Assembly (NCBI GenBank): GCA_945888375.1
Contig: CAMCZZ010000001.1
Coordinates: 1-64,000, forward strand
Length of the DNA stretch: 64,000 bases
Origin: Akkermansia muciniphila
GTDB taxonomy: Bacteria > Verrucomicrobiota > Verrucomicrobiia > Opitutales > Opitutaceae
Reading direction: 5' to 3'
Shown here: positions 1 to 64,000 of the stretch, in pieces
Layout of the letters: each line of letters opens with the position of its first letter
How positions within the stretch are numbered: position 1 is the first letter of the stretch
Notes under the pieces: generated by a model
Databases searched by the model: none
What the model was told of the DNA's origin: nothing
The model's input: the letters and a program-made list of their open reading frames with translations, nothing else
Program-made: the position numbers and the translations under genes

Positions 1-177
1 CCCGGCATCAAGCTCGGCATCTGCGGCGAACACGGCGGCGACCCCGACTCCGTGAAGTTCTGCCATAAGGTCGGCCTGACCTACGTGAGCTGCTCGCCCT
101 ATCGCGTGCCCGTCGCCCGCCTCGCCGCCGCCCAGGCCGCGATCGAGGAAAAGCGCGCCGCCGCAAAGAAGAAGTAA
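1..177 (+). CDS. ppdK: Pyruvate phosphate dikinase, C-terminal end (5' truncated by window)
   Basis: Only the last 58 codons are inside the window, ending in TAA at 175-177. They read as the end of the PEP/pyruvate-binding barrel of [13 protein letters not shown] followed by [27 protein letters not shown] and a lysine-rich tail. The catalytic-cysteine loop (CGEHGGDP) and the VSCSPYRVP helix cap are hallmarks of PPDK; related PEP-utilising enzymes such as PpsA and PtsI differ here. PPDK interconverts pyruvate, ATP and phosphate with PEP, AMP and pyrophosphate in the cytoplasm. A strong intrinsic terminator follows 44 bases after the stop, so the unit ends here. Confidence 0.93.
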
Positions 178-220
178 GCCCACGGGAGACTAGGGCTTCG
201 GTCCGGCTCCTCTAAAATCG

Positions 221-256
221 AGCCCCGTCTGCGCAAGCGCGCAGCGGGGCTTTTTT
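221..256 (+). terminator. Rho-independent terminator of ppdK
   Basis: AGCCCCG (221-227) pairs with CGGGGCT (245-251) and CTGCGC (229-234) with GCGCAG (239-244) around an AAGC loop, with one unpaired T at 228. Six T residues (251-256) follow directly. This is a textbook intrinsic terminator for the upstream ppdK. Confidence 0.9.
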
Positions 257-408
257 GTTCCGCGTCACAGATCTACGGGTGCATCCAATAATTTATGCAT
301 CCGGGTGGATACTGGCAGCCCGACCTTGCTTGGTGGAGCAGCCAGTCGCACCGGGACCGAGGTTGGCGTCTACTGTCCAGCCTCACCGTCGGGCCACCGA
401 CCCGTTTT
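257..408. other. Short spacer between ppdK terminator and GH88 gene
   Basis: No gene seen. A weak hairpin, CGGG (390-393) with CCCG (401-404) followed by six T residues, sits just beyond the stop of the minus-strand GH88 gene. Its T-run is on the plus strand, so it would not terminate GH88; it is too short to call. Confidence 0.4.
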
Positions 409-1821
409 TTAAAAAAAGGTCAGGTATTTGCCGGCACCCAGGCGTTGAATTAGGAGGGCGAGCTCCATGGCGTGGTAGTCACCCCAGAGGCAGGCTTCAC
501 CGTTAGGCACCTTCTGGCCCTTGGCCACGTGGTCCCAGCCGTTGGGGCGGTGGTAGACGCTGTGGAGAAGCAGGCCCTGATGTTTCGGGTCGGTGCCGAG
601 GTAGGTATCGGTGAACAGGGTGTCGGCCACGGTGAGGCCGGCCTGAAGGTAGCGTTTGCCGGCCTTGGTTTCGCCTTTGGCCTGGAGGTAGAGACCGAGG
701 CGGATGAAGCCCTGGGCAGCGATGGCGGCGGCGGAGCTGTCCACTGGTTCGTGGGCGTTAAAGGGGTCGGCGGGCGAGGCGGTGAAGTCGCCCTGCTTGT
801 GAGTGTTTAGCGCGGCGCTGTCCCAGTAGGGCACGCCGTCGAGGGCGGAGTAGCCGTCGATGTAGTAATCTGAGGTGGCGCGGGCGGTCTCGAGGAAGAG
901 GTCGGTCACGGCACGGCGTCCGCCGACGGCGTCGAGATCGGAGCCGGGGACGGTGTCGAGGTATTCGAGTTGTTCGGCGTAGCCGCAGATGATCCAGGCG
1001 GCGCCGCGGGTCCAGGTGGTGAAGGGCGAGTAGCCTTGCTGGGAGGAGGGGCAGCGGAACTGGCCGTCGTTGCGGTTGAAGACCGACTCGTGGGCGACGC
1101 GGCCGCGGATATCGTAGGAATCGCGACCTTGGCCGAAGAAAACGTTGAAACGCGCGGTGGTGGCGGCGTGGGTCACGGCGCGGTGAAGCAGATTGATGGG
1201 TTTATCGCCCTCGCCCATCAGGACGTGACCAAGTTGGTGGGCGACGACCAGCGACCGCATGGAGCGGATGGTGTCGGCGAAGAGGGACTGCGGTCCGTTG
1301 AAGGAGTAGACGTAGCCGGAGGGCGCCACGCCGGGGCTATCCTCGAGCGGGGACCAGGGGGTGGTGGCGTTGGTGGGGGCGAAGCGGGCGGCCTGGACGG
1401 CACCGGAGACCTTCAGGGCGAGTTCGGTGTAGTGGATTTCTTCCGACGAGCCGGATGCGCGGCCTTCGAGCAGGAGGCGGCGGAGATTGCCGTAGGTGGA
1501 GACGTTGTTGAACCCGTGGTCGTGCACGCCGACATGGCTGACGTGTGAGGCCATGTGCCGGAGGGTTTTTTCGCGGCCGAGCTGCAGGAAGCGCTCCTCG
1601 CCGGTGGCATCGTATTGCAGGAACGCCATGCCGAACTGGAAGCCCTGGGTCCACTCCGTCCAGCCCCGCGAGGTATATTTGCCCTTGATGGTGAAGACGG
1701 GGGTGCCTTGGGCGGGGTTCCAGGCATTGTTAACGAGGTCGATTTTTTGACCGGCGAGCTCGAAGAGCCGGGTGAGCTTGGGCTGGAGTTTGGCGGGGGT
1801 GAGGGTGGCGTTGATCTTCAT
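409..1821 (-). CDS. GH88 unsaturated uronyl hydrolase
   Basis: Predicted 470-residue hydrolase of the (alpha/alpha)6-barrel GH88 family, which hydrates and removes the 4,5-unsaturated uronic acid left at the non-reducing end by polysaccharide lyases. Family landmarks visible: the HDHGF segment with the conserved Asp, the ADTIRSM region where the second catalytic Asp is expected, and TWTRGAAW near the middle, matching the usual WxRGxxW motif. No signal peptide, so it probably acts in the cytoplasm on imported oligosaccharides. I start at the ATG at 1821 (MKINATL); an upstream ATG at 1875 adds 18 low-complexity residues. The gene fits with the pectate lyases at 37-48 kb. Whether it prefers glucuronyl, galacturonyl or rhamnogalacturonyl ends cannot be read from the sequence. 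Confidence 0.85.
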   Translation of the reverse strand: MKINATLTPAKLQPKLTRLFELAGQKIDLVNNAWNPAQGTPVFTIKGKYTSRGWTEWTQGFQFGMAFLQYDATGEERFLQLGREKTLRHMASHVSHVGVHDHGFNNVSTYGNLRRLLLEGRASGSSEEIHYTELALKVSGAVQAARFAPTNATTPWSPLEDSPGVAPSGYVYSFNGPQSLFADTIRSMRSLVVAHQLGHVLMGEGDKPINLLHRAVTHAATTARFNVFFGQGRDSYDIRGRVAHESVFNRNDGQFRCPSSQQGYSPFTTWTRGAAWIICGYAEQLEYLDTVPGSDLDAVGGRRAVTDLFLETARATSDYYIDGYSALDGVPYWDSAALNTHKQGDFTASPADPFNAHEPVDSSAAAIAAQGFIRLGLYLQAKGETKAGKRYLQAGLTVADTLFTDTYLGTDPKHQGLLLHSVYHRPNGWDHVAKGQKVPNGEACLWGDYHAMELALLIQRLGAGKYLTFF

Positions 1822-1918
1822 GGAAGGTGAAAGGCTGGAAAGCAGGGGAGCGGGCCCGACGGGGCAAGCGGGCAAAGGTGATCCGGCTGGGGGAGTGCTA
1901 GGGAGGGTCGGGGTGGTG

Positions 1919-3178
1919 CTACGGGTAGGCCGGCCAAGGCTTGGTCAGCAGGCCGGCGTAGATGCGGGCGCCGGCGAGCAGTTCGCGGATCGCGGCGCGT
2001 TCATCGACGGCATGGTAATCCTCTCCTCCGGGGCCGTAGCCAAGGGTAGGGATGCCGAGGTGGTGCGAGAAAAAATGCATGTCGTTGAACCCGGTCGAGC
2101 AGCTGAAGGCCGGCCGGCAACGGCGTTCGCGGGCGACGTGGCTGGCGAGGGCGGCGGCGAAGGGGTGGTCGGGCGGGGCAAAGCAGGGGTGGTTCTCGGA
2201 GACCTTGCGCACTTCGATTCGCGGGCGGGGGACCGGGAGGGCGCGGGTGGCGGCGGCGAGAAAGCCGCGCACTTCGCGTTCGGCGTCCTCGACGGTCTCG
2301 CTGGGCAGCACCCGGCGGTCGATGCTGAAGCGGGCGAGGGCAGGGACGGTGTTGATCTTGTCGCCCGGACCGCCGCTAAAGACCCCGCCCGTGTTCAGTG
2401 TTGGCCGGCGCACGGTGCCGTCGGGAGCGGTGAAGGTGCGGCTGGCGAGGGTGCGGGCGTGGTCCCCGAGGGCGAGGATCAGGCGGGCGGCGTGTTCGAG
2501 CGCGTTGATGCCTTTGTCCGGGGTGCTGCCGTGGGCGGCGCGGCCTTGCACTGTGACTTCTAGCCAGACCACCCCGTTGTGTCCGCAGCCGATTTTGCGC
2601 CCTTCGCCACCCTCTAAAACCAGGGCGTAGTCCGGCCGGATCCCGCCGTGTTCCACCACCCAGCCGGCGCCGAGGGCGGAGTCGGTTTCCTCGTCAGCGG
2701 TGAAAGAAACCTCAATGTTCACGGCGGGCTTGGTGCGGGTCGCGCGGAGAGCCCGGAGGGCGAGGAGGAGGCTGGCGATGGCGCCCTTCATATCGGACGT
2801 GCCGCGCCCGTAGATCCAGCCGTCCTCGACCGCGCCGGAGAAGGGCGAGCCGTGCCGCCAGATGCCGGAGACGGGCACGACATCGTAGTGGGCGTTAAAA
2901 TGGACAGTTTTTCTTCCGGCGTCCGGCGTCGCTAGGCGACCGAGCACATTCCAGCGCGGGTGTTGCCACTGCTCGGGTGGCAGGTGACGGCGCAGCAGTG
3001 CGGAGGGGATGCGGGGGCGGCGCACGACGAGGCCGGCGAGTGTGAGTTCGGCGGCGAGAAGCCGGGTGATGGCGTCGTAGTGGTCCCCGGGCGGGTTGAC
3101 GGTGGGCAGCCGGACGAGACGCCGGAGCAGAGCGACGAGATCATCCGCATGGGTATCGACATAGGCGGCGGGCGTCAT
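1919..3178 (-). CDS. M20-family metallopeptidase (ArgE/DapE-like)
   Basis: A cytoplasmic M20 zinc hydrolase of about 419 residues. Metal-site motifs are in order: HYDVVP (first His/Asp), GRGTSDMKG (bridging Asp), then TADEE with the catalytic and metal-binding glutamates; a lid-domain dimerisation segment with [10 protein letters not shown] follows, and a late His near [12 protein letters not shown] completes the site. The family covers acetylornithine deacetylase, succinyl-diaminopimelate desuccinylase and carboxypeptidases; nothing here separates them. The ATG at 3178 gives a normal N-terminus; an in-frame start at 3244 adds 22 residues. It is divergent from pdxH and 97 bases upstream of the GH88 gene in the same direction, but a functional tie to GH88 is not evident. 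Confidence 0.85.
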
Positions 3179-3273
3179 ACCGGGAGGTTCTTGCGAAGGA
3201 AGGCGGCGGGTCAATGTCGAGACGGCGGGCTGCGCCTTTGACAAGCTGCGGCGGGCGGGGCTTGGTTGCGGGC

Positions 3274-3918
3274 ATGTCGTCCCTTGCCGACCTCCGCAAA
3301 GACTATAGCCTCGCCGGACTCCTGGAAAAGGATCTGGCCAAAGATCCGTTCCGCCAGTTCGAGCGGTGGTTCCAGGAGGCGGAGGCCGCGAAACTGGTCG
3401 AGCCCAACGCCATGACGCTGGCTACGGTGGGAGCGGATGGCCGGCCCTCGGCTCGCACCGTGTTACTCAAGGGCATGGATGGTCGAGGTTTCGTGTTTTT
3501 TTCCAATTACGAGAGCCGGAAGGGCCGCGATCTGGCCGGTGTGCCGCGGGCGACGCTGGTGTTTCCTTGGTTGGCGCTTGAGCGACAGGTGATAGTGGAG
3601 GGAGCGGTCGTCCGGGTGACGCGTGAGGAGAGTGAGGCCTATTTCCATTCGCGTCCGAGGGCGAGCCAGTTGGGGGCGTGGGTCTCCCAGCAGAGCAGTA
3701 TCATCACCGGCCGGGCGGTATTGGAGGACGCGATGAAGGCGCTGGAGGTCAAATACGCCGGGCGTGAGGTGCCGCTGCCTCCTGCTTGGGGAGGCTACCG
3801 GCTGGCGCCGGAGACGGTGGAGTTTTGGCAAGGCCGCCGGAGCCGGCTGCATGATCGCCTGCGCTTTCGCCGCGAGAGCAAGTCAGGCGAATGGACGGTT
3901 GAGCGGCTGGCGCCCTGA
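3274..3918 (+). CDS. pdxH: Pyridoxamine 5'-phosphate oxidase
   Basis: A 214-residue FMN enzyme that oxidises pyridoxamine or pyridoxine 5'-phosphate to pyridoxal 5'-phosphate, the last step of vitamin B6 synthesis and salvage. Length matches the family. Diagnostic segments: [20 protein letters not shown] (FMN phosphate and ring contacts), [21 protein letters not shown], and the C-terminal [24 protein letters not shown] with the substrate-binding Arg and His, then the terminal VERLAP. The start at 3274 ([11 protein letters not shown]) aligns with family N-termini; a start at 3214 would add 20 residues overlapping the neighbouring promoter space. It heads a plus-strand series of four closely spaced housekeeping genes. 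Confidence 0.96.
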
Positions 3919-3948
3919 GGCGGGTGGCCGGCTTTGATCTTTATTACC

Positions 3949-4470
3949 ATGCTGCTGCATCTGGTGCGCCATGCCCACGCGGTGACTGAGGAGGAGGATG
4001 CCACGCGTCCGCTCAGCCCCCGCGGTCATGGAGAGGCGGCGCGACTGGCGGCGTTTTTCACGGCGAATGGAGCCTTCCGGCCTGCCCAAATCTGGCATAG
4101 CCCCTTGCGGCGTTCGCGGCAGACGGCGGACGAACTCATCGGGCGCCTCGGCCTAGATGTGGTGCTCCTGGAGACGCCCGGGCTTTTGCCCGAGGATGAT
4201 CCTCTGGCCCTGGCCGAGCGTTTGGAATCACATCCGCGAGATGGTGGCGATCTGGCGTTGGTGGGGCATGAGCCGCATCTTGGTCTGCTGGCTTCGCTGC
4301 TCGTGCGGGGCAAACCGAAGGCGGGGTTTTTTGTCTTGGGGAAGGCGGCTTCGCTCTCGCTCGAGTCGGTGGAGGCTACACACAAAAGCAACGGCTTCCG
4401 CCGCTGGAAAATCCGCTGGTTGGTGGGGCCGGAACTTTTGCCGTCGATCGCCGAGCCGGCGCCCCTTTAG
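3949..4470 (+). CDS. SixA-like histidine phosphatase
   Basis: A 173-residue member of the histidine phosphatase (phosphoglycerate mutase-like) superfamily. It opens with LHLVRHAHA, the phosphate-acceptor His motif (RHxxA; the usual Gly is Ala here), and has the second catalytic His in LVGHEPHLG. Length and the RHxxA-to-GHEP spacing fit SixA, which removes phosphate from phosphohistidine in phosphorelay or PTS proteins. The partner here is unknown because no histidine kinase or PTS gene is in the window. I use the ATG at 3949; a TTG at 3934 is possible but adds nothing conserved. It begins 31 bases after pdxH. Confidence 0.82.
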   Translation: MLLHLVRHAHAVTEEEDATRPLSPRGHGEAARLAAFFTANGAFRPAQIWHSPLRRSRQTADELIGRLGLDVVLLETPGLLPEDDPLALAERLESHPRDGGDLALVGHEPHLGLLASLLVRGKPKAGFFVLGKAASLSLESVEATHKSNGFRRWKIRWLVGPELLPSIAEPAPL

Positions 4471-4478
4471 TTGGCCAA

Positions 4479-5402
4479 ATGAAGATCCTGCTCACCGGTG
4501 CCTCGGGGTTAGTCGGTTCGGCCTTTGCGGAGGCCGCCAAACGGCGCGGGCATCACGTGGTCGGGGTGGTAGGCCAGGCCGCTTTCACGGTCCCCGGTCT
4601 GGCGGAGAAACGCACCCTCGACCTGACCGTCCCCGAGGGGGTGACCGCGTTGGCGCTAGAGGTGTTTCCCGATGCGATTGTCAATTGTGCGGCGGTGGCC
4701 GAACCGGCCGCCTGTGATGCGGATCCTGCGCGTGCGCAGGTGCTGAACGTCGAGCTGCCGGCCTTGCTGGGCAAGCTGGCGCATCACCTCAGCGCACGCT
4801 TGGTCCATATTTCCACCGAGCAGGTTTTTGCGGGTGACCGCCCGCCCTATGCGGTGGGCGACGAGCCTCGGCCGGTGAATCTCTACGGGCGCCAGAAACT
4901 GGAAAGTGAGCGGCGGGTGCGCGAGGTTGCGCCCGATTTTGCGGCGACGCTGCGGGCCCCGCTCTTGACCGGCAACAGCCTGGGGGGCGCGCGCAGTTTA
5001 CACGAGCGGCTCCTGGCCGATTGGGCGGCGGGTCGCGCGCCGCGCTTGTATCGCGATGAGATCCGCCAGCCGTGCACGGCGGGAAATCTGGCGGAGGTGC
5101 TTGTGGAGCTTTGTGAACGCCAGGATCTGCGAGGGGTTTTCCACTGGGCGGGCGCGGAGACGCTTTCGCGTGTCGAGCTGGCCCGTCGTATCCGTGCGCA
5201 TTTCAAGCTCAGTCCGGAACAAGCGCCGATCACCGAGATTAGCCGGGCGGATGATCCTGCCTCGGCGAGGCGTCCGGCCGATCTCTCGCTCGACCTCAAG
5301 CCTCTGGCCGGCGTGCTAAAGACTCCGATCGAGACTTTCGACGCCCAGCTCGACCAGCTCATCCTTCCGCCGCCGGTGCGCGCATGGTATTTTTCTCTTT
5401 AG
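4479..5402 (+). CDS. RmlD-like sugar-nucleotide reductase (extended SDR)
   Basis: A 307-residue Rossmann-fold protein starting MKILLTGASGLVGSAFAE, the GxxGxxG NAD(P)-binding motif of extended short-chain dehydrogenases. The catalytic YGRQK (YxxxK) and the preceding HISTEQVFAGDRPPY follow the RmlD pattern of dTDP-4-dehydrorhamnose reductases, and VNCAAVAEPAACDADPARA is typical of that branch. It begins 8 bases after the SixA-like gene. No rmlA, rmlB or rmlC is adjacent, so a role in dTDP-rhamnose synthesis is not supported by context; another sugar or S-adenosylmethionine-complex role (MatB-like) remains possible. Confidence 0.78.
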   Translation: MKILLTGASGLVGSAFAEAAKRRGHHVVGVVGQAAFTVPGLAEKRTLDLTVPEGVTALALEVFPDAIVNCAAVAEPAACDADPARAQVLNVELPALLGKLAHHLSARLVHISTEQVFAGDRPPYAVGDEPRPVNLYGRQKLESERRVREVAPDFAATLRAPLLTGNSLGGARSLHERLLADWAAGRAPRLYRDEIRQPCTAGNLAEVLVELCERQDLRGVFHWAGAETLSRVELARRIRAHFKLSPEQAPITEISRADDPASARRPADLSLDLKPLAGVLKTPIETFDAQLDQLILPPPVRAWYFSL

Positions 5403-5421
5403 GGTGGAGATTGGCGCGGTC

Positions 5422-6180
5422 ATGAAATTGCAGGTTTTGCCCGCCCGTTTGGACTCGGCTGCGGCCAATATGGCCGCGGATTTCCTCCTGCTGCGCCGTT
5501 ATCCAGGACCCGGAAACGCATCGGTCCGATTTCGGGCCTATGGGTGGCACCGTCCGGCATTTACCTTTGGTTACAGCCAGAAAATCGACTGGGTGCGCGG
5601 GCAGCTGCCAGCTGACGCGGCGGGCGCGGAATTGGTGCGGCGACCTACCGGCGGCGGGCTGGTGGATCATCGCGAAGACTGGACCTACGCCTTGGTGATT
5701 CCGCGCGGTCATGAGCTCGAGAAAGTCCGCGCCGTGGAGAGTTATCACTCGGTGCATGGGGCGTTGCGGACGGCACTCGCGAGCTGCGGACACCCGGCGG
5801 TCTTGTTGGAGCGTTGCGAGCCGGCGCTGGAGGCGGAAAGCGAGAACGGGGAGCTGGCAGGGTGCGCGACGGCCAAGGGACCGACGGTGTGTTTTACCCG
5901 CGCGGAGCTTTATGATGTCGTGGATGTAACGACGGGGGAGAAAATCGCGGGGGCGGCCCAGAAGCGGACGAAGGAAGGGCTGTTGTTCCAAGGCTCGGTC
6001 CGGCGATCATCCGCGGCGGGGGTGCGGGATTGGGAGGAGTTGGGCAAGGCCTTCGTGGCGGAGCTGGCGAGGGTGCTTGGGGGCGAGGCGGAGGAAACGC
6101 CTTGGCCGGATTTTCGCGAAGGTGAACACGAGGCTCTGACGGAGCAGTATGCCGCGCCAGAGTGGACTGGGGCGCGGTGA
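5422..6180 (+). CDS. Lipoate-protein ligase / octanoyltransferase-like protein
   Basis: A 252-residue member of the biotin/lipoate ligase fold. RRPTGGGLVDH from about residue 73 is the lipoyl-AMP-binding RRxxGGG loop, and KIAGAAQKR with the catalytic Lys near 174 matches the KIxGxAQ motif of LplA/LipM. It would attach octanoate or lipoate to carrier domains of 2-oxoacid dehydrogenases or GcvH. The ATG at 5422 has a GGTGGAG purine tract 11 bases upstream, better supported than the GTG at 5404 that lies directly after the preceding gene. The C-terminus lacks the extra LplA accessory domain. Ligase and transferase cannot be told apart from the sequence alone. Confidence 0.82.
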   Translation: MKLQVLPARLDSAAANMAADFLLLRRYPGPGNASVRFRAYGWHRPAFTFGYSQKIDWVRGQLPADAAGAELVRRPTGGGLVDHREDWTYALVIPRGHELEKVRAVESYHSVHGALRTALASCGHPAVLLERCEPALEAESENGELAGCATAKGPTVCFTRAELYDVVDVTTGEKIAGAAQKRTKEGLLFQGSVRRSSAAGVRDWEELGKAFVAELARVLGGEAEETPWPDFREGEHEALTEQYAAPEWTGAR

Positions 6181-6230
6181 GGTTTTTCTGCTGACACATT
6201 AACTCTAACAGGGTGTCGCGCTAGGCCCTT

Positions 6231-8801
6231 TTACCTGACCGGGCCAGATGAGGGGGACTGCACGATGCCGAGAATCAAATAGGCACCGGGAGTGCGGACT
6301 TCGAGAGTATGGCGGCCGGCGGGGTAGTCGAAGGCGTGCACATTGACCGTAGGCAGCGTGTCAAACTTCACGGCATCCACGATAAACGGTTCGGCGCCAC
6401 CGCGCTCGGCCGCGGTAGCGTCGGTCTCGAGCGTGGGTGGTTTGCGCCATTCCGGGTCCGAGGCGTTAAAGTAGCCGATAAGCACGCGGACGGGCTCCGT
6501 GCATTCGAACTCGATGGGCGGAGGCGTGCCGGTGCGCGGCAGGCCTATGCCTTGAAGGGCTTCCAGCTCCGGTGCGACGGCGGTGAAGGTGGCGGGGGAA
6601 TTAGGGAAGGCGGTGTTGCCGACCTGCACGGTGTAGGTGCTCAGGCCGGGCGTGAGCAGTCGCCATTTGGCGGGAGTGAGCGGGGCGTGGGATCGCCCGC
6701 CGGCGGCGGCGGGGTCTTTGAGCGAGGCCACCTGGGCGCGGAAGTCGGCCAGTTCCTGCTCGTAGATCGGGAGCAGGTGCGCCCAGTGGTAGTTGGCGGC
6801 CTGACCGTTCTTGCCGCCGGGAACGGGGATGCGTCGCTGGGCGGTCTGCATGGAGTTGGCGGCCTTGTAGGTATCTTTCGTCAGGGCGGTGAGCGTGCGG
6901 AAGGCGTCGAGGCTGGCGGCGAGGGCGCGCTCGGCGGCCTCCATGTCGGCAGGATCGCGGCCGTGGCCGTAGCGCAGCACCGCCAGAGCGGCTGTGGTCT
7001 TGGCGACGTAGTTTTCCGACATGGCGCGGATGGCGTGGATGTCGTTGCGCAGGCGGGCGAACTCTTCGGCGTTTTTCGTCACAAGCGGGGCGGCGGCTTC
7101 GATGGCGGCGACGGCACGTTCAGAGAACGCGAGCACCTCGGCGTTGATCGAGACGGGCGTCTCGCCCTCGTGCGGGAGTTTTTGCCACTCGCGTTCGGCG
7201 AACTCCTTCAGGCGTTCGCCGGGGGGCGACTGGGATTCCCAGAGTTCGGGAAATTCGCGGTATTTCTCGGGACGGACGAGCGCGTCGAGCGTCATGCCAA
7301 GCGCGAGGGTCTGGCGGTTGCCCTCGGTGATGCCGTAGCGGCGGAGGAGGCGCGGGGCGCATTCGCCGGAGGCGTTGTAGGCGGTGAGGATGAGGTCGGC
7401 GGCGGCGGGGCCGTAATGATCGGCGAGGCGGGCGGTCCAGTAGGCGTGTTCGCCGGAGGCGTCGCGGTCGGGGTTCCAAGCGTAGCGGGCCCAGGCCTCG
7501 AACCAGATCCAGTCGCGTTCCCACTGTTTGAGCGGAGTGGCGGTGAGGTCGGGCGAGACGGGCCAGTCCCAGTAGAAGAGAGGGTAGAGGTGCAGGCCGC
7601 GCGCGCCGAGGCGGTCGCGCATCGCGAGGACGGATTTTTGGATAAAGTCGGTCGCGCCGTAGCGGAAGGGTTCAAGGTTCGCGAGGATGTGGACGTTGGC
7701 GATGTGGGTGGAGCCGACGCGGCTCATCGTCAGGTGCAATTGCTGGCGAACGCCGCGAGGTTCCCAGGTCGTGAGCGACTCGCCATTGAATTTTGCCTCG
7801 GTGAAGAGGTTTTTATAGATCTTGAGCGCCTCGGGCATGATCACGGTGGCGTCGGTGGCGTGGGTGCGCAGGATGACGGGTGGCTCCTTGGTCAGGCCGG
7901 CGGCTTTCATGCCTTCCTTAACGCCCGGCAGGATGGCCTCGGTCATCCAGCGGGTCTGGGCGGATTGTTCCTGAAGAGCCTCGCCGAGGCAGGGCATCAG
8001 GCCGACGTGGGGAAACTCGCGCACGAAGGCGGCGATGGATTTGCGGGTGTAGTCCGCGGCGAGGTCGTTCCAGGCGTGCAGCTGCGATTCGAGGCCGTGT
8101 TTCTCGGCGAGCGGTTTCGAGATGAGGATGCTGTAGAACTGCTGGACCAGCCAGATGCCGCGGCGGTCGCACTCGGCGGTGAGCCAGCGAAACATCGCCA
8201 CGTTGCGCTCGAAGATTTCGGGGGTGACTTCAACGGCTTCGGGGTAGTCGGGCAACCGAATGAGCGAGGCGAAGGGGTGGCCATTCCAGAGGTAGAGGGT
8301 ATTCATCCTCAACTCGGCCAGGTGGTCGAGGTAGTCGGTCCAGTAGGCCTTGTCGTAGAAGAACGGGAACTCCTCCGGCGTGTAGGGGTATTCGTAAACC
8401 TTTCGGCCGGGTAAATAGTAGGTTTTCTGCATGCCGATGCAGGTGCCGCGCAGGACCATGGTCGGTGCATCGGTGAGGTTTAGCGGCAGCGGCGACGCCG
8501 GAGATGTTTCGTTGTGACGGATGCGATCCGCCAATTCGAGGCACGCGTAGAGCCGGCCGGTGTCGTCGTCGGCGGCTATGGTGAACACGCCGTCTGGACC
8601 GGTCGTGATGGAAAATCCTTCTGGGGCGATCGGTAGGGTGGGCCGGCTGAAGAGGACGCGGGGCGCGTCGGACGGGCGGGCGGCGCGGAGGCGCTCCAGG
8701 CCGTAGAGGACGCGAGGCGAGGCGTCGGGCGGAGGCATCACTTCGGCGCGAAGCAGACCGGCGACCAGCGTGGCAAAAAGCGCGAGAAAGCGGAGAGTCA
8801 T
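6231..8801 (-). CDS. Secreted alpha-glucuronidase-like glycoside hydrolase
   Basis: A protein of 856 residues with an N-terminal signal peptide (MTLRFLALFATLVAGLLRA). After an N-terminal alpha/beta domain (about 25-125) comes a TIM-barrel-like core with YYLPGRKVYEYPYTPEEF, RMNTLYLWNGHPF, RGIWLVQQFYSI, and a region ending GLHLYPLFYWDWPVSPD; this layout resembles GH67/GH115-type alpha-glucuronidases and zincin-like GH20 N-domains. The C-terminal third is helical, followed by a beta domain. Start at 8801 because the frame upstream (to 9914) is only antisense to the next gene; the ATG overlaps the neighbour's stop as ATGA. Last gene of the minus arm. The true substrate is not known; family assignment is by overall resemblance, not by a proven motif. 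Confidence 0.62.
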   Translation of the reverse strand: MTLRFLALFATLVAGLLRAEVMPPPDASPRVLYGLERLRAARPSDAPRVLFSRPTLPIAPEGFSITTGPDGVFTIAADDDTGRLYACLELADRIRHNETSPASPLPLNLTDAPTMVLRGTCIGMQKTYYLPGRKVYEYPYTPEEFPFFYDKAYWTDYLDHLAELRMNTLYLWNGHPFASLIRLPDYPEAVEVTPEIFERNVAMFRWLTAECDRRGIWLVQQFYSILISKPLAEKHGLESQLHAWNDLAADYTRKSIAAFVREFPHVGLMPCLGEALQEQSAQTRWMTEAILPGVKEGMKAAGLTKEPPVILRTHATDATVIMPEALKIYKNLFTEAKFNGESLTTWEPRGVRQQLHLTMSRVGSTHIANVHILANLEPFRYGATDFIQKSVLAMRDRLGARGLHLYPLFYWDWPVSPDLTATPLKQWERDWIWFEAWARYAWNPDRDASGEHAYWTARLADHYGPAAADLILTAYNASGECAPRLLRRYGITEGNRQTLALGMTLDALVRPEKYREFPELWESQSPPGERLKEFAEREWQKLPHEGETPVSINAEVLAFSERAVAAIEAAAPLVTKNAEEFARLRNDIHAIRAMSENYVAKTTAALAVLRYGHGRDPADMEAAERALAASLDAFRTLTALTKDTYKAANSMQTAQRRIPVPGGKNGQAANYHWAHLLPIYEQELADFRAQVASLKDPAAAGGRSHAPLTPAKWRLLTPGLSTYTVQVGNTAFPNSPATFTAVAPELEALQGIGLPRTGTPPPIEFECTEPVRVLIGYFNASDPEWRKPPTLETDATAAERGGAEPFIVDAVKFDTLPTVNVHAFDYPAGRHTLEVRTPGAYLILGIVQSPSSGPVR

Positions 8802-10585
8802 GGCAGGGGTGTGATGACGACGTCGTCGACCAGGAAGGTGGCGGGCGGGGATTTCCGATCCGCGGCGGGGAGGTCGCGGCCGCCGTAGCCGCGTTCGCGA
8901 TACGGGCCGGTGCGGAAGGAGAGGCGTTCCACGGTGTTGACCGGGTCGGTGAAGAAGGCGGGGCGGGACAGGGGGGATTGTCCATCGACCAGCAGGGCGC
9001 AGCGGTCGGCGTCGGGGGCGGACGGAATTTCGAGGGTGAATTCTTGCCAGCGGTTCGCGACGTAGGGGCCGGCGTCGAGCCATTGGCCTTCGTGACAGGC
9101 GCGCAGGCGGCCATTCTCCTCGAAGGCGAGGCGCACGGGACGCAGGCCCCGCGCGTCGACGAGATCGATCTCCAGGCGGGCGTCTGCCTGGCGGGCGAGG
9201 ATGCGGAAGGTGATCTTCACGCCGTGGGTGGCGGGGAACACGCGCACGGCGCGGGCGTAGTCGCAGGGATCCTCGTCGCGGAGTTCGAGGGCGTTCGAGC
9301 CTTCGGAAGCGACGACGCGCACGGGGGCCCAGAGGGGAGAGTAGATGTTCCACCCGGCGGGCAGGGTGCCGGGGGGGACGGCGTTGAAATCGTCGTGGAT
9401 GGGGCCGGCGACGGCGGTCGTGATCGGCACGGGCACGCGGGCGACCCAGATGTCCTCCTTGTTCACGGAGTAGGTGAGCCAGAACCCGGAGGTGAAATCG
9501 GACGGAGTGCCGTTGCCCTCGACGATGCCACGGACGTATTGTGGCCCCAGATTCTTCAGGTAGCCGCCGAAACGTTGGTCGGGGAGTTCGGCGTGGATGG
9601 TGGCGAGGCTGGAGAAGGTCGCGCAGTCGTCGCTGGTGGTGACGGCGAGCGGGTAGCGGTTGCGGTTGGTGGGGTTGAAAACGAGCGCGTAGCGGCCGTC
9701 GGCGGTGGCTTGCAGCCAGTATTTCGAGGCGTTGTTGGGCAGATTCGCGGCGAAGGTTTTTTCGGTCCACGTCTCGCCGCGGTCTGCGGTGGTGGCGACG
9801 AGACGGTTCTTCCAGATGCCGAGGGTGGTGCCGTCGGGACGGGTGACGGTGGAGAGGGCCTTGCCCTTGACGCGATAGAAACCGGATTCGTCGAGTTGGT
9901 TCTCCTCCCACCACTGGGCGGTGATTATTTTATTGGCGAGCAAGGCATCGCACGCGGTGACGAAGCGGGGGTCTGGCGCGGTGGAGTAGAGCGGGTAGGG
10001 GAGTGGAAAATCCGGGAAGTCGCGGTGCGCGTTGACGCGCATGAAATAGATCGGTCCGAAGGCCCCGTCGGTGCGGATCTCGCGCACGGCGCGCCCGAGG
10101 CCCTTGCCGTCGTTGGGCGACGGCGGGGTGCCGTAGAAAGAAAGCGCCAGCAGGCGGCCGTCTGGCGCGGTGTAAAAACCCATGCGCTGGTGGGCGATGG
10201 TGTGGGTGCCGTCGGGCAGGGCGATGGCCGGGAAAATGACGCGCGGAGCATCCCAGGTAAGACCGTCGATTGAGGTCGTGAGCGAGGTGACGGTGGGGTT
10301 GTCGTGCTCGTTGACCGCGCCGCTAAGGTATTCGAGGTAGAAACGTCCGCGCCAGTGGGCGAGCATGGGCGCGTGAACGTAGGTGTCGGCCAGACCGTCT
10401 CGGTGGCTAGACGCAGTCCGGTTGGCGCGAAAGACTTGGATATTCTGCACCCCGACCACGGGTTGCAGGCCCCCTTCAGCGTTAGACGCGATCTCGGTCG
10501 GGCCGTTGTAAACGAGGGGTGGAGAAGGCTCCGTCGCGTAGAGCGCGAAGGGCAAAAGCAATCCCAGCGGGACGCGCGGGCTCAT
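8798..10585 (-). CDS. Secreted sialidase-fold beta-propeller protein with C-terminal beta-sandwich
   Basis: A 595-residue exported protein (signal MSPRVPLGLLLPFALYATEP). Residues about 25-410 look like a six-bladed propeller of the exo-sialidase type: repeated SxDxGxTW-like turns such as TTSIDGLTW and TTADRGETW, and blade segments ending in short aromatic strands. Residues about 415-595 (from DDFNAVPPGTLPAGW) resemble a concanavalin-like carbohydrate-binding sandwich. ATGA overlaps join it to both neighbours, arguing for tight co-expression with the PdxA-type and glucuronidase-like genes. Sialidase folds in this phylum act on many sugars, so true sialidase activity is doubtful; Kdo, rhamnose-uronate or other acidic sugars are equally open. 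Confidence 0.6.
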   Translation of the reverse strand: MSPRVPLGLLLPFALYATEPSPPLVYNGPTEIASNAEGGLQPVVGVQNIQVFRANRTASSHRDGLADTYVHAPMLAHWRGRFYLEYLSGAVNEHDNPTVTSLTTSIDGLTWDAPRVIFPAIALPDGTHTIAHQRMGFYTAPDGRLLALSFYGTPPSPNDGKGLGRAVREIRTDGAFGPIYFMRVNAHRDFPDFPLPYPLYSTAPDPRFVTACDALLANKIITAQWWEENQLDESGFYRVKGKALSTVTRPDGTTLGIWKNRLVATTADRGETWTEKTFAANLPNNASKYWLQATADGRYALVFNPTNRNRYPLAVTTSDDCATFSSLATIHAELPDQRFGGYLKNLGPQYVRGIVEGNGTPSDFTSGFWLTYSVNKEDIWVARVPVPITTAVAGPIHDDFNAVPPGTLPAGWNIYSPLWAPVRVVASEGSNALELRDEDPCDYARAVRVFPATHGVKITFRILARQADARLEIDLVDARGLRPVRLAFEENGRLRACHEGQWLDAGPYVANRWQEFTLEIPSAPDADRCALLVDGQSPLSRPAFFTDPVNTVERLSFRTGPYRERGYGGRDLPAADRKSPPATFLVDDVVITPLP

Positions 10586-11577
10586 GAGTGGGCCGCGAGC
10601 ACGGCGGCTAGTTTAATGGCCTCGATGAGGCTGCGCGGGTCGCCGCGACCGGTCCCGGCGTTGGTGAAATCGGTGCCGTGTTCGACGGAGGTGCGGATGA
10701 TGGGCAGCCCGAGGGTCACGTTCACGCCGCGCCAGATGCCTAGCATTTTGACGGCGACGTGGCCTTGATCGTGATACATGGCAACGGCGCCGTCGAATTC
10801 CCCCTGAAGCGTGCGAAAAAAAACCGTGTCGCCCGGCCAGGGGCCGGAGGCGTCGAGGCCAAGGGCACGGGCCTGCGCGATGGCGGGGGTGATGTATTTT
10901 TCCTCTTCGTCGCCAAAGAGTCCGCCTTCGCCTGCGTGGGGGTTCAGTCCGGCGACAGCGAGCTTCGGTTTTTCGATGCCCAGGCGCCGCACCGCGTCGT
11001 GGGTTAGCTGGAGGACTTTCAAGATGCGCTCGGGACGAACCCGGTCGATAGCCTGGCGTAGGGAGACGTGAGTGGAAACGTGGGTGACGCGCAGTTTGTC
11101 CGCTACGAGCATCATGGTGGCGCCGGGGGCCTGGCAGACCTCGGCGAGCAGTCCGGTATGGCCGTCGAAATGGTGGCCGGCGGCGTTGAGCGCGGCTTTG
11201 TTGAGCGCTGATGTCACGATGGCTCCTACCCGTCCGGCGAGAGCGAGTTCGGCGGCGGTCTTGACGTATTCATACGCGGCGTGGCCGGCCATTGGGCTGA
11301 CTTTGCCTACGGTCAGCTTGCTGAGGTTGACGTTTTTCAGGTCGAGCACCTCGAGCACGCCGGGGTCGAAGCGGGCTTGCTCGGGTGAGTTGACCGCGTG
11401 GATTTTCAGGTCCGTGCCGGTGTAGTTTTGCGCGCGTTCCAGCGTGGCGGCGTCGCCGACGATCATCATGCGGCCCAAGGCTCGCACCTCGGGCAGGGTG
11501 AGGGCTTTGAGGATGATTTCAGGCCCGGTGCCGGCGGGATCACCTAAGGTGATGGCTATAATTGGCAGGGTGCTCAT
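10582..11577 (-). CDS. PdxA-family dehydrogenase, probably PdxA2 type for four-carbon acid-sugar phosphates
   Basis: A 331-residue cytoplasmic NAD-dependent enzyme of the PdxA family. It shows ITLGDPAGTGPEI at the start, FDGHTGLLAE, AGLNPHAGEGGLFGDEE (metal-binding His) and MYHDQGHVAVK (another metal His), in the usual order. PdxA proper oxidises 4-phosphohydroxy-L-threonine in B6 synthesis, whereas PdxA2 proteins beside a DUF1537 kinase oxidise 4-phospho-D-threonate or erythronate and decarboxylate to dihydroxyacetone phosphate. The gene directly after a DUF1537 kinase (3-base gap) favours the second role. The window also has pdxH, but it is 7 kb away on the other strand and does not argue for B6 synthesis here. 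Confidence 0.85.
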   Translation of the reverse strand: MSTLPIIAITLGDPAGTGPEIILKALTLPEVRALGRMMIVGDAATLERAQNYTGTDLKIHAVNSPEQARFDPGVLEVLDLKNVNLSKLTVGKVSPMAGHAAYEYVKTAAELALAGRVGAIVTSALNKAALNAAGHHFDGHTGLLAEVCQAPGATMMLVADKLRVTHVSTHVSLRQAIDRVRPERILKVLQLTHDAVRRLGIEKPKLAVAGLNPHAGEGGLFGDEEEKYITPAIAQARALGLDASGPWPGDTVFFRTLQGEFDGAVAMYHDQGHVAVKMLGIWRGVNVTLGLPIIRTSVEHGTDFTNAGTGRGDPRSLIEAIKLAAVLAAHS

Positions 11578-11580
11578 GGG

Positions 11581-12699
11581 TCAGGAAAAGAGGCGGGGGT
11601 AACGACGCTTGATCCCGGCGGGCCAGGGGTAGCTACCGGGTTTCAGGGTAACGGTTATGGCCAGGCGGTGCGGTTGCAAACTGACCACGCCCGGGCCCCA
11701 GACCCGCACCACGGAGAAACGATCCCATCCCAGGGCCTTTAGCACGGAGGCGGCGGTGGCGCCTCCGGCTATGAGCAGGTGGCGGAAGGCCTCGGAACCG
11801 CTCAAGGCAAGGGCAAGCTCATTGAAACCAGCGGAGATCGCGGCAGGGGCGGCAGGGTCGGTTAAGGTGAGTGAGCTGGTGGAGACTGTGGCAGCGCCCC
11901 GTTGCTGCAGGGCCTGAGCGACTCGCTTTGCCGCTGGCGGGCGCAGACGATTAAAGAGCAGCGCTGATTTCCCGGCGGTTGTCGCGGTGGTGCCATGTAG
12001 CAATAAAGCCGGCCCAGCGGGAGATTCACCAAGTGAAGGTTTCTTACGGGAGGGTATGCGGCTTTGCAGCCAAGCGCAGAAAAAATCGGCACCGCCAGCT
12101 GGAAGTGTGTGTTTATCGGTTGCGAGGACCCAGCTTGCGGTATCGGCGGTGGTGCCGTGTTCGCCTACGATTACCCCGTGGGTTGGCAGTGCCGTTTTTG
12201 ATTTGCAGTAATGCACATCGGGCCGCCCCGCTGCGTGAAGCAAGTCGAGCACCGTGGCGCTGCGCGCCGGGTGGTGTGGATCGCGAGCAAACAGGGTTTG
12301 GTCGATCGCTTGACCATCGATCAGGCAACGTCCCTCCCTTATGGTGCGACCGAGTGAAGGATTGCCCGCGATGAGGAGGGTGCGCGAGAAGCCGAAGGCA
12401 TCTGCGCAGGCAGTCAGTTCTGCAAGGACCGGGCCGCGCAGCACGGAGTCAGTTTTTTTAAAGACTCCTGAGTGGGGAAGCGCGCGCAGTCGGGCAGCGC
12501 GGCGTTTCAAGCGCTCGGCGGCGCGTCCGGGCGAGGCGAGGCGGGTATTGGTGTCGAGCACCAGCACGTCGGCCTCGACCGGTGATTTTGGCACCTTGGT
12601 TACGACCATGACGCGCAAGCCGGTTTCGTGGGCGAGCGCGCCGACCTCGGAGGCACCGGTTAGGTCGTCTGCGAGGACGATGATAGGGCGGGACGCCAT
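11581..12699 (-). CDS. Four-carbon acid-sugar kinase (DUF1537/OtnK family)
   Basis: A 372-residue ATP-dependent kinase. The N-terminal sugar-binding domain has the family signature VLADDLTGASEVGA and the substrate motif KKTDSVLRG; the C-terminal nucleotide domain carries IAGGATAASVLKALG. DUF1537 enzymes phosphorylate D-threonate, D- or L-erythronate and related four-carbon acids at O4 for oxidation by a PdxA2-type or OtnD-type partner, and a PdxA-type gene follows 3 bases downstream. Start taken at the ATG at 12699; the frame stays open to 12915 but that extension is antisense-like and overlaps the aldolase gene. Exact substrate unproven. Confidence 0.85.
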   Translation of the reverse strand: MASRPIIVLADDLTGASEVGALAHETGLRVMVVTKVPKSPVEADVLVLDTNTRLASPGRAAERLKRRAARLRALPHSGVFKKTDSVLRGPVLAELTACADAFGFSRTLLIAGNPSLGRTIREGRCLIDGQAIDQTLFARDPHHPARSATVLDLLHAAGRPDVHYCKSKTALPTHGVIVGEHGTTADTASWVLATDKHTLPAGGADFFCAWLQSRIPSRKKPSLGESPAGPALLLHGTTATTAGKSALLFNRLRPPAAKRVAQALQQRGAATVSTSSLTLTDPAAPAAISAGFNELALALSGSEAFRHLLIAGGATAASVLKALGWDRFSVVRVWGPGVVSLQPHRLAITVTLKPGSYPWPAGIKRRYPRLFS

Positions 12700-12707
12700 T
12701 TTTAAGT

Positions 12708-13607
12708 TTAACCCAGTTCGCGGAGTTCGGCACGCACGGCCTCCTGATCTGCTGGGCTGAGAGGCAGCAAGGGTGAGACCATTTCGGCTCCGCAAAGGCC
12801 TCGTAGTCCGAGGCCGGCTTTGAGTGCGGCGAGGGACTGGCCGAGTGTGCGGTTGCGCTGGAAGATCGCACCGAGGGCGTCGAGTTGTTGCTGGAGCTTT
12901 TCGGCGGTAGTCCAATCGCCGGTTTCTGCGGCGTTCAACAAGCTGCTCCAGCGCTCCGGGTAGAGATTGCCTGAACTGGGCACGAGTCCGTCAAAACCCA
13001 GGCGAAGCGCGGGGACGGAGTGGGCGGCGATACCCATGAACAGGGAAAATTCCGGGCGGCCGCCGAAGCGTTTGGCCACTTCCTCGCGGCGCCCGGCGGT
13101 CCCCTCGGAGTCCTTTAGGCCGGTCACGTTCGGCAGACGGCTGAGGGCCTCGATCACGTCGAGGGGAATCGACATGCCGGTGGTCGCGGGCATGTTATAA
13201 ACCATAAGCGGGCCCCGCACTCCGGCGGAAAGCCGGGTGAAGTAGGCGAGGATTTCGGCCGGTTCGAGTTTGAAGTAGTTGGGTAAAATGCCCACGACCG
13301 CGTCGGCTCCGGCGGCGAGGTAGGCATTGCCCATCTCGATGGAGACCTCGCTGCAATTGGAGGCGATGCAGGCGAAAACGGGAGTGCGTTTGGCCGCCGT
13401 TTTGACCGCGATGTCGACGTAGCGGAGACGCAGGGCATAGGGCAAGGAAGCTACTTCCCCGGTGGTGCCGAGCACGAGCATGCCGCAATGGTTTGACGCG
13501 AGGTGATCCACGAGCCGGGCGGCGGCGACTTCGTCGAGGGCACCGGACGTGGTTACGGGCGTGACAAGCGGAACGATGACGCCGCGATGTTTCGGGAGGG
13601 TTTTCAT
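12708..13607 (-). CDS. DapA/N-acetylneuraminate-lyase superfamily aldolase
   Basis: A 299-residue (beta/alpha)8 class I aldolase. The Schiff-base Lys is in VTGLKDSEGT, the catalytic Tyr in MVYNMPATTG, and the carboxylate-binding loop in LGTTGEVASL. Members include dihydrodipicolinate synthase, N-acetylneuraminate lyase, 2-keto-3-deoxy-gluconate/galactonate aldolases and dehydratases. Context in a catabolic operon with an alcohol dehydrogenase, kinase and symporter makes a sugar-acid aldolase or dehydratase more likely than lysine synthesis. The ATG at 13607 gives a standard family N-terminus; an open frame to 13742 adds 45 unconserved residues. Gap to the kinase gene is 8 bases, to the dehydrogenase gene 7. 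Confidence 0.85.
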   Translation of the reverse strand: MKTLPKHRGVIVPLVTPVTTSGALDEVAAARLVDHLASNHCGMLVLGTTGEVASLPYALRLRYVDIAVKTAAKRTPVFACIASNCSEVSIEMGNAYLAAGADAVVGILPNYFKLEPAEILAYFTRLSAGVRGPLMVYNMPATTGMSIPLDVIEALSRLPNVTGLKDSEGTAGRREEVAKRFGGRPEFSLFMGIAAHSVPALRLGFDGLVPSSGNLYPERWSSLLNAAETGDWTTAEKLQQQLDALGAIFQRNRTLGQSLAALKAGLGLRGLCGAEMVSPLLPLSPADQEAVRAELRELG

Positions 13608-13614
13608 GGATGTT

Positions 13615-14748
13615 TCAGAAGGCGGCTTCGTATATGCGCAAAGCGTCGGCGCGGGTGATTTCGCGCGGGTTGTTTTTGAGCAGACGGGTGACGCCGAGAC
13701 CGGCGTCGGCGATCCGCGGCAAGGCTTCGCGCGGAATTCCATGGGCGGACAATCCCATCGGGATGCCGCAGGCGGCGATGAGTTGTTCCAACCGGTCTGG
13801 TAGCTCCTCGACTGAAGGAGCGCCGAGGGCCTCGGCCAAAGCGGTGTGACGCGAGGGAAGCGAGGAAAGATTGTGGCGAACTACGTGGGGCAGCATCAGC
13901 GCGATGGAAATGCCATGCGCGAGGTGAAATTCTCCGCCGAGAGGGTAGGCGAGGGCGTGGACGCCGGTGGTGTTCACCGGCCCCAAACCAAGACCGCCGT
14001 AGAGGCTGCCGAGTGCGACCGCGGACCGGGCCGCGAGGTTTGAGCCGTCGGCCACCGCAATGGCCAGGTTAGCGCCGATCAGGCGAACGCCCTCAAGAGA
14101 ATGGAGATCCACGGTGGGATGCGCGGCCAAGTTGGCATAAGTTTCCAAGCAATGTGCCAGCGCATCTATCCCGGTGGTCGCGGTGAGGGCGGGCGGCAAG
14201 GAGACCATCAGCGACGGATCAATGAGCGCGGCGTCGGGCACAAGGGCGGGACTGATGATGGCTTTCTTGGCGACCGTGACCTCGTCGAGGAAAAGGGCAT
14301 TGGGCGAAACCTCGCTGCCCGTGCCGGCGGTGGTCGGCACGCAGACAAGCGCGGTGCGGCGTCCCACGAGAACATTTATTCCGTAGAAGGCGGAGATGGG
14401 TTCGGTGCGGTCGTGCAGCGCCGCGATGATTTTCGCGACATCGAGCACGCTGCCTCCTCCGACGGCCAGGACTAGGTCTGGGGCGAAGGCACGAGCGCCG
14501 GCCAGGATCCGCTCGGCGCACGCGGTGGTCGGTTCCGGCGGCACCCCGGTGACCACATCAACCGCGACCGAGCCGGAGCGCAACTCGGCGGCGATTGTCG
14601 CGGCCAATTGCGCCACCGAGGGTGAAGTAAGGAGAAAGACCCTTCGGCTGCCCGTGGTGCGCACGAATGCGCAGGCCGCGGGCACGGCGCAGCCTAGCCC
14701 GAAGGTAATCTGGGAAGGCTGGCGGAGCGTGACGGATGCGTGGGTCAT
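13615..14748 (-). CDS. Iron-containing alcohol dehydrogenase family protein
   Basis: A 377-residue group III dehydrogenase. The nucleotide-binding GGGSVLDVAK, the VPTTAGTGSEVSPNA segment and the metal site (Asp and His in GIDALAHCLETY, then His in EFHLAHGISIA and in the preceding GVHALAYPLGG) are all intact. The family oxidises or reduces alcohols, lactaldehyde, hydroxy acids or maleylacetate. It sits in the minus-arm operon between the SSS symporter (gap 6 bases) and the DapA-type gene (gap 7). A plausible role is oxidising a sugar-derived alcohol or hydroxy acid before aldol cleavage; this is inferred from neighbours only. Confidence 0.85.
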   Translation of the reverse strand: MTHASVTLRQPSQITFGLGCAVPAACAFVRTTGSRRVFLLTSPSVAQLAATIAAELRSGSVAVDVVTGVPPEPTTACAERILAGARAFAPDLVLAVGGGSVLDVAKIIAALHDRTEPISAFYGINVLVGRRTALVCVPTTAGTGSEVSPNALFLDEVTVAKKAIISPALVPDAALIDPSLMVSLPPALTATTGIDALAHCLETYANLAAHPTVDLHSLEGVRLIGANLAIAVADGSNLAARSAVALGSLYGGLGLGPVNTTGVHALAYPLGGEFHLAHGISIALMLPHVVRHNLSSLPSRHTALAEALGAPSVEELPDRLEQLIAACGIPMGLSAHGIPREALPRIADAGLGVTRLLKNNPREITRADALRIYEAAF

Positions 14749-14754
14749 GGACGA

Positions 14755-16299
14755 TCAGGCAGCCGGCGTGCGTTTGCGGCGAAAGGTGAGTTGATCGACA
14801 TTCGGCGGCACGTAGCCCCCGAGCAGGCGGCTGGCTCCGTAGCCAACGCCAAAGACGATCAGGTGGCCGAGAATGCCGATGAGAATCGGGTTCAAAGGGA
14901 AATTAAACCCTACATCGACAATGCGGTTTGCGGGCTCGGTGAGGGTGCCCCAAGCGGTAAAAAGAGCGCAAGCGACGAGGCCGACGTAGCAGCCCTGACG
15001 GGTGGCGCGACGGGTGAAGAAGCCCAGAAAGAACAACCCTAGCATGCCGCCAGAGAGGATTGCCGCGACGGTGACCGCGCGTTCCATGATGGTGGCGCCT
15101 CCATCCTTTGGCGCCATCACGAGGGCGACGAGAATCGCGAGCAAACCGGCACCCGCGACGGCGAACCGACCGGTCAGCAGTTTGGCGCGGTCACTTTGGT
15201 TGGGAGCGAGGTGGCCGACTAGATCGGCGGTGAAGGACGTGGCGATGCTGTTAAGGTCCGGACTGATCGAAGACATTGAGGCTGCAAAGATGGCGGCAAG
15301 CATCAGGCCGACCACGCCGGCAGGCAGTTGATGCATGATGAAGTGAGGGATGACGGCATCGCTGACCGCCGGAGCAGTTGCGCCGCTCAAAGAGTAGTAG
15401 CCGTAAAGGCACACTCCAATGAACATAAAGATCCCCCAAACAGGCACGCAGAGGACGCCGTTCCAAATGACCCCCCGGCTGGCATCGTGGTCAGTCTTGG
15501 CAATAAGGTAACGCTGGACCATGTGCTGATCGGAAATGTAGCGGCGCGCCCAGTTGGTCGTGTAGGCGAGAAGCAGGAGCCATTGAGAACTCACGGCAGG
15601 ATCAGTCACTGCCCGCCAAGAAAAGTCGAAGTTGCCGAGGGAAAACTTGCCCGCGTCCCACGCGGCGCCGAGCACAGCTCCCGGTGCGCCGCATTCGGGG
15701 GCAAAAAGCAGACGGGCTGCGATGATCACCGCAGCGGCTACGAAGATGAAACCCTGCACCACACTGGTCCAGACAACCGTCTCCATGCCGCCGATGACGG
15801 TATAGAGAACGGTGAAGCCGGCCATACCAAGGATTACGTTGCCCATATCCCAACCGGTCATCACGCAAACGGGCACGGCGGTGGTGAGCATGGTGACACC
15901 GACATCAAAGAGCCGGTCGGCTACAAAACAGCCCGAAGCATAAAGCCGGCCCCCTATGCCGAAGCGGGTGCCAATATATTCGTAGGCGCTCATGCCGACA
16001 ACGTTCCGATAAAAGGGCACAATTCCTCGCGCGACGAAGATCAAGACGAGAGGTAACGTGAAACTCCCCAGTAGGAGAATGAGGCCCTTTTGATAGGCTG
16101 TGGCCGGATGGCCGACCAGCGTGTTGCTGCTGATCAGCGCCGCCATCATTGCCATGGCCACGGCCCAGGCAGGCAGCGAACGATTGGCCACGAAGTAGTC
16201 GGCGGCGGTCCTCTGGCGTCGGGCGAAGACCAGTGTGATGCCGGCGATGACCGCGCCGTAGACGGCGATGACAACGTAATCGATAAGTTGCAGGGACAC
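14755..16299 (-). CDS. Sodium:solute symporter (SSS family)
   Basis: A 514-residue inner-membrane transporter with about 13-14 hydrophobic helices. It has the SSS signature near the N-terminus (ADYFVANRSLPAWAVAMAMMAALIS), a GGMETVVWTSVVQGF helix typical of the family, and ISDQHMVQRYLIAKTDHDASRG, the conserved loop after helix 7-8. It is the first gene of the minus arm and is followed with 6-7 base gaps by catabolic genes, so it likely imports their substrate with sodium. The family includes sugar, sugar-acid, proline and sialic-acid carriers; the neighbours suggest an acidic sugar. Confidence 0.88.
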   Translation of the reverse strand: MSLQLIDYVVIAVYGAVIAGITLVFARRQRTAADYFVANRSLPAWAVAMAMMAALISSNTLVGHPATAYQKGLILLLGSFTLPLVLIFVARGIVPFYRNVVGMSAYEYIGTRFGIGGRLYASGCFVADRLFDVGVTMLTTAVPVCVMTGWDMGNVILGMAGFTVLYTVIGGMETVVWTSVVQGFIFVAAAVIIAARLLFAPECGAPGAVLGAAWDAGKFSLGNFDFSWRAVTDPAVSSQWLLLLAYTTNWARRYISDQHMVQRYLIAKTDHDASRGVIWNGVLCVPVWGIFMFIGVCLYGYYSLSGATAPAVSDAVIPHFIMHQLPAGVVGLMLAAIFAASMSSISPDLNSIATSFTADLVGHLAPNQSDRAKLLTGRFAVAGAGLLAILVALVMAPKDGGATIMERAVTVAAILSGGMLGLFFLGFFTRRATRQGCYVGLVACALFTAWGTLTEPANRIVDVGFNFPLNPILIGILGHLIVFGVGYGASRLLGGYVPPNVDQLTFRRKRTPAA

Positions 16300-16745
16300 G
16301 GGGAAGCGGGGGTTTCTCTGACTAGATTGTAGAGACGGGGCTCGGGTGAAAACGACTGGACCGTTGCAACCAGAAAGGGGGGAAAGATCGATGCAATCGT
16401 AGAAAACAGGAGATCAAATTCGGGGGGAAGTTTTAACAGATAGTCTGCAATCGCGGATCAGACTTTTATTTTCCGTTTGTTTTATTAATACTTACGTCAT
16501 TTTTATATGGGTAAAATCCAGCGGAATCATTTTAAAAAACCGGCGTTAGAAATCTGGCAAAAATTGGCGGTATCCAGCACGGGTGATATTAGGTTTCCGG
16601 TAGTAATATTGCCAAAGGCGGAAGAGACTTATGCCGCCTTGCGTTAATTTGATCGATTGAGTCCCTATCGACTACCCACACGTGTTCGCCCTCGTGATGG
16701 ATCAAGTGTGCTTGTTATCCTTTCTGCCGCCCCGAATACCTCGCC
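16300..16745. promoter_or_regulatory. Divergent promoter region of the two glycan operons
   Basis: A 446-base gap between two divergent operons, AT-richer than the flanks around 16430-16570, so it must hold promoters for both arms. TGCAATCG occurs twice (near 16392 and 16448), and TTGGCGGTAT near 16564 is an imperfect inverted match to TAATATTGCCAA near 16605. These are candidate operator elements only. I could not assign a convincing -35/-10 pair for either strand. Confidence 0.5.
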
Positions 16746-18305
16746 ATGGCTGTTTTGCTTTCGCCCCCCACTTTACGCTCCCCCCGCCTCCTTTTGCTTG
16801 GACTAAGTCTGAGCTTTGCGTTCGTAAGCTTCGGCGTGGCGCAGGGTGCGGTGCTTGCATTTGATTCGTTCACGCACCACTTTGAGAAGTTCAACTCCAT
16901 GGAACCGGAGGAGGTAGTGAACCTCGTCCCGAACGCGGATTCGGCGGTCTGGCTGGAGCGGAATGTCCCGCGTTTCGAGTGTCCGGATCCGGAGGTTGAG
17001 GAGATTTATTGGTTTCGCTGGTGGGCCCTGCGCAAACAGTTGCGCAAGGACGAGGTCAGCGGTCGTTTCGTGTTCGGCGAGTTTATCACGCGGCCCCGCC
17101 CGGTGAGCAGTGCCCTCGGCCATCATTTGATGGAAGGCCGCTGGCTCCGCGATCAGCAATATCACGATGATTACGTGTTGTATTGGTTCCGTGGAAACCA
17201 AGGCGGTCCGGCCGAGCGTTTTCATCGTTATTCGCAGTGGGTGCAGCATGCGCTTTGGTCGCGCTGGCTGGTCACACGGGACACGGCGGGATTGGTCGCG
17301 TTGCTCGACGAACTCGTCGCGGACTACGAAAAGTGGGAGGCTGAGCGCATGCGCCCTGATGGGCTTTTTTGGCAGAACGACGTGTGGGACGCGATGGAGG
17401 AGTCGATCAGCGGCGGGCGTAAAGTGAAGAACGTGCGTCCGACGATCAGCTGCTACATGTTTGGCAACGCCACCGCGTTGGCGTCCATCGCCCGCCTCGC
17501 GGGCCGGGGTGAATTGGCGGCAGCTTACGAGGCCAAGGCCGCCAAACTGCGCGCGCTCGTGCAGGACACGCTTTGGAATAAGGAGTTGGTTTTTTTCGGT
17601 TCCGTCACCGAAGCGCTGGAACCTATCGCGGTCCGAGAGCAGATCGGTTTTATACCGTGGTATTTCCAATTGCCCGAAACGGGCCGTGGCTACGAAGCAG
17701 CTTGGCGGCAGTTGACGGATGAAAAAGGATTCAAGGCCCCCTTCGGCATCACCACCGCGGAGAGGCGCGCGTCCAGTTTCCGGACTCGTGGCACGGGCAC
17801 CTGCGAGTGGGACGGCGCGGTTTGGCCGTTCGCGACTTCGCAGACGCTCACCGCGCTGGGTCAAGTCCTGCGTAGCGGTCACCAAGACGCGATCGGCAAC
17901 CAGGATTATCTCGATTTCTTTTTAACCTACACGCGCAGCCACCGCTACGACGGTCTGCCTTACATCGGTGAATACCTCGATGAAACGACAGGCGCCTGGC
18001 TCAAGGGGCGGGATCCCCGCAGCTACTATTACAACCACTCCACCTATGCGGACCTCCTGATTACCGGTCTGGTGGGGCTGCGACCGCGTGAGGACAATGT
18101 GATCGAGATTCATCCCCTGCTGCCGGCCGGGACTTGGGCGTGGTTTTGTCTCGATGGTATTCGTTATGGAGGACGGGACGTAACGGTTTTGTGGGATGCC
18201 GACGGCTCGCACTACGGCCGGGGAGCGGGCCTGCAGGTGTTTGTGGATGGTGTCGTGGTAGCCAGTTCATCGACCCTGGAACACGTTGTCGGAAAGCTGC
18301 CATGA
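16746..18305 (+). CDS. Secreted MGH1-like (alpha/alpha)6 glycoside hydrolase
   Basis: A 519-residue exported protein (signal peptide about 1-34). The rest reads as an (alpha/alpha)6-barrel glycosidase of the mannosylglycerate-hydrolase-like/GH63 clan: FRWWALRKQL, LFWQNDVWDAMEESI with a candidate acidic residue, ISCYMFGNATALASIA, and TGTCEWDGAVWPFATSQTLTAL, which resembles the W-[DE]-G-x-VWP catalytic loop of this group; the last 60 residues form a small beta domain. Some family members act on arabinofuranose or rhamnose linkages in pectin side chains. First gene of the plus arm and joined by ATGA overlap to the next gene. Exact family number not assignable by eye. Confidence 0.68.
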   Translation: MAVLLSPPTLRSPRLLLLGLSLSFAFVSFGVAQGAVLAFDSFTHHFEKFNSMEPEEVVNLVPNADSAVWLERNVPRFECPDPEVEEIYWFRWWALRKQLRKDEVSGRFVFGEFITRPRPVSSALGHHLMEGRWLRDQQYHDDYVLYWFRGNQGGPAERFHRYSQWVQHALWSRWLVTRDTAGLVALLDELVADYEKWEAERMRPDGLFWQNDVWDAMEESISGGRKVKNVRPTISCYMFGNATALASIARLAGRGELAAAYEAKAAKLRALVQDTLWNKELVFFGSVTEALEPIAVREQIGFIPWYFQLPETGRGYEAAWRQLTDEKGFKAPFGITTAERRASSFRTRGTGTCEWDGAVWPFATSQTLTALGQVLRSGHQDAIGNQDYLDFFLTYTRSHRYDGLPYIGEYLDETTGAWLKGRDPRSYYYNHSTYADLLITGLVGLRPREDNVIEIHPLLPAGTWAWFCLDGIRYGGRDVTVLWDADGSHYGRGAGLQVFVDGVVVASSSTLEHVVGKLP

Positions 18306-20950
18306 AATCTTATTTTCTTATTTTTATTTTTACCGCCGCCACGCTTGCCGCGCGCGAGACGCCCCCACCGGTTAAAATCGATGCATCCGGCGCGCTGGTC
18401 TACGAAGCGGATGCGGCCGGGAATCGCGTGCCCGATTTTTCCCATGCAGGCTATGGCGGGGGCGGCGTCCCGCTGCCTGTGGCAACGGCGCGTGTGCGGG
18501 TTGCGCCTGGCGAGGGCGACGACGGCGCGCGTATCCAGGCCGCGCTCGATCAGATGGCCGCGCTCGCCCCTGACGCCGCCGGGCTGCGCGGCGCGGTGCT
18601 GCTTGCTCCCGGACGCTACGAAATTGAAGGACAGCTTAAAATCACCGTCTCCGGGGTCGTGTTGCGCGGCAGTGGAGCAGGGGAGGATGGCACCGTGCTT
18701 CTGGCCACCGGAACCGGGCGCCGGGCGCTTATCGAGATCGCCGGCCGCGATGCTCGGCGATCTCTCGGCGACCCCCGAATCGTTATCGACGAGATCGTGC
18801 CGGTCGGGGCCGCGAGCCTGCGTCTGGCCGACACCTCGGGTTTGGAGCCGGGGTTAGCCGTCGTGATCCGGCGTCCGAGCACTTTGGAGTGGATCAAGTT
18901 CATGGGTATGGACGATTCTCCCGGACGCCAAGGTTATCAGTGGAAGCCGGGCACGCTTGATATCACTTGGAACCGGGTGATAACCGCGGTCGCAGGCGAC
19001 ACCGTGACCCTCGATGCCCCGCTCACGTTTGCGTTGGCGAAACAGTTTGGCGGTGCGACCCTCTCGGCTTACGTTCAGGAGGGCTATCTTGCGCAGTGCG
19101 GCTTGGAGCGTTTGCGCTGCGTCTCTCAATACGACCCGTCCAATCCCCTCGACGAACAACATGCTTGGAACGCGGTCGACCTGCATGCGGTGCGCGACGC
19201 ATGGGTAGCCGACGTGACTACGGTGCATTTTTCCGGCTCGGCGGTGCAGGTGGGAGCGAAAGTTGAACGGGTCACCATCCAGGATTGCACCTCGCTCTCC
19301 CCGGTCTCGGAACTGGCCGGCTACCGGCGGCTCGCTTTCCACACCCGCGGCCAGCGAGTGCTTTTTCTGCGCTGCATTTCAGGGGAGGGACGGAACGACT
19401 TCACGACCGGCTACCTCTCGCCCGGCCCCAACGTATTTCTCGACTGCGAAGCGCGGCGGGCCTCTTCCTTCAGCGGTTCGCTCGGCAGCCTGGCCTCCGG
19501 CCTGTTGTTCGACGGGGTCAAGATCGACGGAGGCTCCCTGCGTATCGATAATCTGGAAACAATAAACCAAGGTGTTGGCTGGGCGGCAGCAAACTCCCTG
19601 CTCTGGCAGTGCAGCGCGGGGGTGATCGTTTGCCGCACTCCGCCCGGCGCGCGGAACTGGGCGGTGGCGGTGTGGGGGCAATATGTCGGTGATGGAACTT
19701 GGCACCAGGTCAGCCAGTTTGCCCGGCCGGACTCGCTTTACCGCGCCCAGCTCGAAGCCCGTCTCGGAAAGCCCGCGCTGGAGGCCCTCGCAGCGCGTGT
19801 TTATGCGATCGCCCCCTCTGATTTACCCGCCGGCCCTGCCCCGCTGGCGGGCGCGCCTGCCCCCGAAGGCAGACCCCTGACCCTGGTGGATGGAGTCTTG
19901 TTGGTCGGCGGGAAAAAGTTGAGTGGGAAAAACACCGCGACGGCCTGGTGGCGCGGTCGACTCGAGCCCGCGCGTGCGTCGGAGACCGGCCGCGCGCTGA
20001 CCCGTTTCACCCCCGGCCGCACCGGCACGGGACTGACCGACGAACCGTCCACGGTGGCAGAGGCCATGGTGCGTGAGGGCCAGGTGTTGTTTCGCCATCA
20101 TTATGGACTTTGGTATGAGCGCCGCCGCGACGACCATCAGATGATCCGCCGGCCCGATGCGGAGGTGTATCCGCCTTTTTTTGAGCAGCCCTTTGCCCGC
20201 ACGGGTCAAGGCCGGGCATGGGACGGACTCAGCCGCTATGACCTGACGAAATACAACCCATGGTATTTCTCGCGCCTCCGGGAGTTCGCCCGCGAGGCTC
20301 GCTTGAAAGGTGTCGTGTTGGTCAACGAGATGTATTTCCAGCATAACATTATCGAGTCCGGTGCGCACTGGGTGGACAGCCCTTGGCGGCCGGTAAACAA
20401 CATTAACGGCACGAAGTTCACCGAGCCGCCTCCGTTTACCGGCGATACGATCAAGATGGCCGACGCGTTTTATGATCTGTCGGATCCGGCTTATCGCGCC
20501 CTGCACCGCGCCTATATCAGGCACCATCTGGATGTGCTCGGCGCCGACACCAACGTGATCCACACGCTCACGGCGGAAAACAGCGGTCCATTGCATTTCA
20601 TGCAGTTTTGGCTCGATGTGGTCGCGGAGTGGAGACGTGAGACCGGCCGGCGTCCATTTATCGCCCTGAGTGCGCCCAAAGACGTCCAGGACGCCATTCT
20701 TAAAGACACTCCGCGCGCGGCGGAGGTGGATATTATCGACCTGACCTATTGGTTCCGCAATTCTGCGGGGCAGGAGTTCGCTCCCTTGGGCGGACAATCG
20801 CTGGCGCCTCGGCAGCATCAACGCCTGTTCAAGGGAAAACGCCCGGATTCCGACTCCATCGCTGCGATGGCGCGCGAGTATCGCGAAAAATTTCCCGGCA
20901 AGGCCGTTATCACGGGCTTGAGCGAGGCGGGAGATGTTCAACCACAGTGA
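18302..20950 (+). CDS. Beta-helix (pectate-lyase-like) protein with C-terminal DUF6298-type domain
   Basis: An exported protein of 882 residues (signal MKSYFLIFIFTAATLAA). Residues about 45-480 form a right-handed beta-helix: an N-cap with GAVLLAPGRYEIEGQL and VVLRGSG, then repeated short-strand coils. Residues about 560-882 look like a TIM-barrel glycosidase-type domain with YGLWYERRRDDHQ, SRYDLTKYNPWYF, VLVNEMYFQHNI and HTLTAENSGPLHFMQFW; this two-part layout resembles proteins annotated with DUF6298, whose function is not established. Start at 18302 as ATGA overlap with the previous stop; the frame is open upstream to 18134 only as antisense-like sequence. The C-terminus stops soon after ITGLSEAGD and may be short for the family. 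Confidence 0.66.
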   Translation: MKSYFLIFIFTAATLAARETPPPVKIDASGALVYEADAAGNRVPDFSHAGYGGGGVPLPVATARVRVAPGEGDDGARIQAALDQMAALAPDAAGLRGAVLLAPGRYEIEGQLKITVSGVVLRGSGAGEDGTVLLATGTGRRALIEIAGRDARRSLGDPRIVIDEIVPVGAASLRLADTSGLEPGLAVVIRRPSTLEWIKFMGMDDSPGRQGYQWKPGTLDITWNRVITAVAGDTVTLDAPLTFALAKQFGGATLSAYVQEGYLAQCGLERLRCVSQYDPSNPLDEQHAWNAVDLHAVRDAWVADVTTVHFSGSAVQVGAKVERVTIQDCTSLSPVSELAGYRRLAFHTRGQRVLFLRCISGEGRNDFTTGYLSPGPNVFLDCEARRASSFSGSLGSLASGLLFDGVKIDGGSLRIDNLETINQGVGWAAANSLLWQCSAGVIVCRTPPGARNWAVAVWGQYVGDGTWHQVSQFARPDSLYRAQLEARLGKPALEALAARVYAIAPSDLPAGPAPLAGAPAPEGRPLTLVDGVLLVGGKKLSGKNTATAWWRGRLEPARASETGRALTRFTPGRTGTGLTDEPSTVAEAMVREGQVLFRHHYGLWYERRRDDHQMIRRPDAEVYPPFFEQPFARTGQGRAWDGLSRYDLTKYNPWYFSRLREFAREARLKGVVLVNEMYFQHNIIESGAHWVDSPWRPVNNINGTKFTEPPPFTGDTIKMADAFYDLSDPAYRALHRAYIRHHLDVLGADTNVIHTLTAENSGPLHFMQFWLDVVAEWRRETGRRPFIALSAPKDVQDAILKDTPRAAEVDIIDLTYWFRNSAGQEFAPLGGQSLAPRQHQRLFKGKRPDSDSIAAMAREYREKFPGKAVITGLSEAGDVQPQ

Positions 20951-20993
20951 GTCCGCCCGTGCCCACTCCGGATACCCGATTTAACCACCCCCA

Positions 20994-22592
20994 ATGAACC
21001 TGATCCGCCACTTCATCCTGCTCTTGTTTTCGACTCTCTGCGGCGCGGCCGCGACCGTCGCCACGGTCGAGAAATGGGGGGTATTCGAACTGGAGCTCAC
21101 CGGGCCCGCCGAGGGCAACCCCTTCACCGAGGTGCGTTTCGGGGCCGTGTTTACCGATGGGGCCAGCACCGTCTCGGTTCCCGGCTTCTACGATGGAAAT
21201 GGTGTCTACAAGGTTCGCTTCAGCCCCGGCTCGACCGGAGAGTGGCGTTACGAGACCAAGAGCAACCGTTGGGAGCTCACCGGCAAGCTGGGCAAGTTTA
21301 CCGCGACGCCCCCGGGTCCTGCAAACCACGGTCCGGTCCAGGTGTATAATACCTTCCACTTCGCCCACGCGGATGGAACTCCCTTCAAGCAGGTCGGCAC
21401 GACCATCTACAACTGGACCGATACGCCTGAGGAATTGCAGGAGGAGACCTTGCGCACCCTAGCCGGCGCGCCTTTCAACAAGGTGAGAATGCTGCTCACA
21501 CCGCAGCCCACGCCCTACCAGAATCGATTCGCACCGCCGCGCTGGCCCTTCGTCGGCACACCGCCGCGCGCGTGGGACTTCACGCGCTTCAATCCCGATT
21601 ATTTCAGCCACTACGAGAAGCGGGTCGCGGAATTGCTCGCTCTCGGCATCCAGGCCGACGTGATCCTATTCAACCCCTACGGAAAGTTTGGCTTCGAGAC
21701 GATGGACGCGGCGGGAGACGAGCGCTACGTTCGCTACGTGATCGCCCGTCTCGGCGCTTATCGTAACGTATGGTGGTCGCTCGCCAACGAATATGATTTT
21801 CTGCGCACCAAGACCGATGCCGATTGGGATCGCCTCGGGACCCTGGTGCAGCATTGCGACCCGCACCAGCGCCTGCGTTCCATCCATAACGGCGCGCTCA
21901 TCTTCGATCATTCCAAGCCCTGGATCACCCACGTCTCGATGCAGAACGGATCCGCGGTGGAGGAATCGGGCCGGGCCGAGATGTATCGCGGCGTCTGGCG
22001 CAAACCGGTCGTATATGATGAGGTCAAATACGAGGGCGTGACCGAGTATCGCTGGGGAAATCTCACCGGACGGCAGATGGTGCATCGTTTCTGGTGCGGC
22101 ACCGTCGCCGGCACCTATGTCGGTCATGGCGATTATTTCGCCACCGTAAACGACGACACGTTCACCTCCTTCGGCGGAAAACTGACTGGCCAGAGCGCTC
22201 CCCGCCTCGCTTTCCTGCGCAGGATTCTCGAAGAAAGCCCCTCTCTCGGAATCGACCCGATCGATAAGTGGCAAGATGCGAACACCGGTGGTGTCCCGGG
22301 ACTCTATTACCTCTCTTATTTCGGCCAGGCCACGCCCACCGAGTGGAGTTTGAAACTTTTCAAGAACGCCGTAGCCGAAGGCCAGCGCTACCAAGCGGAA
22401 ATCATCGATACCTGGGATATGACGGTCACGCCTGTGGAGGGCGAATTCGTGACCAAGAAGTTCGATAATTACCACTACGTCGACGCCGCCGGACGCACCG
22501 TGAAACTGCCCGGGAAACCCGGCATGGCGGTTCGCGTTCGCCGAATAGGCACCGACGGAAAGCCCGCCGCGAACGTCCTTCCGGGAGATTGA
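20994..22592 (+). CDS. DUF5060/DUF5605-type glycoside hydrolase (GH140-related)
   Basis: A 532-residue exported protein (signal about 1-20). Domain order: an Ig-like DUF5060 domain (about 22-100, with VEKWGVFELELTGP and GEWRYETKSN), a TIM barrel related to DUF4038/GH140 (about 110-430), and a C-terminal beta domain of the DUF5605 kind. Candidate catalytic acids are Glu266 in SLANEYDFL and Glu343 in VVYDEVKYEG, at the ends of strands 4 and 7 as in clan-A retaining enzymes. Characterised GH140 relatives release apiose from rhamnogalacturonan II; activity here is inferred. The next gene begins 2 bases after this stop. Confidence 0.72.
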   Translation: MNLIRHFILLLFSTLCGAAATVATVEKWGVFELELTGPAEGNPFTEVRFGAVFTDGASTVSVPGFYDGNGVYKVRFSPGSTGEWRYETKSNRWELTGKLGKFTATPPGPANHGPVQVYNTFHFAHADGTPFKQVGTTIYNWTDTPEELQEETLRTLAGAPFNKVRMLLTPQPTPYQNRFAPPRWPFVGTPPRAWDFTRFNPDYFSHYEKRVAELLALGIQADVILFNPYGKFGFETMDAAGDERYVRYVIARLGAYRNVWWSLANEYDFLRTKTDADWDRLGTLVQHCDPHQRLRSIHNGALIFDHSKPWITHVSMQNGSAVEESGRAEMYRGVWRKPVVYDEVKYEGVTEYRWGNLTGRQMVHRFWCGTVAGTYVGHGDYFATVNDDTFTSFGGKLTGQSAPRLAFLRRILEESPSLGIDPIDKWQDANTGGVPGLYYLSYFGQATPTEWSLKLFKNAVAEGQRYQAEIIDTWDMTVTPVEGEFVTKKFDNYHYVDAAGRTVKLPGKPGMAVRVRRIGTDGKPAANVLPGD

Positions 22593-22594
22593 CC

Positions 22595-23653
22595 ATGCGA
22601 CTCTTCCGCAAATCGTTTCGCCTGCCGGTCGGCCTGGCGGGGCTAGCGTTAGCTTTTTTCACCGGTTGCACCCATCACTCCGACATTGCACCCAGTCGCG
22701 AGATCGGCGCCACCGCCTCCGAGCAAGCTTCCGTGCCGGCTGAACTGCCGGAAACCTGTTTTCTCTTCGCCTATTTTTACCACGACCGCGAGAAAGAGGG
22801 ATTCCGTCTGGCATGGAGCGCGGACGGCCGCCGCTTCGAGAAACTGAATGAGGGCCGGGCCTGGATTGAGCCCGCCGCCGGTGAAAACAAACTGATGCGC
22901 GACCCGCACCTCTACCGCGACGCCGAAGGGTTGTTTCATCTAGTCTGGACCACTGGATGGACCGGCCGAACCATCGGTTACGCGTCCTCGCGCGACCTCA
23001 TCACCTGGTCCGCGCAAAAGACCCTCCCTGTGATGGCGCACGAACCGGAGGCGCAGAACTGCTGGGCGCCCGAGTTGATCTGGGACGAAGCCAAGGGGCA
23101 CTTTCTCATCCATTGGTCCACTACCATTCTTGGCCGCTTCCCCGGCACCGCGATGTCGAACCGGCGTCCCGAGCGGAATCACCGTATCTATGCCACCACG
23201 ACGAAGGACTTTGTCACCTTCACACCCGTGACTCTGCTTTATGACGACGGCTACAACGTGATTGACGCCAATCTTATCCCGACCGGTGACGGCACTGCCG
23301 ACTGGTTGATGTTTGTGAAGGACGAGACGCTTTCCCCTGTTACGCAGAAGAACATCCGGCTCGTGCGTGGCCGTTCGCCCGAGGGGCCATGGGGTGCGGC
23401 TTCGCCCCCGATGACCGGCAATTACTGGGCGGAGGGACCGACCGCGATCAAGGTCGGCGACGAATACCGGGTGTATTTCGACAAACACATGCTCGACGCG
23501 ATCGGACTGGTCACTTCGACCGACCTGCAAACCTGGACCGATCGTAGCAGTGAGGTTAGTTTCCCGCCCCAAGCCCGCCACGGCTGCATCCTCGCGGTTG
23601 AGCGCTCGGTGGTGGAGCGACTGCTTTCCCGTTCCGATCTAGCTAGGAAATAG
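22595..23653 (+). CDS. GH43-type five-bladed beta-propeller glycosidase, probable lipoprotein
   Basis: A 352-residue protein with a signal peptide ending in FFTGC, a likely lipobox, so it is probably tethered to a membrane. The propeller shows GH43-like motifs: MRDPHLYRD (base Asp in the first blade), WAPELIWDEAKGHFLIHWS (middle catalytic region), VIDANLIPT, and EGPTAIKVGDEYRVYFD (general-acid Glu region). GH43 enzymes are mainly arabinofuranosidases, arabinanases, xylosidases and galactanases. The ATG at 22595 follows a GGGAG tract; a TTG at 22589 would overlap the preceding stop. The symporter gene follows after 4 bases. Confidence 0.75.
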   Translation: MRLFRKSFRLPVGLAGLALAFFTGCTHHSDIAPSREIGATASEQASVPAELPETCFLFAYFYHDREKEGFRLAWSADGRRFEKLNEGRAWIEPAAGENKLMRDPHLYRDAEGLFHLVWTTGWTGRTIGYASSRDLITWSAQKTLPVMAHEPEAQNCWAPELIWDEAKGHFLIHWSTTILGRFPGTAMSNRRPERNHRIYATTTKDFVTFTPVTLLYDDGYNVIDANLIPTGDGTADWLMFVKDETLSPVTQKNIRLVRGRSPEGPWGAASPPMTGNYWAEGPTAIKVGDEYRVYFDKHMLDAIGLVTSTDLQTWTDRSSEVSFPPQARHGCILAVERSVVERLLSRSDLARK

Positions 23654-23657
23654 GCTG

Positions 23658-25160
23658 ATGTCCGGCTCCCTCTCACCTCTGGATCTTGCGGTGCTGTTCG
23701 CCTATCTGTTGGGCGTGGTCGGCTTTGGCTGCTGGTTCTATCGGCGCGCCGGCGATAGCGAACGCTACATGTCCGCCGGCCGCTCGCTCCCGGGCTGGGC
23801 GGTGGGCCTTTCGATTTTCGGCTCTTACGTGAGCAGCATCAGTTTCCTGGCGAATCCGGGAAAGTCCTTCGCGGGTAACTGGGGCGGTTTTGTCTTTGCG
23901 ATCTCGCTTCCGGTGGCCGCTCTGGTGGCGGTAAAGTGGTTCGTGCCCTTTTTTCGCGGGCGCGGCGAGATCTCCGCCTACGGCCATTTGGAGGCGCGTT
24001 TTGGCGCCTGGGCCCGTAGCTACGCCGTCGTTTGCTATTTGCTCACGCAGGTGGCCCGGCTCGGCACCATCCTCTACCTGCTTGCCCTCGCCCTTGTGCC
24101 CCTGACCGGCTGGGACATCCGCGCCATCATCATCGGGGTTGGCGTGGTGGTCGTCATCTATCCCTTGATCGGAGGCACCGAGGCGGTGATCTGGACCGGC
24201 GTGGCGCAGGCGCTCGTGCTCGTGGCGGGCGCACTTGTCTGCGTGCTGTCCTTGCTTTTTAAGATGCCTGAGGGTCCGGGCCAGATTTTCGAAATCGGGG
24301 CCGCGTCAGATAAATTCTCGCTCGGTAGTTTCGCGGGGACGCTCACACAGCCGACCTTCTGGGTGGTGTTGTTTTATGGTCTGGTCATCAACCTGCAGAA
24401 CTTCGGCATAGATCAGAGCTACGTGCAGCGCTACATCACAGCCAAATCGGACCGGGCCGCGTCCTCCAGCGTCTGGATGGGGGCGCTGCTTTACATTCCT
24501 TTTGCGGCGGGCTTTTTCTTCATCGGCACTGCGCTATTCGCGTTTTATCAAGCCCAGCCTGGTCTGTTGCCTGCGACGGTGGATGCCTTGGGAAAGCCCG
24601 ATACGGTTTTCCCCGCCTACATCAGCACTCAATTGCCTGCCGGCCTCGCGGGCCTGGTCGTGGCGGCCCTTTGCGCGGCGGCGATGGACTCAAACCTTAA
24701 CTGCATGGCCACGCTTTTCCACGGCGATTTCTACGTTCGTTATCTACGGCCAAGCGCCGGCGAACGCGAATCCATGCGCGTGCTCCACGGTAGCACGATT
24801 TGTTTCGGCACGATCTGCATCGGCGCGGCCCTAGCCATGATCGAGATCAAGAGCGCTCTCGACGTCTGGTGGGAGCTCGCGGGTATTTTCGGTGGAGGCA
24901 TGCTTGGTCTTTTCCTGCTGGGACGCCTTTTCCCACGTGCGGGCGGCGCAGCCGGACTCACCGGCGTGGCCGCTGGTATTATGGTCATTCTCTGGATGAC
25001 ACTTTCGCCCAAGCTTGCTTGGTGGCCCGAAGCGTTGCGCAGTCCCTATAACGGTCTGCTCGTGATCGTTTTTGGCACGCTTACAATACTCATGGTCGGC
25101 GGCATCACCGCTCTGGCCAAACCGACCTGCGTAAAGCCCCTTTTCCCCTCCGCATCATGA
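23658..25160 (+). CDS. Sodium:solute symporter (SSS family)
   Basis: A 500-residue inner-membrane symporter with about 13 helices. Shared SSS features: SERYMSAGRSLPGWAVGLSIFGSYVSSISFLANP, PLIGGTEAVIWTGVAQA and FGIDQSYVQRYITAKSDRAASS. It differs clearly from the symporter at 14755-16299, so the two arms each have their own carrier. It lies between a GH43 and a sialidase-fold gene, with an ATGA overlap to the latter, which makes import of a sugar released by these enzymes the natural reading. Sequence alone does not show which sugar. Confidence 0.9.
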   Translation: MSGSLSPLDLAVLFAYLLGVVGFGCWFYRRAGDSERYMSAGRSLPGWAVGLSIFGSYVSSISFLANPGKSFAGNWGGFVFAISLPVAALVAVKWFVPFFRGRGEISAYGHLEARFGAWARSYAVVCYLLTQVARLGTILYLLALALVPLTGWDIRAIIIGVGVVVVIYPLIGGTEAVIWTGVAQALVLVAGALVCVLSLLFKMPEGPGQIFEIGAASDKFSLGSFAGTLTQPTFWVVLFYGLVINLQNFGIDQSYVQRYITAKSDRAASSSVWMGALLYIPFAAGFFFIGTALFAFYQAQPGLLPATVDALGKPDTVFPAYISTQLPAGLAGLVVAALCAAAMDSNLNCMATLFHGDFYVRYLRPSAGERESMRVLHGSTICFGTICIGAALAMIEIKSALDVWWELAGIFGGGMLGLFLLGRLFPRAGGAAGLTGVAAGIMVILWMTLSPKLAWWPEALRSPYNGLLVIVFGTLTILMVGGITALAKPTCVKPLFPSAS

Positions 25161-26227
25161 TCAAACTCCTCGCGCTTTTCGTCGCCGTCTCGCTCTCCAT
25201 GCGCGCCGCACTTCCGCACCCTGCCGTCGTCCGTGCCCAGTTTATTAATCCTGGCGCGCCCTACCCGGAGTGCCACGCCTCGACCATCGTCGAGGTCGCT
25301 CCCGGCCACCTTGTCGCGTCCTGGTTTGGGGGCACCAAGGAACGTAATCCCGATGTCTGCATCTACGTCGCCCACCAGGTCGAGGGACGTTGGCAACCCG
25401 CCGAGCAGGTGGCCGACGGCGTTCAGTCCGACGGTGCTCCCCGCATGCCGACGTGGAATCCAGTGCTTTTTGCGCCGAAGGGCGCGCCTCTGCAGCTTTT
25501 CTATAAAGTCGGCCCCACGCCACGCGACTGGTGGGGCATGCACATGACCTCGGAAGACGGAGGACGCACGTGGAGCGCGCCACGCCGCCTGCCTGACGGG
25601 ATCCTCGGCCCGATCAAAAACAAACCGGTCCTCATGCCGGACGGTTCGTGGCTTGCCCCCGCCAGCACGGAGGGCAACAAGAGCGCTGCCATAGATCGGA
25701 ACGCCGAGGGCTGGCTTGTTCATTTTGAGCGTTCGCGCGACAGCGGCGCCACTTGGGAGAAAATCGGTCCGGTGAAAAAGGGTCCGTCCCTCGACGCGAT
25801 CCAGCCCAGCATTCTTTTTCATGCTGACGGGAGCTTACAGGCGCTTTGTCGCACCAAACAGGGCGTCATCTCGCAAACCTGGTCCAAGGACGGCGGAGAG
25901 ACCTGGAGCCCGATGACCGCCACTATCCTGCCCAATCCTGGCTCCGGAACTGATGCCGTCACGCTCTCCGATGGCCGCCACGTGATGGTTTACAACCACT
26001 CCGCCCATCGGCCCGACGAGGCCAAGGGCAACCGTTGGCCGCTGAATGTTGCGATCTCGACCGACGGCTTGGACTGGTGCCCGGTCGTCACCCTCGAAAC
26101 CGAGCCATGCAAAAGCGGCTACGCTTATCCGGCTGTAATCCAAGGAGCCGACGGGATGATTCACATCACCTACACCGTGAACCGTGAAACCATCAAACAC
26201 TTGGTTCTCGATCCCGCAAAGCTATGA
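25157..26227 (+). CDS. Secreted sialidase-family (Asp-box) protein
   Basis: A 356-residue exported protein (signal MIKLLALFVAVSLSMRAA). It has four Asp-box repeats, SEDGGRTW, SRDSGATW, SKDGGETW and the degenerate STDGLDW, which mark a six-bladed sialidase-type propeller, plus ECHASTIVEVAPGHLVASWFGG typical of a large branch of bacterial sialidase-like proteins. A YNHSAHRP segment and a final YTVNRETIKHLVLD strand close the fold. GH33 members acting on pectin release Kdo or Dha rather than sialic acid, so a plant acidic sugar is a reasonable but untested substrate. ATGA overlaps join it to both neighbours. Confidence 0.75.
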   Translation: MIKLLALFVAVSLSMRAALPHPAVVRAQFINPGAPYPECHASTIVEVAPGHLVASWFGGTKERNPDVCIYVAHQVEGRWQPAEQVADGVQSDGAPRMPTWNPVLFAPKGAPLQLFYKVGPTPRDWWGMHMTSEDGGRTWSAPRRLPDGILGPIKNKPVLMPDGSWLAPASTEGNKSAAIDRNAEGWLVHFERSRDSGATWEKIGPVKKGPSLDAIQPSILFHADGSLQALCRTKQGVISQTWSKDGGETWSPMTATILPNPGSGTDAVTLSDGRHVMVYNHSAHRPDEAKGNRWPLNVAISTDGLDWCPVVTLETEPCKSGYAYPAVIQGADGMIHITYTVNRETIKHLVLDPAKL

Positions 26228-28875
26228 TCCTTCGCCTGCTATTCGCACTCCTCGCGTTGGCGTTTTCACTTCGTTGTGAAGCGGGCTACGAGGTCGGGCG
26301 GTTGCGCTGCGAGTTGACTGTGGATCCGCTTGGGGTGGATGTGACCAGACCCCGTCTTTCCTGGCAGATCCAGTCCGACGAACAGGCCCAGCGACAGACC
26401 GCGTGGCAGGTGCTGGTTGCGGCTTCGCCGGAGACTCTCGCCGAGGCGAAAGGCGATATCTGGGACAGTGGCCGGGTCGATGGGGATGGGACCGTGCTGG
26501 TGCCCTACGCAGGGCGGGAACTCGTCTCGTCAGAACAGGTATTCTGGAAGGTGCGCAGTTGGGACCGCGATGGACGCGCCTCGGAATGGAGCGAGACCGC
26601 GCGCTGGACCATGGGATTGCTCACGCCCCGGGAGTGGAGCGCAAAGTGGATCACCGCAGCCGGTGCGGAGCGCCTGGAAAACACCCTGTTGCGGCGCGAA
26701 TTCACCGTGCGTCCAGGTCTCCGACGCGCGCTCGCCCACGTGTCCGGACTGGGCCAATATGAATTATTTATCAATGGCGCCAAAGCCGGGCTCGACGTGC
26801 TTTCCCCCGGCTGGACCGATTATAAGGATACGATTCTATACGATACCCGCGACCTGACGGGTTTTTTGCGTGAAGGAGGGAACGCCCTCGGCCTTTCGCT
26901 GGGCAATGGCATGGCGCACGTGGTTCGTCCGGAGGGTCGCTTCGCGAAATTCAAGGGTTCCTTTGGTCCGCAGCGCGCGATCTTGCAACTCCGGCTCGAA
27001 TATGACGACGGCACCGTCGAGACCGTCTTCACCGACGAAACGTGGAAAACCCACGCCGGCCCGATCACGTTCTCAAGTATCTATGGCGGAGAGGACTTTG
27101 ACGCCCGCCTCGTCCAGCCCGGTTGGGATCGCCCGGGCTTCGACGACACCAAGTGGCCGCCCGCGGCGATCCATGCCGGAGAGAGCGGCGTTCTGCGCGG
27201 CCAGAGCCACGCGGCCGAAGCGATCGCCCCGATCGAGACCCGCGCGGTGGTCGCGACCCGTGAAATAGCGCCCGGCGTGGTGCTGTATGATTTTGGCCAA
27301 AACGCATCCTTCATGCCTCGCCTTACGGTCAGCGGACCCGCCGGATCGGTGGTGAAGCTGACGGGCGGAGAAGTCGTCAACGCCGACGGCACGATCAATC
27401 GTTCGACCATGGGAGGTGCGCATCGCGGCAGCGCCTGGTGGCAATATACGAAAGCCACCGACGGTCCGGAGACGTGGTTTCCCCAGTTTTACTACCTCGG
27501 ATCCCGTTATTTATATGCCGAGCTTTTACCCCCAACCGACGGCGGTGATCGACCCAAGATTGCATCCCTGGAGATGGTCGTGGTGCATTCCACGGTGGCG
27601 CCGGCCGGAAGCTTCGCGTGTTCGGATCCCACTCTCAATCGGATCCGCGACCTGGTGCGCTGGGCGCAGCGTTCCAACATGGTTTCGATCCTCACCGATT
27701 GTCCTCACCGAGAGAAGCTCGGGTGGCTTGAGCAGAATCACCTCAACGGCCCCGCCTTGCGCTATGAATGGGCGATCAACCGCCTCGCGGCGAAAAATGC
27801 GCTCGATATGGCCGAAGCGCAGACGCCCGAGGGTTTGATCCCTAATATCGCCCCGGAATATACTGTGTTCAAGGGCACCTATCGCGCCGCCGCCGAGTGG
27901 GGGGCCTCCTTCATCCTCGTGCCGTGGCAACAGTATGTTTTCACCGGCGATGCCGGCCCGCTTCGCGCGCATTACGAAGCGATGAAGCGCTACTTTGGCT
28001 ACTTGAAAACCCAGGCCGCCGGAGGGCTGCTGGCTGAGGGTCTGGGCGATTGGTATGACGTGACGCTTCAGAAGGCCGGTCGCGCCAATCTCACACCCCC
28101 GACCGCGACCGCGACCGCGCACTTCTGGCTCGATGCGCATACCTTGGCCAAAATCGCCGCCGTGCTTGGGCATTCCGACGAGGCGGCGATGTTCAAGGCC
28201 AAGGCCGAATCTATCCAGGCCCTTTATAATCGTGAACTCTTCAATGCAGCCTCCCCGGCGCTTTATGGTAGCGGGTCCCAGACCTCGCTCGCGCTACCGC
28301 TAGCGCTCGGTCTGGTTGATCCGGCGGAGAAATCAAACGTGTTAACCGCGTTGCTAAAGGACATAGAGACGCACGGCCACGCCACCACGGGTGCCATCGG
28401 CACGCCTTACCTCTTTCGCACGCTTACCGATGCCGGGCACGCCGACCTCGTGTATAGACTTATATGCAATCCGGATAAGCCAGGCTACGCTTACCAACTA
28501 AAACAAGGCAATACGGCGCTCGCCGAGTCGTGGAATACGAATCTCGGTGCTTCGCAAAACCATTTCTTTCTCGGTTCGGTTATCGAGTGGTTTTATCGTG
28601 ATCTGGCTGGTATTCAACCGGATGAAAGGGCTCCGGGGTTTAAGCATATTATTATTCGGCCGCATCCATTGGAAGGTCTTGATTGGGTGGAGGCCTGGCA
28701 TGAAACACCCCACGGGCGGGTGGCGGTGCGCTGGGAAAAGGCCCCAAGCAGATTGCTGCTAAGAACCCTAATTCCACCTAACACGACTGCTACCGTGCGG
28801 ATGCCATCGAAGAATGGCTCCGTAGTCCTCCACGAGGTGGAATCAGGGGCGCATAGTTTTGAATCCGCGTGGTAG
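26224..28875 (+). CDS. GH78 alpha-L-rhamnosidase
   Basis: An 883-residue exported enzyme (signal about 1-20). Order: N-terminal Bac_rhamnosid-type beta domains (LRCELTVDPLGVDVTRPRLSW; DYKDTILYDTRDLTGFL), a middle domain with YDFGQNASFMPRLTVSGP, then the (alpha/alpha)6 catalytic barrel with the signature DCPHREKLGWLEQ at about 492-504, in which Glu497 is the probable general acid, and a C-terminal sandwich ending GLDWVEAWHETPHGRV. GH78 inverts alpha-L-rhamnosyl linkages, common in rhamnogalacturonan. It closes the plus arm, overlapping the previous gene by ATGA. Assignment to the family is firm; linkage specificity is unknown. Confidence 0.93.
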   Translation: MILRLLFALLALAFSLRCEAGYEVGRLRCELTVDPLGVDVTRPRLSWQIQSDEQAQRQTAWQVLVAASPETLAEAKGDIWDSGRVDGDGTVLVPYAGRELVSSEQVFWKVRSWDRDGRASEWSETARWTMGLLTPREWSAKWITAAGAERLENTLLRREFTVRPGLRRALAHVSGLGQYELFINGAKAGLDVLSPGWTDYKDTILYDTRDLTGFLREGGNALGLSLGNGMAHVVRPEGRFAKFKGSFGPQRAILQLRLEYDDGTVETVFTDETWKTHAGPITFSSIYGGEDFDARLVQPGWDRPGFDDTKWPPAAIHAGESGVLRGQSHAAEAIAPIETRAVVATREIAPGVVLYDFGQNASFMPRLTVSGPAGSVVKLTGGEVVNADGTINRSTMGGAHRGSAWWQYTKATDGPETWFPQFYYLGSRYLYAELLPPTDGGDRPKIASLEMVVVHSTVAPAGSFACSDPTLNRIRDLVRWAQRSNMVSILTDCPHREKLGWLEQNHLNGPALRYEWAINRLAAKNALDMAEAQTPEGLIPNIAPEYTVFKGTYRAAAEWGASFILVPWQQYVFTGDAGPLRAHYEAMKRYFGYLKTQAAGGLLAEGLGDWYDVTLQKAGRANLTPPTATATAHFWLDAHTLAKIAAVLGHSDEAAMFKAKAESIQALYNRELFNAASPALYGSGSQTSLALPLALGLVDPAEKSNVLTALLKDIETHGHATTGAIGTPYLFRTLTDAGHADLVYRLICNPDKPGYAYQLKQGNTALAESWNTNLGASQNHFFLGSVIEWFYRDLAGIQPDERAPGFKHIIIRPHPLEGLDWVEAWHETPHGRVAVRWEKAPSRLLLRTLIPPNTTATVRMPSKNGSVVLHEVESGAHSFESAW

Positions 28876-29386
28876 GGATGCTCGGGCTTGGGCAAGATGC
28901 GATCGGATGTGCCAGGGGGATTCACCGTGCCATTTATTCTCCGTCCGGTTGATGCCCATTTTTGCTCTGATTTTTCTAAAAATCCCAGCACCTGAATTTA
29001 AGGCACCCTCTGACTTAATCCGCTAATTCACGCATTTGGCGAAACTTTATGCAGGATACTAAGGTCTGCGCTTGGTGCTTGCGTGGTTCCCCTTGGCTTT
29101 ACCGAGGAAACGGTTGACCCTTTCTCGACTCGCCGGCATCTTGATTGATATATTCTACCCCACTTTGAGTCACTTTAACTGCGCTTTCTCGTTATTGAAC
29201 TTATCAATCTAGTCTCCCGTCCCGGTTTTTCCGTCTACCCTATACTCTGCTGTGTGATTTCCCTTGTCCCGGTCAAAAGCAGTTTCGGTGACCTGCAGGC
29301 TGTAGACTATAAAACCAAGATTCGGTGATATGTGCCCGATGGTTTTATTCACCCATATTTAATTTACCATACAATCCCCCAAATCC
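28876..29386. other. Intergenic spacer before the autotransporter-repeat gene
   Basis: A 511-base AT-richer stretch without a credible reading frame. It must contain the end of the GH78 operon and the promoter of the next gene. An imperfect hairpin near 29083-29114 (TTCCCCTTGG with CCGAGGAAAC) lacks a T-run and is not called a terminator. No reliable promoter elements were found. Confidence 0.5.
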
Positions 29387-32300
29387 ATGAAACCCACCCC
29401 TCGTAATACGCAAACTTCCACCGCAGCCCGCTCTCGTAAAGCATATGCAGCTGCCGTTTCCGCTCTTGCCGCCGCCATGTTGGCGCTTGGCGCCTCTGAT
29501 CTTCAGGCCGCCGCTGGCACCTGGCAGGCGAATGCCGCCGATCAAGGCGTGAGCGTCACGATCACTGGCGACGGCGCTTCCTGGGCAGTCGTCCCTAGTC
29601 TGGCGGAAGGCGACGCTGTCTATCTTGGTTTCAGCAGTGGAGTGGGCCTCGGGACTAATTTCAGTTACTACTACGCGGTTGGCGTGGGTTCTACGCCCAG
29701 TGCCGCTGTGCGCTTTTCCCAGTCCCCGGGTGCGGGCACTTTTGCCGCGTCGGCAGCGGCGACCAATCCATTGACGGTGAGCAAGATCCCCAAATGGTTT
29801 ACCGCCGGAAATTGGAGCGGAGATGTGGTGCCGAATGGCATCGATGATGCCGCCACCATTGCGACCCAGTCGAACATGACGGCGGTGCTGTTGGATCGTG
29901 ACGTCACCTTAGGTTCCTTGACGGTGGATACCTCGACCTGTGCCCCGCACATCGTGGATTCCTTGGGCGCGCCCGTCGTCGGCACGAACGGATTGAGCAT
30001 CTTGGCTAGTTCTCGGACTAGCGGCCCCCTGTCGACTTTGACCTTTAAGCGTTCGACTGGAACGCCTACCGTCACGCTCAGCGGCGGTAACAGTCTTTTG
30101 TTTAGCGATTCCAAATTGGGTAATGGAACTGGTCCTGGCGCCGCGAGCGCCAAGCTGATCGTGCTGGGTAATCAGGGGTTGACGATTGATAATCAGAACC
30201 CTGTTTCCGCACCGATTGCGATCAATTCACGTTCCCTTGAAACTCCTTCATCGAGTGCAGGGACTTACGGCGTCGGGCCTGTTCGGTTCGGGTTCGGCCT
30301 CGATTGGTCGGGTTTCAGTGGTGATCTTACTTTGCAGCAGGGCGTCTTTCAGACCCTCGCCGGTGGCACGCTAAATAATAACCTTAGCAGCTTGCCGATG
30401 AATAGCAAAGTGGTTCTTGGCACCGGCACTAACACTGCGCGGCTGGAAATTGCCGGCTCTATCGGTCAGACCGTAATTCGCGGTCTTGAAAGCAGCAGCG
30501 CCGCCAGTTCCGTAATCAACACCGGTGCGGTCTCGGGAACGCCCGGACTGGCGACCTTGGAGATTGGTTCCTACGGAACGGCCTCAGATTTCTATACTTT
30601 CGCGGGCAACATTGGCGACAATACCCATGTCTCCACGGTCGCGAGCGCTCCGGCGATCCGTTTGGTCAAGGCAGGCCGCGGCACACAGGTGCTGTCAGGC
30701 ATTAACAACATGAATGCCACGCAGTTAAATTCAGTGAGCGTGGCCGTAAACGGCGGCAAACTTTCGCTGGGCACGACCGGCGCGATCGGCACCGTTACCA
30801 GTGGTCAGGGCGCGACGAATGTGGACAGTTCTATCATCGTAAAGAACGGTGAGTTCGAGATTTCCGGTCTCGGTGTTTCCGGTCCGCGTTCGCAGACCTT
30901 TGGCGGTTACTTGATCTTCGGCTCCGCGCTCCCCCAAACCACTGGTCCCGACGCCAATCAGGCAGCCCAAAGCACGAGCTTCAGCACTCTGACCGTCATC
31001 GCCGATCCCGTGCAGCCTGCTACGATGACTTTTGGTCAGCTCAAGCCGCGCAACTACGGAGGCACGGCCACTCCGAACACGAACGGCGTCACCATGCTAT
31101 TTCGCGGGACCAATCTCGGCGCAACGCCCGGCGCTGGCGTGGGCACGATCAATTTCACCTCGGCACCGGTCACGGGCGGTGGAATCCTCAACGGCAGTGG
31201 AGCCTTAGGATCCACGCAGGCCCCCGTCTTAAAAGGGGCTCTGGCCGATACGTCGCCGACCGGCACCGGCATTGGATTCGCCACCTACGATCCGACCAAT
31301 GGGGTGCGTTTGCTTAGCTCCGCCGAAAAGAATACCGTGGCTAGCGGCCCGGCTTACGATGCCGTGCCGAGCACCGACAATGTGGTGTTAAACTTGGGTG
31401 CGGATGAGGCCATCACCGGTCACCGCAGTAACACCCTGCAAATCATCAATACGAGCGGCTCCAGCCATACGGTGACGAATACCGGCTCCGCCCTCAATCC
31501 GGCGAACGGCTTCCTTTTCTCGGGCACGGATCCGATTGTGGTCACCGGTGGCCGGATAACGGGCACGGTCGATACGGATGCCGAGGATGTCGTTTTCCAT
31601 TCTCTGAATACTGCTTCAGCTGGTGTTACGATTCAGTCCCCGGTCGACAACTTTGCGAAGAGCTATCTCACGCGCCAGGGCTGGGTAACTTTCAGTGGCA
31701 TTGGCAATTTCCGCATCGAAGGCACCCAGACCGTCGGCTTTGTGGGCGCTACCACGGCGCTAAGCAGCTTTGGCGGTTTGGCCTTCAATAGCACCGGAAT
31801 AACCACGCTGGCCGCTCCGGTGATCAATGCTTCAAGTTTCAATATTAATCAGGGCACGGTGAAGCTGGATGCCGGCGCATCCTGGACCAATACGCCCCGC
31901 CTCCTCATCGCTCCCGAAGGCAAGTTCGACTTGAACGGTGTCGGCAGCACCGCGACCACGAATCGCTTCACGGATATCAACTCCGCGGTTATCGCCGCCG
32001 GTTTGTCGCTCAACCCGATTTCTGGCGAGGTGACCAACAGCAGCCCCACCACCGTGGACCTGATTCTTGCCACCGCTACCAACGGCGCTACTGGCCAGGC
32101 CTTCTACGGGACCGTTACCGGCAACCTGAATCTGGTTATCGACAAGTCAGCCTTCAACGGGGCTAATACAACCTATACTTATGCTGTTCAAGCGTTTTCG
32201 AATGTAAATACCTACACCGGTTCGACCCAGATTCGTTCCGGAACCCTCAACCTAGCGCGCGGCGGATTGCTGCCTGCGACCACCGTGGTCACGCTTGGAC

Positions 32301-33814
32301 CGGTGGCGGATACCGGTGCCGCCAGCTACCCGAACAGCACGCTGCAACTCGGTGATGCCAACGGTTCGACCACCGGTGCGGTTCGGCAGGAAATCGCCGG
32401 CTTGTATGCCACTGGCATCGGCGCCGGCCTTGGCACCGCGACCAACGGCAACGGAACCTCGGCCGTCATCAACTCCAGCTCGATATTGAGTCAGTTGACG
32501 CTCAACATCGCTTCCGGCGTGGATAACGTTTATGTCGGCAATCTGGGCATCACCCCCGCAGCCAACGGTAGTAATTCGAACCTGTTTACAATTCGGAAGA
32601 TTGGTGGTGGATCCTTCGAGCCGACGGGCGCGATCACCGCCTACACGGGCGGCACGATTATACAGGGCGGTGTATTGCGGGTGTCGTCCGACGCGAAACT
32701 AGGTCAAATCGGGCCGTTGACCGGCGCGGCTGGGAGCTCGGGCGCCTCGTTTGCTCCGCAGTCGGCCTTCGCCAATAATATCATTCTGGATGGCGGCACG
32801 CTCCAGACGACCACCACGACGAACTTCGTCTTGGACGCCAAGCGCGGCATCGGTCTTGGCCCGACCTCCGGCGCCACCGGCGGCACGGGCACGCTCTGGG
32901 TGGACTCGGGCATCACCCTGACCTACGCCGGCGTCGTCGCTTCGGCGGGAAACACCGGCGCGCAGACCTTGGTCAAGAACGGTAGCGGCCACCTCGCCTT
33001 GAACGGGGCGAACACGTTCACCGGAACCACCACCATCGCCGCCGGTTCGCTGGGCGGCACGGGTTCGCTCGCCAGCGGGGTATCGGTCTCGTCCGGCGCC
33101 TCACTTGCCCCGGGCAGTGGCGGAGTCGGCACCTTCACGATCGGAGGCGCGCTCACCCTCGGCACCGGCGCACAGTTGTCCGTGGATCTCGACGCCCCCG
33201 GCACCTCCGACTTGGTTCAGGTTGGCGGCGCGGTCAGCGCGACCGGATTGACCACGATCAATGTCAACCCTCTCGCCGGGTTTGCGGCCGGCACCTACAC
33301 CCTGATCTCGGGCACGGCGCCGATCAGCACGACCAACCTCAAGGTCGGCACGCTTCCGGTCGGTTTCCGGGGCACGCTCGCCTCCGTGGGCAACACGCTC
33401 ACTCTTAACATCGCTCCGGGTAGCCCGCTCTCCTCCTTGGAATCCTGGCGCCAGGATAACTTTGGCAGCAGCGAAAACACCGGTAACGGTGCTGATGCCG
33501 CAGATTATGATCATGACGGCGTGAGCAACTTGGTCGAATACGCTACGGGAACGAGTCCTGTGGTCGCCGGCAGCGGCGCTTACAGCGCCTCACGCTCGGG
33601 CAACTACCTCACGCTCACCTATACCCGGGTCGCCGACACTACGCTCACTTATACCGTGGAGGGCTCCAGTGATCTCGCGACTTGGTCCGCGGTGTCTGCG
33701 GCCAATAATCCGAGCACCGGTGCGGCTAATACGGCAGGCCAGGTAACCGTGACGGATAACGTCTCGACCGCTTCTGCTTCGCGCCGGTTCCTGCGTCTCA
33801 AAGTCAGTTACTAA
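29387..33814 (+). CDS. Autotransporter-associated beta-strand-repeat surface protein
   Basis: A 1475-residue exported protein; N-terminal signal with AAAVSALAAAMLALGASDLQA. Most of it is a Gly/Thr/Asn/Ser-rich beta-helix with recurrent strand-repeat units such as VKNGSGHLALNGANTFTGTT, YTGGTIIQGGVLRVSSDA and TYTGSTQIRSGTLNLARGG, diagnostic for the autotransporter-associated repeat family. No transmembrane beta-barrel follows. Instead residues from about 1345 hold a calcium-loop-like stretch (DYDHDGVSNLVEYATG) and a beta-sandwich ending in RRFLRLKV, a module shared with two pectate lyases at 39.7 and 43.1 kb. Function unknown; a surface adhesin or polysaccharide-contact protein is plausible. 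It is monocistronic, with its own terminator. Confidence 0.83.
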   Translation: MKPTPRNTQTSTAARSRKAYAAAVSALAAAMLALGASDLQAAAGTWQANAADQGVSVTITGDGASWAVVPSLAEGDAVYLGFSSGVGLGTNFSYYYAVGVGSTPSAAVRFSQSPGAGTFAASAAATNPLTVSKIPKWFTAGNWSGDVVPNGIDDAATIATQSNMTAVLLDRDVTLGSLTVDTSTCAPHIVDSLGAPVVGTNGLSILASSRTSGPLSTLTFKRSTGTPTVTLSGGNSLLFSDSKLGNGTGPGAASAKLIVLGNQGLTIDNQNPVSAPIAINSRSLETPSSSAGTYGVGPVRFGFGLDWSGFSGDLTLQQGVFQTLAGGTLNNNLSSLPMNSKVVLGTGTNTARLEIAGSIGQTVIRGLESSSAASSVINTGAVSGTPGLATLEIGSYGTASDFYTFAGNIGDNTHVSTVASAPAIRLVKAGRGTQVLSGINNMNATQLNSVSVAVNGGKLSLGTTGAIGTVTSGQGATNVDSSIIVKNGEFEISGLGVSGPRSQTFGGYLIFGSALPQTTGPDANQAAQSTSFSTLTVIADPVQPATMTFGQLKPRNYGGTATPNTNGVTMLFRGTNLGATPGAGVGTINFTSAPVTGGGILNGSGALGSTQAPVLKGALADTSPTGTGIGFATYDPTNGVRLLSSAEKNTVASGPAYDAVPSTDNVVLNLGADEAITGHRSNTLQIINTSGSSHTVTNTGSALNPANGFLFSGTDPIVVTGGRITGTVDTDAEDVVFHSLNTASAGVTIQSPVDNFAKSYLTRQGWVTFSGIGNFRIEGTQTVGFVGATTALSSFGGLAFNSTGITTLAAPVINASSFNINQGTVKLDAGASWTNTPRLLIAPEGKFDLNGVGSTATTNRFTDINSAVIAAGLSLNPISGEVTNSSPTTVDLILATATNGATGQAFYGTVTGNLNLVIDKSAFNGANTTYTYAVQAFSNVNTYTGSTQIRSGTLNLARGGLLPATTVVTLGPVADTGAASYPNSTLQLGDANGSTTGAVRQEIAGLYATGIGAGLGTATNGNGTSAVINSSSILSQLTLNIASGVDNVYVGNLGITPAANGSNSNLFTIRKIGGGSFEPTGAITAYTGGTIIQGGVLRVSSDAKLGQIGPLTGAAGSSGASFAPQSAFANNIILDGGTLQTTTTTNFVLDAKRGIGLGPTSGATGGTGTLWVDSGITLTYAGVVASAGNTGAQTLVKNGSGHLALNGANTFTGTTTIAAGSLGGTGSLASGVSVSSGASLAPGSGGVGTFTIGGALTLGTGAQLSVDLDAPGTSDLVQVGGAVSATGLTTINVNPLAGFAAGTYTLISGTAPISTTNLKVGTLPVGFRGTLASVGNTLTLNIAPGSPLSSLESWRQDNFGSSENTGNGADAADYDHDGVSNLVEYATGTSPVVAGSGAYSASRSGNYLTLTYTRVADTTLTYTVEGSSDLATWSAVSAANNPSTGAANTAGQVTVTDNVSTASASRRFLRLKVSY

Positions 33815-33843
33815 GCGGATAACCAGGTCTGGGTTTATTTTCG

Positions 33844-33873
33844 GCCCCGTCGTTTTTAGCGACGGGGCTTTTT
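33844..33873 (+). terminator. Rho-independent terminator of the autotransporter-repeat gene
   Basis: GCCCCGTCG (33844-33852) pairs perfectly with CGACGGGGC (33860-33868) around a TTTTTAG loop, followed by five T residues. It lies 29 bases after the stop codon at 33814. Confidence 0.93.
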
Positions 33874-34158
33874 ACTCAACAAATAACCCGGGATTCTGCA
33901 GCTGCTCGGGTCCCAGCGAGGCAAACTGGCGGCGCCCTTCGGTGGGGCCCTCGTTCGAAATACTCATTGAGTATTGTTCGCCCTGCGGTTGCCCCTCGAC
34001 CTATGGCTCCGGGCTGCGCCATCTCCGCTTTGCTCCGTCCTTTACCCGGTCCGCACTGAAATACGCTCGCCGTTCCACCCCGCTGCTCCGCCTTTCAACC
34101 GCAGGATCTCAGCCAAGGGCGCAATATGGCTGGATCGCAGTTGCTTAACCGGGCCCTG
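33874..34158. other. Spacer between convergent units, no gene recognised
   Basis: Short frames here have no coding character. A perfect 8-base inverted repeat with a single-base centre, AATACTCA (33959-33966) and TGAGTATT (33968-33975), stands out in otherwise GC-rich sequence. No mobile element could be identified. Confidence 0.4.
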
Positions 34159-37071
34159 CTATCGGTTCAATGTAACCACTGCCCCAGCGGAGAGGTGAAG
34201 CGGAACGGCTTCGTTGTTCAGGTGAAGCAAAGCAGGACGACCGAGGGCGGACTCAATTTTAACGGTCGTGATGCGGCCCTCTTTCCAAGTGAGGTCGAGG
34301 GTGAAGCCATCCCGGGCGCGCAGGCCTTTGACGGTGCCGGAGGGCCACGCCATCGGCAGAGCAGGTAGCAGGTCGATGATGACCTTGCCGTCGGGGGTGT
34401 TTTGGTGGCTTTGGAGCAGCATCTCGACCACCCCGGCGGCGGCGCCGAAGTTGCCGTCGATCTGGAAGGGGCCGCAAAGGTCAAACAGGTTGGGCAAGGT
34501 GCGCTTGGCGAGCAGCAGGCCGAACTGGCGGTAGGCCATCTCCCCGTCGCCGACGCGGGCCCACAGCGGCATGCGCCAGGCGTAGCTCCACCCGGTAGAG
34601 CCGTCGCCTCGCCACTTGAGCAGCACCTTGGTGGCGTCGTGGATTTTCGGGTCGGCGGGGGTGATGTCCGCTCCCGGGTAGAGCGCCCAGAGGGGGGACA
34701 TATGGCGGTGGGCGTTGTCGGGCACGTCCACGTCTTCGAGCCACTCTTGGAGCTGGCCGTGCCGACCGATCCGGTTGGGCGGGAGCTTAGGCAGCAGACC
34801 CTCGAGTTGGGCGGCCAGGTCGGCGTCCTGGTTCAGTTCACGAGAGGCGGCGATGGTGGCGGTCCAGAGGAAACGGATGAGCTGGTTGTCCATCGTGGGA
34901 CCGACGGTGGTGGGGCCTTGTTCGGGCGAGTGGGAAGGGGAGGTGAGCAACCAGCCGGTTTTCTCGTCGCGCACGAGGTAATCGACGAAGAAAAGCGAGG
35001 CCTCGCGCAGGGTGGGGTAGGCGCGTCGGGCGAGGAAGTCGCGGTCGCGGGTGAAGAGCCAGCGCTCCCAGAGATGGTGGCAAAGCCAAGCGCCGCCGGT
35101 GGGCCAGAGGCCGTCGATGTTGTTGATCGGGGCGGTGCCGCGCCAGAGGTCGAAGTTGTGGTGCAAGACCCAGCCGCGCGAATGATACAGTTGGTCGGCG
35201 GTGCGGGCGCCGCTTACGCGCAGATCGTCGATGGCGTCGAAAAGCGGCTCGTGGCACTCGCCGAGTCCGGTGAGCTCGGCGATCCAGTAGTTCATCTGAA
35301 CGTTGATATTCGTGGTGTATTTGCCCTCCCACGGAGGGTTCAGCGAATCGTTCCAGATGCCCTGAAGATTCGCGGGCTGGGTGCCGGGACGGCTGCACGC
35401 GATGAGGAGGTAGCGGCCGTAGTTGAAGTGGAGGGCGGCGAGGGCAGGATCGGTGTCGAGCGAGGCGCCTTTGCGCAGGCGCTGGATACGCGCGTCGGAG
35501 GGCAGGACCGAAAACTCGGTCCTTTCGAGGTCGAGGTTGGATCGGCGGAAGAGTTTGCGGTGGTCGGCGATGTGGGTCGCGCTGAGCGCGGCGTAGTCGC
35601 GGGTGGCGAGCGCGTTGAGGTAGGCGGTGCAGCGCACGGCGGGGTCGGCGGAGATGTCTTCCCAGGTCTTGAAGCTGGTGGCGGCGACGAGGAGGAGCGT
35701 GGCGGAGTCGGCGCCTTCGACGCGGAGCGACCGGTCCTCGGCGCGGGTGGTTCCTCCGTCAGCGAGGACGCGCAGGGTGGCGGCGAAGCGCATGCCGTCT
35801 GGCTCGACTTCGCCGGCGAGTTCGAGGCGGGGCGCGCCGGCGGGCGGGACCGTGGTCGCGGAGCTTTTGTGCGGCGAGTCGAGCCGGACTCCGAAGGTGA
35901 GTGCGCCGGGCCGGTTGGCGGACAGGCGTATGGCGATGACGTTGTCGGGATAGCTGGCGAGGACCTCGCGGGTGTAGGTGACGCCGCCCACCTCGTAACG
36001 CGTGGTGGCGACGGCGGAATCGAGATCGAGTTCGCGCCGGTAGTCGGCGGGGGCCTCGTGGCCGGGGAAGGCGAGGTGGATGTCGCCGAAAGCCTGGTAG
36101 GGTTTTTGGCGGACCGGATCGCTGAGCATTTTGGCGCGGGCGAGGTCTTGCGCTTCGGTGATCTTGCCCTCGGCGAGCAGGGCGCGGACTTGAGGCACGA
36201 TGTCGGCGGAGCCCGCGCGCACGTAGTTGCGGGGTTTGCCGGCCCAGAGCGTGTCTTCGTTGAATTGGATACGCTCCTCGGCGACGCCGCCGAAGACCAT
36301 CGCACCGAGGCGGCCGCCGCCGATCGGGAGAGCCTCGGTCCATTTTTCCGCTGGTTTCTCATACCAGAGGTGGGTGGTGGCCTTTTCGCGGGCGGCGAAG
36401 GTGCGGCGGGCTTGTTGCGCGTCGATGCCCTGCCGGGCGAAGTAGACCTCCTCGATGCGGATTTTGTATTTTTTGAAGAACGCGGATTTTTCCTTCATCG
36501 AAACCGCGTCGATGGCTTCGGCCCGGGCGGCCTTCAGTTCGCTCAGGACAACAGCTTTCTGTTCGTCGGTGAGGGTTGGGAAAATCTCCAGATAGGCGGC
36601 GTAGGTGACGGCGACCTTGTCGATGGTGAGCACGTCCTCGATCTGCTCGAGCTGGACGGGCGAAAGCAGGTGTCCCAGCGCGGAGAAGGTTTTCTCCCGA
36701 ACGGGGCGAAAGCCAGCGTAGAAGGTCGAGATTTGCTTCAGCGCGGCGTCCGCGGCGGCGGTGTCCTTGGCGGAGCGGGCCTGGTCGAAGGCGGTCCAGA
36801 GCGGCGCGATGGCGCGGTCGTTATCGCGGTGCCAGGCGGAGAGGGCGGCGAAGTGCTGGTCGAGGAGAATGCGGACGCGGGTCTCCGTCGCGGGTTCGGA
36901 GAGCTTCAGTGCTTCCAGGATGGCACGGGTGTTTTTGGACGACTCGGCGGCGGGCTTGTTCGCCTGGACCATCGGGACGGGCGCGACGTCCGCGTGGCGC
37001 GTGGACGAGTCGGTGGTGCAGGCGCCGACGAAGGGAAGCAGCAGGGCGAGGAGTGAGCGCGGGAGACGCAT
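34159..37071 (-). CDS. DUF3826-GH95 fusion: alpha-L-fucosidase/galactosidase family enzyme
   Basis: A 970-residue probable lipoprotein (signal ending FVGAC). Residues about 45-225 match DUF3826: LSPVQLEQIEDVLT, YLEIFPTLTDEQKAVVLSEL and the KEKSAFFKKYKIRIEEVYF helix correspond segment by segment to the free DUF3826 protein at 48324-49025. Residues about 235-970 are GH95: LWYEKPAEKWTEALPIGGGR at the start, QFNEDTLWAGKPRNY, NINVQMNYWIAELTGL in the (alpha/alpha)6 barrel, and HRHMSPLWALYPG near the catalytic base. GH95 hydrolyses alpha-1,2-L-fucosyl or alpha-L-galactosyl ends, both found in pectin and hemicellulose. It is the last gene of a pectate-lyase operon, 10 bases after its neighbour. The fused N-domain is unusual for GH95. 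Confidence 0.88.
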   Translation of the reverse strand: MRLPRSLLALLLPFVGACTTDSSTRHADVAPVPMVQANKPAAESSKNTRAILEALKLSEPATETRVRILLDQHFAALSAWHRDNDRAIAPLWTAFDQARSAKDTAAADAALKQISTFYAGFRPVREKTFSALGHLLSPVQLEQIEDVLTIDKVAVTYAAYLEIFPTLTDEQKAVVLSELKAARAEAIDAVSMKEKSAFFKKYKIRIEEVYFARQGIDAQQARRTFAAREKATTHLWYEKPAEKWTEALPIGGGRLGAMVFGGVAEERIQFNEDTLWAGKPRNYVRAGSADIVPQVRALLAEGKITEAQDLARAKMLSDPVRQKPYQAFGDIHLAFPGHEAPADYRRELDLDSAVATTRYEVGGVTYTREVLASYPDNVIAIRLSANRPGALTFGVRLDSPHKSSATTVPPAGAPRLELAGEVEPDGMRFAATLRVLADGGTTRAEDRSLRVEGADSATLLLVAATSFKTWEDISADPAVRCTAYLNALATRDYAALSATHIADHRKLFRRSNLDLERTEFSVLPSDARIQRLRKGASLDTDPALAALHFNYGRYLLIACSRPGTQPANLQGIWNDSLNPPWEGKYTTNINVQMNYWIAELTGLGECHEPLFDAIDDLRVSGARTADQLYHSRGWVLHHNFDLWRGTAPINNIDGLWPTGGAWLCHHLWERWLFTRDRDFLARRAYPTLREASLFFVDYLVRDEKTGWLLTSPSHSPEQGPTTVGPTMDNQLIRFLWTATIAASRELNQDADLAAQLEGLLPKLPPNRIGRHGQLQEWLEDVDVPDNAHRHMSPLWALYPGADITPADPKIHDATKVLLKWRGDGSTGWSYAWRMPLWARVGDGEMAYRQFGLLLAKRTLPNLFDLCGPFQIDGNFGAAAGVVEMLLQSHQNTPDGKVIIDLLPALPMAWPSGTVKGLRARDGFTLDLTWKEGRITTVKIESALGRPALLHLNNEAVPLHLSAGAVVTLNR

Positions 37072-37081
37072 GGCGAGGGTG

Positions 37082-39664
37082 TTAGTTTTTGCGCGGCGAA
37101 GCGGCGAGGATACGGACTCCGACGGTGCGGGTCATGGTGTCGCCGGCCGAGTCGGTGACGGTGAAGGTGAAGCCGGCGAGCGCGTCTTCTCCGGTAGCGG
37201 GCGTGAAGCGGGCGTAGCGACCGTCGATCAGGGTGACGGTGCCGTTGACGGGGGCGGTGAAGGTATAGCGCGGTCGGGTCTTCAGGTAACCGCGGCTCAA
37301 GGCGTGCAGGTCGATGTTGATCGAGGCTCCGGCGGTGCAGTCCACATGGGGCCGGGCCATCCACTCCAAGTAATCTTCCAGCAGCGTGTAGGCGTCGCCG
37401 TCGCGGTCGGCGTTGGAATCGGAGAAGTCCCCGATGGCAGAGCTTGGATTCGTGCGGTGGAGGGTTTCCCACCAATCGGGCAGACCGTCGCGATCGGTGT
37501 CCCAGTCCGCCGCGCGGGCGACGGTTCCATAGTCTTCCCAACCGCCGACGTCCTGCTGCGAGTTGGGGAGGCCCGGCGCTCCGCCGAAAGGTCCGCTGCC
37601 TGAATAGGTGTGGGTGCCGTCGAGCGTTTCACCGATCACGCGCTGGTCGAGGTCGTCGCTCAGCGGCCGGTTGCACCCGACGTCGGACAACACGTCTTTG
37701 TAGGCTTGGGTGGCGGTCTGGATCGTCGCATGGGACGGGAAAAACGGCCGGTCCGCCCAAGGGCTGTAGGGCGGGTTGGAGTTTTCGGGCAGGACGCCGC
37801 GGTTCTCGGTCGCGACGGCGCGTCCCTTCTCCTGCTCGTTCTCCGCGAAGTGGCCGGGCATGAAATTGCCGGCCATGTAATACTGCTGTTTGCCGGGGAA
37901 GCCGCCGTATTGCGGCCGGAGGGCGATGAAGATCTTCGAGGCGGGGCCGGGTTTGTAGTAGTTGTTGACGAAATTCACCTCGCGGGCGCCGCCGTCGGTG
38001 GTGCGGTGTCCCCAATTGTAGACGACGTTGTTGAAGATATCTAGGCGGCCGCCGTAGGTGCCGTCGGGGTCGAGGCCGCCGGCGAGGCTCCAGTTGCGAC
38101 CCTCGTTGTGGGCGAGGAGGTTGTGGTGGAGGCTGGCGATGTCGCCGCCGACGCTCGCGGCGTAGCCGTGCGCGGAGCCGGGAGGGTAGTTCTTGTGGCC
38201 GGCGATGTTCAACGCCTCGGCGATGAGCGTGCGCTGCAAGGTGAGGTTTTTCGCGCTACGCGTGCTGATGCCCTCGTCCTGGCCCCAGCTTACGGAGCAA
38301 TGATCCATGATGACGTGGTCCACGCCCGCCAGGCCCGAGCCGTTTTGCGTTTCGCCGCTGAGGTCTCCGACACGGATGCGGACGTAGCGGCAGATCACAT
38401 CGCGCGCGCCGCTCATGCCGAACATCTGGTTCCGCACGCAGATGCCTTTGCCCGGCGCGGTCTGACCGGCGATGGTGATGCTGGGCTGGGTGCCGGTGAT
38501 GATGAGGTCGGACTTCAGCGAGATCAGACCGCCCACGTTGAAGATCACGGTGCGCGGGCCGTGGTTTCCCTCGATGGCGTCGCGCAGGCTGCCGGGACCG
38601 CTGTCGTCCAGGTTGGTGACGTGAACGACGACGCCGCCGCGTCCGCCACGGGCGAAGCGGCCGTAGCCCTCGGCGCCGGGGAAAGCCAGGCGGCGGGGCC
38701 GGAACCACCAGGTGCCGCCTTTCGTGACGGTGCCGTCGGACGCGATCTCGTCGACGCGCCAGTGGTAGGTTTGGCGCGGATCGATGCCGGAGAGCGGGTG
38801 GCGGATCGCGGTTTGATTGCCCTTGAACTCGGGGGAACCTCGGGTGGCGGCGTCGACGGCGGCGGCGTCGGTGCCGAAGTAGACATCGTGCGAGGCGGCG
38901 CCGAGGACGGCAGGACCCCAACTTAGGACGAGGGATCCGGTGTCGGCGTCCACGTGTTCGTCGGCATTGGCGGGGGAGGGATTGCTGGCGAGGGCCTTGG
39001 AATTGGAGGTATCGATCTCGAAGCCGTTTATATGGATGTTTTTGTTGGGCTGCGAGCCGCTGGTCTCCGCCTTGATCAGGACAACGATATCCTGACCGGC
39101 GGTGGCGGTGAAGGTGAGGTAGGCAGTGGTGGCGAGGTTGTTGTCGGCGACTTGGGAAGTGACCGGCAGGTCGTTGACGAGCTGGGTGCCGTCGACCGAA
39201 ATATCCAAGGGGGCGGGGGCCGAGGACGGCGAATCCCAGTTGTTGAGATAGAGCAGCAGGCTGTGGGGGCCGGCGGAGAGTCCGCCCAGGCGCATCTCAA
39301 TCTGCGCCCCGGCTTCGCCGTCGGCGACCTTGAGGCCGTCGGCGGTCAATCTGACGTTATACGCGGTGCTCTGGACTCCGCTTTTCCAGTAGCCGGACTG
39401 GAGGGCGGAGCCGATGGAGCCGACACGGGTGAAGGTGACCGTGACGCCGTCCTCGAAGGTGCGGCTGGTGGTGTTGCCTCCGGTGAACCATTTCTGGGTC
39501 GTGGCCCAATCGGTGAAGGCGGGATCAAGGCCCTCCAAGAGGGGGCGTCCGCTGTTGCTGATATCGACTTTCAGGGGGCCGGCGTGCAGGACGGAGGCGA
39601 CTAGCAACAGGCCGGTGCAAAGGGTGGCGCGAAGGCCACGACGAAACGATAAGCTGGCGGACAT
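37082..39664 (-). CDS. Secreted PL1-type pectate lyase, paralogue C (no Calx-beta)
   Basis: An exported protein of 860 residues (signal 1 to about 28). Order: an N-terminal beta-rich domain (about 29-215, LKVDISNSGRPLLEGLDP to INGFEIDTSNS), an Fn3-like domain (about 220-310, HVDADTGSLVLSWGPAVLGA), and a PL1 right-handed beta-helix (about 315-650) with FPGAEGYGRFARGGRGG, DSGPGSLRDAI, TIAGQTAPGKGI and the metal/substrate segment MDHCSVSWGQDEGIS. Then come a calcium-loop-like stretch (DTDRDGLPDWWETLHRTNP) and a short Ig-like C-terminus ending RILAASPRKN. It cleaves polygalacturonate by beta-elimination. It lacks the Calx-beta and terminal sandwich of its two neighbours. I start at the ATG at 39664; upstream frame is not conserved. 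Confidence 0.87.
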   Translation of the reverse strand: MSASLSFRRGLRATLCTGLLLVASVLHAGPLKVDISNSGRPLLEGLDPAFTDWATTQKWFTGGNTTSRTFEDGVTVTFTRVGSIGSALQSGYWKSGVQSTAYNVRLTADGLKVADGEAGAQIEMRLGGLSAGPHSLLLYLNNWDSPSSAPAPLDISVDGTQLVNDLPVTSQVADNNLATTAYLTFTATAGQDIVVLIKAETSGSQPNKNIHINGFEIDTSNSKALASNPSPANADEHVDADTGSLVLSWGPAVLGAASHDVYFGTDAAAVDAATRGSPEFKGNQTAIRHPLSGIDPRQTYHWRVDEIASDGTVTKGGTWWFRPRRLAFPGAEGYGRFARGGRGGVVVHVTNLDDSGPGSLRDAIEGNHGPRTVIFNVGGLISLKSDLIITGTQPSITIAGQTAPGKGICVRNQMFGMSGARDVICRYVRIRVGDLSGETQNGSGLAGVDHVIMDHCSVSWGQDEGISTRSAKNLTLQRTLIAEALNIAGHKNYPPGSAHGYAASVGGDIASLHHNLLAHNEGRNWSLAGGLDPDGTYGGRLDIFNNVVYNWGHRTTDGGAREVNFVNNYYKPGPASKIFIALRPQYGGFPGKQQYYMAGNFMPGHFAENEQEKGRAVATENRGVLPENSNPPYSPWADRPFFPSHATIQTATQAYKDVLSDVGCNRPLSDDLDQRVIGETLDGTHTYSGSGPFGGAPGLPNSQQDVGGWEDYGTVARAADWDTDRDGLPDWWETLHRTNPSSAIGDFSDSNADRDGDAYTLLEDYLEWMARPHVDCTAGASINIDLHALSRGYLKTRPRYTFTAPVNGTVTLIDGRYARFTPATGEDALAGFTFTVTDSAGDTMTRTVGVRILAASPRKN

Positions 39665-39725
39665 GGATAGGGGCAGGAGGGAGGGGATCGAAAGGGCGGA
39701 AAGTAGGGCGCTGTGTCCCGCAGTC

Positions 39726-42700
39726 TCATTGAACACGAAGACGAACGAAGAGGCGCGGAGGGGCGGGTGCGCCACTGATGGTGGCGAGCGCCTCGACAGT
39801 CTCGGGATCGGCGCCAGGGGAGGAGACGACGGAATCGGCAAACGTGACCGAGTGGGTGCCGTCGTTATCTCCATCCAAGCGCCAAGTGGTCATATCGGTG
39901 GACCACTGCAAGACGCCGAGCACATCCGGTCGGTTTTTCGCGCGAGGGAACCGGATGGTCAGAGCGCCTGAGCCGGCCGCGGTGGCGAGCAGAGAAGATA
40001 CGCTGGAAGATGCAGGATCGGAGCCGAAGTAGTATTCGAGAAGGTTGGGTAGCGAATCGCCGTCGGCATCGGCGGTCAGGGAGCGTTTTGACGCGTCGGC
40101 GATCGCGGTGAAGAAGAACGCCTGCGCGGGCGCGTCGCTGATCGTGGCGGTGGCGGACGCAGGGCTGCCGGAGTTGAAATCGACGCTGCCGCCGAGGGTG
40201 AGGGTAACGCTCTCGGCGCCTTCGGCGAGGGCGTCGGGCAGGGCGGTGAGCGTGACGACGGCGCTGCTCTGGCCGGCCGGAATCGTGACGTTGGGGGCGA
40301 AACCCGAGTAGTCGGTGCCCGACGTCGCGATGCCGGAGGCGACGAGCGGGACGGTGAGCGCGGAGGTGGTGTCGCCAGTGCGGGAGATCGTGAAGGCGAC
40401 GCTCGCATCGGAGCCATATTCGCCGGCGGCGGGGTCGGTCGCGGTGAGCGTAACCGAAGGAATCACGACAGCGCCGGCGCCTAGGACGCGCACGCCGATG
40501 GTGCGGGTCATGGAGTCGCCGGCGGAGTCGGTGACGGTAAAGGTGAACCCGCCGAGCGCGCTCGCGGAGGCGGAGGGCGTGAAGCGGGCCTTGTTACCGT
40601 TGACGAGGGTGACGGTGCCGTTGATGGGCGCGGCGAGCGCGTAGCTCGGCGAGGTCTTGGAATAGCCGATACTCAGGGCGGCGAGATCGACATCGACCGG
40701 GGCGCCGGCGGCGACGGAGGTGTTGGGTGCGGCGAGCCAGTTGAGATACTCCTCGAGGTTGGTGTAGCCGTCGCGGTCGGCGTCGGCGTTGGACTCGGTG
40801 AAGTCGCCGACGGTGGAGTTGGGGTTGGTGCCGTGAATGGCCTCCCACCAATCGGGCATGCCGTCGTTGTCGGTGTCGAAGCCGGCGGGGCGGGTTTCGT
40901 TGCCATAGTCCTCCCAACCGCCGACGTCGTTGGTGGTGTCGGGCAGGCCCTTCTTTCCACTTACGCTGCCGGTGTAGGTGGTGGTCCCGTTGAGGGTCTC
41001 GTTGATGATGCGAGTGTCGCGAGCGTCGATCTGCGGTTGGTTGCAGCCGACGTCCGAGAGGACCTGCTTGTAGGCGTTGGTCGCGGTGTGGATCGTCGCG
41101 TAGGAGGGGAAAAACGGAGTTTCGGCCCAGATGTTGTAGGTGACAGAACCGGTGAAGGTGCGCCCTGAGGATTGGTTCGAGAGGCCGAAGTAGCCGGGCA
41201 TGACGTTGCCGGCGAAGTAGAATTCCTGGGTGCCGGTGAAATTGCTCAGCTGGGCTTTCAGGGCGACGAAGATACGGGAGGATGGGCCGGGTTTGTAGTA
41301 GTTGTTTACGAAATTGATCTGATGTCCGGTGCCGTCAGTAGTGCGGCCGCCCCAGTTGTAGACGACGTTGTTGAAGATATCCATCTGGCTGGAGTAGGTG
41401 GTGCCGCCGCTGCCGTTGAACTCGTCGCCGACGCTCCAATTCCGGCCTTCGTTGTGCGCGAGGAGATTGTGGTGAAAGCTGCCGATCTTGCCGCTGATCG
41501 TGGCGGCGTAGCCGTGGGCGGTGCCGGCCGGGTAGTTTTGGTGGCCGGCGACGTTCAGCGCTTCGGAGAGGTTGCAGCGCTGGAACGTGATGTTCTGTCC
41601 GCTCCGCGAGCTCACGCCCTCGTCGAGGCCCCAGCCGATGGAACAGTGGTCCATGATGCTGTGATCGGCGCCGGCCATGCCGGAGGCGTTCTGGGTCTCG
41701 CCGCTTTCCTTGCCGACGAGCAGGCGTAGGAAACGAAACACGGTGTCGCGCGAACCGCTCATGGCGAGTTGCTGACGTTTCACGGTGATTCCTTTGCCCG
41801 GAGCGGTCTGCCCGGCGATGGTGATCGGAGGCGTGGTGTTGTTGAGGATGATGTCGGAGTTGAGGGTGATGAGACCGCTGACATCGAAGATGACGGTGCG
41901 CGGGCCCGAGCCGCCCTCGATCGCGGCGCGGAGCGAACCGGGGCCGGAGTCGTGGAGGTTGGTGACCCTGATCACCGCGCCGCCGCGACCGCCGCGGGCG
42001 AAACGGCCGTAGCCCTCGGCGCCGGGAAAGGCGATGCGACGCGGGCGAAACATCCAGACGGTGCCTTTGGTCGCGCCGCCGGCGGCCGAAACCTCGTCGA
42101 TGCGCCAGTAGTAGGGTTGGTCGGGTGTGAGTTCGCTGACCGTGAAGGTATTCGCGGTGAGGTTGCCCTTGAACTCCAGCGACGCGGTGGTGGCGGCCTC
42201 GACCGAGGATATGCTGGTGCCAAAGTAGACGTGGTGGGAGGTGGCGCCGAGGACGGCGGTGCCCCAGCTGAGGGTGATCGAGCCGGTGTCGGCGTCGGCG
42301 TGCTCGTCGCCATTGGACGGCACGGGATTGTTGGCCTGGGCCTTGGTATTGGGCACGTCGATATCAAAGCCGTTTAGGTGAACGTTCTTGTAGGTCTCCG
42401 TGCCGCTGAGCTCGGCTTTGACGAGCACGACGATGTCCTGCCCGGCGGTCGCGTGGACGGAAAGGTAGGCGGTGGTGGCGAGGTTGTTGTCAGTGACGCG
42501 GGTGGAAACAGGCAGGTTGTCCACGACCTGGGTGCCGTTCACGAAGATATCGAGCGGGGCGTTGCTCGTGGGTGCGTCCCAGTTGTTCAAGTAGAGCAGC
42601 ACGGTGTGATCGCCGGGACTCAGGCCGGCGATGCGCATCTCGATCTGGGCGCCGGCGTCCCCGCCGTTCACCTTGATGCCGTCGGCGGTGAGCTTGATGT

Positions 42701-43010
42701 TGTAGAGGGTGCTCTGCACGCCCTCCTTCCAGTAGCCGGGCTGGAGAGCGGTGCCGACCGTGCCGGCACGGTTAAAGGTGATCGTGACGCCGGAGAACGT
42801 GGCGGAGATGGAATTGCTGCCGGACGGAAACCAAGCCGTGGTGGTGGACCAGGCGGTGTATCCCGGATCGAGGCCTTCGGAGATCGAGCGGCCGGTGTTG
42901 TTGATGTCGATCTGGAGTGGAGCGGCGGACGTGAATCCACCGGTCGCAAAAAACAGAAGCGCGGTAAAAAAAACAACCAACGAACGAGAGAAACGCAGGG
43001 GGTAAGGCAT
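39726..43010 (-). CDS. Secreted PL1-type pectate lyase, paralogue B
   Basis: A 1094-residue exported lyase (signal about 1-29) with the same layout as paralogues A and C: N-terminal beta domain (LQIDINNTGRSISEGLDP), Fn3-like domain (HADADTGSITLSWGTAVLGA), PL1 beta-helix (FPGAEGYGRFARGGRGG, TAPGKGITVKRQ, MDHCSIGWGLDEGVS) and calcium-loop stretch (DTDNDGMPDWWEAIHGTNP). It continues with an Ig-like domain, a Calx-beta domain (about 865-970, SGTDYSGFAPNVTIPAGQSS) and a last module of about 115 residues (DADGDSLPNLLEYYFGSDP to FVRLRVQ) shared with the autotransporter-repeat protein. Gaps of 61 and 64 bases separate it from its paralogues, consistent with one transcript. Confidence 0.88.
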   Translation of the reverse strand: MPYPLRFSRSLVVFFTALLFFATGGFTSAAPLQIDINNTGRSISEGLDPGYTAWSTTTAWFPSGSNSISATFSGVTITFNRAGTVGTALQPGYWKEGVQSTLYNIKLTADGIKVNGGDAGAQIEMRIAGLSPGDHTVLLYLNNWDAPTSNAPLDIFVNGTQVVDNLPVSTRVTDNNLATTAYLSVHATAGQDIVVLVKAELSGTETYKNVHLNGFDIDVPNTKAQANNPVPSNGDEHADADTGSITLSWGTAVLGATSHHVYFGTSISSVEAATTASLEFKGNLTANTFTVSELTPDQPYYWRIDEVSAAGGATKGTVWMFRPRRIAFPGAEGYGRFARGGRGGAVIRVTNLHDSGPGSLRAAIEGGSGPRTVIFDVSGLITLNSDIILNNTTPPITIAGQTAPGKGITVKRQQLAMSGSRDTVFRFLRLLVGKESGETQNASGMAGADHSIMDHCSIGWGLDEGVSSRSGQNITFQRCNLSEALNVAGHQNYPAGTAHGYAATISGKIGSFHHNLLAHNEGRNWSVGDEFNGSGGTTYSSQMDIFNNVVYNWGGRTTDGTGHQINFVNNYYKPGPSSRIFVALKAQLSNFTGTQEFYFAGNVMPGYFGLSNQSSGRTFTGSVTYNIWAETPFFPSYATIHTATNAYKQVLSDVGCNQPQIDARDTRIINETLNGTTTYTGSVSGKKGLPDTTNDVGGWEDYGNETRPAGFDTDNDGMPDWWEAIHGTNPNSTVGDFTESNADADRDGYTNLEEYLNWLAAPNTSVAAGAPVDVDLAALSIGYSKTSPSYALAAPINGTVTLVNGNKARFTPSASASALGGFTFTVTDSAGDSMTRTIGVRVLGAGAVVIPSVTLTATDPAAGEYGSDASVAFTISRTGDTTSALTVPLVASGIATSGTDYSGFAPNVTIPAGQSSAVVTLTALPDALAEGAESVTLTLGGSVDFNSGSPASATATISDAPAQAFFFTAIADASKRSLTADADGDSLPNLLEYYFGSDPASSSVSSLLATAAGSGALTIRFPRAKNRPDVLGVLQWSTDMTTWRLDGDNDGTHSVTFADSVVSSPGADPETVEALATISGAPAPPRLFVRLRVQ

Positions 43011-43074
43011 GTAAAAGTATTGTTGGAGCCAAGGGCCTAGGGATGGCCCAAAGGTTTCCCTCTCCGTCCCGGAT

Positions 43075-46000
43075 TTATTGAACTGAAAGACGAACAAAGA
43101 TACGCGGTGTGTCGGTAGAGCCGCTGATCGTCGCGGTGGCCTCGACGCTCTGAGGGTCGGCGCCCGGCGCGGAGACGACGGCCTCGGCAAAGGTGACGGT
43201 GCGGGTGCCATCGCTCTGGCCGCCGGCCAGCCACGTGCCGAGGTCGGTTGACCACTGGAGCGCGCCGACGACATCGGGGCGGTTTTTGGCGCGCGGGTAG
43301 GTGAACTTGAGCTCGTTGAGCGAACCGATGGAGGCCTTCAGGCCGCTGTTGCCGGACTGGGCGGGATCGGAGCCCAGGAAGTATTCGAGTTTATTGGCCA
43401 AGGCGTCGCCGTCGGCATCGTCGGCGGGGCCGCGCTTGGCGGAATCGGCGATGGCGGCGAAGTAGAAGGCCTGCGCCGGAGCGTCGGCTATGGTGGCGGT
43501 GACCGAAGAAGGCTCGCCGACGGTGAATTCCGCGTTCGCGACGACGGCGAGAACGATTGCCTCGGATCCCTCCGCGAGGGCGTCGGGCAACACGGTGAGC
43601 ACGAAGGTGGTGCTGCTCTGACCGGCAGGGATGGTTACCGAGGGGGCGAGGCCGGTGAAGTCACTGCCACTGGTCGCGGTGGTAGTGAGCACCTGGGCAA
43701 TCGGAACGACGAGCGCCGCGGTAGTGGCGCCGGTGCGGGTGACGGTGAACTGAATCTGCTGGTCGGTGCCAGACTCACCGGCCGAGGCATCGGTCGCGGT
43801 GAGGGTGACCTCCGGCAGGACCGGCGCGGTCGCAGCGGTGATGCGCACGCCGATCTGGCGGGTCATGGTGTCGCCGGCGGAATCGGTGACGGTAAAGGTA
43901 AAGCTGCCGAGGGCATTGGCGGTGGCCGTGGGCGTGAAGCGCGCGTAACGGCCCGAGATCAGGGCAACGGTTCCCTGGGTTTGTCCTAAGAAGGTAAATA
44001 CGGGCGAGGTGGCGAGATAGCCTCGGGCGAGGGCATGGAGATCGATGTCGATGGAGGAACCGGCGGCGCACTCGTGATGCGGAGTAGCCTTCCAGTTGAG
44101 ATAATCTTCGAGATTGGTGTAGCCGTCGCCGTCGAGGTCGGCGTTGGATTCGGAGAAATCACCGGCAGTGGAGGCGGGGTTGGTGCCCTTGATGGTTTCC
44201 CACCAGTCGGGCATGCCGTCGTTGTCGGTGTCGAAACCGGCCGGGCGGGTCTCGTTGCCGTAATCTTCCCAGCCGCCGACGTCGGCGGTGGTATCGGGCA
44301 GGCCGGGGGAATTGCTCACGCTACCGCGGTAGGTAAAGGTGCCGGCGATGGTCTCGCCGATGATGCGGGCATCGCGGGCGTCGATCTGGGGCAGGTTGCA
44401 ACCGACGTCGGAGAGCACCTGTTTATACGCGGCGGTGGCGGAGTGGATGGTGGCGTAGGAGGGAAAAAAAGGAGCGCTTACAGTGGCGCTGTAGGGCGGA
44501 GTGGAGCCTGCCGGCAGGATGCCGCCACTCTCGGTGCCGATGTTGAGACCGGCGGATTGATTGGCCTCAGTGAAGCGGCCCGGCATGATGTTGCCGGACA
44601 TGTAATACTGCTGCTTGCCGGGGAAGCGTCCGTATTGGGGGTTAAGGGCAGTGTAGAGCGTGGTGGCGGGGCCGGTCTTGTAGTAGTTGTTGACGAAATT
44701 GACCTCCATCGCGCCGCCATCGGTGGTGCGGGAACGCCAGTTATAGACGACGTTGTTGAAGATATCCAAACGGCCCGCGTAGAAGCCCGCGCCATCCAGA
44801 CCGCCGGCCATCGACCAGTTGCGACCCTCGTTGTGAGCGAGGAGATTGTGGTGCAGCGAGGCGACGTCGCCGCCGACGGATGCGGCGTAGCCGTGGCGCG
44901 TGCCGGCTCCGTAGTTTTGGTGGCCGGCGATGTTGAGCGCTTCGGAAAGGTTGCTGCGTTGGAAAGTGAGGTTCTTTCCGCTACGCGTGCTCAGGCCCTC
45001 GTCTATGCCCCAGCCGGCGGAAACGTGATCCATGATGCTGTGATCTACGCCGGCCATGCCGGTGGCGTTTTGCGTCTCGCCGTTTTCCTTGCCAACGAGA
45101 ACGCGGACGTAGCGAAAAATCACGTCGCGCGCGCCGCTCATGGCGAGCTGGTTGCGCTTCACCGTGATGCCCTTTCCGGGAGCGGTCTGGCCGGCGAGGG
45201 TAATATAAGGCTGGGTGCCGCCGATGATGATGTCGGACTGGAGCGTAATCAGTCCGCTGACGTCAAAAATCACGGTGCGCGGGCCGTAATTGCCGATGAT
45301 GGCGTCGCGCAGACTGCCGGGGCCGGAGTCGTCGAGATTGGTGACCTTCACGACCACGCCACCGCGACCGCCGCGAGCGAAGCGCCCATAGCCCTCGGCG
45401 CCGGGGAAGGCGAGTCGGCGGGGGCGGAACATCCAGACATCACCTTTGGTGGCGCCGGTGGGAGTGACCTCGTCGATGCGCCAGTAATAGGTCAGATGGG
45501 GGTCGATGCCCGTGACGAGATAGCTGTTGGCGGTCTGACTGCCCTTGAATTCGGGCGAGGCGGGTGTGGCGGAGCCGACCGCGGTCTCGCTGGTGCCCAG
45601 ATAAACCTGATGGGAAGTAGCGCCGAGAACGGCGGTGCCCCAGCTTAGCGTCACCGAGCCGGTGTCGGCGTTGACATGCTCGTCGTTATGGATCGGCGAG
45701 GGCGTGTTGGCCTTGGCCTTGATGTTTGGCACGTCGATCTCGAAGCCGTTTATGCGAACATTTTTGCTCGTGTGGGTGCCGGAGGTCTCGGCCTTAATGA
45801 GCACGACCACGTCCTGGCCGGCGGTGGCGGTTACGGGGAAATAAGCGGTGGTGGCGAGACTGCTGTTGGTGACGCGGACGGAGACGGGCAGGTCGTTGTA
45901 AACTTGCGTATCGCCGACAAAAATATCGAGCGGCGCGAGATTGGCGGCGGCGACTCCGTCCCAACTGTTGAGGTAAAGCAGCAGGCTGTGGGGACCGGGA

Positions 46001-46422
46001 GTGAGACCGGCGATACGCATCTCGATCTGCGCACCGACGTCGCCCGCCGGAACCGGAGGGGTTCCGGTGGGGTTGCCACCATCGACTTGGATGCCATCGC
46101 CGGTGAGTTTGGCATTAAAAACGGTGCTCTGCACGCCGTCCTTCCAATAGCCGGGGCGAAGTCCGGTGCCATTTGGACCGATGCGGGTAAACGTGATGGT
46201 GACGCCGCTGAAGGTGGACGAGGTGGTGTTGCCGCCGGAAAACCAGGTCACGAGCGGCGACCACGGAGTGTAGGCGGGATCGAGACCTTCGGCGAGCGGG
46301 CGGCCGTTATTGTTGATGTCCACCTTCAACTCGGCGGCGAGGGCGGGGCTGACGACCTGTAAGGTGCCGACCGTTGCAAACACGGCGGCAGCTCTCCACC
46401 GTTGGAGTGAGAGGTAATGCAT
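43075..46422 (-). CDS. Secreted PL1-type pectate lyase, paralogue A
   Basis: A 1115-residue exported lyase (signal about 1-29, ending PALAAE). It has the full paralogue layout: N-terminal beta domain with a small insert around GNPTGTPPVPAGDVG, Fn3-like domain, PL1 beta-helix (FPGAEGYGRFARGGRGG, MDHVSAGWGIDEGLS), calcium-loop stretch (DTDNDGMPDWWETIKGTNP), Ig-like domain, Calx-beta domain (SGSDFTGLAPSVTIPAGQSS) and the terminal module ending FVRLSVQ. In place of the usual DHCS it reads DHVS, so one position of the helix lining differs from paralogues B and C. The 152-base gap to the upstream lyase gene may hold its own promoter. Confidence 0.88.
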   Translation of the reverse strand: MHYLSLQRWRAAAVFATVGTLQVVSPALAAELKVDINNNGRPLAEGLDPAYTPWSPLVTWFSGGNTTSSTFSGVTITFTRIGPNGTGLRPGYWKDGVQSTVFNAKLTGDGIQVDGGNPTGTPPVPAGDVGAQIEMRIAGLTPGPHSLLLYLNSWDGVAAANLAPLDIFVGDTQVYNDLPVSVRVTNSSLATTAYFPVTATAGQDVVVLIKAETSGTHTSKNVRINGFEIDVPNIKAKANTPSPIHNDEHVNADTGSVTLSWGTAVLGATSHQVYLGTSETAVGSATPASPEFKGSQTANSYLVTGIDPHLTYYWRIDEVTPTGATKGDVWMFRPRRLAFPGAEGYGRFARGGRGGVVVKVTNLDDSGPGSLRDAIIGNYGPRTVIFDVSGLITLQSDIIIGGTQPYITLAGQTAPGKGITVKRNQLAMSGARDVIFRYVRVLVGKENGETQNATGMAGVDHSIMDHVSAGWGIDEGLSTRSGKNLTFQRSNLSEALNIAGHQNYGAGTRHGYAASVGGDVASLHHNLLAHNEGRNWSMAGGLDGAGFYAGRLDIFNNVVYNWRSRTTDGGAMEVNFVNNYYKTGPATTLYTALNPQYGRFPGKQQYYMSGNIMPGRFTEANQSAGLNIGTESGGILPAGSTPPYSATVSAPFFPSYATIHSATAAYKQVLSDVGCNLPQIDARDARIIGETIAGTFTYRGSVSNSPGLPDTTADVGGWEDYGNETRPAGFDTDNDGMPDWWETIKGTNPASTAGDFSESNADLDGDGYTNLEDYLNWKATPHHECAAGSSIDIDLHALARGYLATSPVFTFLGQTQGTVALISGRYARFTPTATANALGSFTFTVTDSAGDTMTRQIGVRITAATAPVLPEVTLTATDASAGESGTDQQIQFTVTRTGATTAALVVPIAQVLTTTATSGSDFTGLAPSVTIPAGQSSTTFVLTVLPDALAEGSEAIVLAVVANAEFTVGEPSSVTATIADAPAQAFYFAAIADSAKRGPADDADGDALANKLEYFLGSDPAQSGNSGLKASIGSLNELKFTYPRAKNRPDVVGALQWSTDLGTWLAGGQSDGTRTVTFAEAVVSAPGADPQSVEATATISGSTDTPRIFVRLSVQ

Positions 46423-46574
46423 AGGAGATGGGGTAAGCGTAGAATCATTGTCCGGTTCACTTCTGACTCAACCCTCTAAGACGAGCGAATTCTCGGGGTT
46501 TTTGCCCGTATCCTAAGCACCCACGGGTTCCGTGACGCTCCCGGCGGATGCCGGAAGCGAACGAAGCCAACCGC

Positions 46575-48305
46575 TCAACGCGCGGCGACGCCCGGGGCGG
46601 AGCGCGGGTCCACGTTGTTCTTCAAGTCGGTCCAATCGACCTTGGGCGCCCGGGGATCGAGGCCGTTGAGGAAGTCTTCGATGTTGGTGTAGCCGTCGCC
46701 GTTGAGATCGGCGGTGGCGTCGTCGGCGTTTTTCGGGTCGAGGCCATGGGTGGTTTCCCAGCCGTCGGGCAGGCCGTCGCCGTCCGCGTCGGCGTAGGGT
46801 TCGCCCTGGTAGTCGGGATAGCCGCCGACCTGGGCGGGGTTGGTGATGAAGCCCTTGGTGACGCTCTCCTCCAGCTCCTTAACCCATTTCTCGGCGTAGC
46901 CGACGGCGGTGGCGCGCGCGGAGTCCTCGGCGGTGGCGCGGGCCTCGCCGACCTTGCCCGAGCGGACCATGCCGACGACGCGTGTATCCACGGCGTCGCG
47001 ACTGGGCAGGGTGGCGCCCGAGCCGGCGAGGACGGTGGCGTAGGAGTCAGCGGCGCTCTGGATGGTGAGCGGGGCGTGGGCGAAGGCGGCGTCGGCGCGG
47101 ATGGCGGCGAGCACCTCGGTCAGGGGCTTTTGGCGCACGTCGGGCTGGACGCCGCCGTCCCAGTTGTCGCGGGTCACGCGCTCGTTGCCTTCGACGACAT
47201 TGCCGGCCACGTAGGCCTTGCCGAAGTTGTCCATCACGGTCTTGGAGCGCTCGGATTCGGGTTTGAGGATGCGATGGGCGATGTCTCCGTCGGGCGTGCC
47301 CGGGCCGGGCTTCAGGGTGTTGTTCAGGATCGTGTAGAAACTGCGGTGATCTCCGCCGTCGATGGTGCGGTGCCGCCAGTTGAAGAGCACGTTGTTCACG
47401 AAGGTGAAGTCGTGGATCATGCCGACGCTCGGATTGCGGCCGGTGTTGCAGGCCCACAGGTTGTGGTGGAAGGTGCTGTTGGCGCCGCCGATGGTGGAGC
47501 CGAAGGCGTGGTGGTAGGTGTTGAGGCCCTCGGAGAAGATCGAGTGCTGGATGGTGATGTTGACGGTGGGGAGCTTGCGTTCGGGGGTCTTGGGATCGTC
47601 GTCGTGGTCGAACATGTGCCGATACATCGACATGTTTTCGTCCAGGCCCCAGGAGGCGGAGACGTGGTCGATCATGATATTGCCGACCGGATTGCCGCCG
47701 ATGGAGTCGTTGCGATCAGTGGCTTCCAGCGCGCCGCGGCGGAAACGCAGGTGGCGGATGACGACGTCGTGGGTTTCGAGCTCTACGGTTGCGCCGGCGA
47801 TGCAGACGCCGTCCCCTGGTGCGGTGGCGCCGGAGATCGTGATGTAGGGCGCGAGGATGCGGATGCGGCTTTCGAGGCGGATGATGCCGGCGATGTTGAA
47901 GACCACGATGCGGGGGCCGGCAGCCTCGCAGGCCTCACGGAACGTGCCGGGACCGGTGTCGGCGAGGCTGGTGACGACGATTACGCGACCGCCGCGACCA
48001 CCGAAGGTGAACATGCCGCCGCCCTCGGCACCGGGGAACGCGGGGATGGAGGCCTGGGGCAGGTCGGAGGGTTTTTCGGCGCCGGGCAGGTAGGGTTTAC
48101 CCTTGGCGGCCCACGCGGCGAGCTCCGCTTTTTGGGAGGCGAAGATGCTTTCGGAGCGCTGGTTGCTCGCGGCCTGGCGCTCGTTGGCAACGGCCTGGAT
48201 CGCGGCGGGAATCCTGGGGTAGCCTTGGGCGGAGGAATCGGCGGTGGCGAGCAGGCCGACGGAGATTAGCAAGGCGAGCGAAGCGGGGTGGAGGAAGGCG
48301 TTCAT
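46575..48305 (-). CDS. Secreted PL1-type pectate lyase, divergent form
   Basis: A 576-residue exported lyase (signal about 1-27). It lacks the N-terminal beta and Fn3-like domains of the tandem paralogues; after a helical linker rich in Gln/Ala it goes straight into the beta-helix with FPGAEGGGMFTFGGRGGRV, DTGPGTFREACEA, TISGATAPGDGVCI and MIDHVSASWGLDENMSMY. The C-terminus has DADGDGLPDGWETTHGLDP and DLNGDGYTNIEDFLNGLDP, paired calcium-loop repeats. This compact form is widespread among pectin degraders next to DUF3826 genes. It follows the DUF3826 gene by 18 bases. Confidence 0.86.
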   Translation of the reverse strand: MNAFLHPASLALLISVGLLATADSSAQGYPRIPAAIQAVANERQAASNQRSESIFASQKAELAAWAAKGKPYLPGAEKPSDLPQASIPAFPGAEGGGMFTFGGRGGRVIVVTSLADTGPGTFREACEAAGPRIVVFNIAGIIRLESRIRILAPYITISGATAPGDGVCIAGATVELETHDVVIRHLRFRRGALEATDRNDSIGGNPVGNIMIDHVSASWGLDENMSMYRHMFDHDDDPKTPERKLPTVNITIQHSIFSEGLNTYHHAFGSTIGGANSTFHHNLWACNTGRNPSVGMIHDFTFVNNVLFNWRHRTIDGGDHRSFYTILNNTLKPGPGTPDGDIAHRILKPESERSKTVMDNFGKAYVAGNVVEGNERVTRDNWDGGVQPDVRQKPLTEVLAAIRADAAFAHAPLTIQSAADSYATVLAGSGATLPSRDAVDTRVVGMVRSGKVGEARATAEDSARATAVGYAEKWVKELEESVTKGFITNPAQVGGYPDYQGEPYADADGDGLPDGWETTHGLDPKNADDATADLNGDGYTNIEDFLNGLDPRAPKVDWTDLKNNVDPRSAPGVAAR

Positions 48306-48323
48306 GGGGATGGAAAACGGGTG

Positions 48324-49025
48324 TTACGGTGCGGATTTGGCCTCGGCGTTTTTGCGGGCGAACATTTCGCGTTCCGCCTGTTTCATGTCGTAGCCGGCTT
48401 TTGAAAGGTAGTTGTTGATGCGACCCTTGTATTTGCCGAACCAGGCGTGTTTTTCCTTGGATGAACCGGCGTCAAGGGCGTGTTCACGCGCTTCGGTGAG
48501 CCAGGCGAGGATCTGGGTGCTTTGCTCGTTGGTGAGGTTTGGCAGCATTTCCTGATAGACGCGAAAGGTATTGGGCAGCACGCCGTAGGTGATGCCGTCC
48601 TTGATTTGCTCGACTTGGCCCGGCGTGAGTTCGGTGGAGAGGCGGGCGATGAAGGCGTAGTGTAAATCGGCTTGGCGGGCAGCGGCGGTATCGCGCGCGC
48701 TCTGGGCGGCGGGTTCGCTGGCGGCGGCTTTGGCGGCATTGAGCGCTTCGTCGCGGGCATCGTGGATGGAAGCGAGCCTGGTGTATTGTTGGGCAACGAT
48801 ATCGCGGATGCGGGCGTGCTGCTCGCTCGAGGGTAGGCTCAGTTTTGCGACGATCTTTTCCGCCCGCTGGATCACTTCCTCGGAGGCTGAATTGGTAGCT
48901 GGTGCTTTGGCCGGAAGCTCGTTTGGGGCCTTGGCCTCCTCCGGCTTGGTAAGGGCAGTAGCGGGGTGAACTACGAGCAGCGTGGAGATAAAGGCGACTG
49001 AGACGTTGAGGAACGGGGCGCGCAT
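48324..49025 (-). CDS. DUF3826 protein, free-standing and exported
   Basis: A 233-residue protein with a signal peptide (MRAPFLNVSVAFISTLLVVHPATA) and a helical domain of about 170 residues: IQRAEKIVAKLSLPSSEQHA, a long helix with IHDARDEALNAAKAAA, LTPGQVEQIKDGIT, MLPNLTNEQSTQILAWL and the charged KEKHAWFGKYKGRINNYLSK. This matches DUF3826, known mainly from pectin-degrading gene clusters, with no established activity. It is the first gene of the minus-strand pectate-lyase operon. The same domain is fused to GH95 at the end of the operon. The ATG at 49025 is preferred over a TTG at 49043. Confidence 0.85.
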   Translation of the reverse strand: MRAPFLNVSVAFISTLLVVHPATALTKPEEAKAPNELPAKAPATNSASEEVIQRAEKIVAKLSLPSSEQHARIRDIVAQQYTRLASIHDARDEALNAAKAAASEPAAQSARDTAAARQADLHYAFIARLSTELTPGQVEQIKDGITYGVLPNTFRVYQEMLPNLTNEQSTQILAWLTEAREHALDAGSSKEKHAWFGKYKGRINNYLSKAGYDMKQAEREMFARKNAEAKSAP

Positions 49026-49340
49026 GAGTGATTTAAGGCGCAAAGGTTCGGGCAGAGAGTCAAACGGGAAGACCTTTCCCGAAAGTCGCGCCCGGAAAGT
49101 GATGCGAATGTTTCGTTGCAGCCTATGTTTTGCGCTTAAACAGGCTTGGGGATTCGCGCTTAGCTGTGTTCAGTTTGTTGACCGTCGCTGGCCGGGGGTG
49201 TCTTTTGCTTGCATAGTGCACTTTAATCGGGGTCACACTTGTATCCGTGGACCTCGTTGAACTTCGGCGGTTTGCCAGAGCTTTCCGTAGCTCTCTCGGC
49301 GTTTTGACGGTGTCCGCAGTGTAAGTTACTCACAGCCAAA
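49026..49340. promoter_or_regulatory. Divergent spacer between the pectate-lyase operon and tRNA-Arg
   Basis: A 315-base gap that must contain the promoter of the minus-strand DUF3826/pectate-lyase operon and of the plus-strand tRNA. TTGACG near 49303 is a possible -35 for the tRNA, but no good -10 follows at the right distance. No gene is seen. Confidence 0.4.
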
Positions 49341-49416
49341 GTCCCCGTAGCTCAAGTGGATAGAGCGGTCGTTTCCTAAACGACTGATCCGTGTTCGACT
49401 CTCGGCGGGGACACCA
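49341..49416 (+). tRNA. tRNA-Arg (anticodon CCT)
   Basis: Acceptor GTCCCCG (49341-49347) pairs fully with CGGGGAC (49406-49412); D-arm GCTC/GAGC; anticodon arm GTCGT-TTCCTAA-ACGAC places CCT at positions 34-36; the T-arm has TTCGA with one T-T mismatch in its stem. A discriminator A (49413) and an encoded CCA (49414-49416) follow. It reads AGG codons. Confidence 0.93.
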
Positions 49417-49493
49417 GCTGGGCTAGCGGTATGGGCAGGGTCTTGCTTTTGTCCCTTGCGGCGCATCTCGCGCCGGCCAACCTGCCCGGTGCG

Positions 49494-50588
49494 ATGCCCA
49501 ACAGTTTCGGCCACCTTTTCCGCATCACCACCTGGGGTGAAAGCCACGGTCCCGCCATCGGCGTGACGCTCGACGGCTGCCCGCCGCGCCTGCCCATCAC
49601 GGCGGCCGAGATCCAGGCCGAGCTGGACCGGCGCCGCCCTGGCCAGAGCGACATCACCACCCCGCGCAAGGAGGCCGACGTGGTCGAGATCCTCTCAGGC
49701 GTTTACGAAGGATACACCACCGGCACTCCCATCTCCCTGCTCGTGCGCAACACCGACCAGCGCAGCTCCGCCTACAGCGAGATGAAAGCCGCCTTCCGCC
49801 CTTCGCACGCCGACTACACCTATCAGGCCAAGTTCGGCATCCGCGATCCAAACGGCGGCGGGCGCAGCTCGGCGCGCGAGACCATCGGCCGCGTGGCGGC
49901 CGGCGCCTTCGCCAAAAAAATCCTCGCGACGCGCGGGGTCGAGGCGCGCGCCTACATCACTCGCATCCACGATATCGCCGCGCCGGCGGAGGCCTTGGTT
50001 GACTTCCCTACGCTGGAGGCGGTCGAGGAGACGGCAGTGCGTTGTCCGCACGCGGCCACGGCTGCGGCGATGATCGAGCGCATCAAGGCCGTGCGCTCCG
50101 AGGGCGACTCGGTCGGCGGGGTCATCCAGTGCCGGGTGCGCGGGTTGCCAGCCGGGCTGGGCGAGCCGGTGTTCGACCGGCTGGAGGCGGATCTCGCCAA
50201 GGCCATGCTCTCGCTGCCCGCGACCAAGGGTTTCGAGGTCGGCAGCGGCTTCGCTGGTTCGCTCCTGCGCGGTTCGGAGCACAACGACCTCTTCGAAAAT
50301 CGGGACGGCCGGGTGCGCACGGTCACCAACCGCTCCGGCGGGGTGCAGGGCGGCATCAGCAACGGCGAGGAACTCGTCTTCAACGTCGCCTTCAAACCCA
50401 CCGCCACCATCCTGCAAAGCCAGCGCACGGTGGATCTGGCCGGGCAGCCGACCGACCTCATGGGCAAGGGTCGCCACGACCCCTGCGTCGTGCCCCGCGC
50501 GGTGCCCATCGTCGAGGCGATGACCCTGCTGGTGTTGGTTGATCATTGGATGCGCGACGCGGCGCAGAATCACACGTTCACCTTTTGA
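49494..50588 (+). CDS. aroC: Chorismate synthase
   Basis: A 364-residue enzyme that makes chorismate from 5-enolpyruvylshikimate 3-phosphate using reduced FMN, the last shikimate-pathway step. Conserved regions are all present: [14 protein letters not shown] with the first catalytic His, [15 protein letters not shown], the [18 protein letters not shown] signature, [22 protein letters not shown], and [19 protein letters not shown]. The start at 49494 ([17 protein letters not shown]) matches family N-termini; a frame open from 49431 adds 21 unlikely residues. It lies 77 bases after the tRNA and 8 before the P-loop gene, so it could share a transcript with the latter. Confidence 0.97.
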
Positions 50589-50596
50589 ACCTACCT

Positions 50597-51403
50597 ATGT
50601 CCGATACCGCCACCCGCCCCCTCGTTTATGTGATTCTCGGTCTGCCCGGGTCGGGCCGGCGCGAGGTGTTAGCCGACTTGATTGTGGGCGGGCTCGAACC
50701 GGTGGCGGGGGAGCGGGCGCACGTTATCCTGCCGGCTGGTGAGCCGGCGCAGGAGGCTGATGCCAGAAGCGGAGCTGCCACGAGCGGGCGCATGCGCTGG
50801 GACGGAGAACTACACGCGCTTTTTGCCGACGAGCCGCCCCCTGGGGCGACCCATGTCTTTATCCTTTTCGATGCCTTGCTCGATCCGGTTGACCAGCTGG
50901 AGGCGCTAAAGCCTTGGCTGGCGGCACACGAGCTGGAGGTGGCGCGCATCCTCACGGTGGTGCATTGCGCCCTGGCGGAGAAGCACTCTGCCTTAAAACC
51001 GTGGTTCGACGCCTGCGTGCATTTCTCGGACGTCGTGCTTTTCAACCGTCGCGAAGGGGTGGCGAACAAGTGGCTCAGCGATTTTCGCGGTAGCTACGAG
51101 GATTTGTTTATCCCCTGTCTGTATGAATTTGTGAAGGCGGGCCGGGTGAAGAATCCGGCCATGTTGCTCGACCCGGTGGCGCGGCGCGTCAGCCAGTTTT
51201 TCGACCCCTCGGAATGGGACAACCTGGACTTGGAGGGCGTGGAGATCGGCGAGTCGGATGACGAGGACGGCGAGAACTCCCGGCCCTTGGATAAAAACAA
51301 TATCGACCCCGACAACCAGCCGCCGGTCGATCCCTACCTGGCCCGCAACCAAAACGGCCGCCGGGAGATTGAGCTCCCGGACGTTCGAAAGTATCTGGGG
51401 TAG
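50597..51403 (+). CDS. P-loop-like protein of unknown function with acidic C-terminus
   Basis: A 268-residue cytoplasmic protein. VYVILGLPGSGRREVLADLI near the start looks like a Walker A loop (as in CobW/HypB-type GTPases), but the invariant Lys is replaced by Arg. FILFDALLDP resembles a Walker B strand, and ILTVVHCAL plus VVLFNRRE fit later strands of a P-loop fold; the NKxD guanine motif is only suggested by NRRE. The last 60 residues are acidic and probably disordered (GESDDEDGENSR), ending in ELPDVRKYLG. It starts 8 bases after aroC. I do not recognise a named family; nucleotide binding is uncertain because of the Arg. Confidence 0.6.
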   Translation: MSDTATRPLVYVILGLPGSGRREVLADLIVGGLEPVAGERAHVILPAGEPAQEADARSGAATSGRMRWDGELHALFADEPPPGATHVFILFDALLDPVDQLEALKPWLAAHELEVARILTVVHCALAEKHSALKPWFDACVHFSDVVLFNRREGVANKWLSDFRGSYEDLFIPCLYEFVKAGRVKNPAMLLDPVARRVSQFFDPSEWDNLDLEGVEIGESDDEDGENSRPLDKNNIDPDNQPPVDPYLARNQNGRREIELPDVRKYLG

Positions 51404-52076
51404 GCCAATACCCCATCACCGTTGCACTTGGACTTCGATAGGTCCGGGGAGTGCCGCCATCGCGAGGGCTGTGCCAGTCTTCTTGCCTAGCGCATCGTGC
51501 CGGGCCTCGGTGGCATCTTGCGGTCAGCCCCGCTAGCCCCGTCCTGCAACACGGTGCGCCCGACGCTACGGCACAAAAGCCCGAGCAAGTTTCCCAGGAC
51601 GTGGACCTAGGAGCGTTGTCCCAACGTCTCGGGCACGCTCTTCACCACCGCGCGACTGCGGATCACCGCCTCCTCCTTCACCTGCTTGTAGCGTGCCTCG
51701 AGGATGAGGTGCGGATACGTCTCGTTTAAGGGCCACCCCGCCTCACCTTTTGAAACGCGCTAGCAGGCTGTTTGGCCGGGCTCTGACACCGTCGAGGCCG
51801 GGATGGTATACCCGCAAAGCTGCGCGGTCATCGCGTTAATCCCGGCGCCACTTTATCTCCGGCTTCAGCACACCTTGGAGCGTCGCCAAAACAGCTCTTT
51901 GATTGCCGTCTCCTCTTTTAAGACACTACCCATTGAAACCTCAGATTTGGCATAATCCCGATCAACCTGAGATCGCTTGCTTGTGAGAGTAGCGCATTTG
52001 AATATTTTTTCCTTCGGGCGCGTCTCATCAGTCCGACCTTTTCCCCATTCTGGTCCCTCTCGGGATCAACCCCCGT
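51404..52076. other. Non-coding region surrounding the transposase remnant
   Basis: A 673-base stretch between the P-loop gene and the HEAT-like gene. Apart from the IS256 remnant it shows only short, non-conserved frames. The 51910-52060 portion is AT-richer and may hold nothing functional. Confidence 0.5.
51440..51900 (-). pseudogene. Decayed IS256-family transposase fragment
   Basis: Reading the minus strand, three frames interrupted by shifts and stops match IS256-type transposase in order: MTAQLCGYTIPASTVS (from 51831), then GWPLNETYPHLILEARYKQV and KEEAVIRSRAVVKSVPETLG (to a stop at 51607-51609), then, in another frame, GLTARCHRGPARCARQ. These correspond to the helix-turn-helix, the central catalytic strand (YPxLxLDARYExVR) and the SDAHxGLxAA region. 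The catalytic Asp of the DAR motif has become Glu here. No intact ends or target duplication were found. It is an old remnant. Confidence 0.72.
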
Positions 52077-52742
52077 TCACTGCGGTGGTTTTTTGTGCTC
52101 GGCAGGGGCCGATGAGGAACTGGACTCTTCGCCCTGCGACTTCCCTGTCGTCTTGGCCGCTTTAACTTTTCTTAGCATGGAAACGGGCATAGGCGGGAGT
52201 TCGAGGTAATCGGCCGCATCGAGCATCGCGATGGCTTCACGCGGATCCTTGACCTTGGCGGACGCCGCACGGAGGGGCTCGGCGGCTTCCTTGGAACCGA
52301 GGCGGATGAGACCATCGATGGCGGCGGCACGGACCTCGACCGCATCGTGGGTGAGGAAAGCGGCCAGGGCGGGGACTTCGCGGGCGTCATAGGTGACGGA
52401 GAGGTCCTCAATGCGGGTCAGTTCGGCGGCGTGCGGCCCTTCCAATGGGGGTGGGTTATAGACGCCTGTAATTAGGAGAGGGCGGGGCTTGGGAGCGGTA
52501 GTCGCCGCAGGCGCCGGCGCCGGAACTTTTTCCATCGGTCGCGGGCTTGGCGGCGTAGCCAGAACCGGCTCTGGTGCGGACGGCAATACAGCTGGTGTGG
52601 TGGCTGCCGGTGCCTCGGATGTGGTTTTTACTAATGGAGCAGAGGCAGGAGGTCGCAAGAAAAAATCCAAGGCGCAGATCGAGACAAGCGCGGCCGCGAA
52701 TAATACAATCAGGGTAAATGCTTTTTTGCGTAGAATTGTCAT
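52077..52742 (-). CDS. Membrane-anchored HEAT-repeat-like protein
   Basis: A 221-residue protein with an N-terminal membrane anchor (FTLIVLFAAALVSICALDFFL), a Pro/Ala-rich linker of about 55 residues, and a periplasmic helical part (about 105-185) that reads as two HEAT-like repeats: VPALAAFLTHDAVEVRAAAIDGLIRLGSKEAAEPLRAAS. The tail is low-complexity (Lys/Ser/Pro). HEAT-like modules usually serve protein contacts. No neighbour explains a partner. The ATG at 52742 is preceded by an AAG-type purine stretch rather than the C-rich leaders seen elsewhere. Function unknown. Confidence 0.65.
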   Translation of the reverse strand: MTILRKKAFTLIVLFAAALVSICALDFFLRPPASAPLVKTTSEAPAATTPAVLPSAPEPVLATPPSPRPMEKVPAPAPAATTAPKPRPLLITGVYNPPPLEGPHAAELTRIEDLSVTYDAREVPALAAFLTHDAVEVRAAAIDGLIRLGSKEAAEPLRAASAKVKDPREAIAMLDAADYLELPPMPVSMLRKVKAAKTTGKSQGEESSSSSAPAEHKKPPQ

Positions 52743-52788
52743 CTTAAGAATCTATCAGAATTTTAACGAACTGCGGCTATGCGACCGT

Positions 52789-52817
52789 AAAAAAGGGGTG
52801 CCCGCGAGGGCACCCCT
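52789..52817 (-). terminator. Rho-independent terminator of the secreted-protein gene at 52889
   Basis: On the minus strand, AGGGGTGCCC (52817-52808) pairs with GGGCACCCCT (52803-52794) around a TCGC loop, running into six T residues (52794-52789). It lies 72 bases after the stop of the 52889-53668 gene. Confidence 0.92.
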
Positions 52818-52888
52818 AATAGATTATCTTTAAATGCTGTCTAGTTGGTGGCCAAGAGAAATTGCATCAATTAGCTAGGACCTCAGGG

Positions 52889-53668
52889 TTACTCTACAGA
52901 TTCAAACTGAAAGCCAAGGGTTTCCAGATTTAGGACAACTTCGGCGGCGGTTGTGATGGTTCCTTCTACGAGGGCACCATATTCATCTTCGGAGCTGCCA
53001 TAAGTGCCATTGATGCCTGCTACCTTGGTTGCACCGTCAAGAACAGCCCCATAGGGGATCGCAGACGCTCCTTTGCCGAAAGAGGCCTTAACGTATTTGC
53101 CGGAACTTGTTTCTATACCCGTGAATTCAAATCCATTGAATGCAATGCCTAAAGATGATTTTCGGCTGTAGCTATATGATACGGGGGTGGTGAATTCGGT
53201 TTCGGGTGAATAGGTTTCTTTACCAGCAGAAGTTTCGGCATCGGTAATATTTAAAATTTCAACTTCGATACTTACTGGTTCCTGCCCTTTTTTCACCGCG
53301 AAGAGGCCAGAGGACCCGTCTTCTAATGCGGTAACACCCACAATCGACCATCCTTTGACTACGCCATCCGGTAGTAAGTCGGCGTAATATAGCTCGTTAA
53401 TCAACTGCGCGTTGCCATAACGATAGGAACTAACGACGGTCTTGTATTCGGTGGTCGTTAAGATAACGTTGCCCTCTTTATCCAACTTATCGGTGGATTT
53501 GCTGTATTCATAGCTAACTTCTTTGGTGTCCGGGTCCACAATTTTAAACCCACCGGTGGTCTCTGATGCCGTGAGGGCGATAGTGACGGCGGGAGCGGTT
53601 CCGAGGGTTACGGCGAATGAGGACGAAGCGATGGCGATCGCGGCGAGACAAGCGATTGAGTATTTCAT
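52889..53668 (-). CDS. Secreted protein of unknown function, AT-richer than neighbours
   Basis: A 259-residue exported protein with a clear signal peptide (MKYSIACLAAIAIASSSFA). The mature part is Thr/Ser/Gly/Val-rich with alternating strand-like segments and no Cys; SYSYSRKSSLGIAFNGFEFTG and VLNLETLGFQFESVE suggest a beta-sandwich. I recognise no family. Base composition is visibly less GC-rich than the flanking genes, hinting at separate origin. It stands alone with its own terminator. The ATG at 53668 gives a perfect signal peptide; the frame continues upstream to 53716 without support. Confidence 0.7.
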   Translation of the reverse strand: MKYSIACLAAIAIASSSFAVTLGTAPAVTIALTASETTGGFKIVDPDTKEVSYEYSKSTDKLDKEGNVILTTTEYKTVVSSYRYGNAQLINELYYADLLPDGVVKGWSIVGVTALEDGSSGLFAVKKGQEPVSIEVEILNITDAETSAGKETYSPETEFTTPVSYSYSRKSSLGIAFNGFEFTGIETSSGKYVKASFGKGASAIPYGAVLDGATKVAGINGTYGSSEDEYGALVEGTITTAAEVVLNLETLGFQFESVE

Positions 53669-53731
53669 GAGGATAGGTCGTTTAATAATTAGAACCAATT
53701 TCCACTTAGAGAGCAAGGCGGTTGTATCTCT

Positions 53732-54283
53732 CTACTGTGACATTTGAAAATCGTCCGCAGTATAAAGACGGCGGTCCGGGCCGGCGCTGCGCAAATCTAC
53801 CACGCCGGAAGCCACCGGGTGCACCTGCCAGGGCGTGCCCCAGCGGTCGATCACGCGGCCGGCGCGCAGCGCCGGGTGATCCGGGGGCAAAGCCGAATCG
53901 CCCAGCGCCGCAACGTCGGTCAGGGCTGCGGCGAGGTCCTCGTTGAAACCGATGGAACGGGTCCTTTCTCCGAGTCCGGCTTGTAGGTAACCCTTCACCA
54001 AGTCCGACAGTGCGGCGAGGTCCTCGCTCGGCGAACCATCCGCCGCGAGCAGGCGCTCCCAGGCCAAGGGCGGGCGCGAGGCGTCTCCGGCGCGGGGCGG
54101 CAGCAAACGCGGCGGCTCGCCGGGCGCGAAGGCGTGGGGTAAGTCCGCGCCCGACGGGCCGGGCGAAGGCCGCGCCCGAGAGGCGGCGCCGCGCCAAAAG
54201 ACTACCAGCACGACGACCGCGAGCAGCGCTCCGCCAAAAACCAAAGCCTCGAAGAGCGAACGGCGCGGGGCGACGGATGACAT
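53732..54283 (-). CDS. Membrane-anchored pseudopilin-like (GspG C-domain-like) protein
   Basis: A 183-residue protein with one N-terminal transmembrane helix (ALVFGGALLAVVVLVVFW), a Pro-rich linker, and a C-terminal domain with DRWGTPWQVHPV and RSAGPDRRLYTADDF. This pattern recalls the C-terminal beta-sheet and calcium-loop of type II secretion major pseudopilins (DPWGxP ... SxGxDG). A prepilin peptidase motif is not evident at the N-terminus. It is 52 bases downstream of the DUF1501 gene and probably co-transcribed. Function unknown; the resemblance is suggestive only. Confidence 0.6.
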   Translation of the reverse strand: MSSVAPRRSLFEALVFGGALLAVVVLVVFWRGAASRARPSPGPSGADLPHAFAPGEPPRLLPPRAGDASRPPLAWERLLAADGSPSEDLAALSDLVKGYLQAGLGERTRSIGFNEDLAAALTDVAALGDSALPPDHPALRAGRVIDRWGTPWQVHPVASGVVDLRSAGPDRRLYTADDFQMSQ

Positions 54284-54335
54284 CGGGGAGGAATCCGGGC
54301 AGGAGGGTGGGACGACCGGTGGGCGCTTGAGGCCC

Positions 54336-55856
54336 TCAGGCGCGCATCAAGCCGAGGGGGCCGAGAGCGCTCGGCGTGTAGAAATTCCGGATACGCGGCA
54401 GCACGCTGTCGAGCTGGCCGGGCGAGACGCCGAGCCAGAGGGCGAACTCGGCGAAATACTCGTCCACCGACACGGTGGGAAGGGTAGCGCCGCGGGAGGT
54501 GACGATGGCGTTGCTGTTGAGCGCGAGGTCGGGGTAGTTGCCGTAGACGCGGCCGCCGTTGACCGCGCCGCCGAGGGCGAAGGCGTTGCCGCCCCAAGCG
54601 TGGTCGGAGCCGGCGCCGTTGGAGGTGAGGGTGCGGGCAAAGTCGGACGCAGTGTAGAGCGTGACGTTGTTTTGCAGGCCGATCTCGCCGAGGGCGGCCC
54701 AGTAGGCGGCGACGCAACGGTTCACCACGTCCACCATGCGGTCCATGCTGTTGATGACCTCGTCGTGGTGGTCCCAGCCGCCGTAGTTAAGAAAAAAAGT
54801 CTGGCGGCGCAGCCCGAGGATCTTGCGTGCCTTCATGGTGCGGACGATGGCTTTGAACTGCTGGCCGAGGGTGCGGGCGGGATCGGTGGCGGAGGTCAGG
54901 CCCGCCGGATAGACGTAGGTGGCGTCGCCGGGGAAGGTGGTGGCAAGCGTGGTGTCGTTGAACGCATCCCGGAAGGCGGCCGAAGCCTCGATGGAGTCGC
55001 GGAAATTCTGGGTGAAGGTGTGATCGAGCAGGTTTTGGTATTCCTGCTGGAGCTGGTTATCAATCGCGGCGGTGCGGTTGGCGGCGCGGCTGTTGGTGCT
55101 CACGACCGGATTCTCGTAGGGTGAGTTGTAATCACTGGGCAGGGAGCTGCCGGAGGTGCTGATGTTGTAGTTAAAAATGGAGCGCCCGGTCTGCCAGGTG
55201 TTGTTGCCGGAGATGGAGATATTCATCGACACGCGGGCGTCGGTATTGCCGGCGTGAAGCAGGTCGGCGGCGCGACCCGCCCAGCCGATGGTGCGGGAAT
55301 CGGTGGCGACAGAGGTGTGCCACTGGCGCACCTGGTCGGCGTGGGAGTAGAGGCCGCTGGGGCGTTTGCCGGTGGAGTTGGTGTAGGTGGTCTTGGTGAG
55401 CCGTTCGGCGAGGGTGCCGACGTTGGCGACGAAGGCGAGGCGGCCCTGGCCGTAAAGGGAGGTGATGCCGGAGCGGTCGGCGTCGTTGGCGCAGCGGGGA
55501 TGGACGCCGAAGCCGAAGGGATCGCTGGCGTGGGCGGCGAGTGGGAGGATGGCGGAAGACGGCAGGGCGAGACCGTCGGAATTGGTGACGGCATCGTAAA
55601 CGCCGCCTCGGGTGGTCACGTAGTTAGAATACGGCGTGCCGGAGGTGGCGGAGGGGACGAGCAGGTTGTAGGAATCCATGCCGCCGGCGAAAAACAGGCA
55701 GACCAGCGCGCGGTAGTCTTCGCCGACGGGCAGGCCTTGGGCGGCGGCGGAATTGGCCATGCGTAGGTTTAGCAGGGTCGAGAGCAGGCCGAGCGAGCCT
55801 ACGGCGGCGCAACTGGCCTGACCGAGAAAATCGCGACGTGTTAGGTGGCGGGGCAT
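54336..55856 (-). CDS. DUF1501 protein with Tat signal
   Basis: A 506-residue protein starting with a twin-arginine signal (RHLTRRDFLGQASCAAVGSLG). The mature part has the alkaline-phosphatase-like DUF1501 fold: ALVCLFFAGGMDSYNLLVP near the start, VANVGTL, HADQVRQWHT, FFLNYGGWDHHDEV and SDHAWGGNAFALGG. DUF1501 proteins are abundant in Planctomycetes and Verrucomicrobia, usually next to a DUF1800 gene, as here (134-base gap). Their activity is unproven; sulfatase- or phosphatase-related roles have been proposed from the fold. Start placed at 55856 so that the RR motif is near the N-terminus. Confidence 0.88.
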   Translation of the reverse strand: MPRHLTRRDFLGQASCAAVGSLGLLSTLLNLRMANSAAAQGLPVGEDYRALVCLFFAGGMDSYNLLVPSATSGTPYSNYVTTRGGVYDAVTNSDGLALPSSAILPLAAHASDPFGFGVHPRCANDADRSGITSLYGQGRLAFVANVGTLAERLTKTTYTNSTGKRPSGLYSHADQVRQWHTSVATDSRTIGWAGRAADLLHAGNTDARVSMNISISGNNTWQTGRSIFNYNISTSGSSLPSDYNSPYENPVVSTNSRAANRTAAIDNQLQQEYQNLLDHTFTQNFRDSIEASAAFRDAFNDTTLATTFPGDATYVYPAGLTSATDPARTLGQQFKAIVRTMKARKILGLRRQTFFLNYGGWDHHDEVINSMDRMVDVVNRCVAAYWAALGEIGLQNNVTLYTASDFARTLTSNGAGSDHAWGGNAFALGGAVNGGRVYGNYPDLALNSNAIVTSRGATLPTVSVDEYFAEFALWLGVSPGQLDSVLPRIRNFYTPSALGPLGLMRA

Positions 55857-55990
55857 GGGGTGCGGGGATTTAGAGACGAGCAACTAGAACGAAACGGGGA
55901 CGTAGTGAGGGGAGTGAGAAACGAGGTCGGGGCGGGTTCGCATGCTAATTTCACAGTTCTGGCTCCTCGCGCCTGGGTCCGGTTCATCGT

Positions 55991-58717
55991 TCATTTCAGC
56001 ACTGCGGCGTCGGCGGAGATGACGGCGAGGTGGGCGGCGACGCGGAAACGCTGGCGGGCGCGCGTCTCGCGCACGGCGTCGGTCAGGCCGGTGGCGGCGG
56101 GGTCGTCGAGGCGGCGGAGGGCGCGGGTGATGGCGCGGAAGGTTTTGGCGCTCATCGCGCCGTTGCAAAGGGTGCGATCGAGGGTGGAGACGAGGGTCTC
56201 CGGGGAGCCTTGGGCGAGGGCGACCCAAGCGGTTTCGTCGATGCGGGTGTTCCAGAGGAGCTCGTTCACGCCGGGGGTGGCGACGTTGTCGGATTGGGCG
56301 GAGGAATTGAACTGGGTCCAGCCGGAGTTCGAGGTGAGGCTGAAGGGAGAGGCGGTGCTGGTGGCCGTGTTGAGGGCGGTGGAAAAGCGGTTGGGGCCGG
56401 TGATGGCAGTGACGCTGTTTACGATCTGGAGTTCGGGGGCGACGAGAGCGGAGTCGGTCAGCGGTCCGGGAGGTTGGTAGAAGGGGGAGTAGAAATTAAA
56501 CACGCTCGGGGCGCTGAGCGGGCGTTGCAGGAGGTCGGCGTCGAGGCCGCCGAAGCCGCGGTAGCGGCCACCGGAGCTCACGGGATCGGCGGGGGCGGCG
56601 CCGAAGGCCCGGGCGAGGGCGACGTAGCGGGTGTAGGGTTCGCGGACGAGGCCGTGGGCTGGGTCCATGGACTGGTCGTAGTCGCGGGCCTCGGGGTCGA
56701 GGAGCAGAGCTCGGATGACGGCCCGGAGGTCGCCGCGCACGCCGAAGCCGTTGTTGGCGAAGACGGCCGAGATGCGGGCTACGTAGGCGGGGCTGGGGTT
56801 GGAGGTGACGAGGCGCTGGATGAGTTGACGGCAGATGAAGGGGGCGATGTTGGGGTGGTTGGCGAGGTGGTCGAGGGCGGCGGCGAGGTCCGCGTTGCCG
56901 GCGGTGCCGGTGTCGGGCGAGGAGGCGGAACGGGCGGGCAGCGCCAGGGTCGGCATGCCGGGCATCCGCAAGCTCTTGGCGGCGAGATCGTGTTCGGCAT
57001 CGAACATGCGCATGGGGCGCCAGGGGATGTTGTAACTGTCGCTTAACTTCGTGGTGGGGATCTCGGTGAGGTTGGTGCTGGACGTGAAGCGGGTGCTGTA
57101 GCTCAGACCGGTGAAGACGCGCGCGAGCACGCCGATCTGGGTTTCGCCGTAAGTGGGGATGGGTTCTCCGGCGGGAACGGGAACGCCGTCGGGGTCGAGA
57201 TCGGCGCCGGTGGAGAGGCGCTGGGTGCCGTCGGGGTTGAGCAGCCAGAGGCCAATGGAGAAAAGCTGCATCACTTCGCGGGCGTAGTTCTCGTCCGGGA
57301 AACGGTTGAGGGCAGGGTCGGCCTTGCGGTTCCGGAGGGAGCTCAGGTAGAGGCCCATCCAGGGGCTGCGGGTGACGGCTTCGAGGAGGCTGCGGTAGGT
57401 GCCAAAGGCGTTTGCCAGGAGCACATCCTGATAGGCGGTCATACCGCGCTGATCCCCGTCGAGCGACGCCATGCGGTCGGAGAGAACAAAGATCTGGCTC
57501 AGAGCGAACGCCACCCGCTGGCGGAGTGGATCGGAGGTGTTATCGTCGCGCATGGTCTGACGCCACCAGGCCTCTATCCGGTGTTCGACGCTCAGGGCTT
57601 CGCTGCTGGTGGTGGGATTCAGCTCGTATTGCCAGACCTGCACGATGGGCAGGTGGAGGTTCACCGGCCGCAGGAACTGGGTGTCGAGCCAGGCGGCGAA
57701 ACCGAGATCGCGAACGCGGGTGAGCTCGGCGGGGGTCGGGCCGAAGGTGGCTTGGGTGAGAAAGCGGGCGGCGGCTTTTTCCGCCACGCGACCATCGGCG
57801 GCCTCGGTGACGGTGAGGGTGGTGGAGGTGTTGGCGCCGAGGGTGTAGCCCGAGCCGGGGGCGAGGGTGACGACGATGGTTTCGTCGGCCTCGGTGAGCG
57901 CGTCGGCGAGCGGGGCCAGTGCGAGGGTGGCTTCGTCCGCGCCGTAGGGGATGGTGACGCTCAAGGCGGGCGGGGTGGCGTAGTCGAAGCCAGTGGTGGC
58001 GGTGCCGCCGAGGGTGAGGTTGACCGTGACGGAATCAAGGCGGCCGGTGCGGCGAACGACGATGACACCGGGGTCGGGCCAGTTCTCGGCCATGGCGGGA
58101 TCGACGGCGAAAACGGTGACGGTGTTGTTTGTGGCGCTCAGGGCTTCGCGAACGCGTTCCAAGTCGGTGATGCGCGCGGCGGCGTTTGTGGAGGAGTTGC
58201 CCAGACCCTCGGAGAACATGCGGGCGGGGTTGGTGCCGGCGGTGCGTTCCTCCCAGTCGGTCAGGCCGTCTGCGTCCGTATCAATTTCCTCGGCCACCAC
58301 GCGGGTGAAGCGGCGCGGGGCGCCGTCGGCTGGCAGGGAGGCGTCGAGGGTGGCGTCGGTGCCGGTGAAGGTGGTGACGCGGGTCCAGACGACGAGGTCG
58401 GGGCTGGTCTCGAGGTGGTAGCGTTTGGCGGCGCGGGTGGGCCAGGAGAGATCTAGGCTGCCGTCGGCGCGGGCGACCAAGGTTTGATGTAGGGCGGAGG
58501 CGCGATCGAAGGGGTTGGTGCCGAGAATGCTTTCCTGCTGGTTGGTGAAGCCGTCGCCGTCGTTGTCCAGCGCGGCGGAGCCGGTGGGCGCGGAAAAGCG
58601 TTGGGCCCAGACATCACTGAGCAGGTCGTTGTTACGGTCGAGCGCGGCACGGGCGCACGGTCCGACTAGGACGAAGGCGACCAGCAGGGCACCCGAGAAT
58701 CGATGGGTGATGCGCAT
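55991..58717 (-). CDS. DUF1800 protein with N-terminal calcium-loop and Calx-beta modules
   Basis: A 908-residue exported protein (signal about 1-24). Residues 30-165 hold calcium-loop-like DNDGDGFTNQQESILGTNP, a beta-sandwich with YHLETSPDLVVWTRV and a second loop DTDADGLTDWEERTAGTNP. A Calx-beta domain follows (about 200-310, TTGFDYATPPALSVTIPYGADE). The C-terminal 580 residues are DUF1800: AARFLTQATFGPTPAELTRV, LRQRVAFALSQIFVLSD, YLSSLRNRKADPALNRFPDENYAREVMQLFSIGLW. The family is of unknown function, paired with DUF1501. The N-terminal sandwich resembles the C-terminal module of the autotransporter-repeat protein and two lyases in this window. Confidence 0.9.
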   Translation of the reverse strand: MRITHRFSGALLVAFVLVGPCARAALDRNNDLLSDVWAQRFSAPTGSAALDNDGDGFTNQQESILGTNPFDRASALHQTLVARADGSLDLSWPTRAAKRYHLETSPDLVVWTRVTTFTGTDATLDASLPADGAPRRFTRVVAEEIDTDADGLTDWEERTAGTNPARMFSEGLGNSSTNAAARITDLERVREALSATNNTVTVFAVDPAMAENWPDPGVIVVRRTGRLDSVTVNLTLGGTATTGFDYATPPALSVTIPYGADEATLALAPLADALTEADETIVVTLAPGSGYTLGANTSTTLTVTEAADGRVAEKAAARFLTQATFGPTPAELTRVRDLGFAAWLDTQFLRPVNLHLPIVQVWQYELNPTTSSEALSVEHRIEAWWRQTMRDDNTSDPLRQRVAFALSQIFVLSDRMASLDGDQRGMTAYQDVLLANAFGTYRSLLEAVTRSPWMGLYLSSLRNRKADPALNRFPDENYAREVMQLFSIGLWLLNPDGTQRLSTGADLDPDGVPVPAGEPIPTYGETQIGVLARVFTGLSYSTRFTSSTNLTEIPTTKLSDSYNIPWRPMRMFDAEHDLAAKSLRMPGMPTLALPARSASSPDTGTAGNADLAAALDHLANHPNIAPFICRQLIQRLVTSNPSPAYVARISAVFANNGFGVRGDLRAVIRALLLDPEARDYDQSMDPAHGLVREPYTRYVALARAFGAAPADPVSSGGRYRGFGGLDADLLQRPLSAPSVFNFYSPFYQPPGPLTDSALVAPELQIVNSVTAITGPNRFSTALNTATSTASPFSLTSNSGWTQFNSSAQSDNVATPGVNELLWNTRIDETAWVALAQGSPETLVSTLDRTLCNGAMSAKTFRAITRALRRLDDPAATGLTDAVRETRARQRFRVAAHLAVISADAAVLK

Positions 58718-58830
58718 GGGGGTATGGTTTCAATCTACACACGTCTTTTAAGCGGAGGCAATCCTGCCTAAAAAAGGGGCCCAACTTTTTCGGTGCCTCT
58801 GGTCTGCAAGTGGCCCTAGGCTGGGGGTGA

Positions 58831-61538
<2,708 letters not shown>

Positions 61539-61549
61539 TGAGGGAAATT

Positions 61550-61678
61550 TTAACCGCGGATTACGCGAATGGACGCGGATAAAACCAACAATCCAGCGGC
61601 GACGGATCGCACGGATATTCTCGAATGGAGAAGGAAGTGCCAGTTTTCACCGTATTCATCCGTGCAATCCTTGGCTAA
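61550..61678. repeat. Imperfect inverted-repeat intergenic element
   Basis: TTAACCGCGGATTACGCG (from 61550) is matched in inverted orientation by CGTGCAATCCTTGGCTAA (ending 61678), with a middle copy of the theme (GGATCGCACGGATATTC, 61604-61620). Arms of roughly 25 bases agree at most positions. The element sits 12 bases after the ligA stop. It has the look of a dispersed palindromic element (REP/MITE-like), but copy number cannot be seen here. Confidence 0.6.
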
Positions 61679-61851
61679 CCACCAATCCGCTCCCTTCCGC
61701 TTGATCCACGGCTTAAGAATAACCACCCCTGTAAGCCCAAATCGAGTTTGATCACGTCCTGCAATGGTTTGATCAAAGGCCACCACGCCAGCCCGGTGGG
61801 CGGCTGCTCCGCAGGCCGCTTGCACGGCCCCTGCAGGCCTGATGCAGCGCG
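61679..61851. other. Spacer between repeat element and phage-tail-like gene
   Basis: A 173-base gap with no gene recognised. Short direct repeats GTTTGATCA occur near 61746 and 61767. Confidence 0.4.
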
Positions 61852-64000
61852 TTAGAGAACGCCACTGGCGTAAAGCCATTCGGCATAGACCAGCTGCGCG
61901 GCGGACGACACGGCGCCGTCGCCGTCTCGGCGCAGTCGGAACTGCCACGTTTCTCCCGTCCCTAGGATGAAGTTCACCGGGCTCACCAGCGCCGCATTCG
62001 GCACGAACGTCGCCCACGAGCCCCACGAGCGATCCCCCGCCCGCTTCCGCCGCTGGATCGTGTGCGGGACGGCGCCATAGTCGATGCCGGCCGGCCGGGT
62101 GATCTCGAACTGGATCTTATCGCCCGCCGTGATACCGGCCAACGTGCTCTTCACGTAGTAGGCCTTGCCCAGCCAGGTCGTCACCACCAGGGGCACCGGC
62201 GTCGACGTCGTGAAGCGAAACACCAGGGCCTCCTTCTGGACCACGCGGCCGCCCTGATCGGCCGCCTGCACCACCACGCGGTGGTTCCCCTCCACCGCCG
62301 GCAGGATTACGGTGTCGGCGTAGCTGAAGGCCCCCTGCAGCGGCAGCGCGCGCCGTAGGTGCTCGGTCGTCGCGCCCGTCGCCTCAACGACCGAAAAGGC
62401 CCGGACCTCGACCAGGTCGTCCTGGTTATCCGCCACAGCCAGATCCAGCGACATCGAGCCGCTGGTCGGCACCGAGGCTCCATTGGCCGGGCTGGTCAGC
62501 GTGATCTGCGGAGCCCGCGCCAGGCCGGCCGGGAGCGAGTAGATGACGTCGGAATAGACGTCCGCTCCCTGCAGACCGGCCGCCTCGGCCGTGACCGGAT
62601 CGTAGACGGCGGAGGCCGACGAGGCCGCGAAGCGAAACACCCCTGGCGTCTGCTTGAGCAACAGGTCCGCGAAGTCGGCGTGCGTCAGCTCGCTGAGCCG
62701 CGATCTCGGCAGCACGTAGGCCTGGTGGCGGTTCCATGCCGCCGGGAAGGACACCGTCCCGCCGAAGGTGCCAAAATCCAGCGCCTTCGTGCCCAGACGC
62801 GCGCGCAGGATCGCCACGTCGTAGACCCCGGCCGAGACCGGCGCGACGTCCACCACCGAGCAGACCTCGACCCACTCCAGGTTTCCGTTCGCGCGGATCG
62901 TTCCGCTGCCCGGATCTATCGCCACCAGCACGAGGAGCAGCTCGTCGTTGCGGCCCGTCAGATCGACGCCCGTTCCCGTGGCCTCGCGCAGTAGGTTGGC
63001 ATCGATGGTCGGGTCGAAGGTCGGCCCGATCCCGCCGCCGAGCGTGGAGATCAGCGCCAGCCGGACCACGCCGTCATCAAAGGCCAGCGCGTTAACCAAG
63101 GTCGCCGGGCAAGCGAAGCCGAATTGAGAGCCGATGGAGGTGAAGTCTGTCCCCCCGTCCCAGTCCACGCCCGAGTAGAAAACCTCGACCCTCTCCCAGG
63201 TCGGCTCCGGGCGCACCGCGAGCAGGCTGATCCATGGGCCGCCCTCGCCGTCGAAGGGCAACGTGATGAGCTGAAATTCGTCCAGCGGCCCGATGGCCTC
63301 GGGCTCCGGATCCGCGATGGCGTAGCCGGGCAGATAGCCCTCTGGCACCGCGCCCGGATCGCTCTCCCATTCCAGCGTCACCGGTCCGGTCGGCCCGACC
63401 AGGCGGCCGGTGCAGCGGCAGAGCAGCACCACGCCCGCGCCGCCCGGCTCCGGGTCCACGTCGAGCTTGAACCAGTCGCCCGGCCGGATCGGCGTCCCGG
63501 AGGGGTTCACCGCCCGCGCCCGCCGGACCTTGATCGAGCCCTTCAGGATAACGCGACCCGCCCGGCGCAGCTCGGCCGCGCCCTGCGCCCGCGCCGCGCT
63601 CCGGATCGTCACCTGCTTGCGGCTCAGCTTCCGCACCGTGGGCCGGCCCTGCTGGCGAAGCAGCGCGAGGTCGTCGACCTTCTCGGCCGAGTCCGCGTAG
63701 GCGTAGTCCCGGTCGGAGAAGTCCACCGAGATCCCGGTCGCCAGCTCGTCCACCGCCGCCGCCCCCAGATCGAGCTCCGCCACCAGGGCGTTGGCATCGA
63801 GCGTGGTGACGGCGCCGGCCGGTCCGGTCTCGGTCCAGCGGCCCACCTCGACCAGGCCGGTCGAGCCGAGGCGAAACCACAGGTCGCCCGGTGCCCCCAG
63901 ATCGAGCAGCAGCGAGCGCGCGGCCGCCTGGGAGGTCCAGAGCGCGGAGCAGTCCGCCAGCGCCCGCACCGTGGCGTCGGCCTGGATCGCGGCCGCCAGG
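61852..64000 (-). CDS. Phage-tail-like host-specificity protein, partial (5' end beyond window)
   Basis: At least 716 residues, open through the right edge; the last visible codons (LAAAIQADATVRALADCSALW) show it continues. The part resembles tail-tip/central tail proteins of phages: LLLDLGAPGDLWFRLGSTGLVEVGRW, a segment with ISVDFSDRDYAYADSAEKVDD, VNPSGTPIRPGDWFKLDVDPE, then an Ig-like ITLTSPANGASVPTSGS stretch and a C-terminal beta domain with WQFRLRRDGDG. The best general fit is a tail-tip protein of the J/GTA-baseplate kind; no single decisive motif is present. It suggests a prophage or tail-like particle locus starting at the right end. Confidence 0.55.
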   Translation of the reverse strand, partial: LAAAIQADATVRALADCSALWTSQAAARSLLLDLGAPGDLWFRLGSTGLVEVGRWTETGPAGAVTTLDANALVAELDLGAAAVDELATGISVDFSDRDYAYADSAEKVDDLALLRQQGRPTVRKLSRKQVTIRSAARAQGAAELRRAGRVILKGSIKVRRARAVNPSGTPIRPGDWFKLDVDPEPGGAGVVLLCRCTGRLVGPTGPVTLEWESDPGAVPEGYLPGYAIADPEPEAIGPLDEFQLITLPFDGEGGPWISLLAVRPEPTWERVEVFYSGVDWDGGTDFTSIGSQFGFACPATLVNALAFDDGVVRLALISTLGGGIGPTFDPTIDANLLREATGTGVDLTGRNDELLLVLVAIDPGSGTIRANGNLEWVEVCSVVDVAPVSAGVYDVAILRARLGTKALDFGTFGGTVSFPAAWNRHQAYVLPRSRLSELTHADFADLLLKQTPGVFRFAASSASAVYDPVTAEAAGLQGADVYSDVIYSLPAGLARAPQITLTSPANGASVPTSGSMSLDLAVADNQDDLVEVRAFSVVEATGATTEHLRRALPLQGAFSYADTVILPAVEGNHRVVVQAADQGGRVVQKEALVFRFTTSTPVPLVVTTWLGKAYYVKSTLAGITAGDKIQFEITRPAGIDYGAVPHTIQRRKRAGDRSWGSWATFVPNAALVSPVNFILGTGETWQFRLRRDGDGAVSSAAQLVYAEWLYASGVL

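Follow-up and report, generated by a model that had tools for sequence, protein, structure and literature searches.

Two DUF3826 proteins have been described from Bacteroides thetaiotaomicron: BT1017, a pectin methylesterase that carries the domain at its C-terminus, and BT1022 (PDB 3G6I), which is a free DUF3826 protein (PMC7939467). In that report, neither the DUF3826 of BT1017 nor BT1022 bound apple RG-II in calorimetry, the BT1017 domain was inactive on the substrates tested, which were esterified, and the catalytic part of BT1017 alone came within about two-fold of the whole protein. The published constructs show that the methylesterase can do without its own DUF3826 in vitro. The initial annotation of the locus considered here held that DUF3826 has no assigned function, which misses this work on a fused and a free copy. 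Its suggestion that the domain may bind pectin fragments is weakened by the same report, and we regard plain pectin binding by DUF3826 as disfavoured in view of the negative calorimetry.

Pectin gene clusters in both Bacteroidota and Verrucomicrobiota contain DUF3826, for which two free structures have been solved, the second being BVU2916 (3KDW) of Bacteroides vulgatus. This protein resembles the free protein of our locus in fold and sequence (E 1.1e-40), but is a Bacteroidota protein with no fusion. In B. faecis two DUF3826 genes, of the kinds that we call A (L151) and B (L152), lie 10 kb apart.

The DUF3826-GH95 fusion and its gene cluster

The window (the whole stretch of DNA that was analysed, 64,000 nucleotides) resembles B. 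thetaiotaomicron in that a fused and a free DUF3826 occur in the same organism, as the same pair of types A and B. In contrast to BT1017, the partner enzyme is a GH95 enzyme rather than a methylesterase, the domain is N-terminal rather than C-terminal and belongs to subclade B1 rather than B3, and the fusion has a lipoprotein-type signal. The combination of free and fused copies has a Bacteroides precedent, and it is the choice of GH95 as partner that differs; we found no description of a GH95-DUF3826 fusion in the open literature on DUF3826/PF12875, BT1017/BT1022/BT1023 or 3G6I/3KDW.

Six genes on the same strand run from the free DUF3826 gene to the GH95 fusion, so that the two copies do stand at the ends of the cluster, as initially proposed. 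We infer from strand and spacing that the six form one operon. The features are as follows.

48324..49025, minus strand: free DUF3826 protein of type A, secreted, 233 aa when read from ATG; opens the presumed operon
46575..48305, minus strand: pectate-lyase-like PLd, 18 bases after the free DUF3826 gene; matched to 9BUJ, a pectate lyase of solved structure, at E 1.5e-38
43075..46422, minus strand: pectate-lyase-like PLc, longest frame; the true start may be further in
39726..43274, minus strand: pectate-lyase-like PLb, longest frame, overlapping PLc; the true start is probably further in
37082..39874, minus strand: pectate-lyase-like PLa, directly before the fusion gene
34159..37071, minus strand: 970-aa GH95 enzyme carrying DUF3826 at its N-terminus; closes the presumed operon
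37018..37071, minus strand: lipoprotein-type signal of the fusion, residues 1-18, ending in PFVGAC (our own pattern rule, not SignalP)
36379..36936, minus strand: DUF3826 domain of the fusion, type B, residues 46-231 (Pfam, AlphaFold2 model, fold matches, tree)
34210..36369, minus strand: GH95 module of the fusion, residues 235-954 (Pfam and alignment)
16746..28875, plus strand: neighbouring block (products listed below)

The open reading frame of the fusion was confirmed with an ATG start, and the three motif pairs on which the initial annotation had based its alignment of the two DUF3826 copies are present in both translations. Residues 46-231 matched PF12875 with 123.0 bits (E 2e-35) against a curated Pfam cut-off of 25 bits, the match spanning positions 6-186 of the 186 in the profile, which agrees with the proposed DUF3826 identity. 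The GH95 module follows after a gap of about three residues, leaving almost no linker, and comprises an N-domain (235-469), a catalytic domain (493-885) and a C-domain (887-954), with PF14498, PF22124 and PF21307 all above cut-off. Pfam gave no domain beyond DUF3826 and GH95, and no alpha/beta-hydrolase module; the NCBIfam scan of the fusion had no match.

Among solved enzymes, XacAfc95 (7KMQ, an alpha-1,2-L-fucosidase; phmmer E 1.2e-209) and BACOVA_03438 (4UFC, an alpha-L-galactosidase; phmmer E 1.4e-185) share the GH95 module and the catalytic Asn, Asn and Asp, and their solved sequences match the GH95 part of the fusion only. N588, N590 and D872 align with N397, N399 and D690 of XacAfc95, for which catalytic roles are described in PMC8245568. 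The module is predicted to be an exo-acting alpha-L-fucosidase or alpha-L-galactosidase, between which its sequence does not discriminate. A Thr at the BbAfcA His419 site was once proposed as a galactosidase mark, and we dropped it as a guide to specificity because XacAfc95, a fucosidase, also has Thr (PMC8245568 and PMC10063614).

By our pattern rule, a lipobox-type signal (Cys18 in the window protein) is present in all six fusions of the genus and in none of 20 unfused GH95s, a count that depends on the rule, which passed over cysteine stretches in L150 (LIAC after Arg) and L186 (SAGC). The fusion is thus a predicted lipoprotein. It had been suggested that DUF3826 might anchor enzymes; this signal is more likely to be the anchor of the fusion than the domain is.

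The pectin context supposed in the initial annotation is supported. PLd homologs widely adjoin type A DUF3826 genes, and PLa, for which Pfam gave no lyase match, shares 65% identity with PLc (866 columns) and 34% with PLd. The plus-strand block encodes an MGH1-like GH, DUF6298, an apiosidase-like protein with DUF5060, GH43, an SSF transporter, a BNR protein and a GH78 rhamnosidase, a gene content that points to complex (RG-II-like) pectin.

Relationship of the two DUF3826 copies

The free gene can be read from a TTG, which extends the frame to 49043 (239 aa); within this frame DUF3826 occupies residues 55-233 (207.6 bits, E 2.3e-61; profile 2-186 of 186). The fused domain and the free protein share 38% identity over 180 aa (BLASTP E 1e-23), and no DUF3826 copy beyond these two was found in the genome (3.22 Mb, 39 contigs). 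By sequence search, the best solved DUF3826 relative of the fused domain is 6GOC (BT1017), while 3KDW and 3G6I are those of the free protein.

AlphaFold2 models, each built from a 6-sequence alignment, are all-helical for both the fused domain (pLDDT 87.8, pTM 0.78) and the free protein (pLDDT 83.6, pTM 0.73). Both match 3KDW and 3G6I, respectively with Foldseek E 3.3e-7 and 2.1e-6 (VIA Z 17.7 and 17.6) for the fused model and E 2.0e-13 and 3.5e-13 (Z 23.3 and 23.1) for the free one, so that the two copies agree in predicted fold as initially supposed. The fused model fits more loosely (Foldseek rmsd 7.4, TM 0.66-0.69 by query length; VIA rmsd 2.9-3.1 over 177-179 residues). These two structures stand far above all other solved ones, the next best unrelated match having VIA Z 6.6 (fused) or 7.6 (free), and the absence of a family from such lists does not exclude kinship.

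Our trees indicate that DUF3826 comprises two old lineages and that the window copies are not recent duplicates. Type A proteins are free; their genes mostly lie close to those of pectate lyases and, in Bacteroidota, are frequently accompanied by SusC/SusD genes. Type B is found as a free protein, as the product of a gene next to that of a side-chain enzyme, or as part of such an enzyme. The free protein of the window is of type A, as is L151 of B. faecis, and the fused domain is of type B, as is L152; within type B the fused domain belongs to subclade B1. A simple internal duplication is at odds with this, as the lineages split before the genus arose and the same A and B pair occurs in Bacteroidota. 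Origin of the fused domain by duplication of the free gene within the genus was rejected (AU p 8.0e-6): forcing the six fused domains together with the six free ones of the genus costs 132.6 log-likelihood units. This test used 63 of the 109 rows, after random thinning of types A, A' and B3 and omission of three long or truncated rows. All type B domains are likely to form a single clade, with support of 92.6 in the 63-row subset and 93 in the larger tree (neither starred) and 99* in a smaller one. Three duplicates and one short domain (L128) were left out of the sequence set. A 414-aa two-domain protein, L305, from the same genome as L105 (Botryobacter ruber), was considered as a tandem of A and B that would prove pairing, and was set aside since both of its halves are nearest to type A.

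Fusion partners and gene neighbourhoods

The GH95-DUF3826 fusion was found only in this genus, in 6 of 15 genomes, each of which also has a free type A copy. An assembly artefact was rejected, the fused frame being present in all six genomes, one of them a single contig. Relative to the window, the fused domain is 68-82% identical across the genus and the GH95 part 78-91%. The two copies lie about 300 kb apart in one genome (G010) and on different contigs in another (G006).

A survey for other fusions, as initially recommended, showed that besides GH95, type B is fused to pectin methylesterase in Bacteroides and, in a different genome of the Opitutaceae, to an AXE1-type esterase, with one fusion type in each of the three type B subclades. 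The two esterase partners are both alpha/beta-hydrolases and have no BLAST similarity to each other. Unfused equivalents also occur. In another Verrucomicrobiota genome (L263) separate DUF3826 and GH95 genes overlap by ATGA in the order of the fusion, and in seven Bacteroidota regions (L231, L232, L284, L287, L309, L313 and L314) a free type B gene and a BT1017-like methylesterase gene share a strand at a distance of 1.1-1.4 kb; these regions account for 7 of the 25 B3 rows, and the fused forms for two more.

Of the 49 type A rows, 35 have a lyase homolog on the same strand within 1 kb, and 41 have one within 6 kb; the rows represent 47 genes because the contig-end genes of L061 and L104 recur as L233 and L234. 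The notion that type B always lies in pectin clusters proved false: homologs of the window cluster occur within 6 kb in 2 of 10 B2 rows and 11 of 20 B3 rows and are missing from the other eight and nine, on a count that does not take in further kinds of pectin enzyme (a GH28 lies beside L141 and L201, for example). With many type B genes outside pectin clusters, type B may do something more general.

Possible roles of DUF3826

Taken together, we tentatively favour, at somewhat less than an even chance, a reading in which DUF3826 is a non-catalytic, secreted, all-helical accessory module common to pectin-degrading enzymes, with putative protein-protein docking as its most likely function. The one-to-one relation of fusion types to type B subclades and the unfused equivalents described above argue for it, as do the lyase genes near type A, the co-occurrence of type B with type A, the retention of the fusion in six genomes, and the lack of activity and RG-II binding reported for the BT1017 domain. 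The separation of the copies in G010 and G006 counts against it, as do the type B genes outside pectin clusters, the five genomes with B but no A, the in vitro independence of the methylesterase from its DUF3826, and a DUF3826 protein reported in Fusobacterium nucleatum (PMC13076502). Binding of a partner protein is likewise the likeliest of the roles first suggested, which were pectin fragments, a partner and anchoring. Mechanistically, the type B domain would hold GH95 in a membrane-bound assembly and the free type A protein would bring in or organise the lyase, so that lyase and exo-acting GH95 could act on the same fragment; direct binding of type A to type B would be the least certain step.

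It seems unlikely, if still worth serious consideration, that DUF3826 is instead a module that binds oligosaccharides, holding pectin fragments close to the enzyme or handing them over in the periplasm, with a target other than intact RG-II. The pectin context of type A, including the SusC/SusD-lyase gene sets of Bacteroidota, and the strong conservation of polar residues across 50 domains would fit this, and the solved structures were deposited as putative sugar-binding proteins; but the depositors' names are predictions, the calorimetry was negative for both proteins, and the many type B genes outside pectin clusters weigh on the same side. Polar residues that are invariant or nearly so (T122, R149 and K169, and also Q106, D112, T115 and Y126, in A3 numbering) might be taken to mark an undiscovered activity on pectin, such as removal of esters or sugars, yet no enzyme is among the strong fold matches of either model and the isolated BT1017 domain was inactive in the published assays, which makes catalysis very unlikely.

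A periplasmic chaperone or stability factor, remotely related to Spy/CpxP/CnrX helical proteins and fused to some of its clients, appears improbable. Spy, CpxP, CnrX and VirG-like proteins are kin. A 6-sequence profile (A1) matched the Salmonella VirG-like 5IHF at E 1.9e-4, but with a 50-sequence profile this fell to E 0.29 and was outscored by CAM1 (36HB, E 0.0055). CnrX is among the weak structural matches of the free model, with a best VIA Z of 7.5 that is in the noise range for helical bundles, and Metal_resist (PF13801) matched 2 of 50 members at a best E of 0.024, a score that unrelated Pfam families equal. Such kinship, whose signal weakened as sequences were added, is kept as a lead. 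The BT1017 catalytic part, moreover, functions without its own DUF3826. A neutral passenger, left by an accidental gene fusion that the enzyme tolerates, would fit the lower conservation of the domain than of the enzyme and the restriction of the GH95 fusion to one genus. We give this little chance, since the whole domain with its conserved motifs is kept in all six genomes, separate fusions join it to two other enzymes, and the adjacent L263 genes have the same order unfused.

A more specific form of the docking reading, which we consider distinctly doubtful, is that types A and B are a putative dedicated docking pair assembling a small membrane-bound pectin-degrading complex. The A half would belong to the lyase operon and the B half would have been grafted onto the side-chain enzyme of each lineage, namely methylesterase in Bacteroides, GH95 in this genus and the AXE1-type esterase in another Opitutaceae. 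Such a pair would be comparable to cohesin-dockerin in simpler form, with two paralogous helical domains as its parts. Should docking hold, DUF3826 would organise pectin-degrading enzymes in two or more phyla, a role so far unrecognised. Its role is now directly testable, given two lineages, three enzyme partners, pairs in fused and unfused form, and the fact that type B tends strongly to co-occur with type A.

This tendency is seen in 42 of 47 type B genomes, which have type A or A'; type B occurs without A in five (G450, G472, G488, G1052 and G1115), and 28 genomes have A or A' only. The list was compiled by hand from searches and tree classes, with later rows classed by their nearest classified row. 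The identical genome pairs G334/G971 and G499/G919 were each counted once; genomes with weak or broken matches, such as G052, G329, G980, G1104, G1133 and G1186, were left out, together with the Bacteroidota genomes G544, G548, G729, G745, G839, G847 and G866, whose wide flanks were not fetched. Co-occurrence may merely reflect that both types mark pectin degraders. In a set of 21 genomes chosen solely because they carry a distant GH95, nine have DUF3826 and six have type B, all six with type A or A'. One of the genomes classed as B without A, G1115, has a second, fragmentary DUF3826 match that was left unclassed.

Architecture and fold of the DUF3826-GH95 fusion

The fusion of DUF3826 to a GH95 enzyme is real. 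The initial annotation had assigned the N-terminal part of this protein to DUF3826, and a complete profile match across residues 46-231 bears this out. The free DUF3826 gene comes first and the fusion gene last in a minus-strand run, with four lyase-like genes on the same strand between them; a second block lies on the plus strand. The main features are as follows.

34159-37071, minus strand: fusion protein of 970 aa, comprising a lipoprotein-type signal followed by DUF3826 (residues 46-231) and GH95 (residues 235-954), both complete
37082-46422, minus strand: row of three long lyase-like proteins in tandem
48324-49025, minus strand: free DUF3826 protein with a signal-like start
16746-28875, plus strand: block with a GH78 rhamnosidase, a GH43 protein, an apiosidase-like protein and a transporter

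Within the fusion, about 3 residues link the DUF3826 and GH95 matches, and Asn588, Asn590 and Asp872 align with the catalytic Asn, Asn and Asp of the solved GH95 fucosidase XacAfc95. The proposal that the fused and free copies share a fold also held: AlphaFold2 models of both are all-helical and confident across the domain, and their only strong structural matches are the solved DUF3826 proteins 3KDW and 3G6I, to which the fused model is less close than the free one. When the DUF3826 profile was compared with solved structures, its N-terminal half weakly and unstably resembled VirG-like 5IHF and CnrX.

Two DUF3826 lineages, fused and free

Trees of 80 and of 109 domains placed the two copies in different lineages. 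Type A includes the free protein of the window and the free copy of B. faecis, and type B includes the fused domain and the BT1017-like protein of B. faecis. Type B probably forms a single clade, with support of 92-93 in the larger sets and 99 in the 80-domain tree, and divides into B1, B2 and B3, the last being the BT1017 kind. B1 consists of the six GH95 fusions (support 99) grouped with free copies from Limisphaerales, an order corresponding to Verrucomicrobia subdivision 3 (support 97 for the grouping). Some free proteins, designated A', branch close to the base of B. The nearest solved relatives found by sequence search agree with this split, being 6GOC (BT1017) for the fused domain and 3KDW and 3G6I for the free one. 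A grouping of the fused domains with the free domains of the same genus was rejected (AU p 8.0e-6).

DUF3826 is present in 6 of 15 genomes of the genus, each of which has the GH95 fusion as well as a type-A copy encoded separately. In four of these the two share a contig and fall within some 12 kb of each other; the copies are about 300 kb apart in genome G010 and on separate contigs in G006. In wider surveys (E <= 0.001, overlapping genome samples), the domain was found in 16/57 relatives, 27/150 genomes of the family, 14/387 of the phylum, 19/395 of the B. faecis phylum and 23/245 of the order of genome G921. A census of 125 frames with wide flanks, representing 123 genes, gave six GH95 fusions, two methylesterase fusions, one AXE1-esterase fusion and one tandem protein; the remaining 115 frames have a signal-like start directly ahead of the domain in 110 cases and lack it in five, by our own rule. 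The AXE1-type esterase (PF05448), at L188:7597-9798 in genome G429 of the same family, carries a C-terminal B2 domain and is a third kind of fusion, seen in one genome. The tandem protein (L305:9349-10590, Botryobacter ruber, the genome of L105) is a 414-aa frame whose two domains are each closest to type A.

The fused partners also occur as separate genes. Seven other regions of the family (L038, L124, L125, L145, L189, L194 and L200) show the order type-A DUF3826, lyase and GH95 without DUF3826. At L263, from a genome belonging to the G921 order, the DUF3826 gene is of type B and overlaps a GH95 gene by ATGA, with the two arranged as in the fusion; its placement next to B1 has support of only 81. 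At L040, a free B1 gene and a GH95 frame are convergent with 21 bases between them. No GH95 was found in the fetched stretches around the free B1 rows L223, L224, L261 (two near contig ends) or L318. In 4/20 B3 rows of the first set and 3/5 of the second, the B3 gene is free and has a same-strand BT1017-like methylesterase 1.1-1.4 kb away, mirroring the fused pair in BT1017.

The B. thetaiotaomicron protein BT1017 is a pectin methylesterase that bears DUF3826 at its C-terminus. According to PMC7939467, its DUF3826 alone had no activity on the substrates tested, the catalytic part without it retained activity within about two-fold of the whole protein, and the domain was not needed for catalysis in vitro; calorimetry showed no binding of apple RG-II by this domain or by free BT1022. 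Given this precedent, a pectin degrader with both fused and free DUF3826 is not new in kind. DUF3826 joined to a pectin enzyme is an already known kind of protein, of which the GH95 version is a new variant. A Fusobacterium DUF3826 protein is listed in PMC13076502, with an unclear function.

Location, neighbours and a possible role

By our own rule, a lipoprotein-type signal is found in 6/6 fusions and in 0/20 unfused GH95 proteins (L150 and L186 have a cysteine stretch that the rule passes over). Based on this, the fusion seems to have been accompanied by relocation of GH95 to a membrane. Among free DUF3826 proteins the signal occurs in 0/5 of B1, 0/10 of B2, 1/20 of B3, 2/49 of A and 1/19 of A'.

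Of 49 type-A rows, 35 have a same-strand lyase homolog no more than 1 kb away and 41 have one no more than 6 kb away; within 1 kb of A' rows there are lyases in 6/19 and GH43 in 8/19. Of 23 regions with type A, all but a few belong to Bacteroidota, the exceptions being two from Phycisphaerae and one from a genome titled Williamsia; in this set a SusC-like frame by our own pattern occurs within 400 bases in nine and within 5 kb in 14, and Pfam confirmed four SusC/SusD pairs near type A. Such a frame adjoins DUF3826 at L319, from the genome of L114 with the actinomycete title Williamsia sp.; the title or the binning of this MAG may be wrong.

Type A or A' is present in 42 of 47 genomes with type B, and 28 genomes have A or A' without B. 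Of 21 genomes picked only for a distant GH95 relative, nine have DUF3826 (one as fragments only) and six have type B, all six with A or A'. For close GH95 relatives, DUF3826 was found in 6/8 newly checked genomes, and four more were already known to have it. The co-occurrence supports a functional link but is no proof of binding, because a common way of life and relatedness may account for much of it.

DUF3826 could be an accessory module through which pectin enzymes make protein contacts; in this presumed operon, the type-B domain of the fusion and the separate type-A protein would help to unite GH95 with the lyase at the membrane. Several points weigh against a contact module: numerous type-B genes are found away from pectin clusters, five genomes have B and no A, and the copies in G010 are about 300 kb apart. 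The finding owes its value to the A/B pattern, which gives an unnamed domain clear experiments.

Other genes of the window

The GH78, GH43, apiosidase-like and transporter genes of the plus-strand block suggest that the substrate is a complex pectin, RG-II for example. In the same block, 16746-20950 (plus strand) encodes an MGH1-like GH and a DUF6298 protein, homologs of which turn up repeatedly, in both phyla, in the vicinity of lyases and type-A DUF3826; DUF6298 may be a further unassigned pectin protein. The first and third tandem lyase-like proteins share 65% identity, and two of the three have Calx-beta domains and PelZ-like matches far under the PelZ cut-off. The minus-strand row at 10582-16299 (PdxA-like, sugar-acid kinase-like with SBD_N/NBD_C, DHDPS-like, iron alcohol dehydrogenase and SSF transporter) looks like a pathway for sugar acids, and an unusual sugar of pectin could be its substrate. 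Convergent with the fusion gene, a 1475-aa PATR-repeat protein is encoded at 29387-33814 (plus strand); homologs lie close to the fusion in L131, L132 and L133, and a different PATR protein is close to the GH95-DUF3826 pair of L040. A DUF1800 protein with TSP3 repeats is encoded at 55991-58717 (minus strand).
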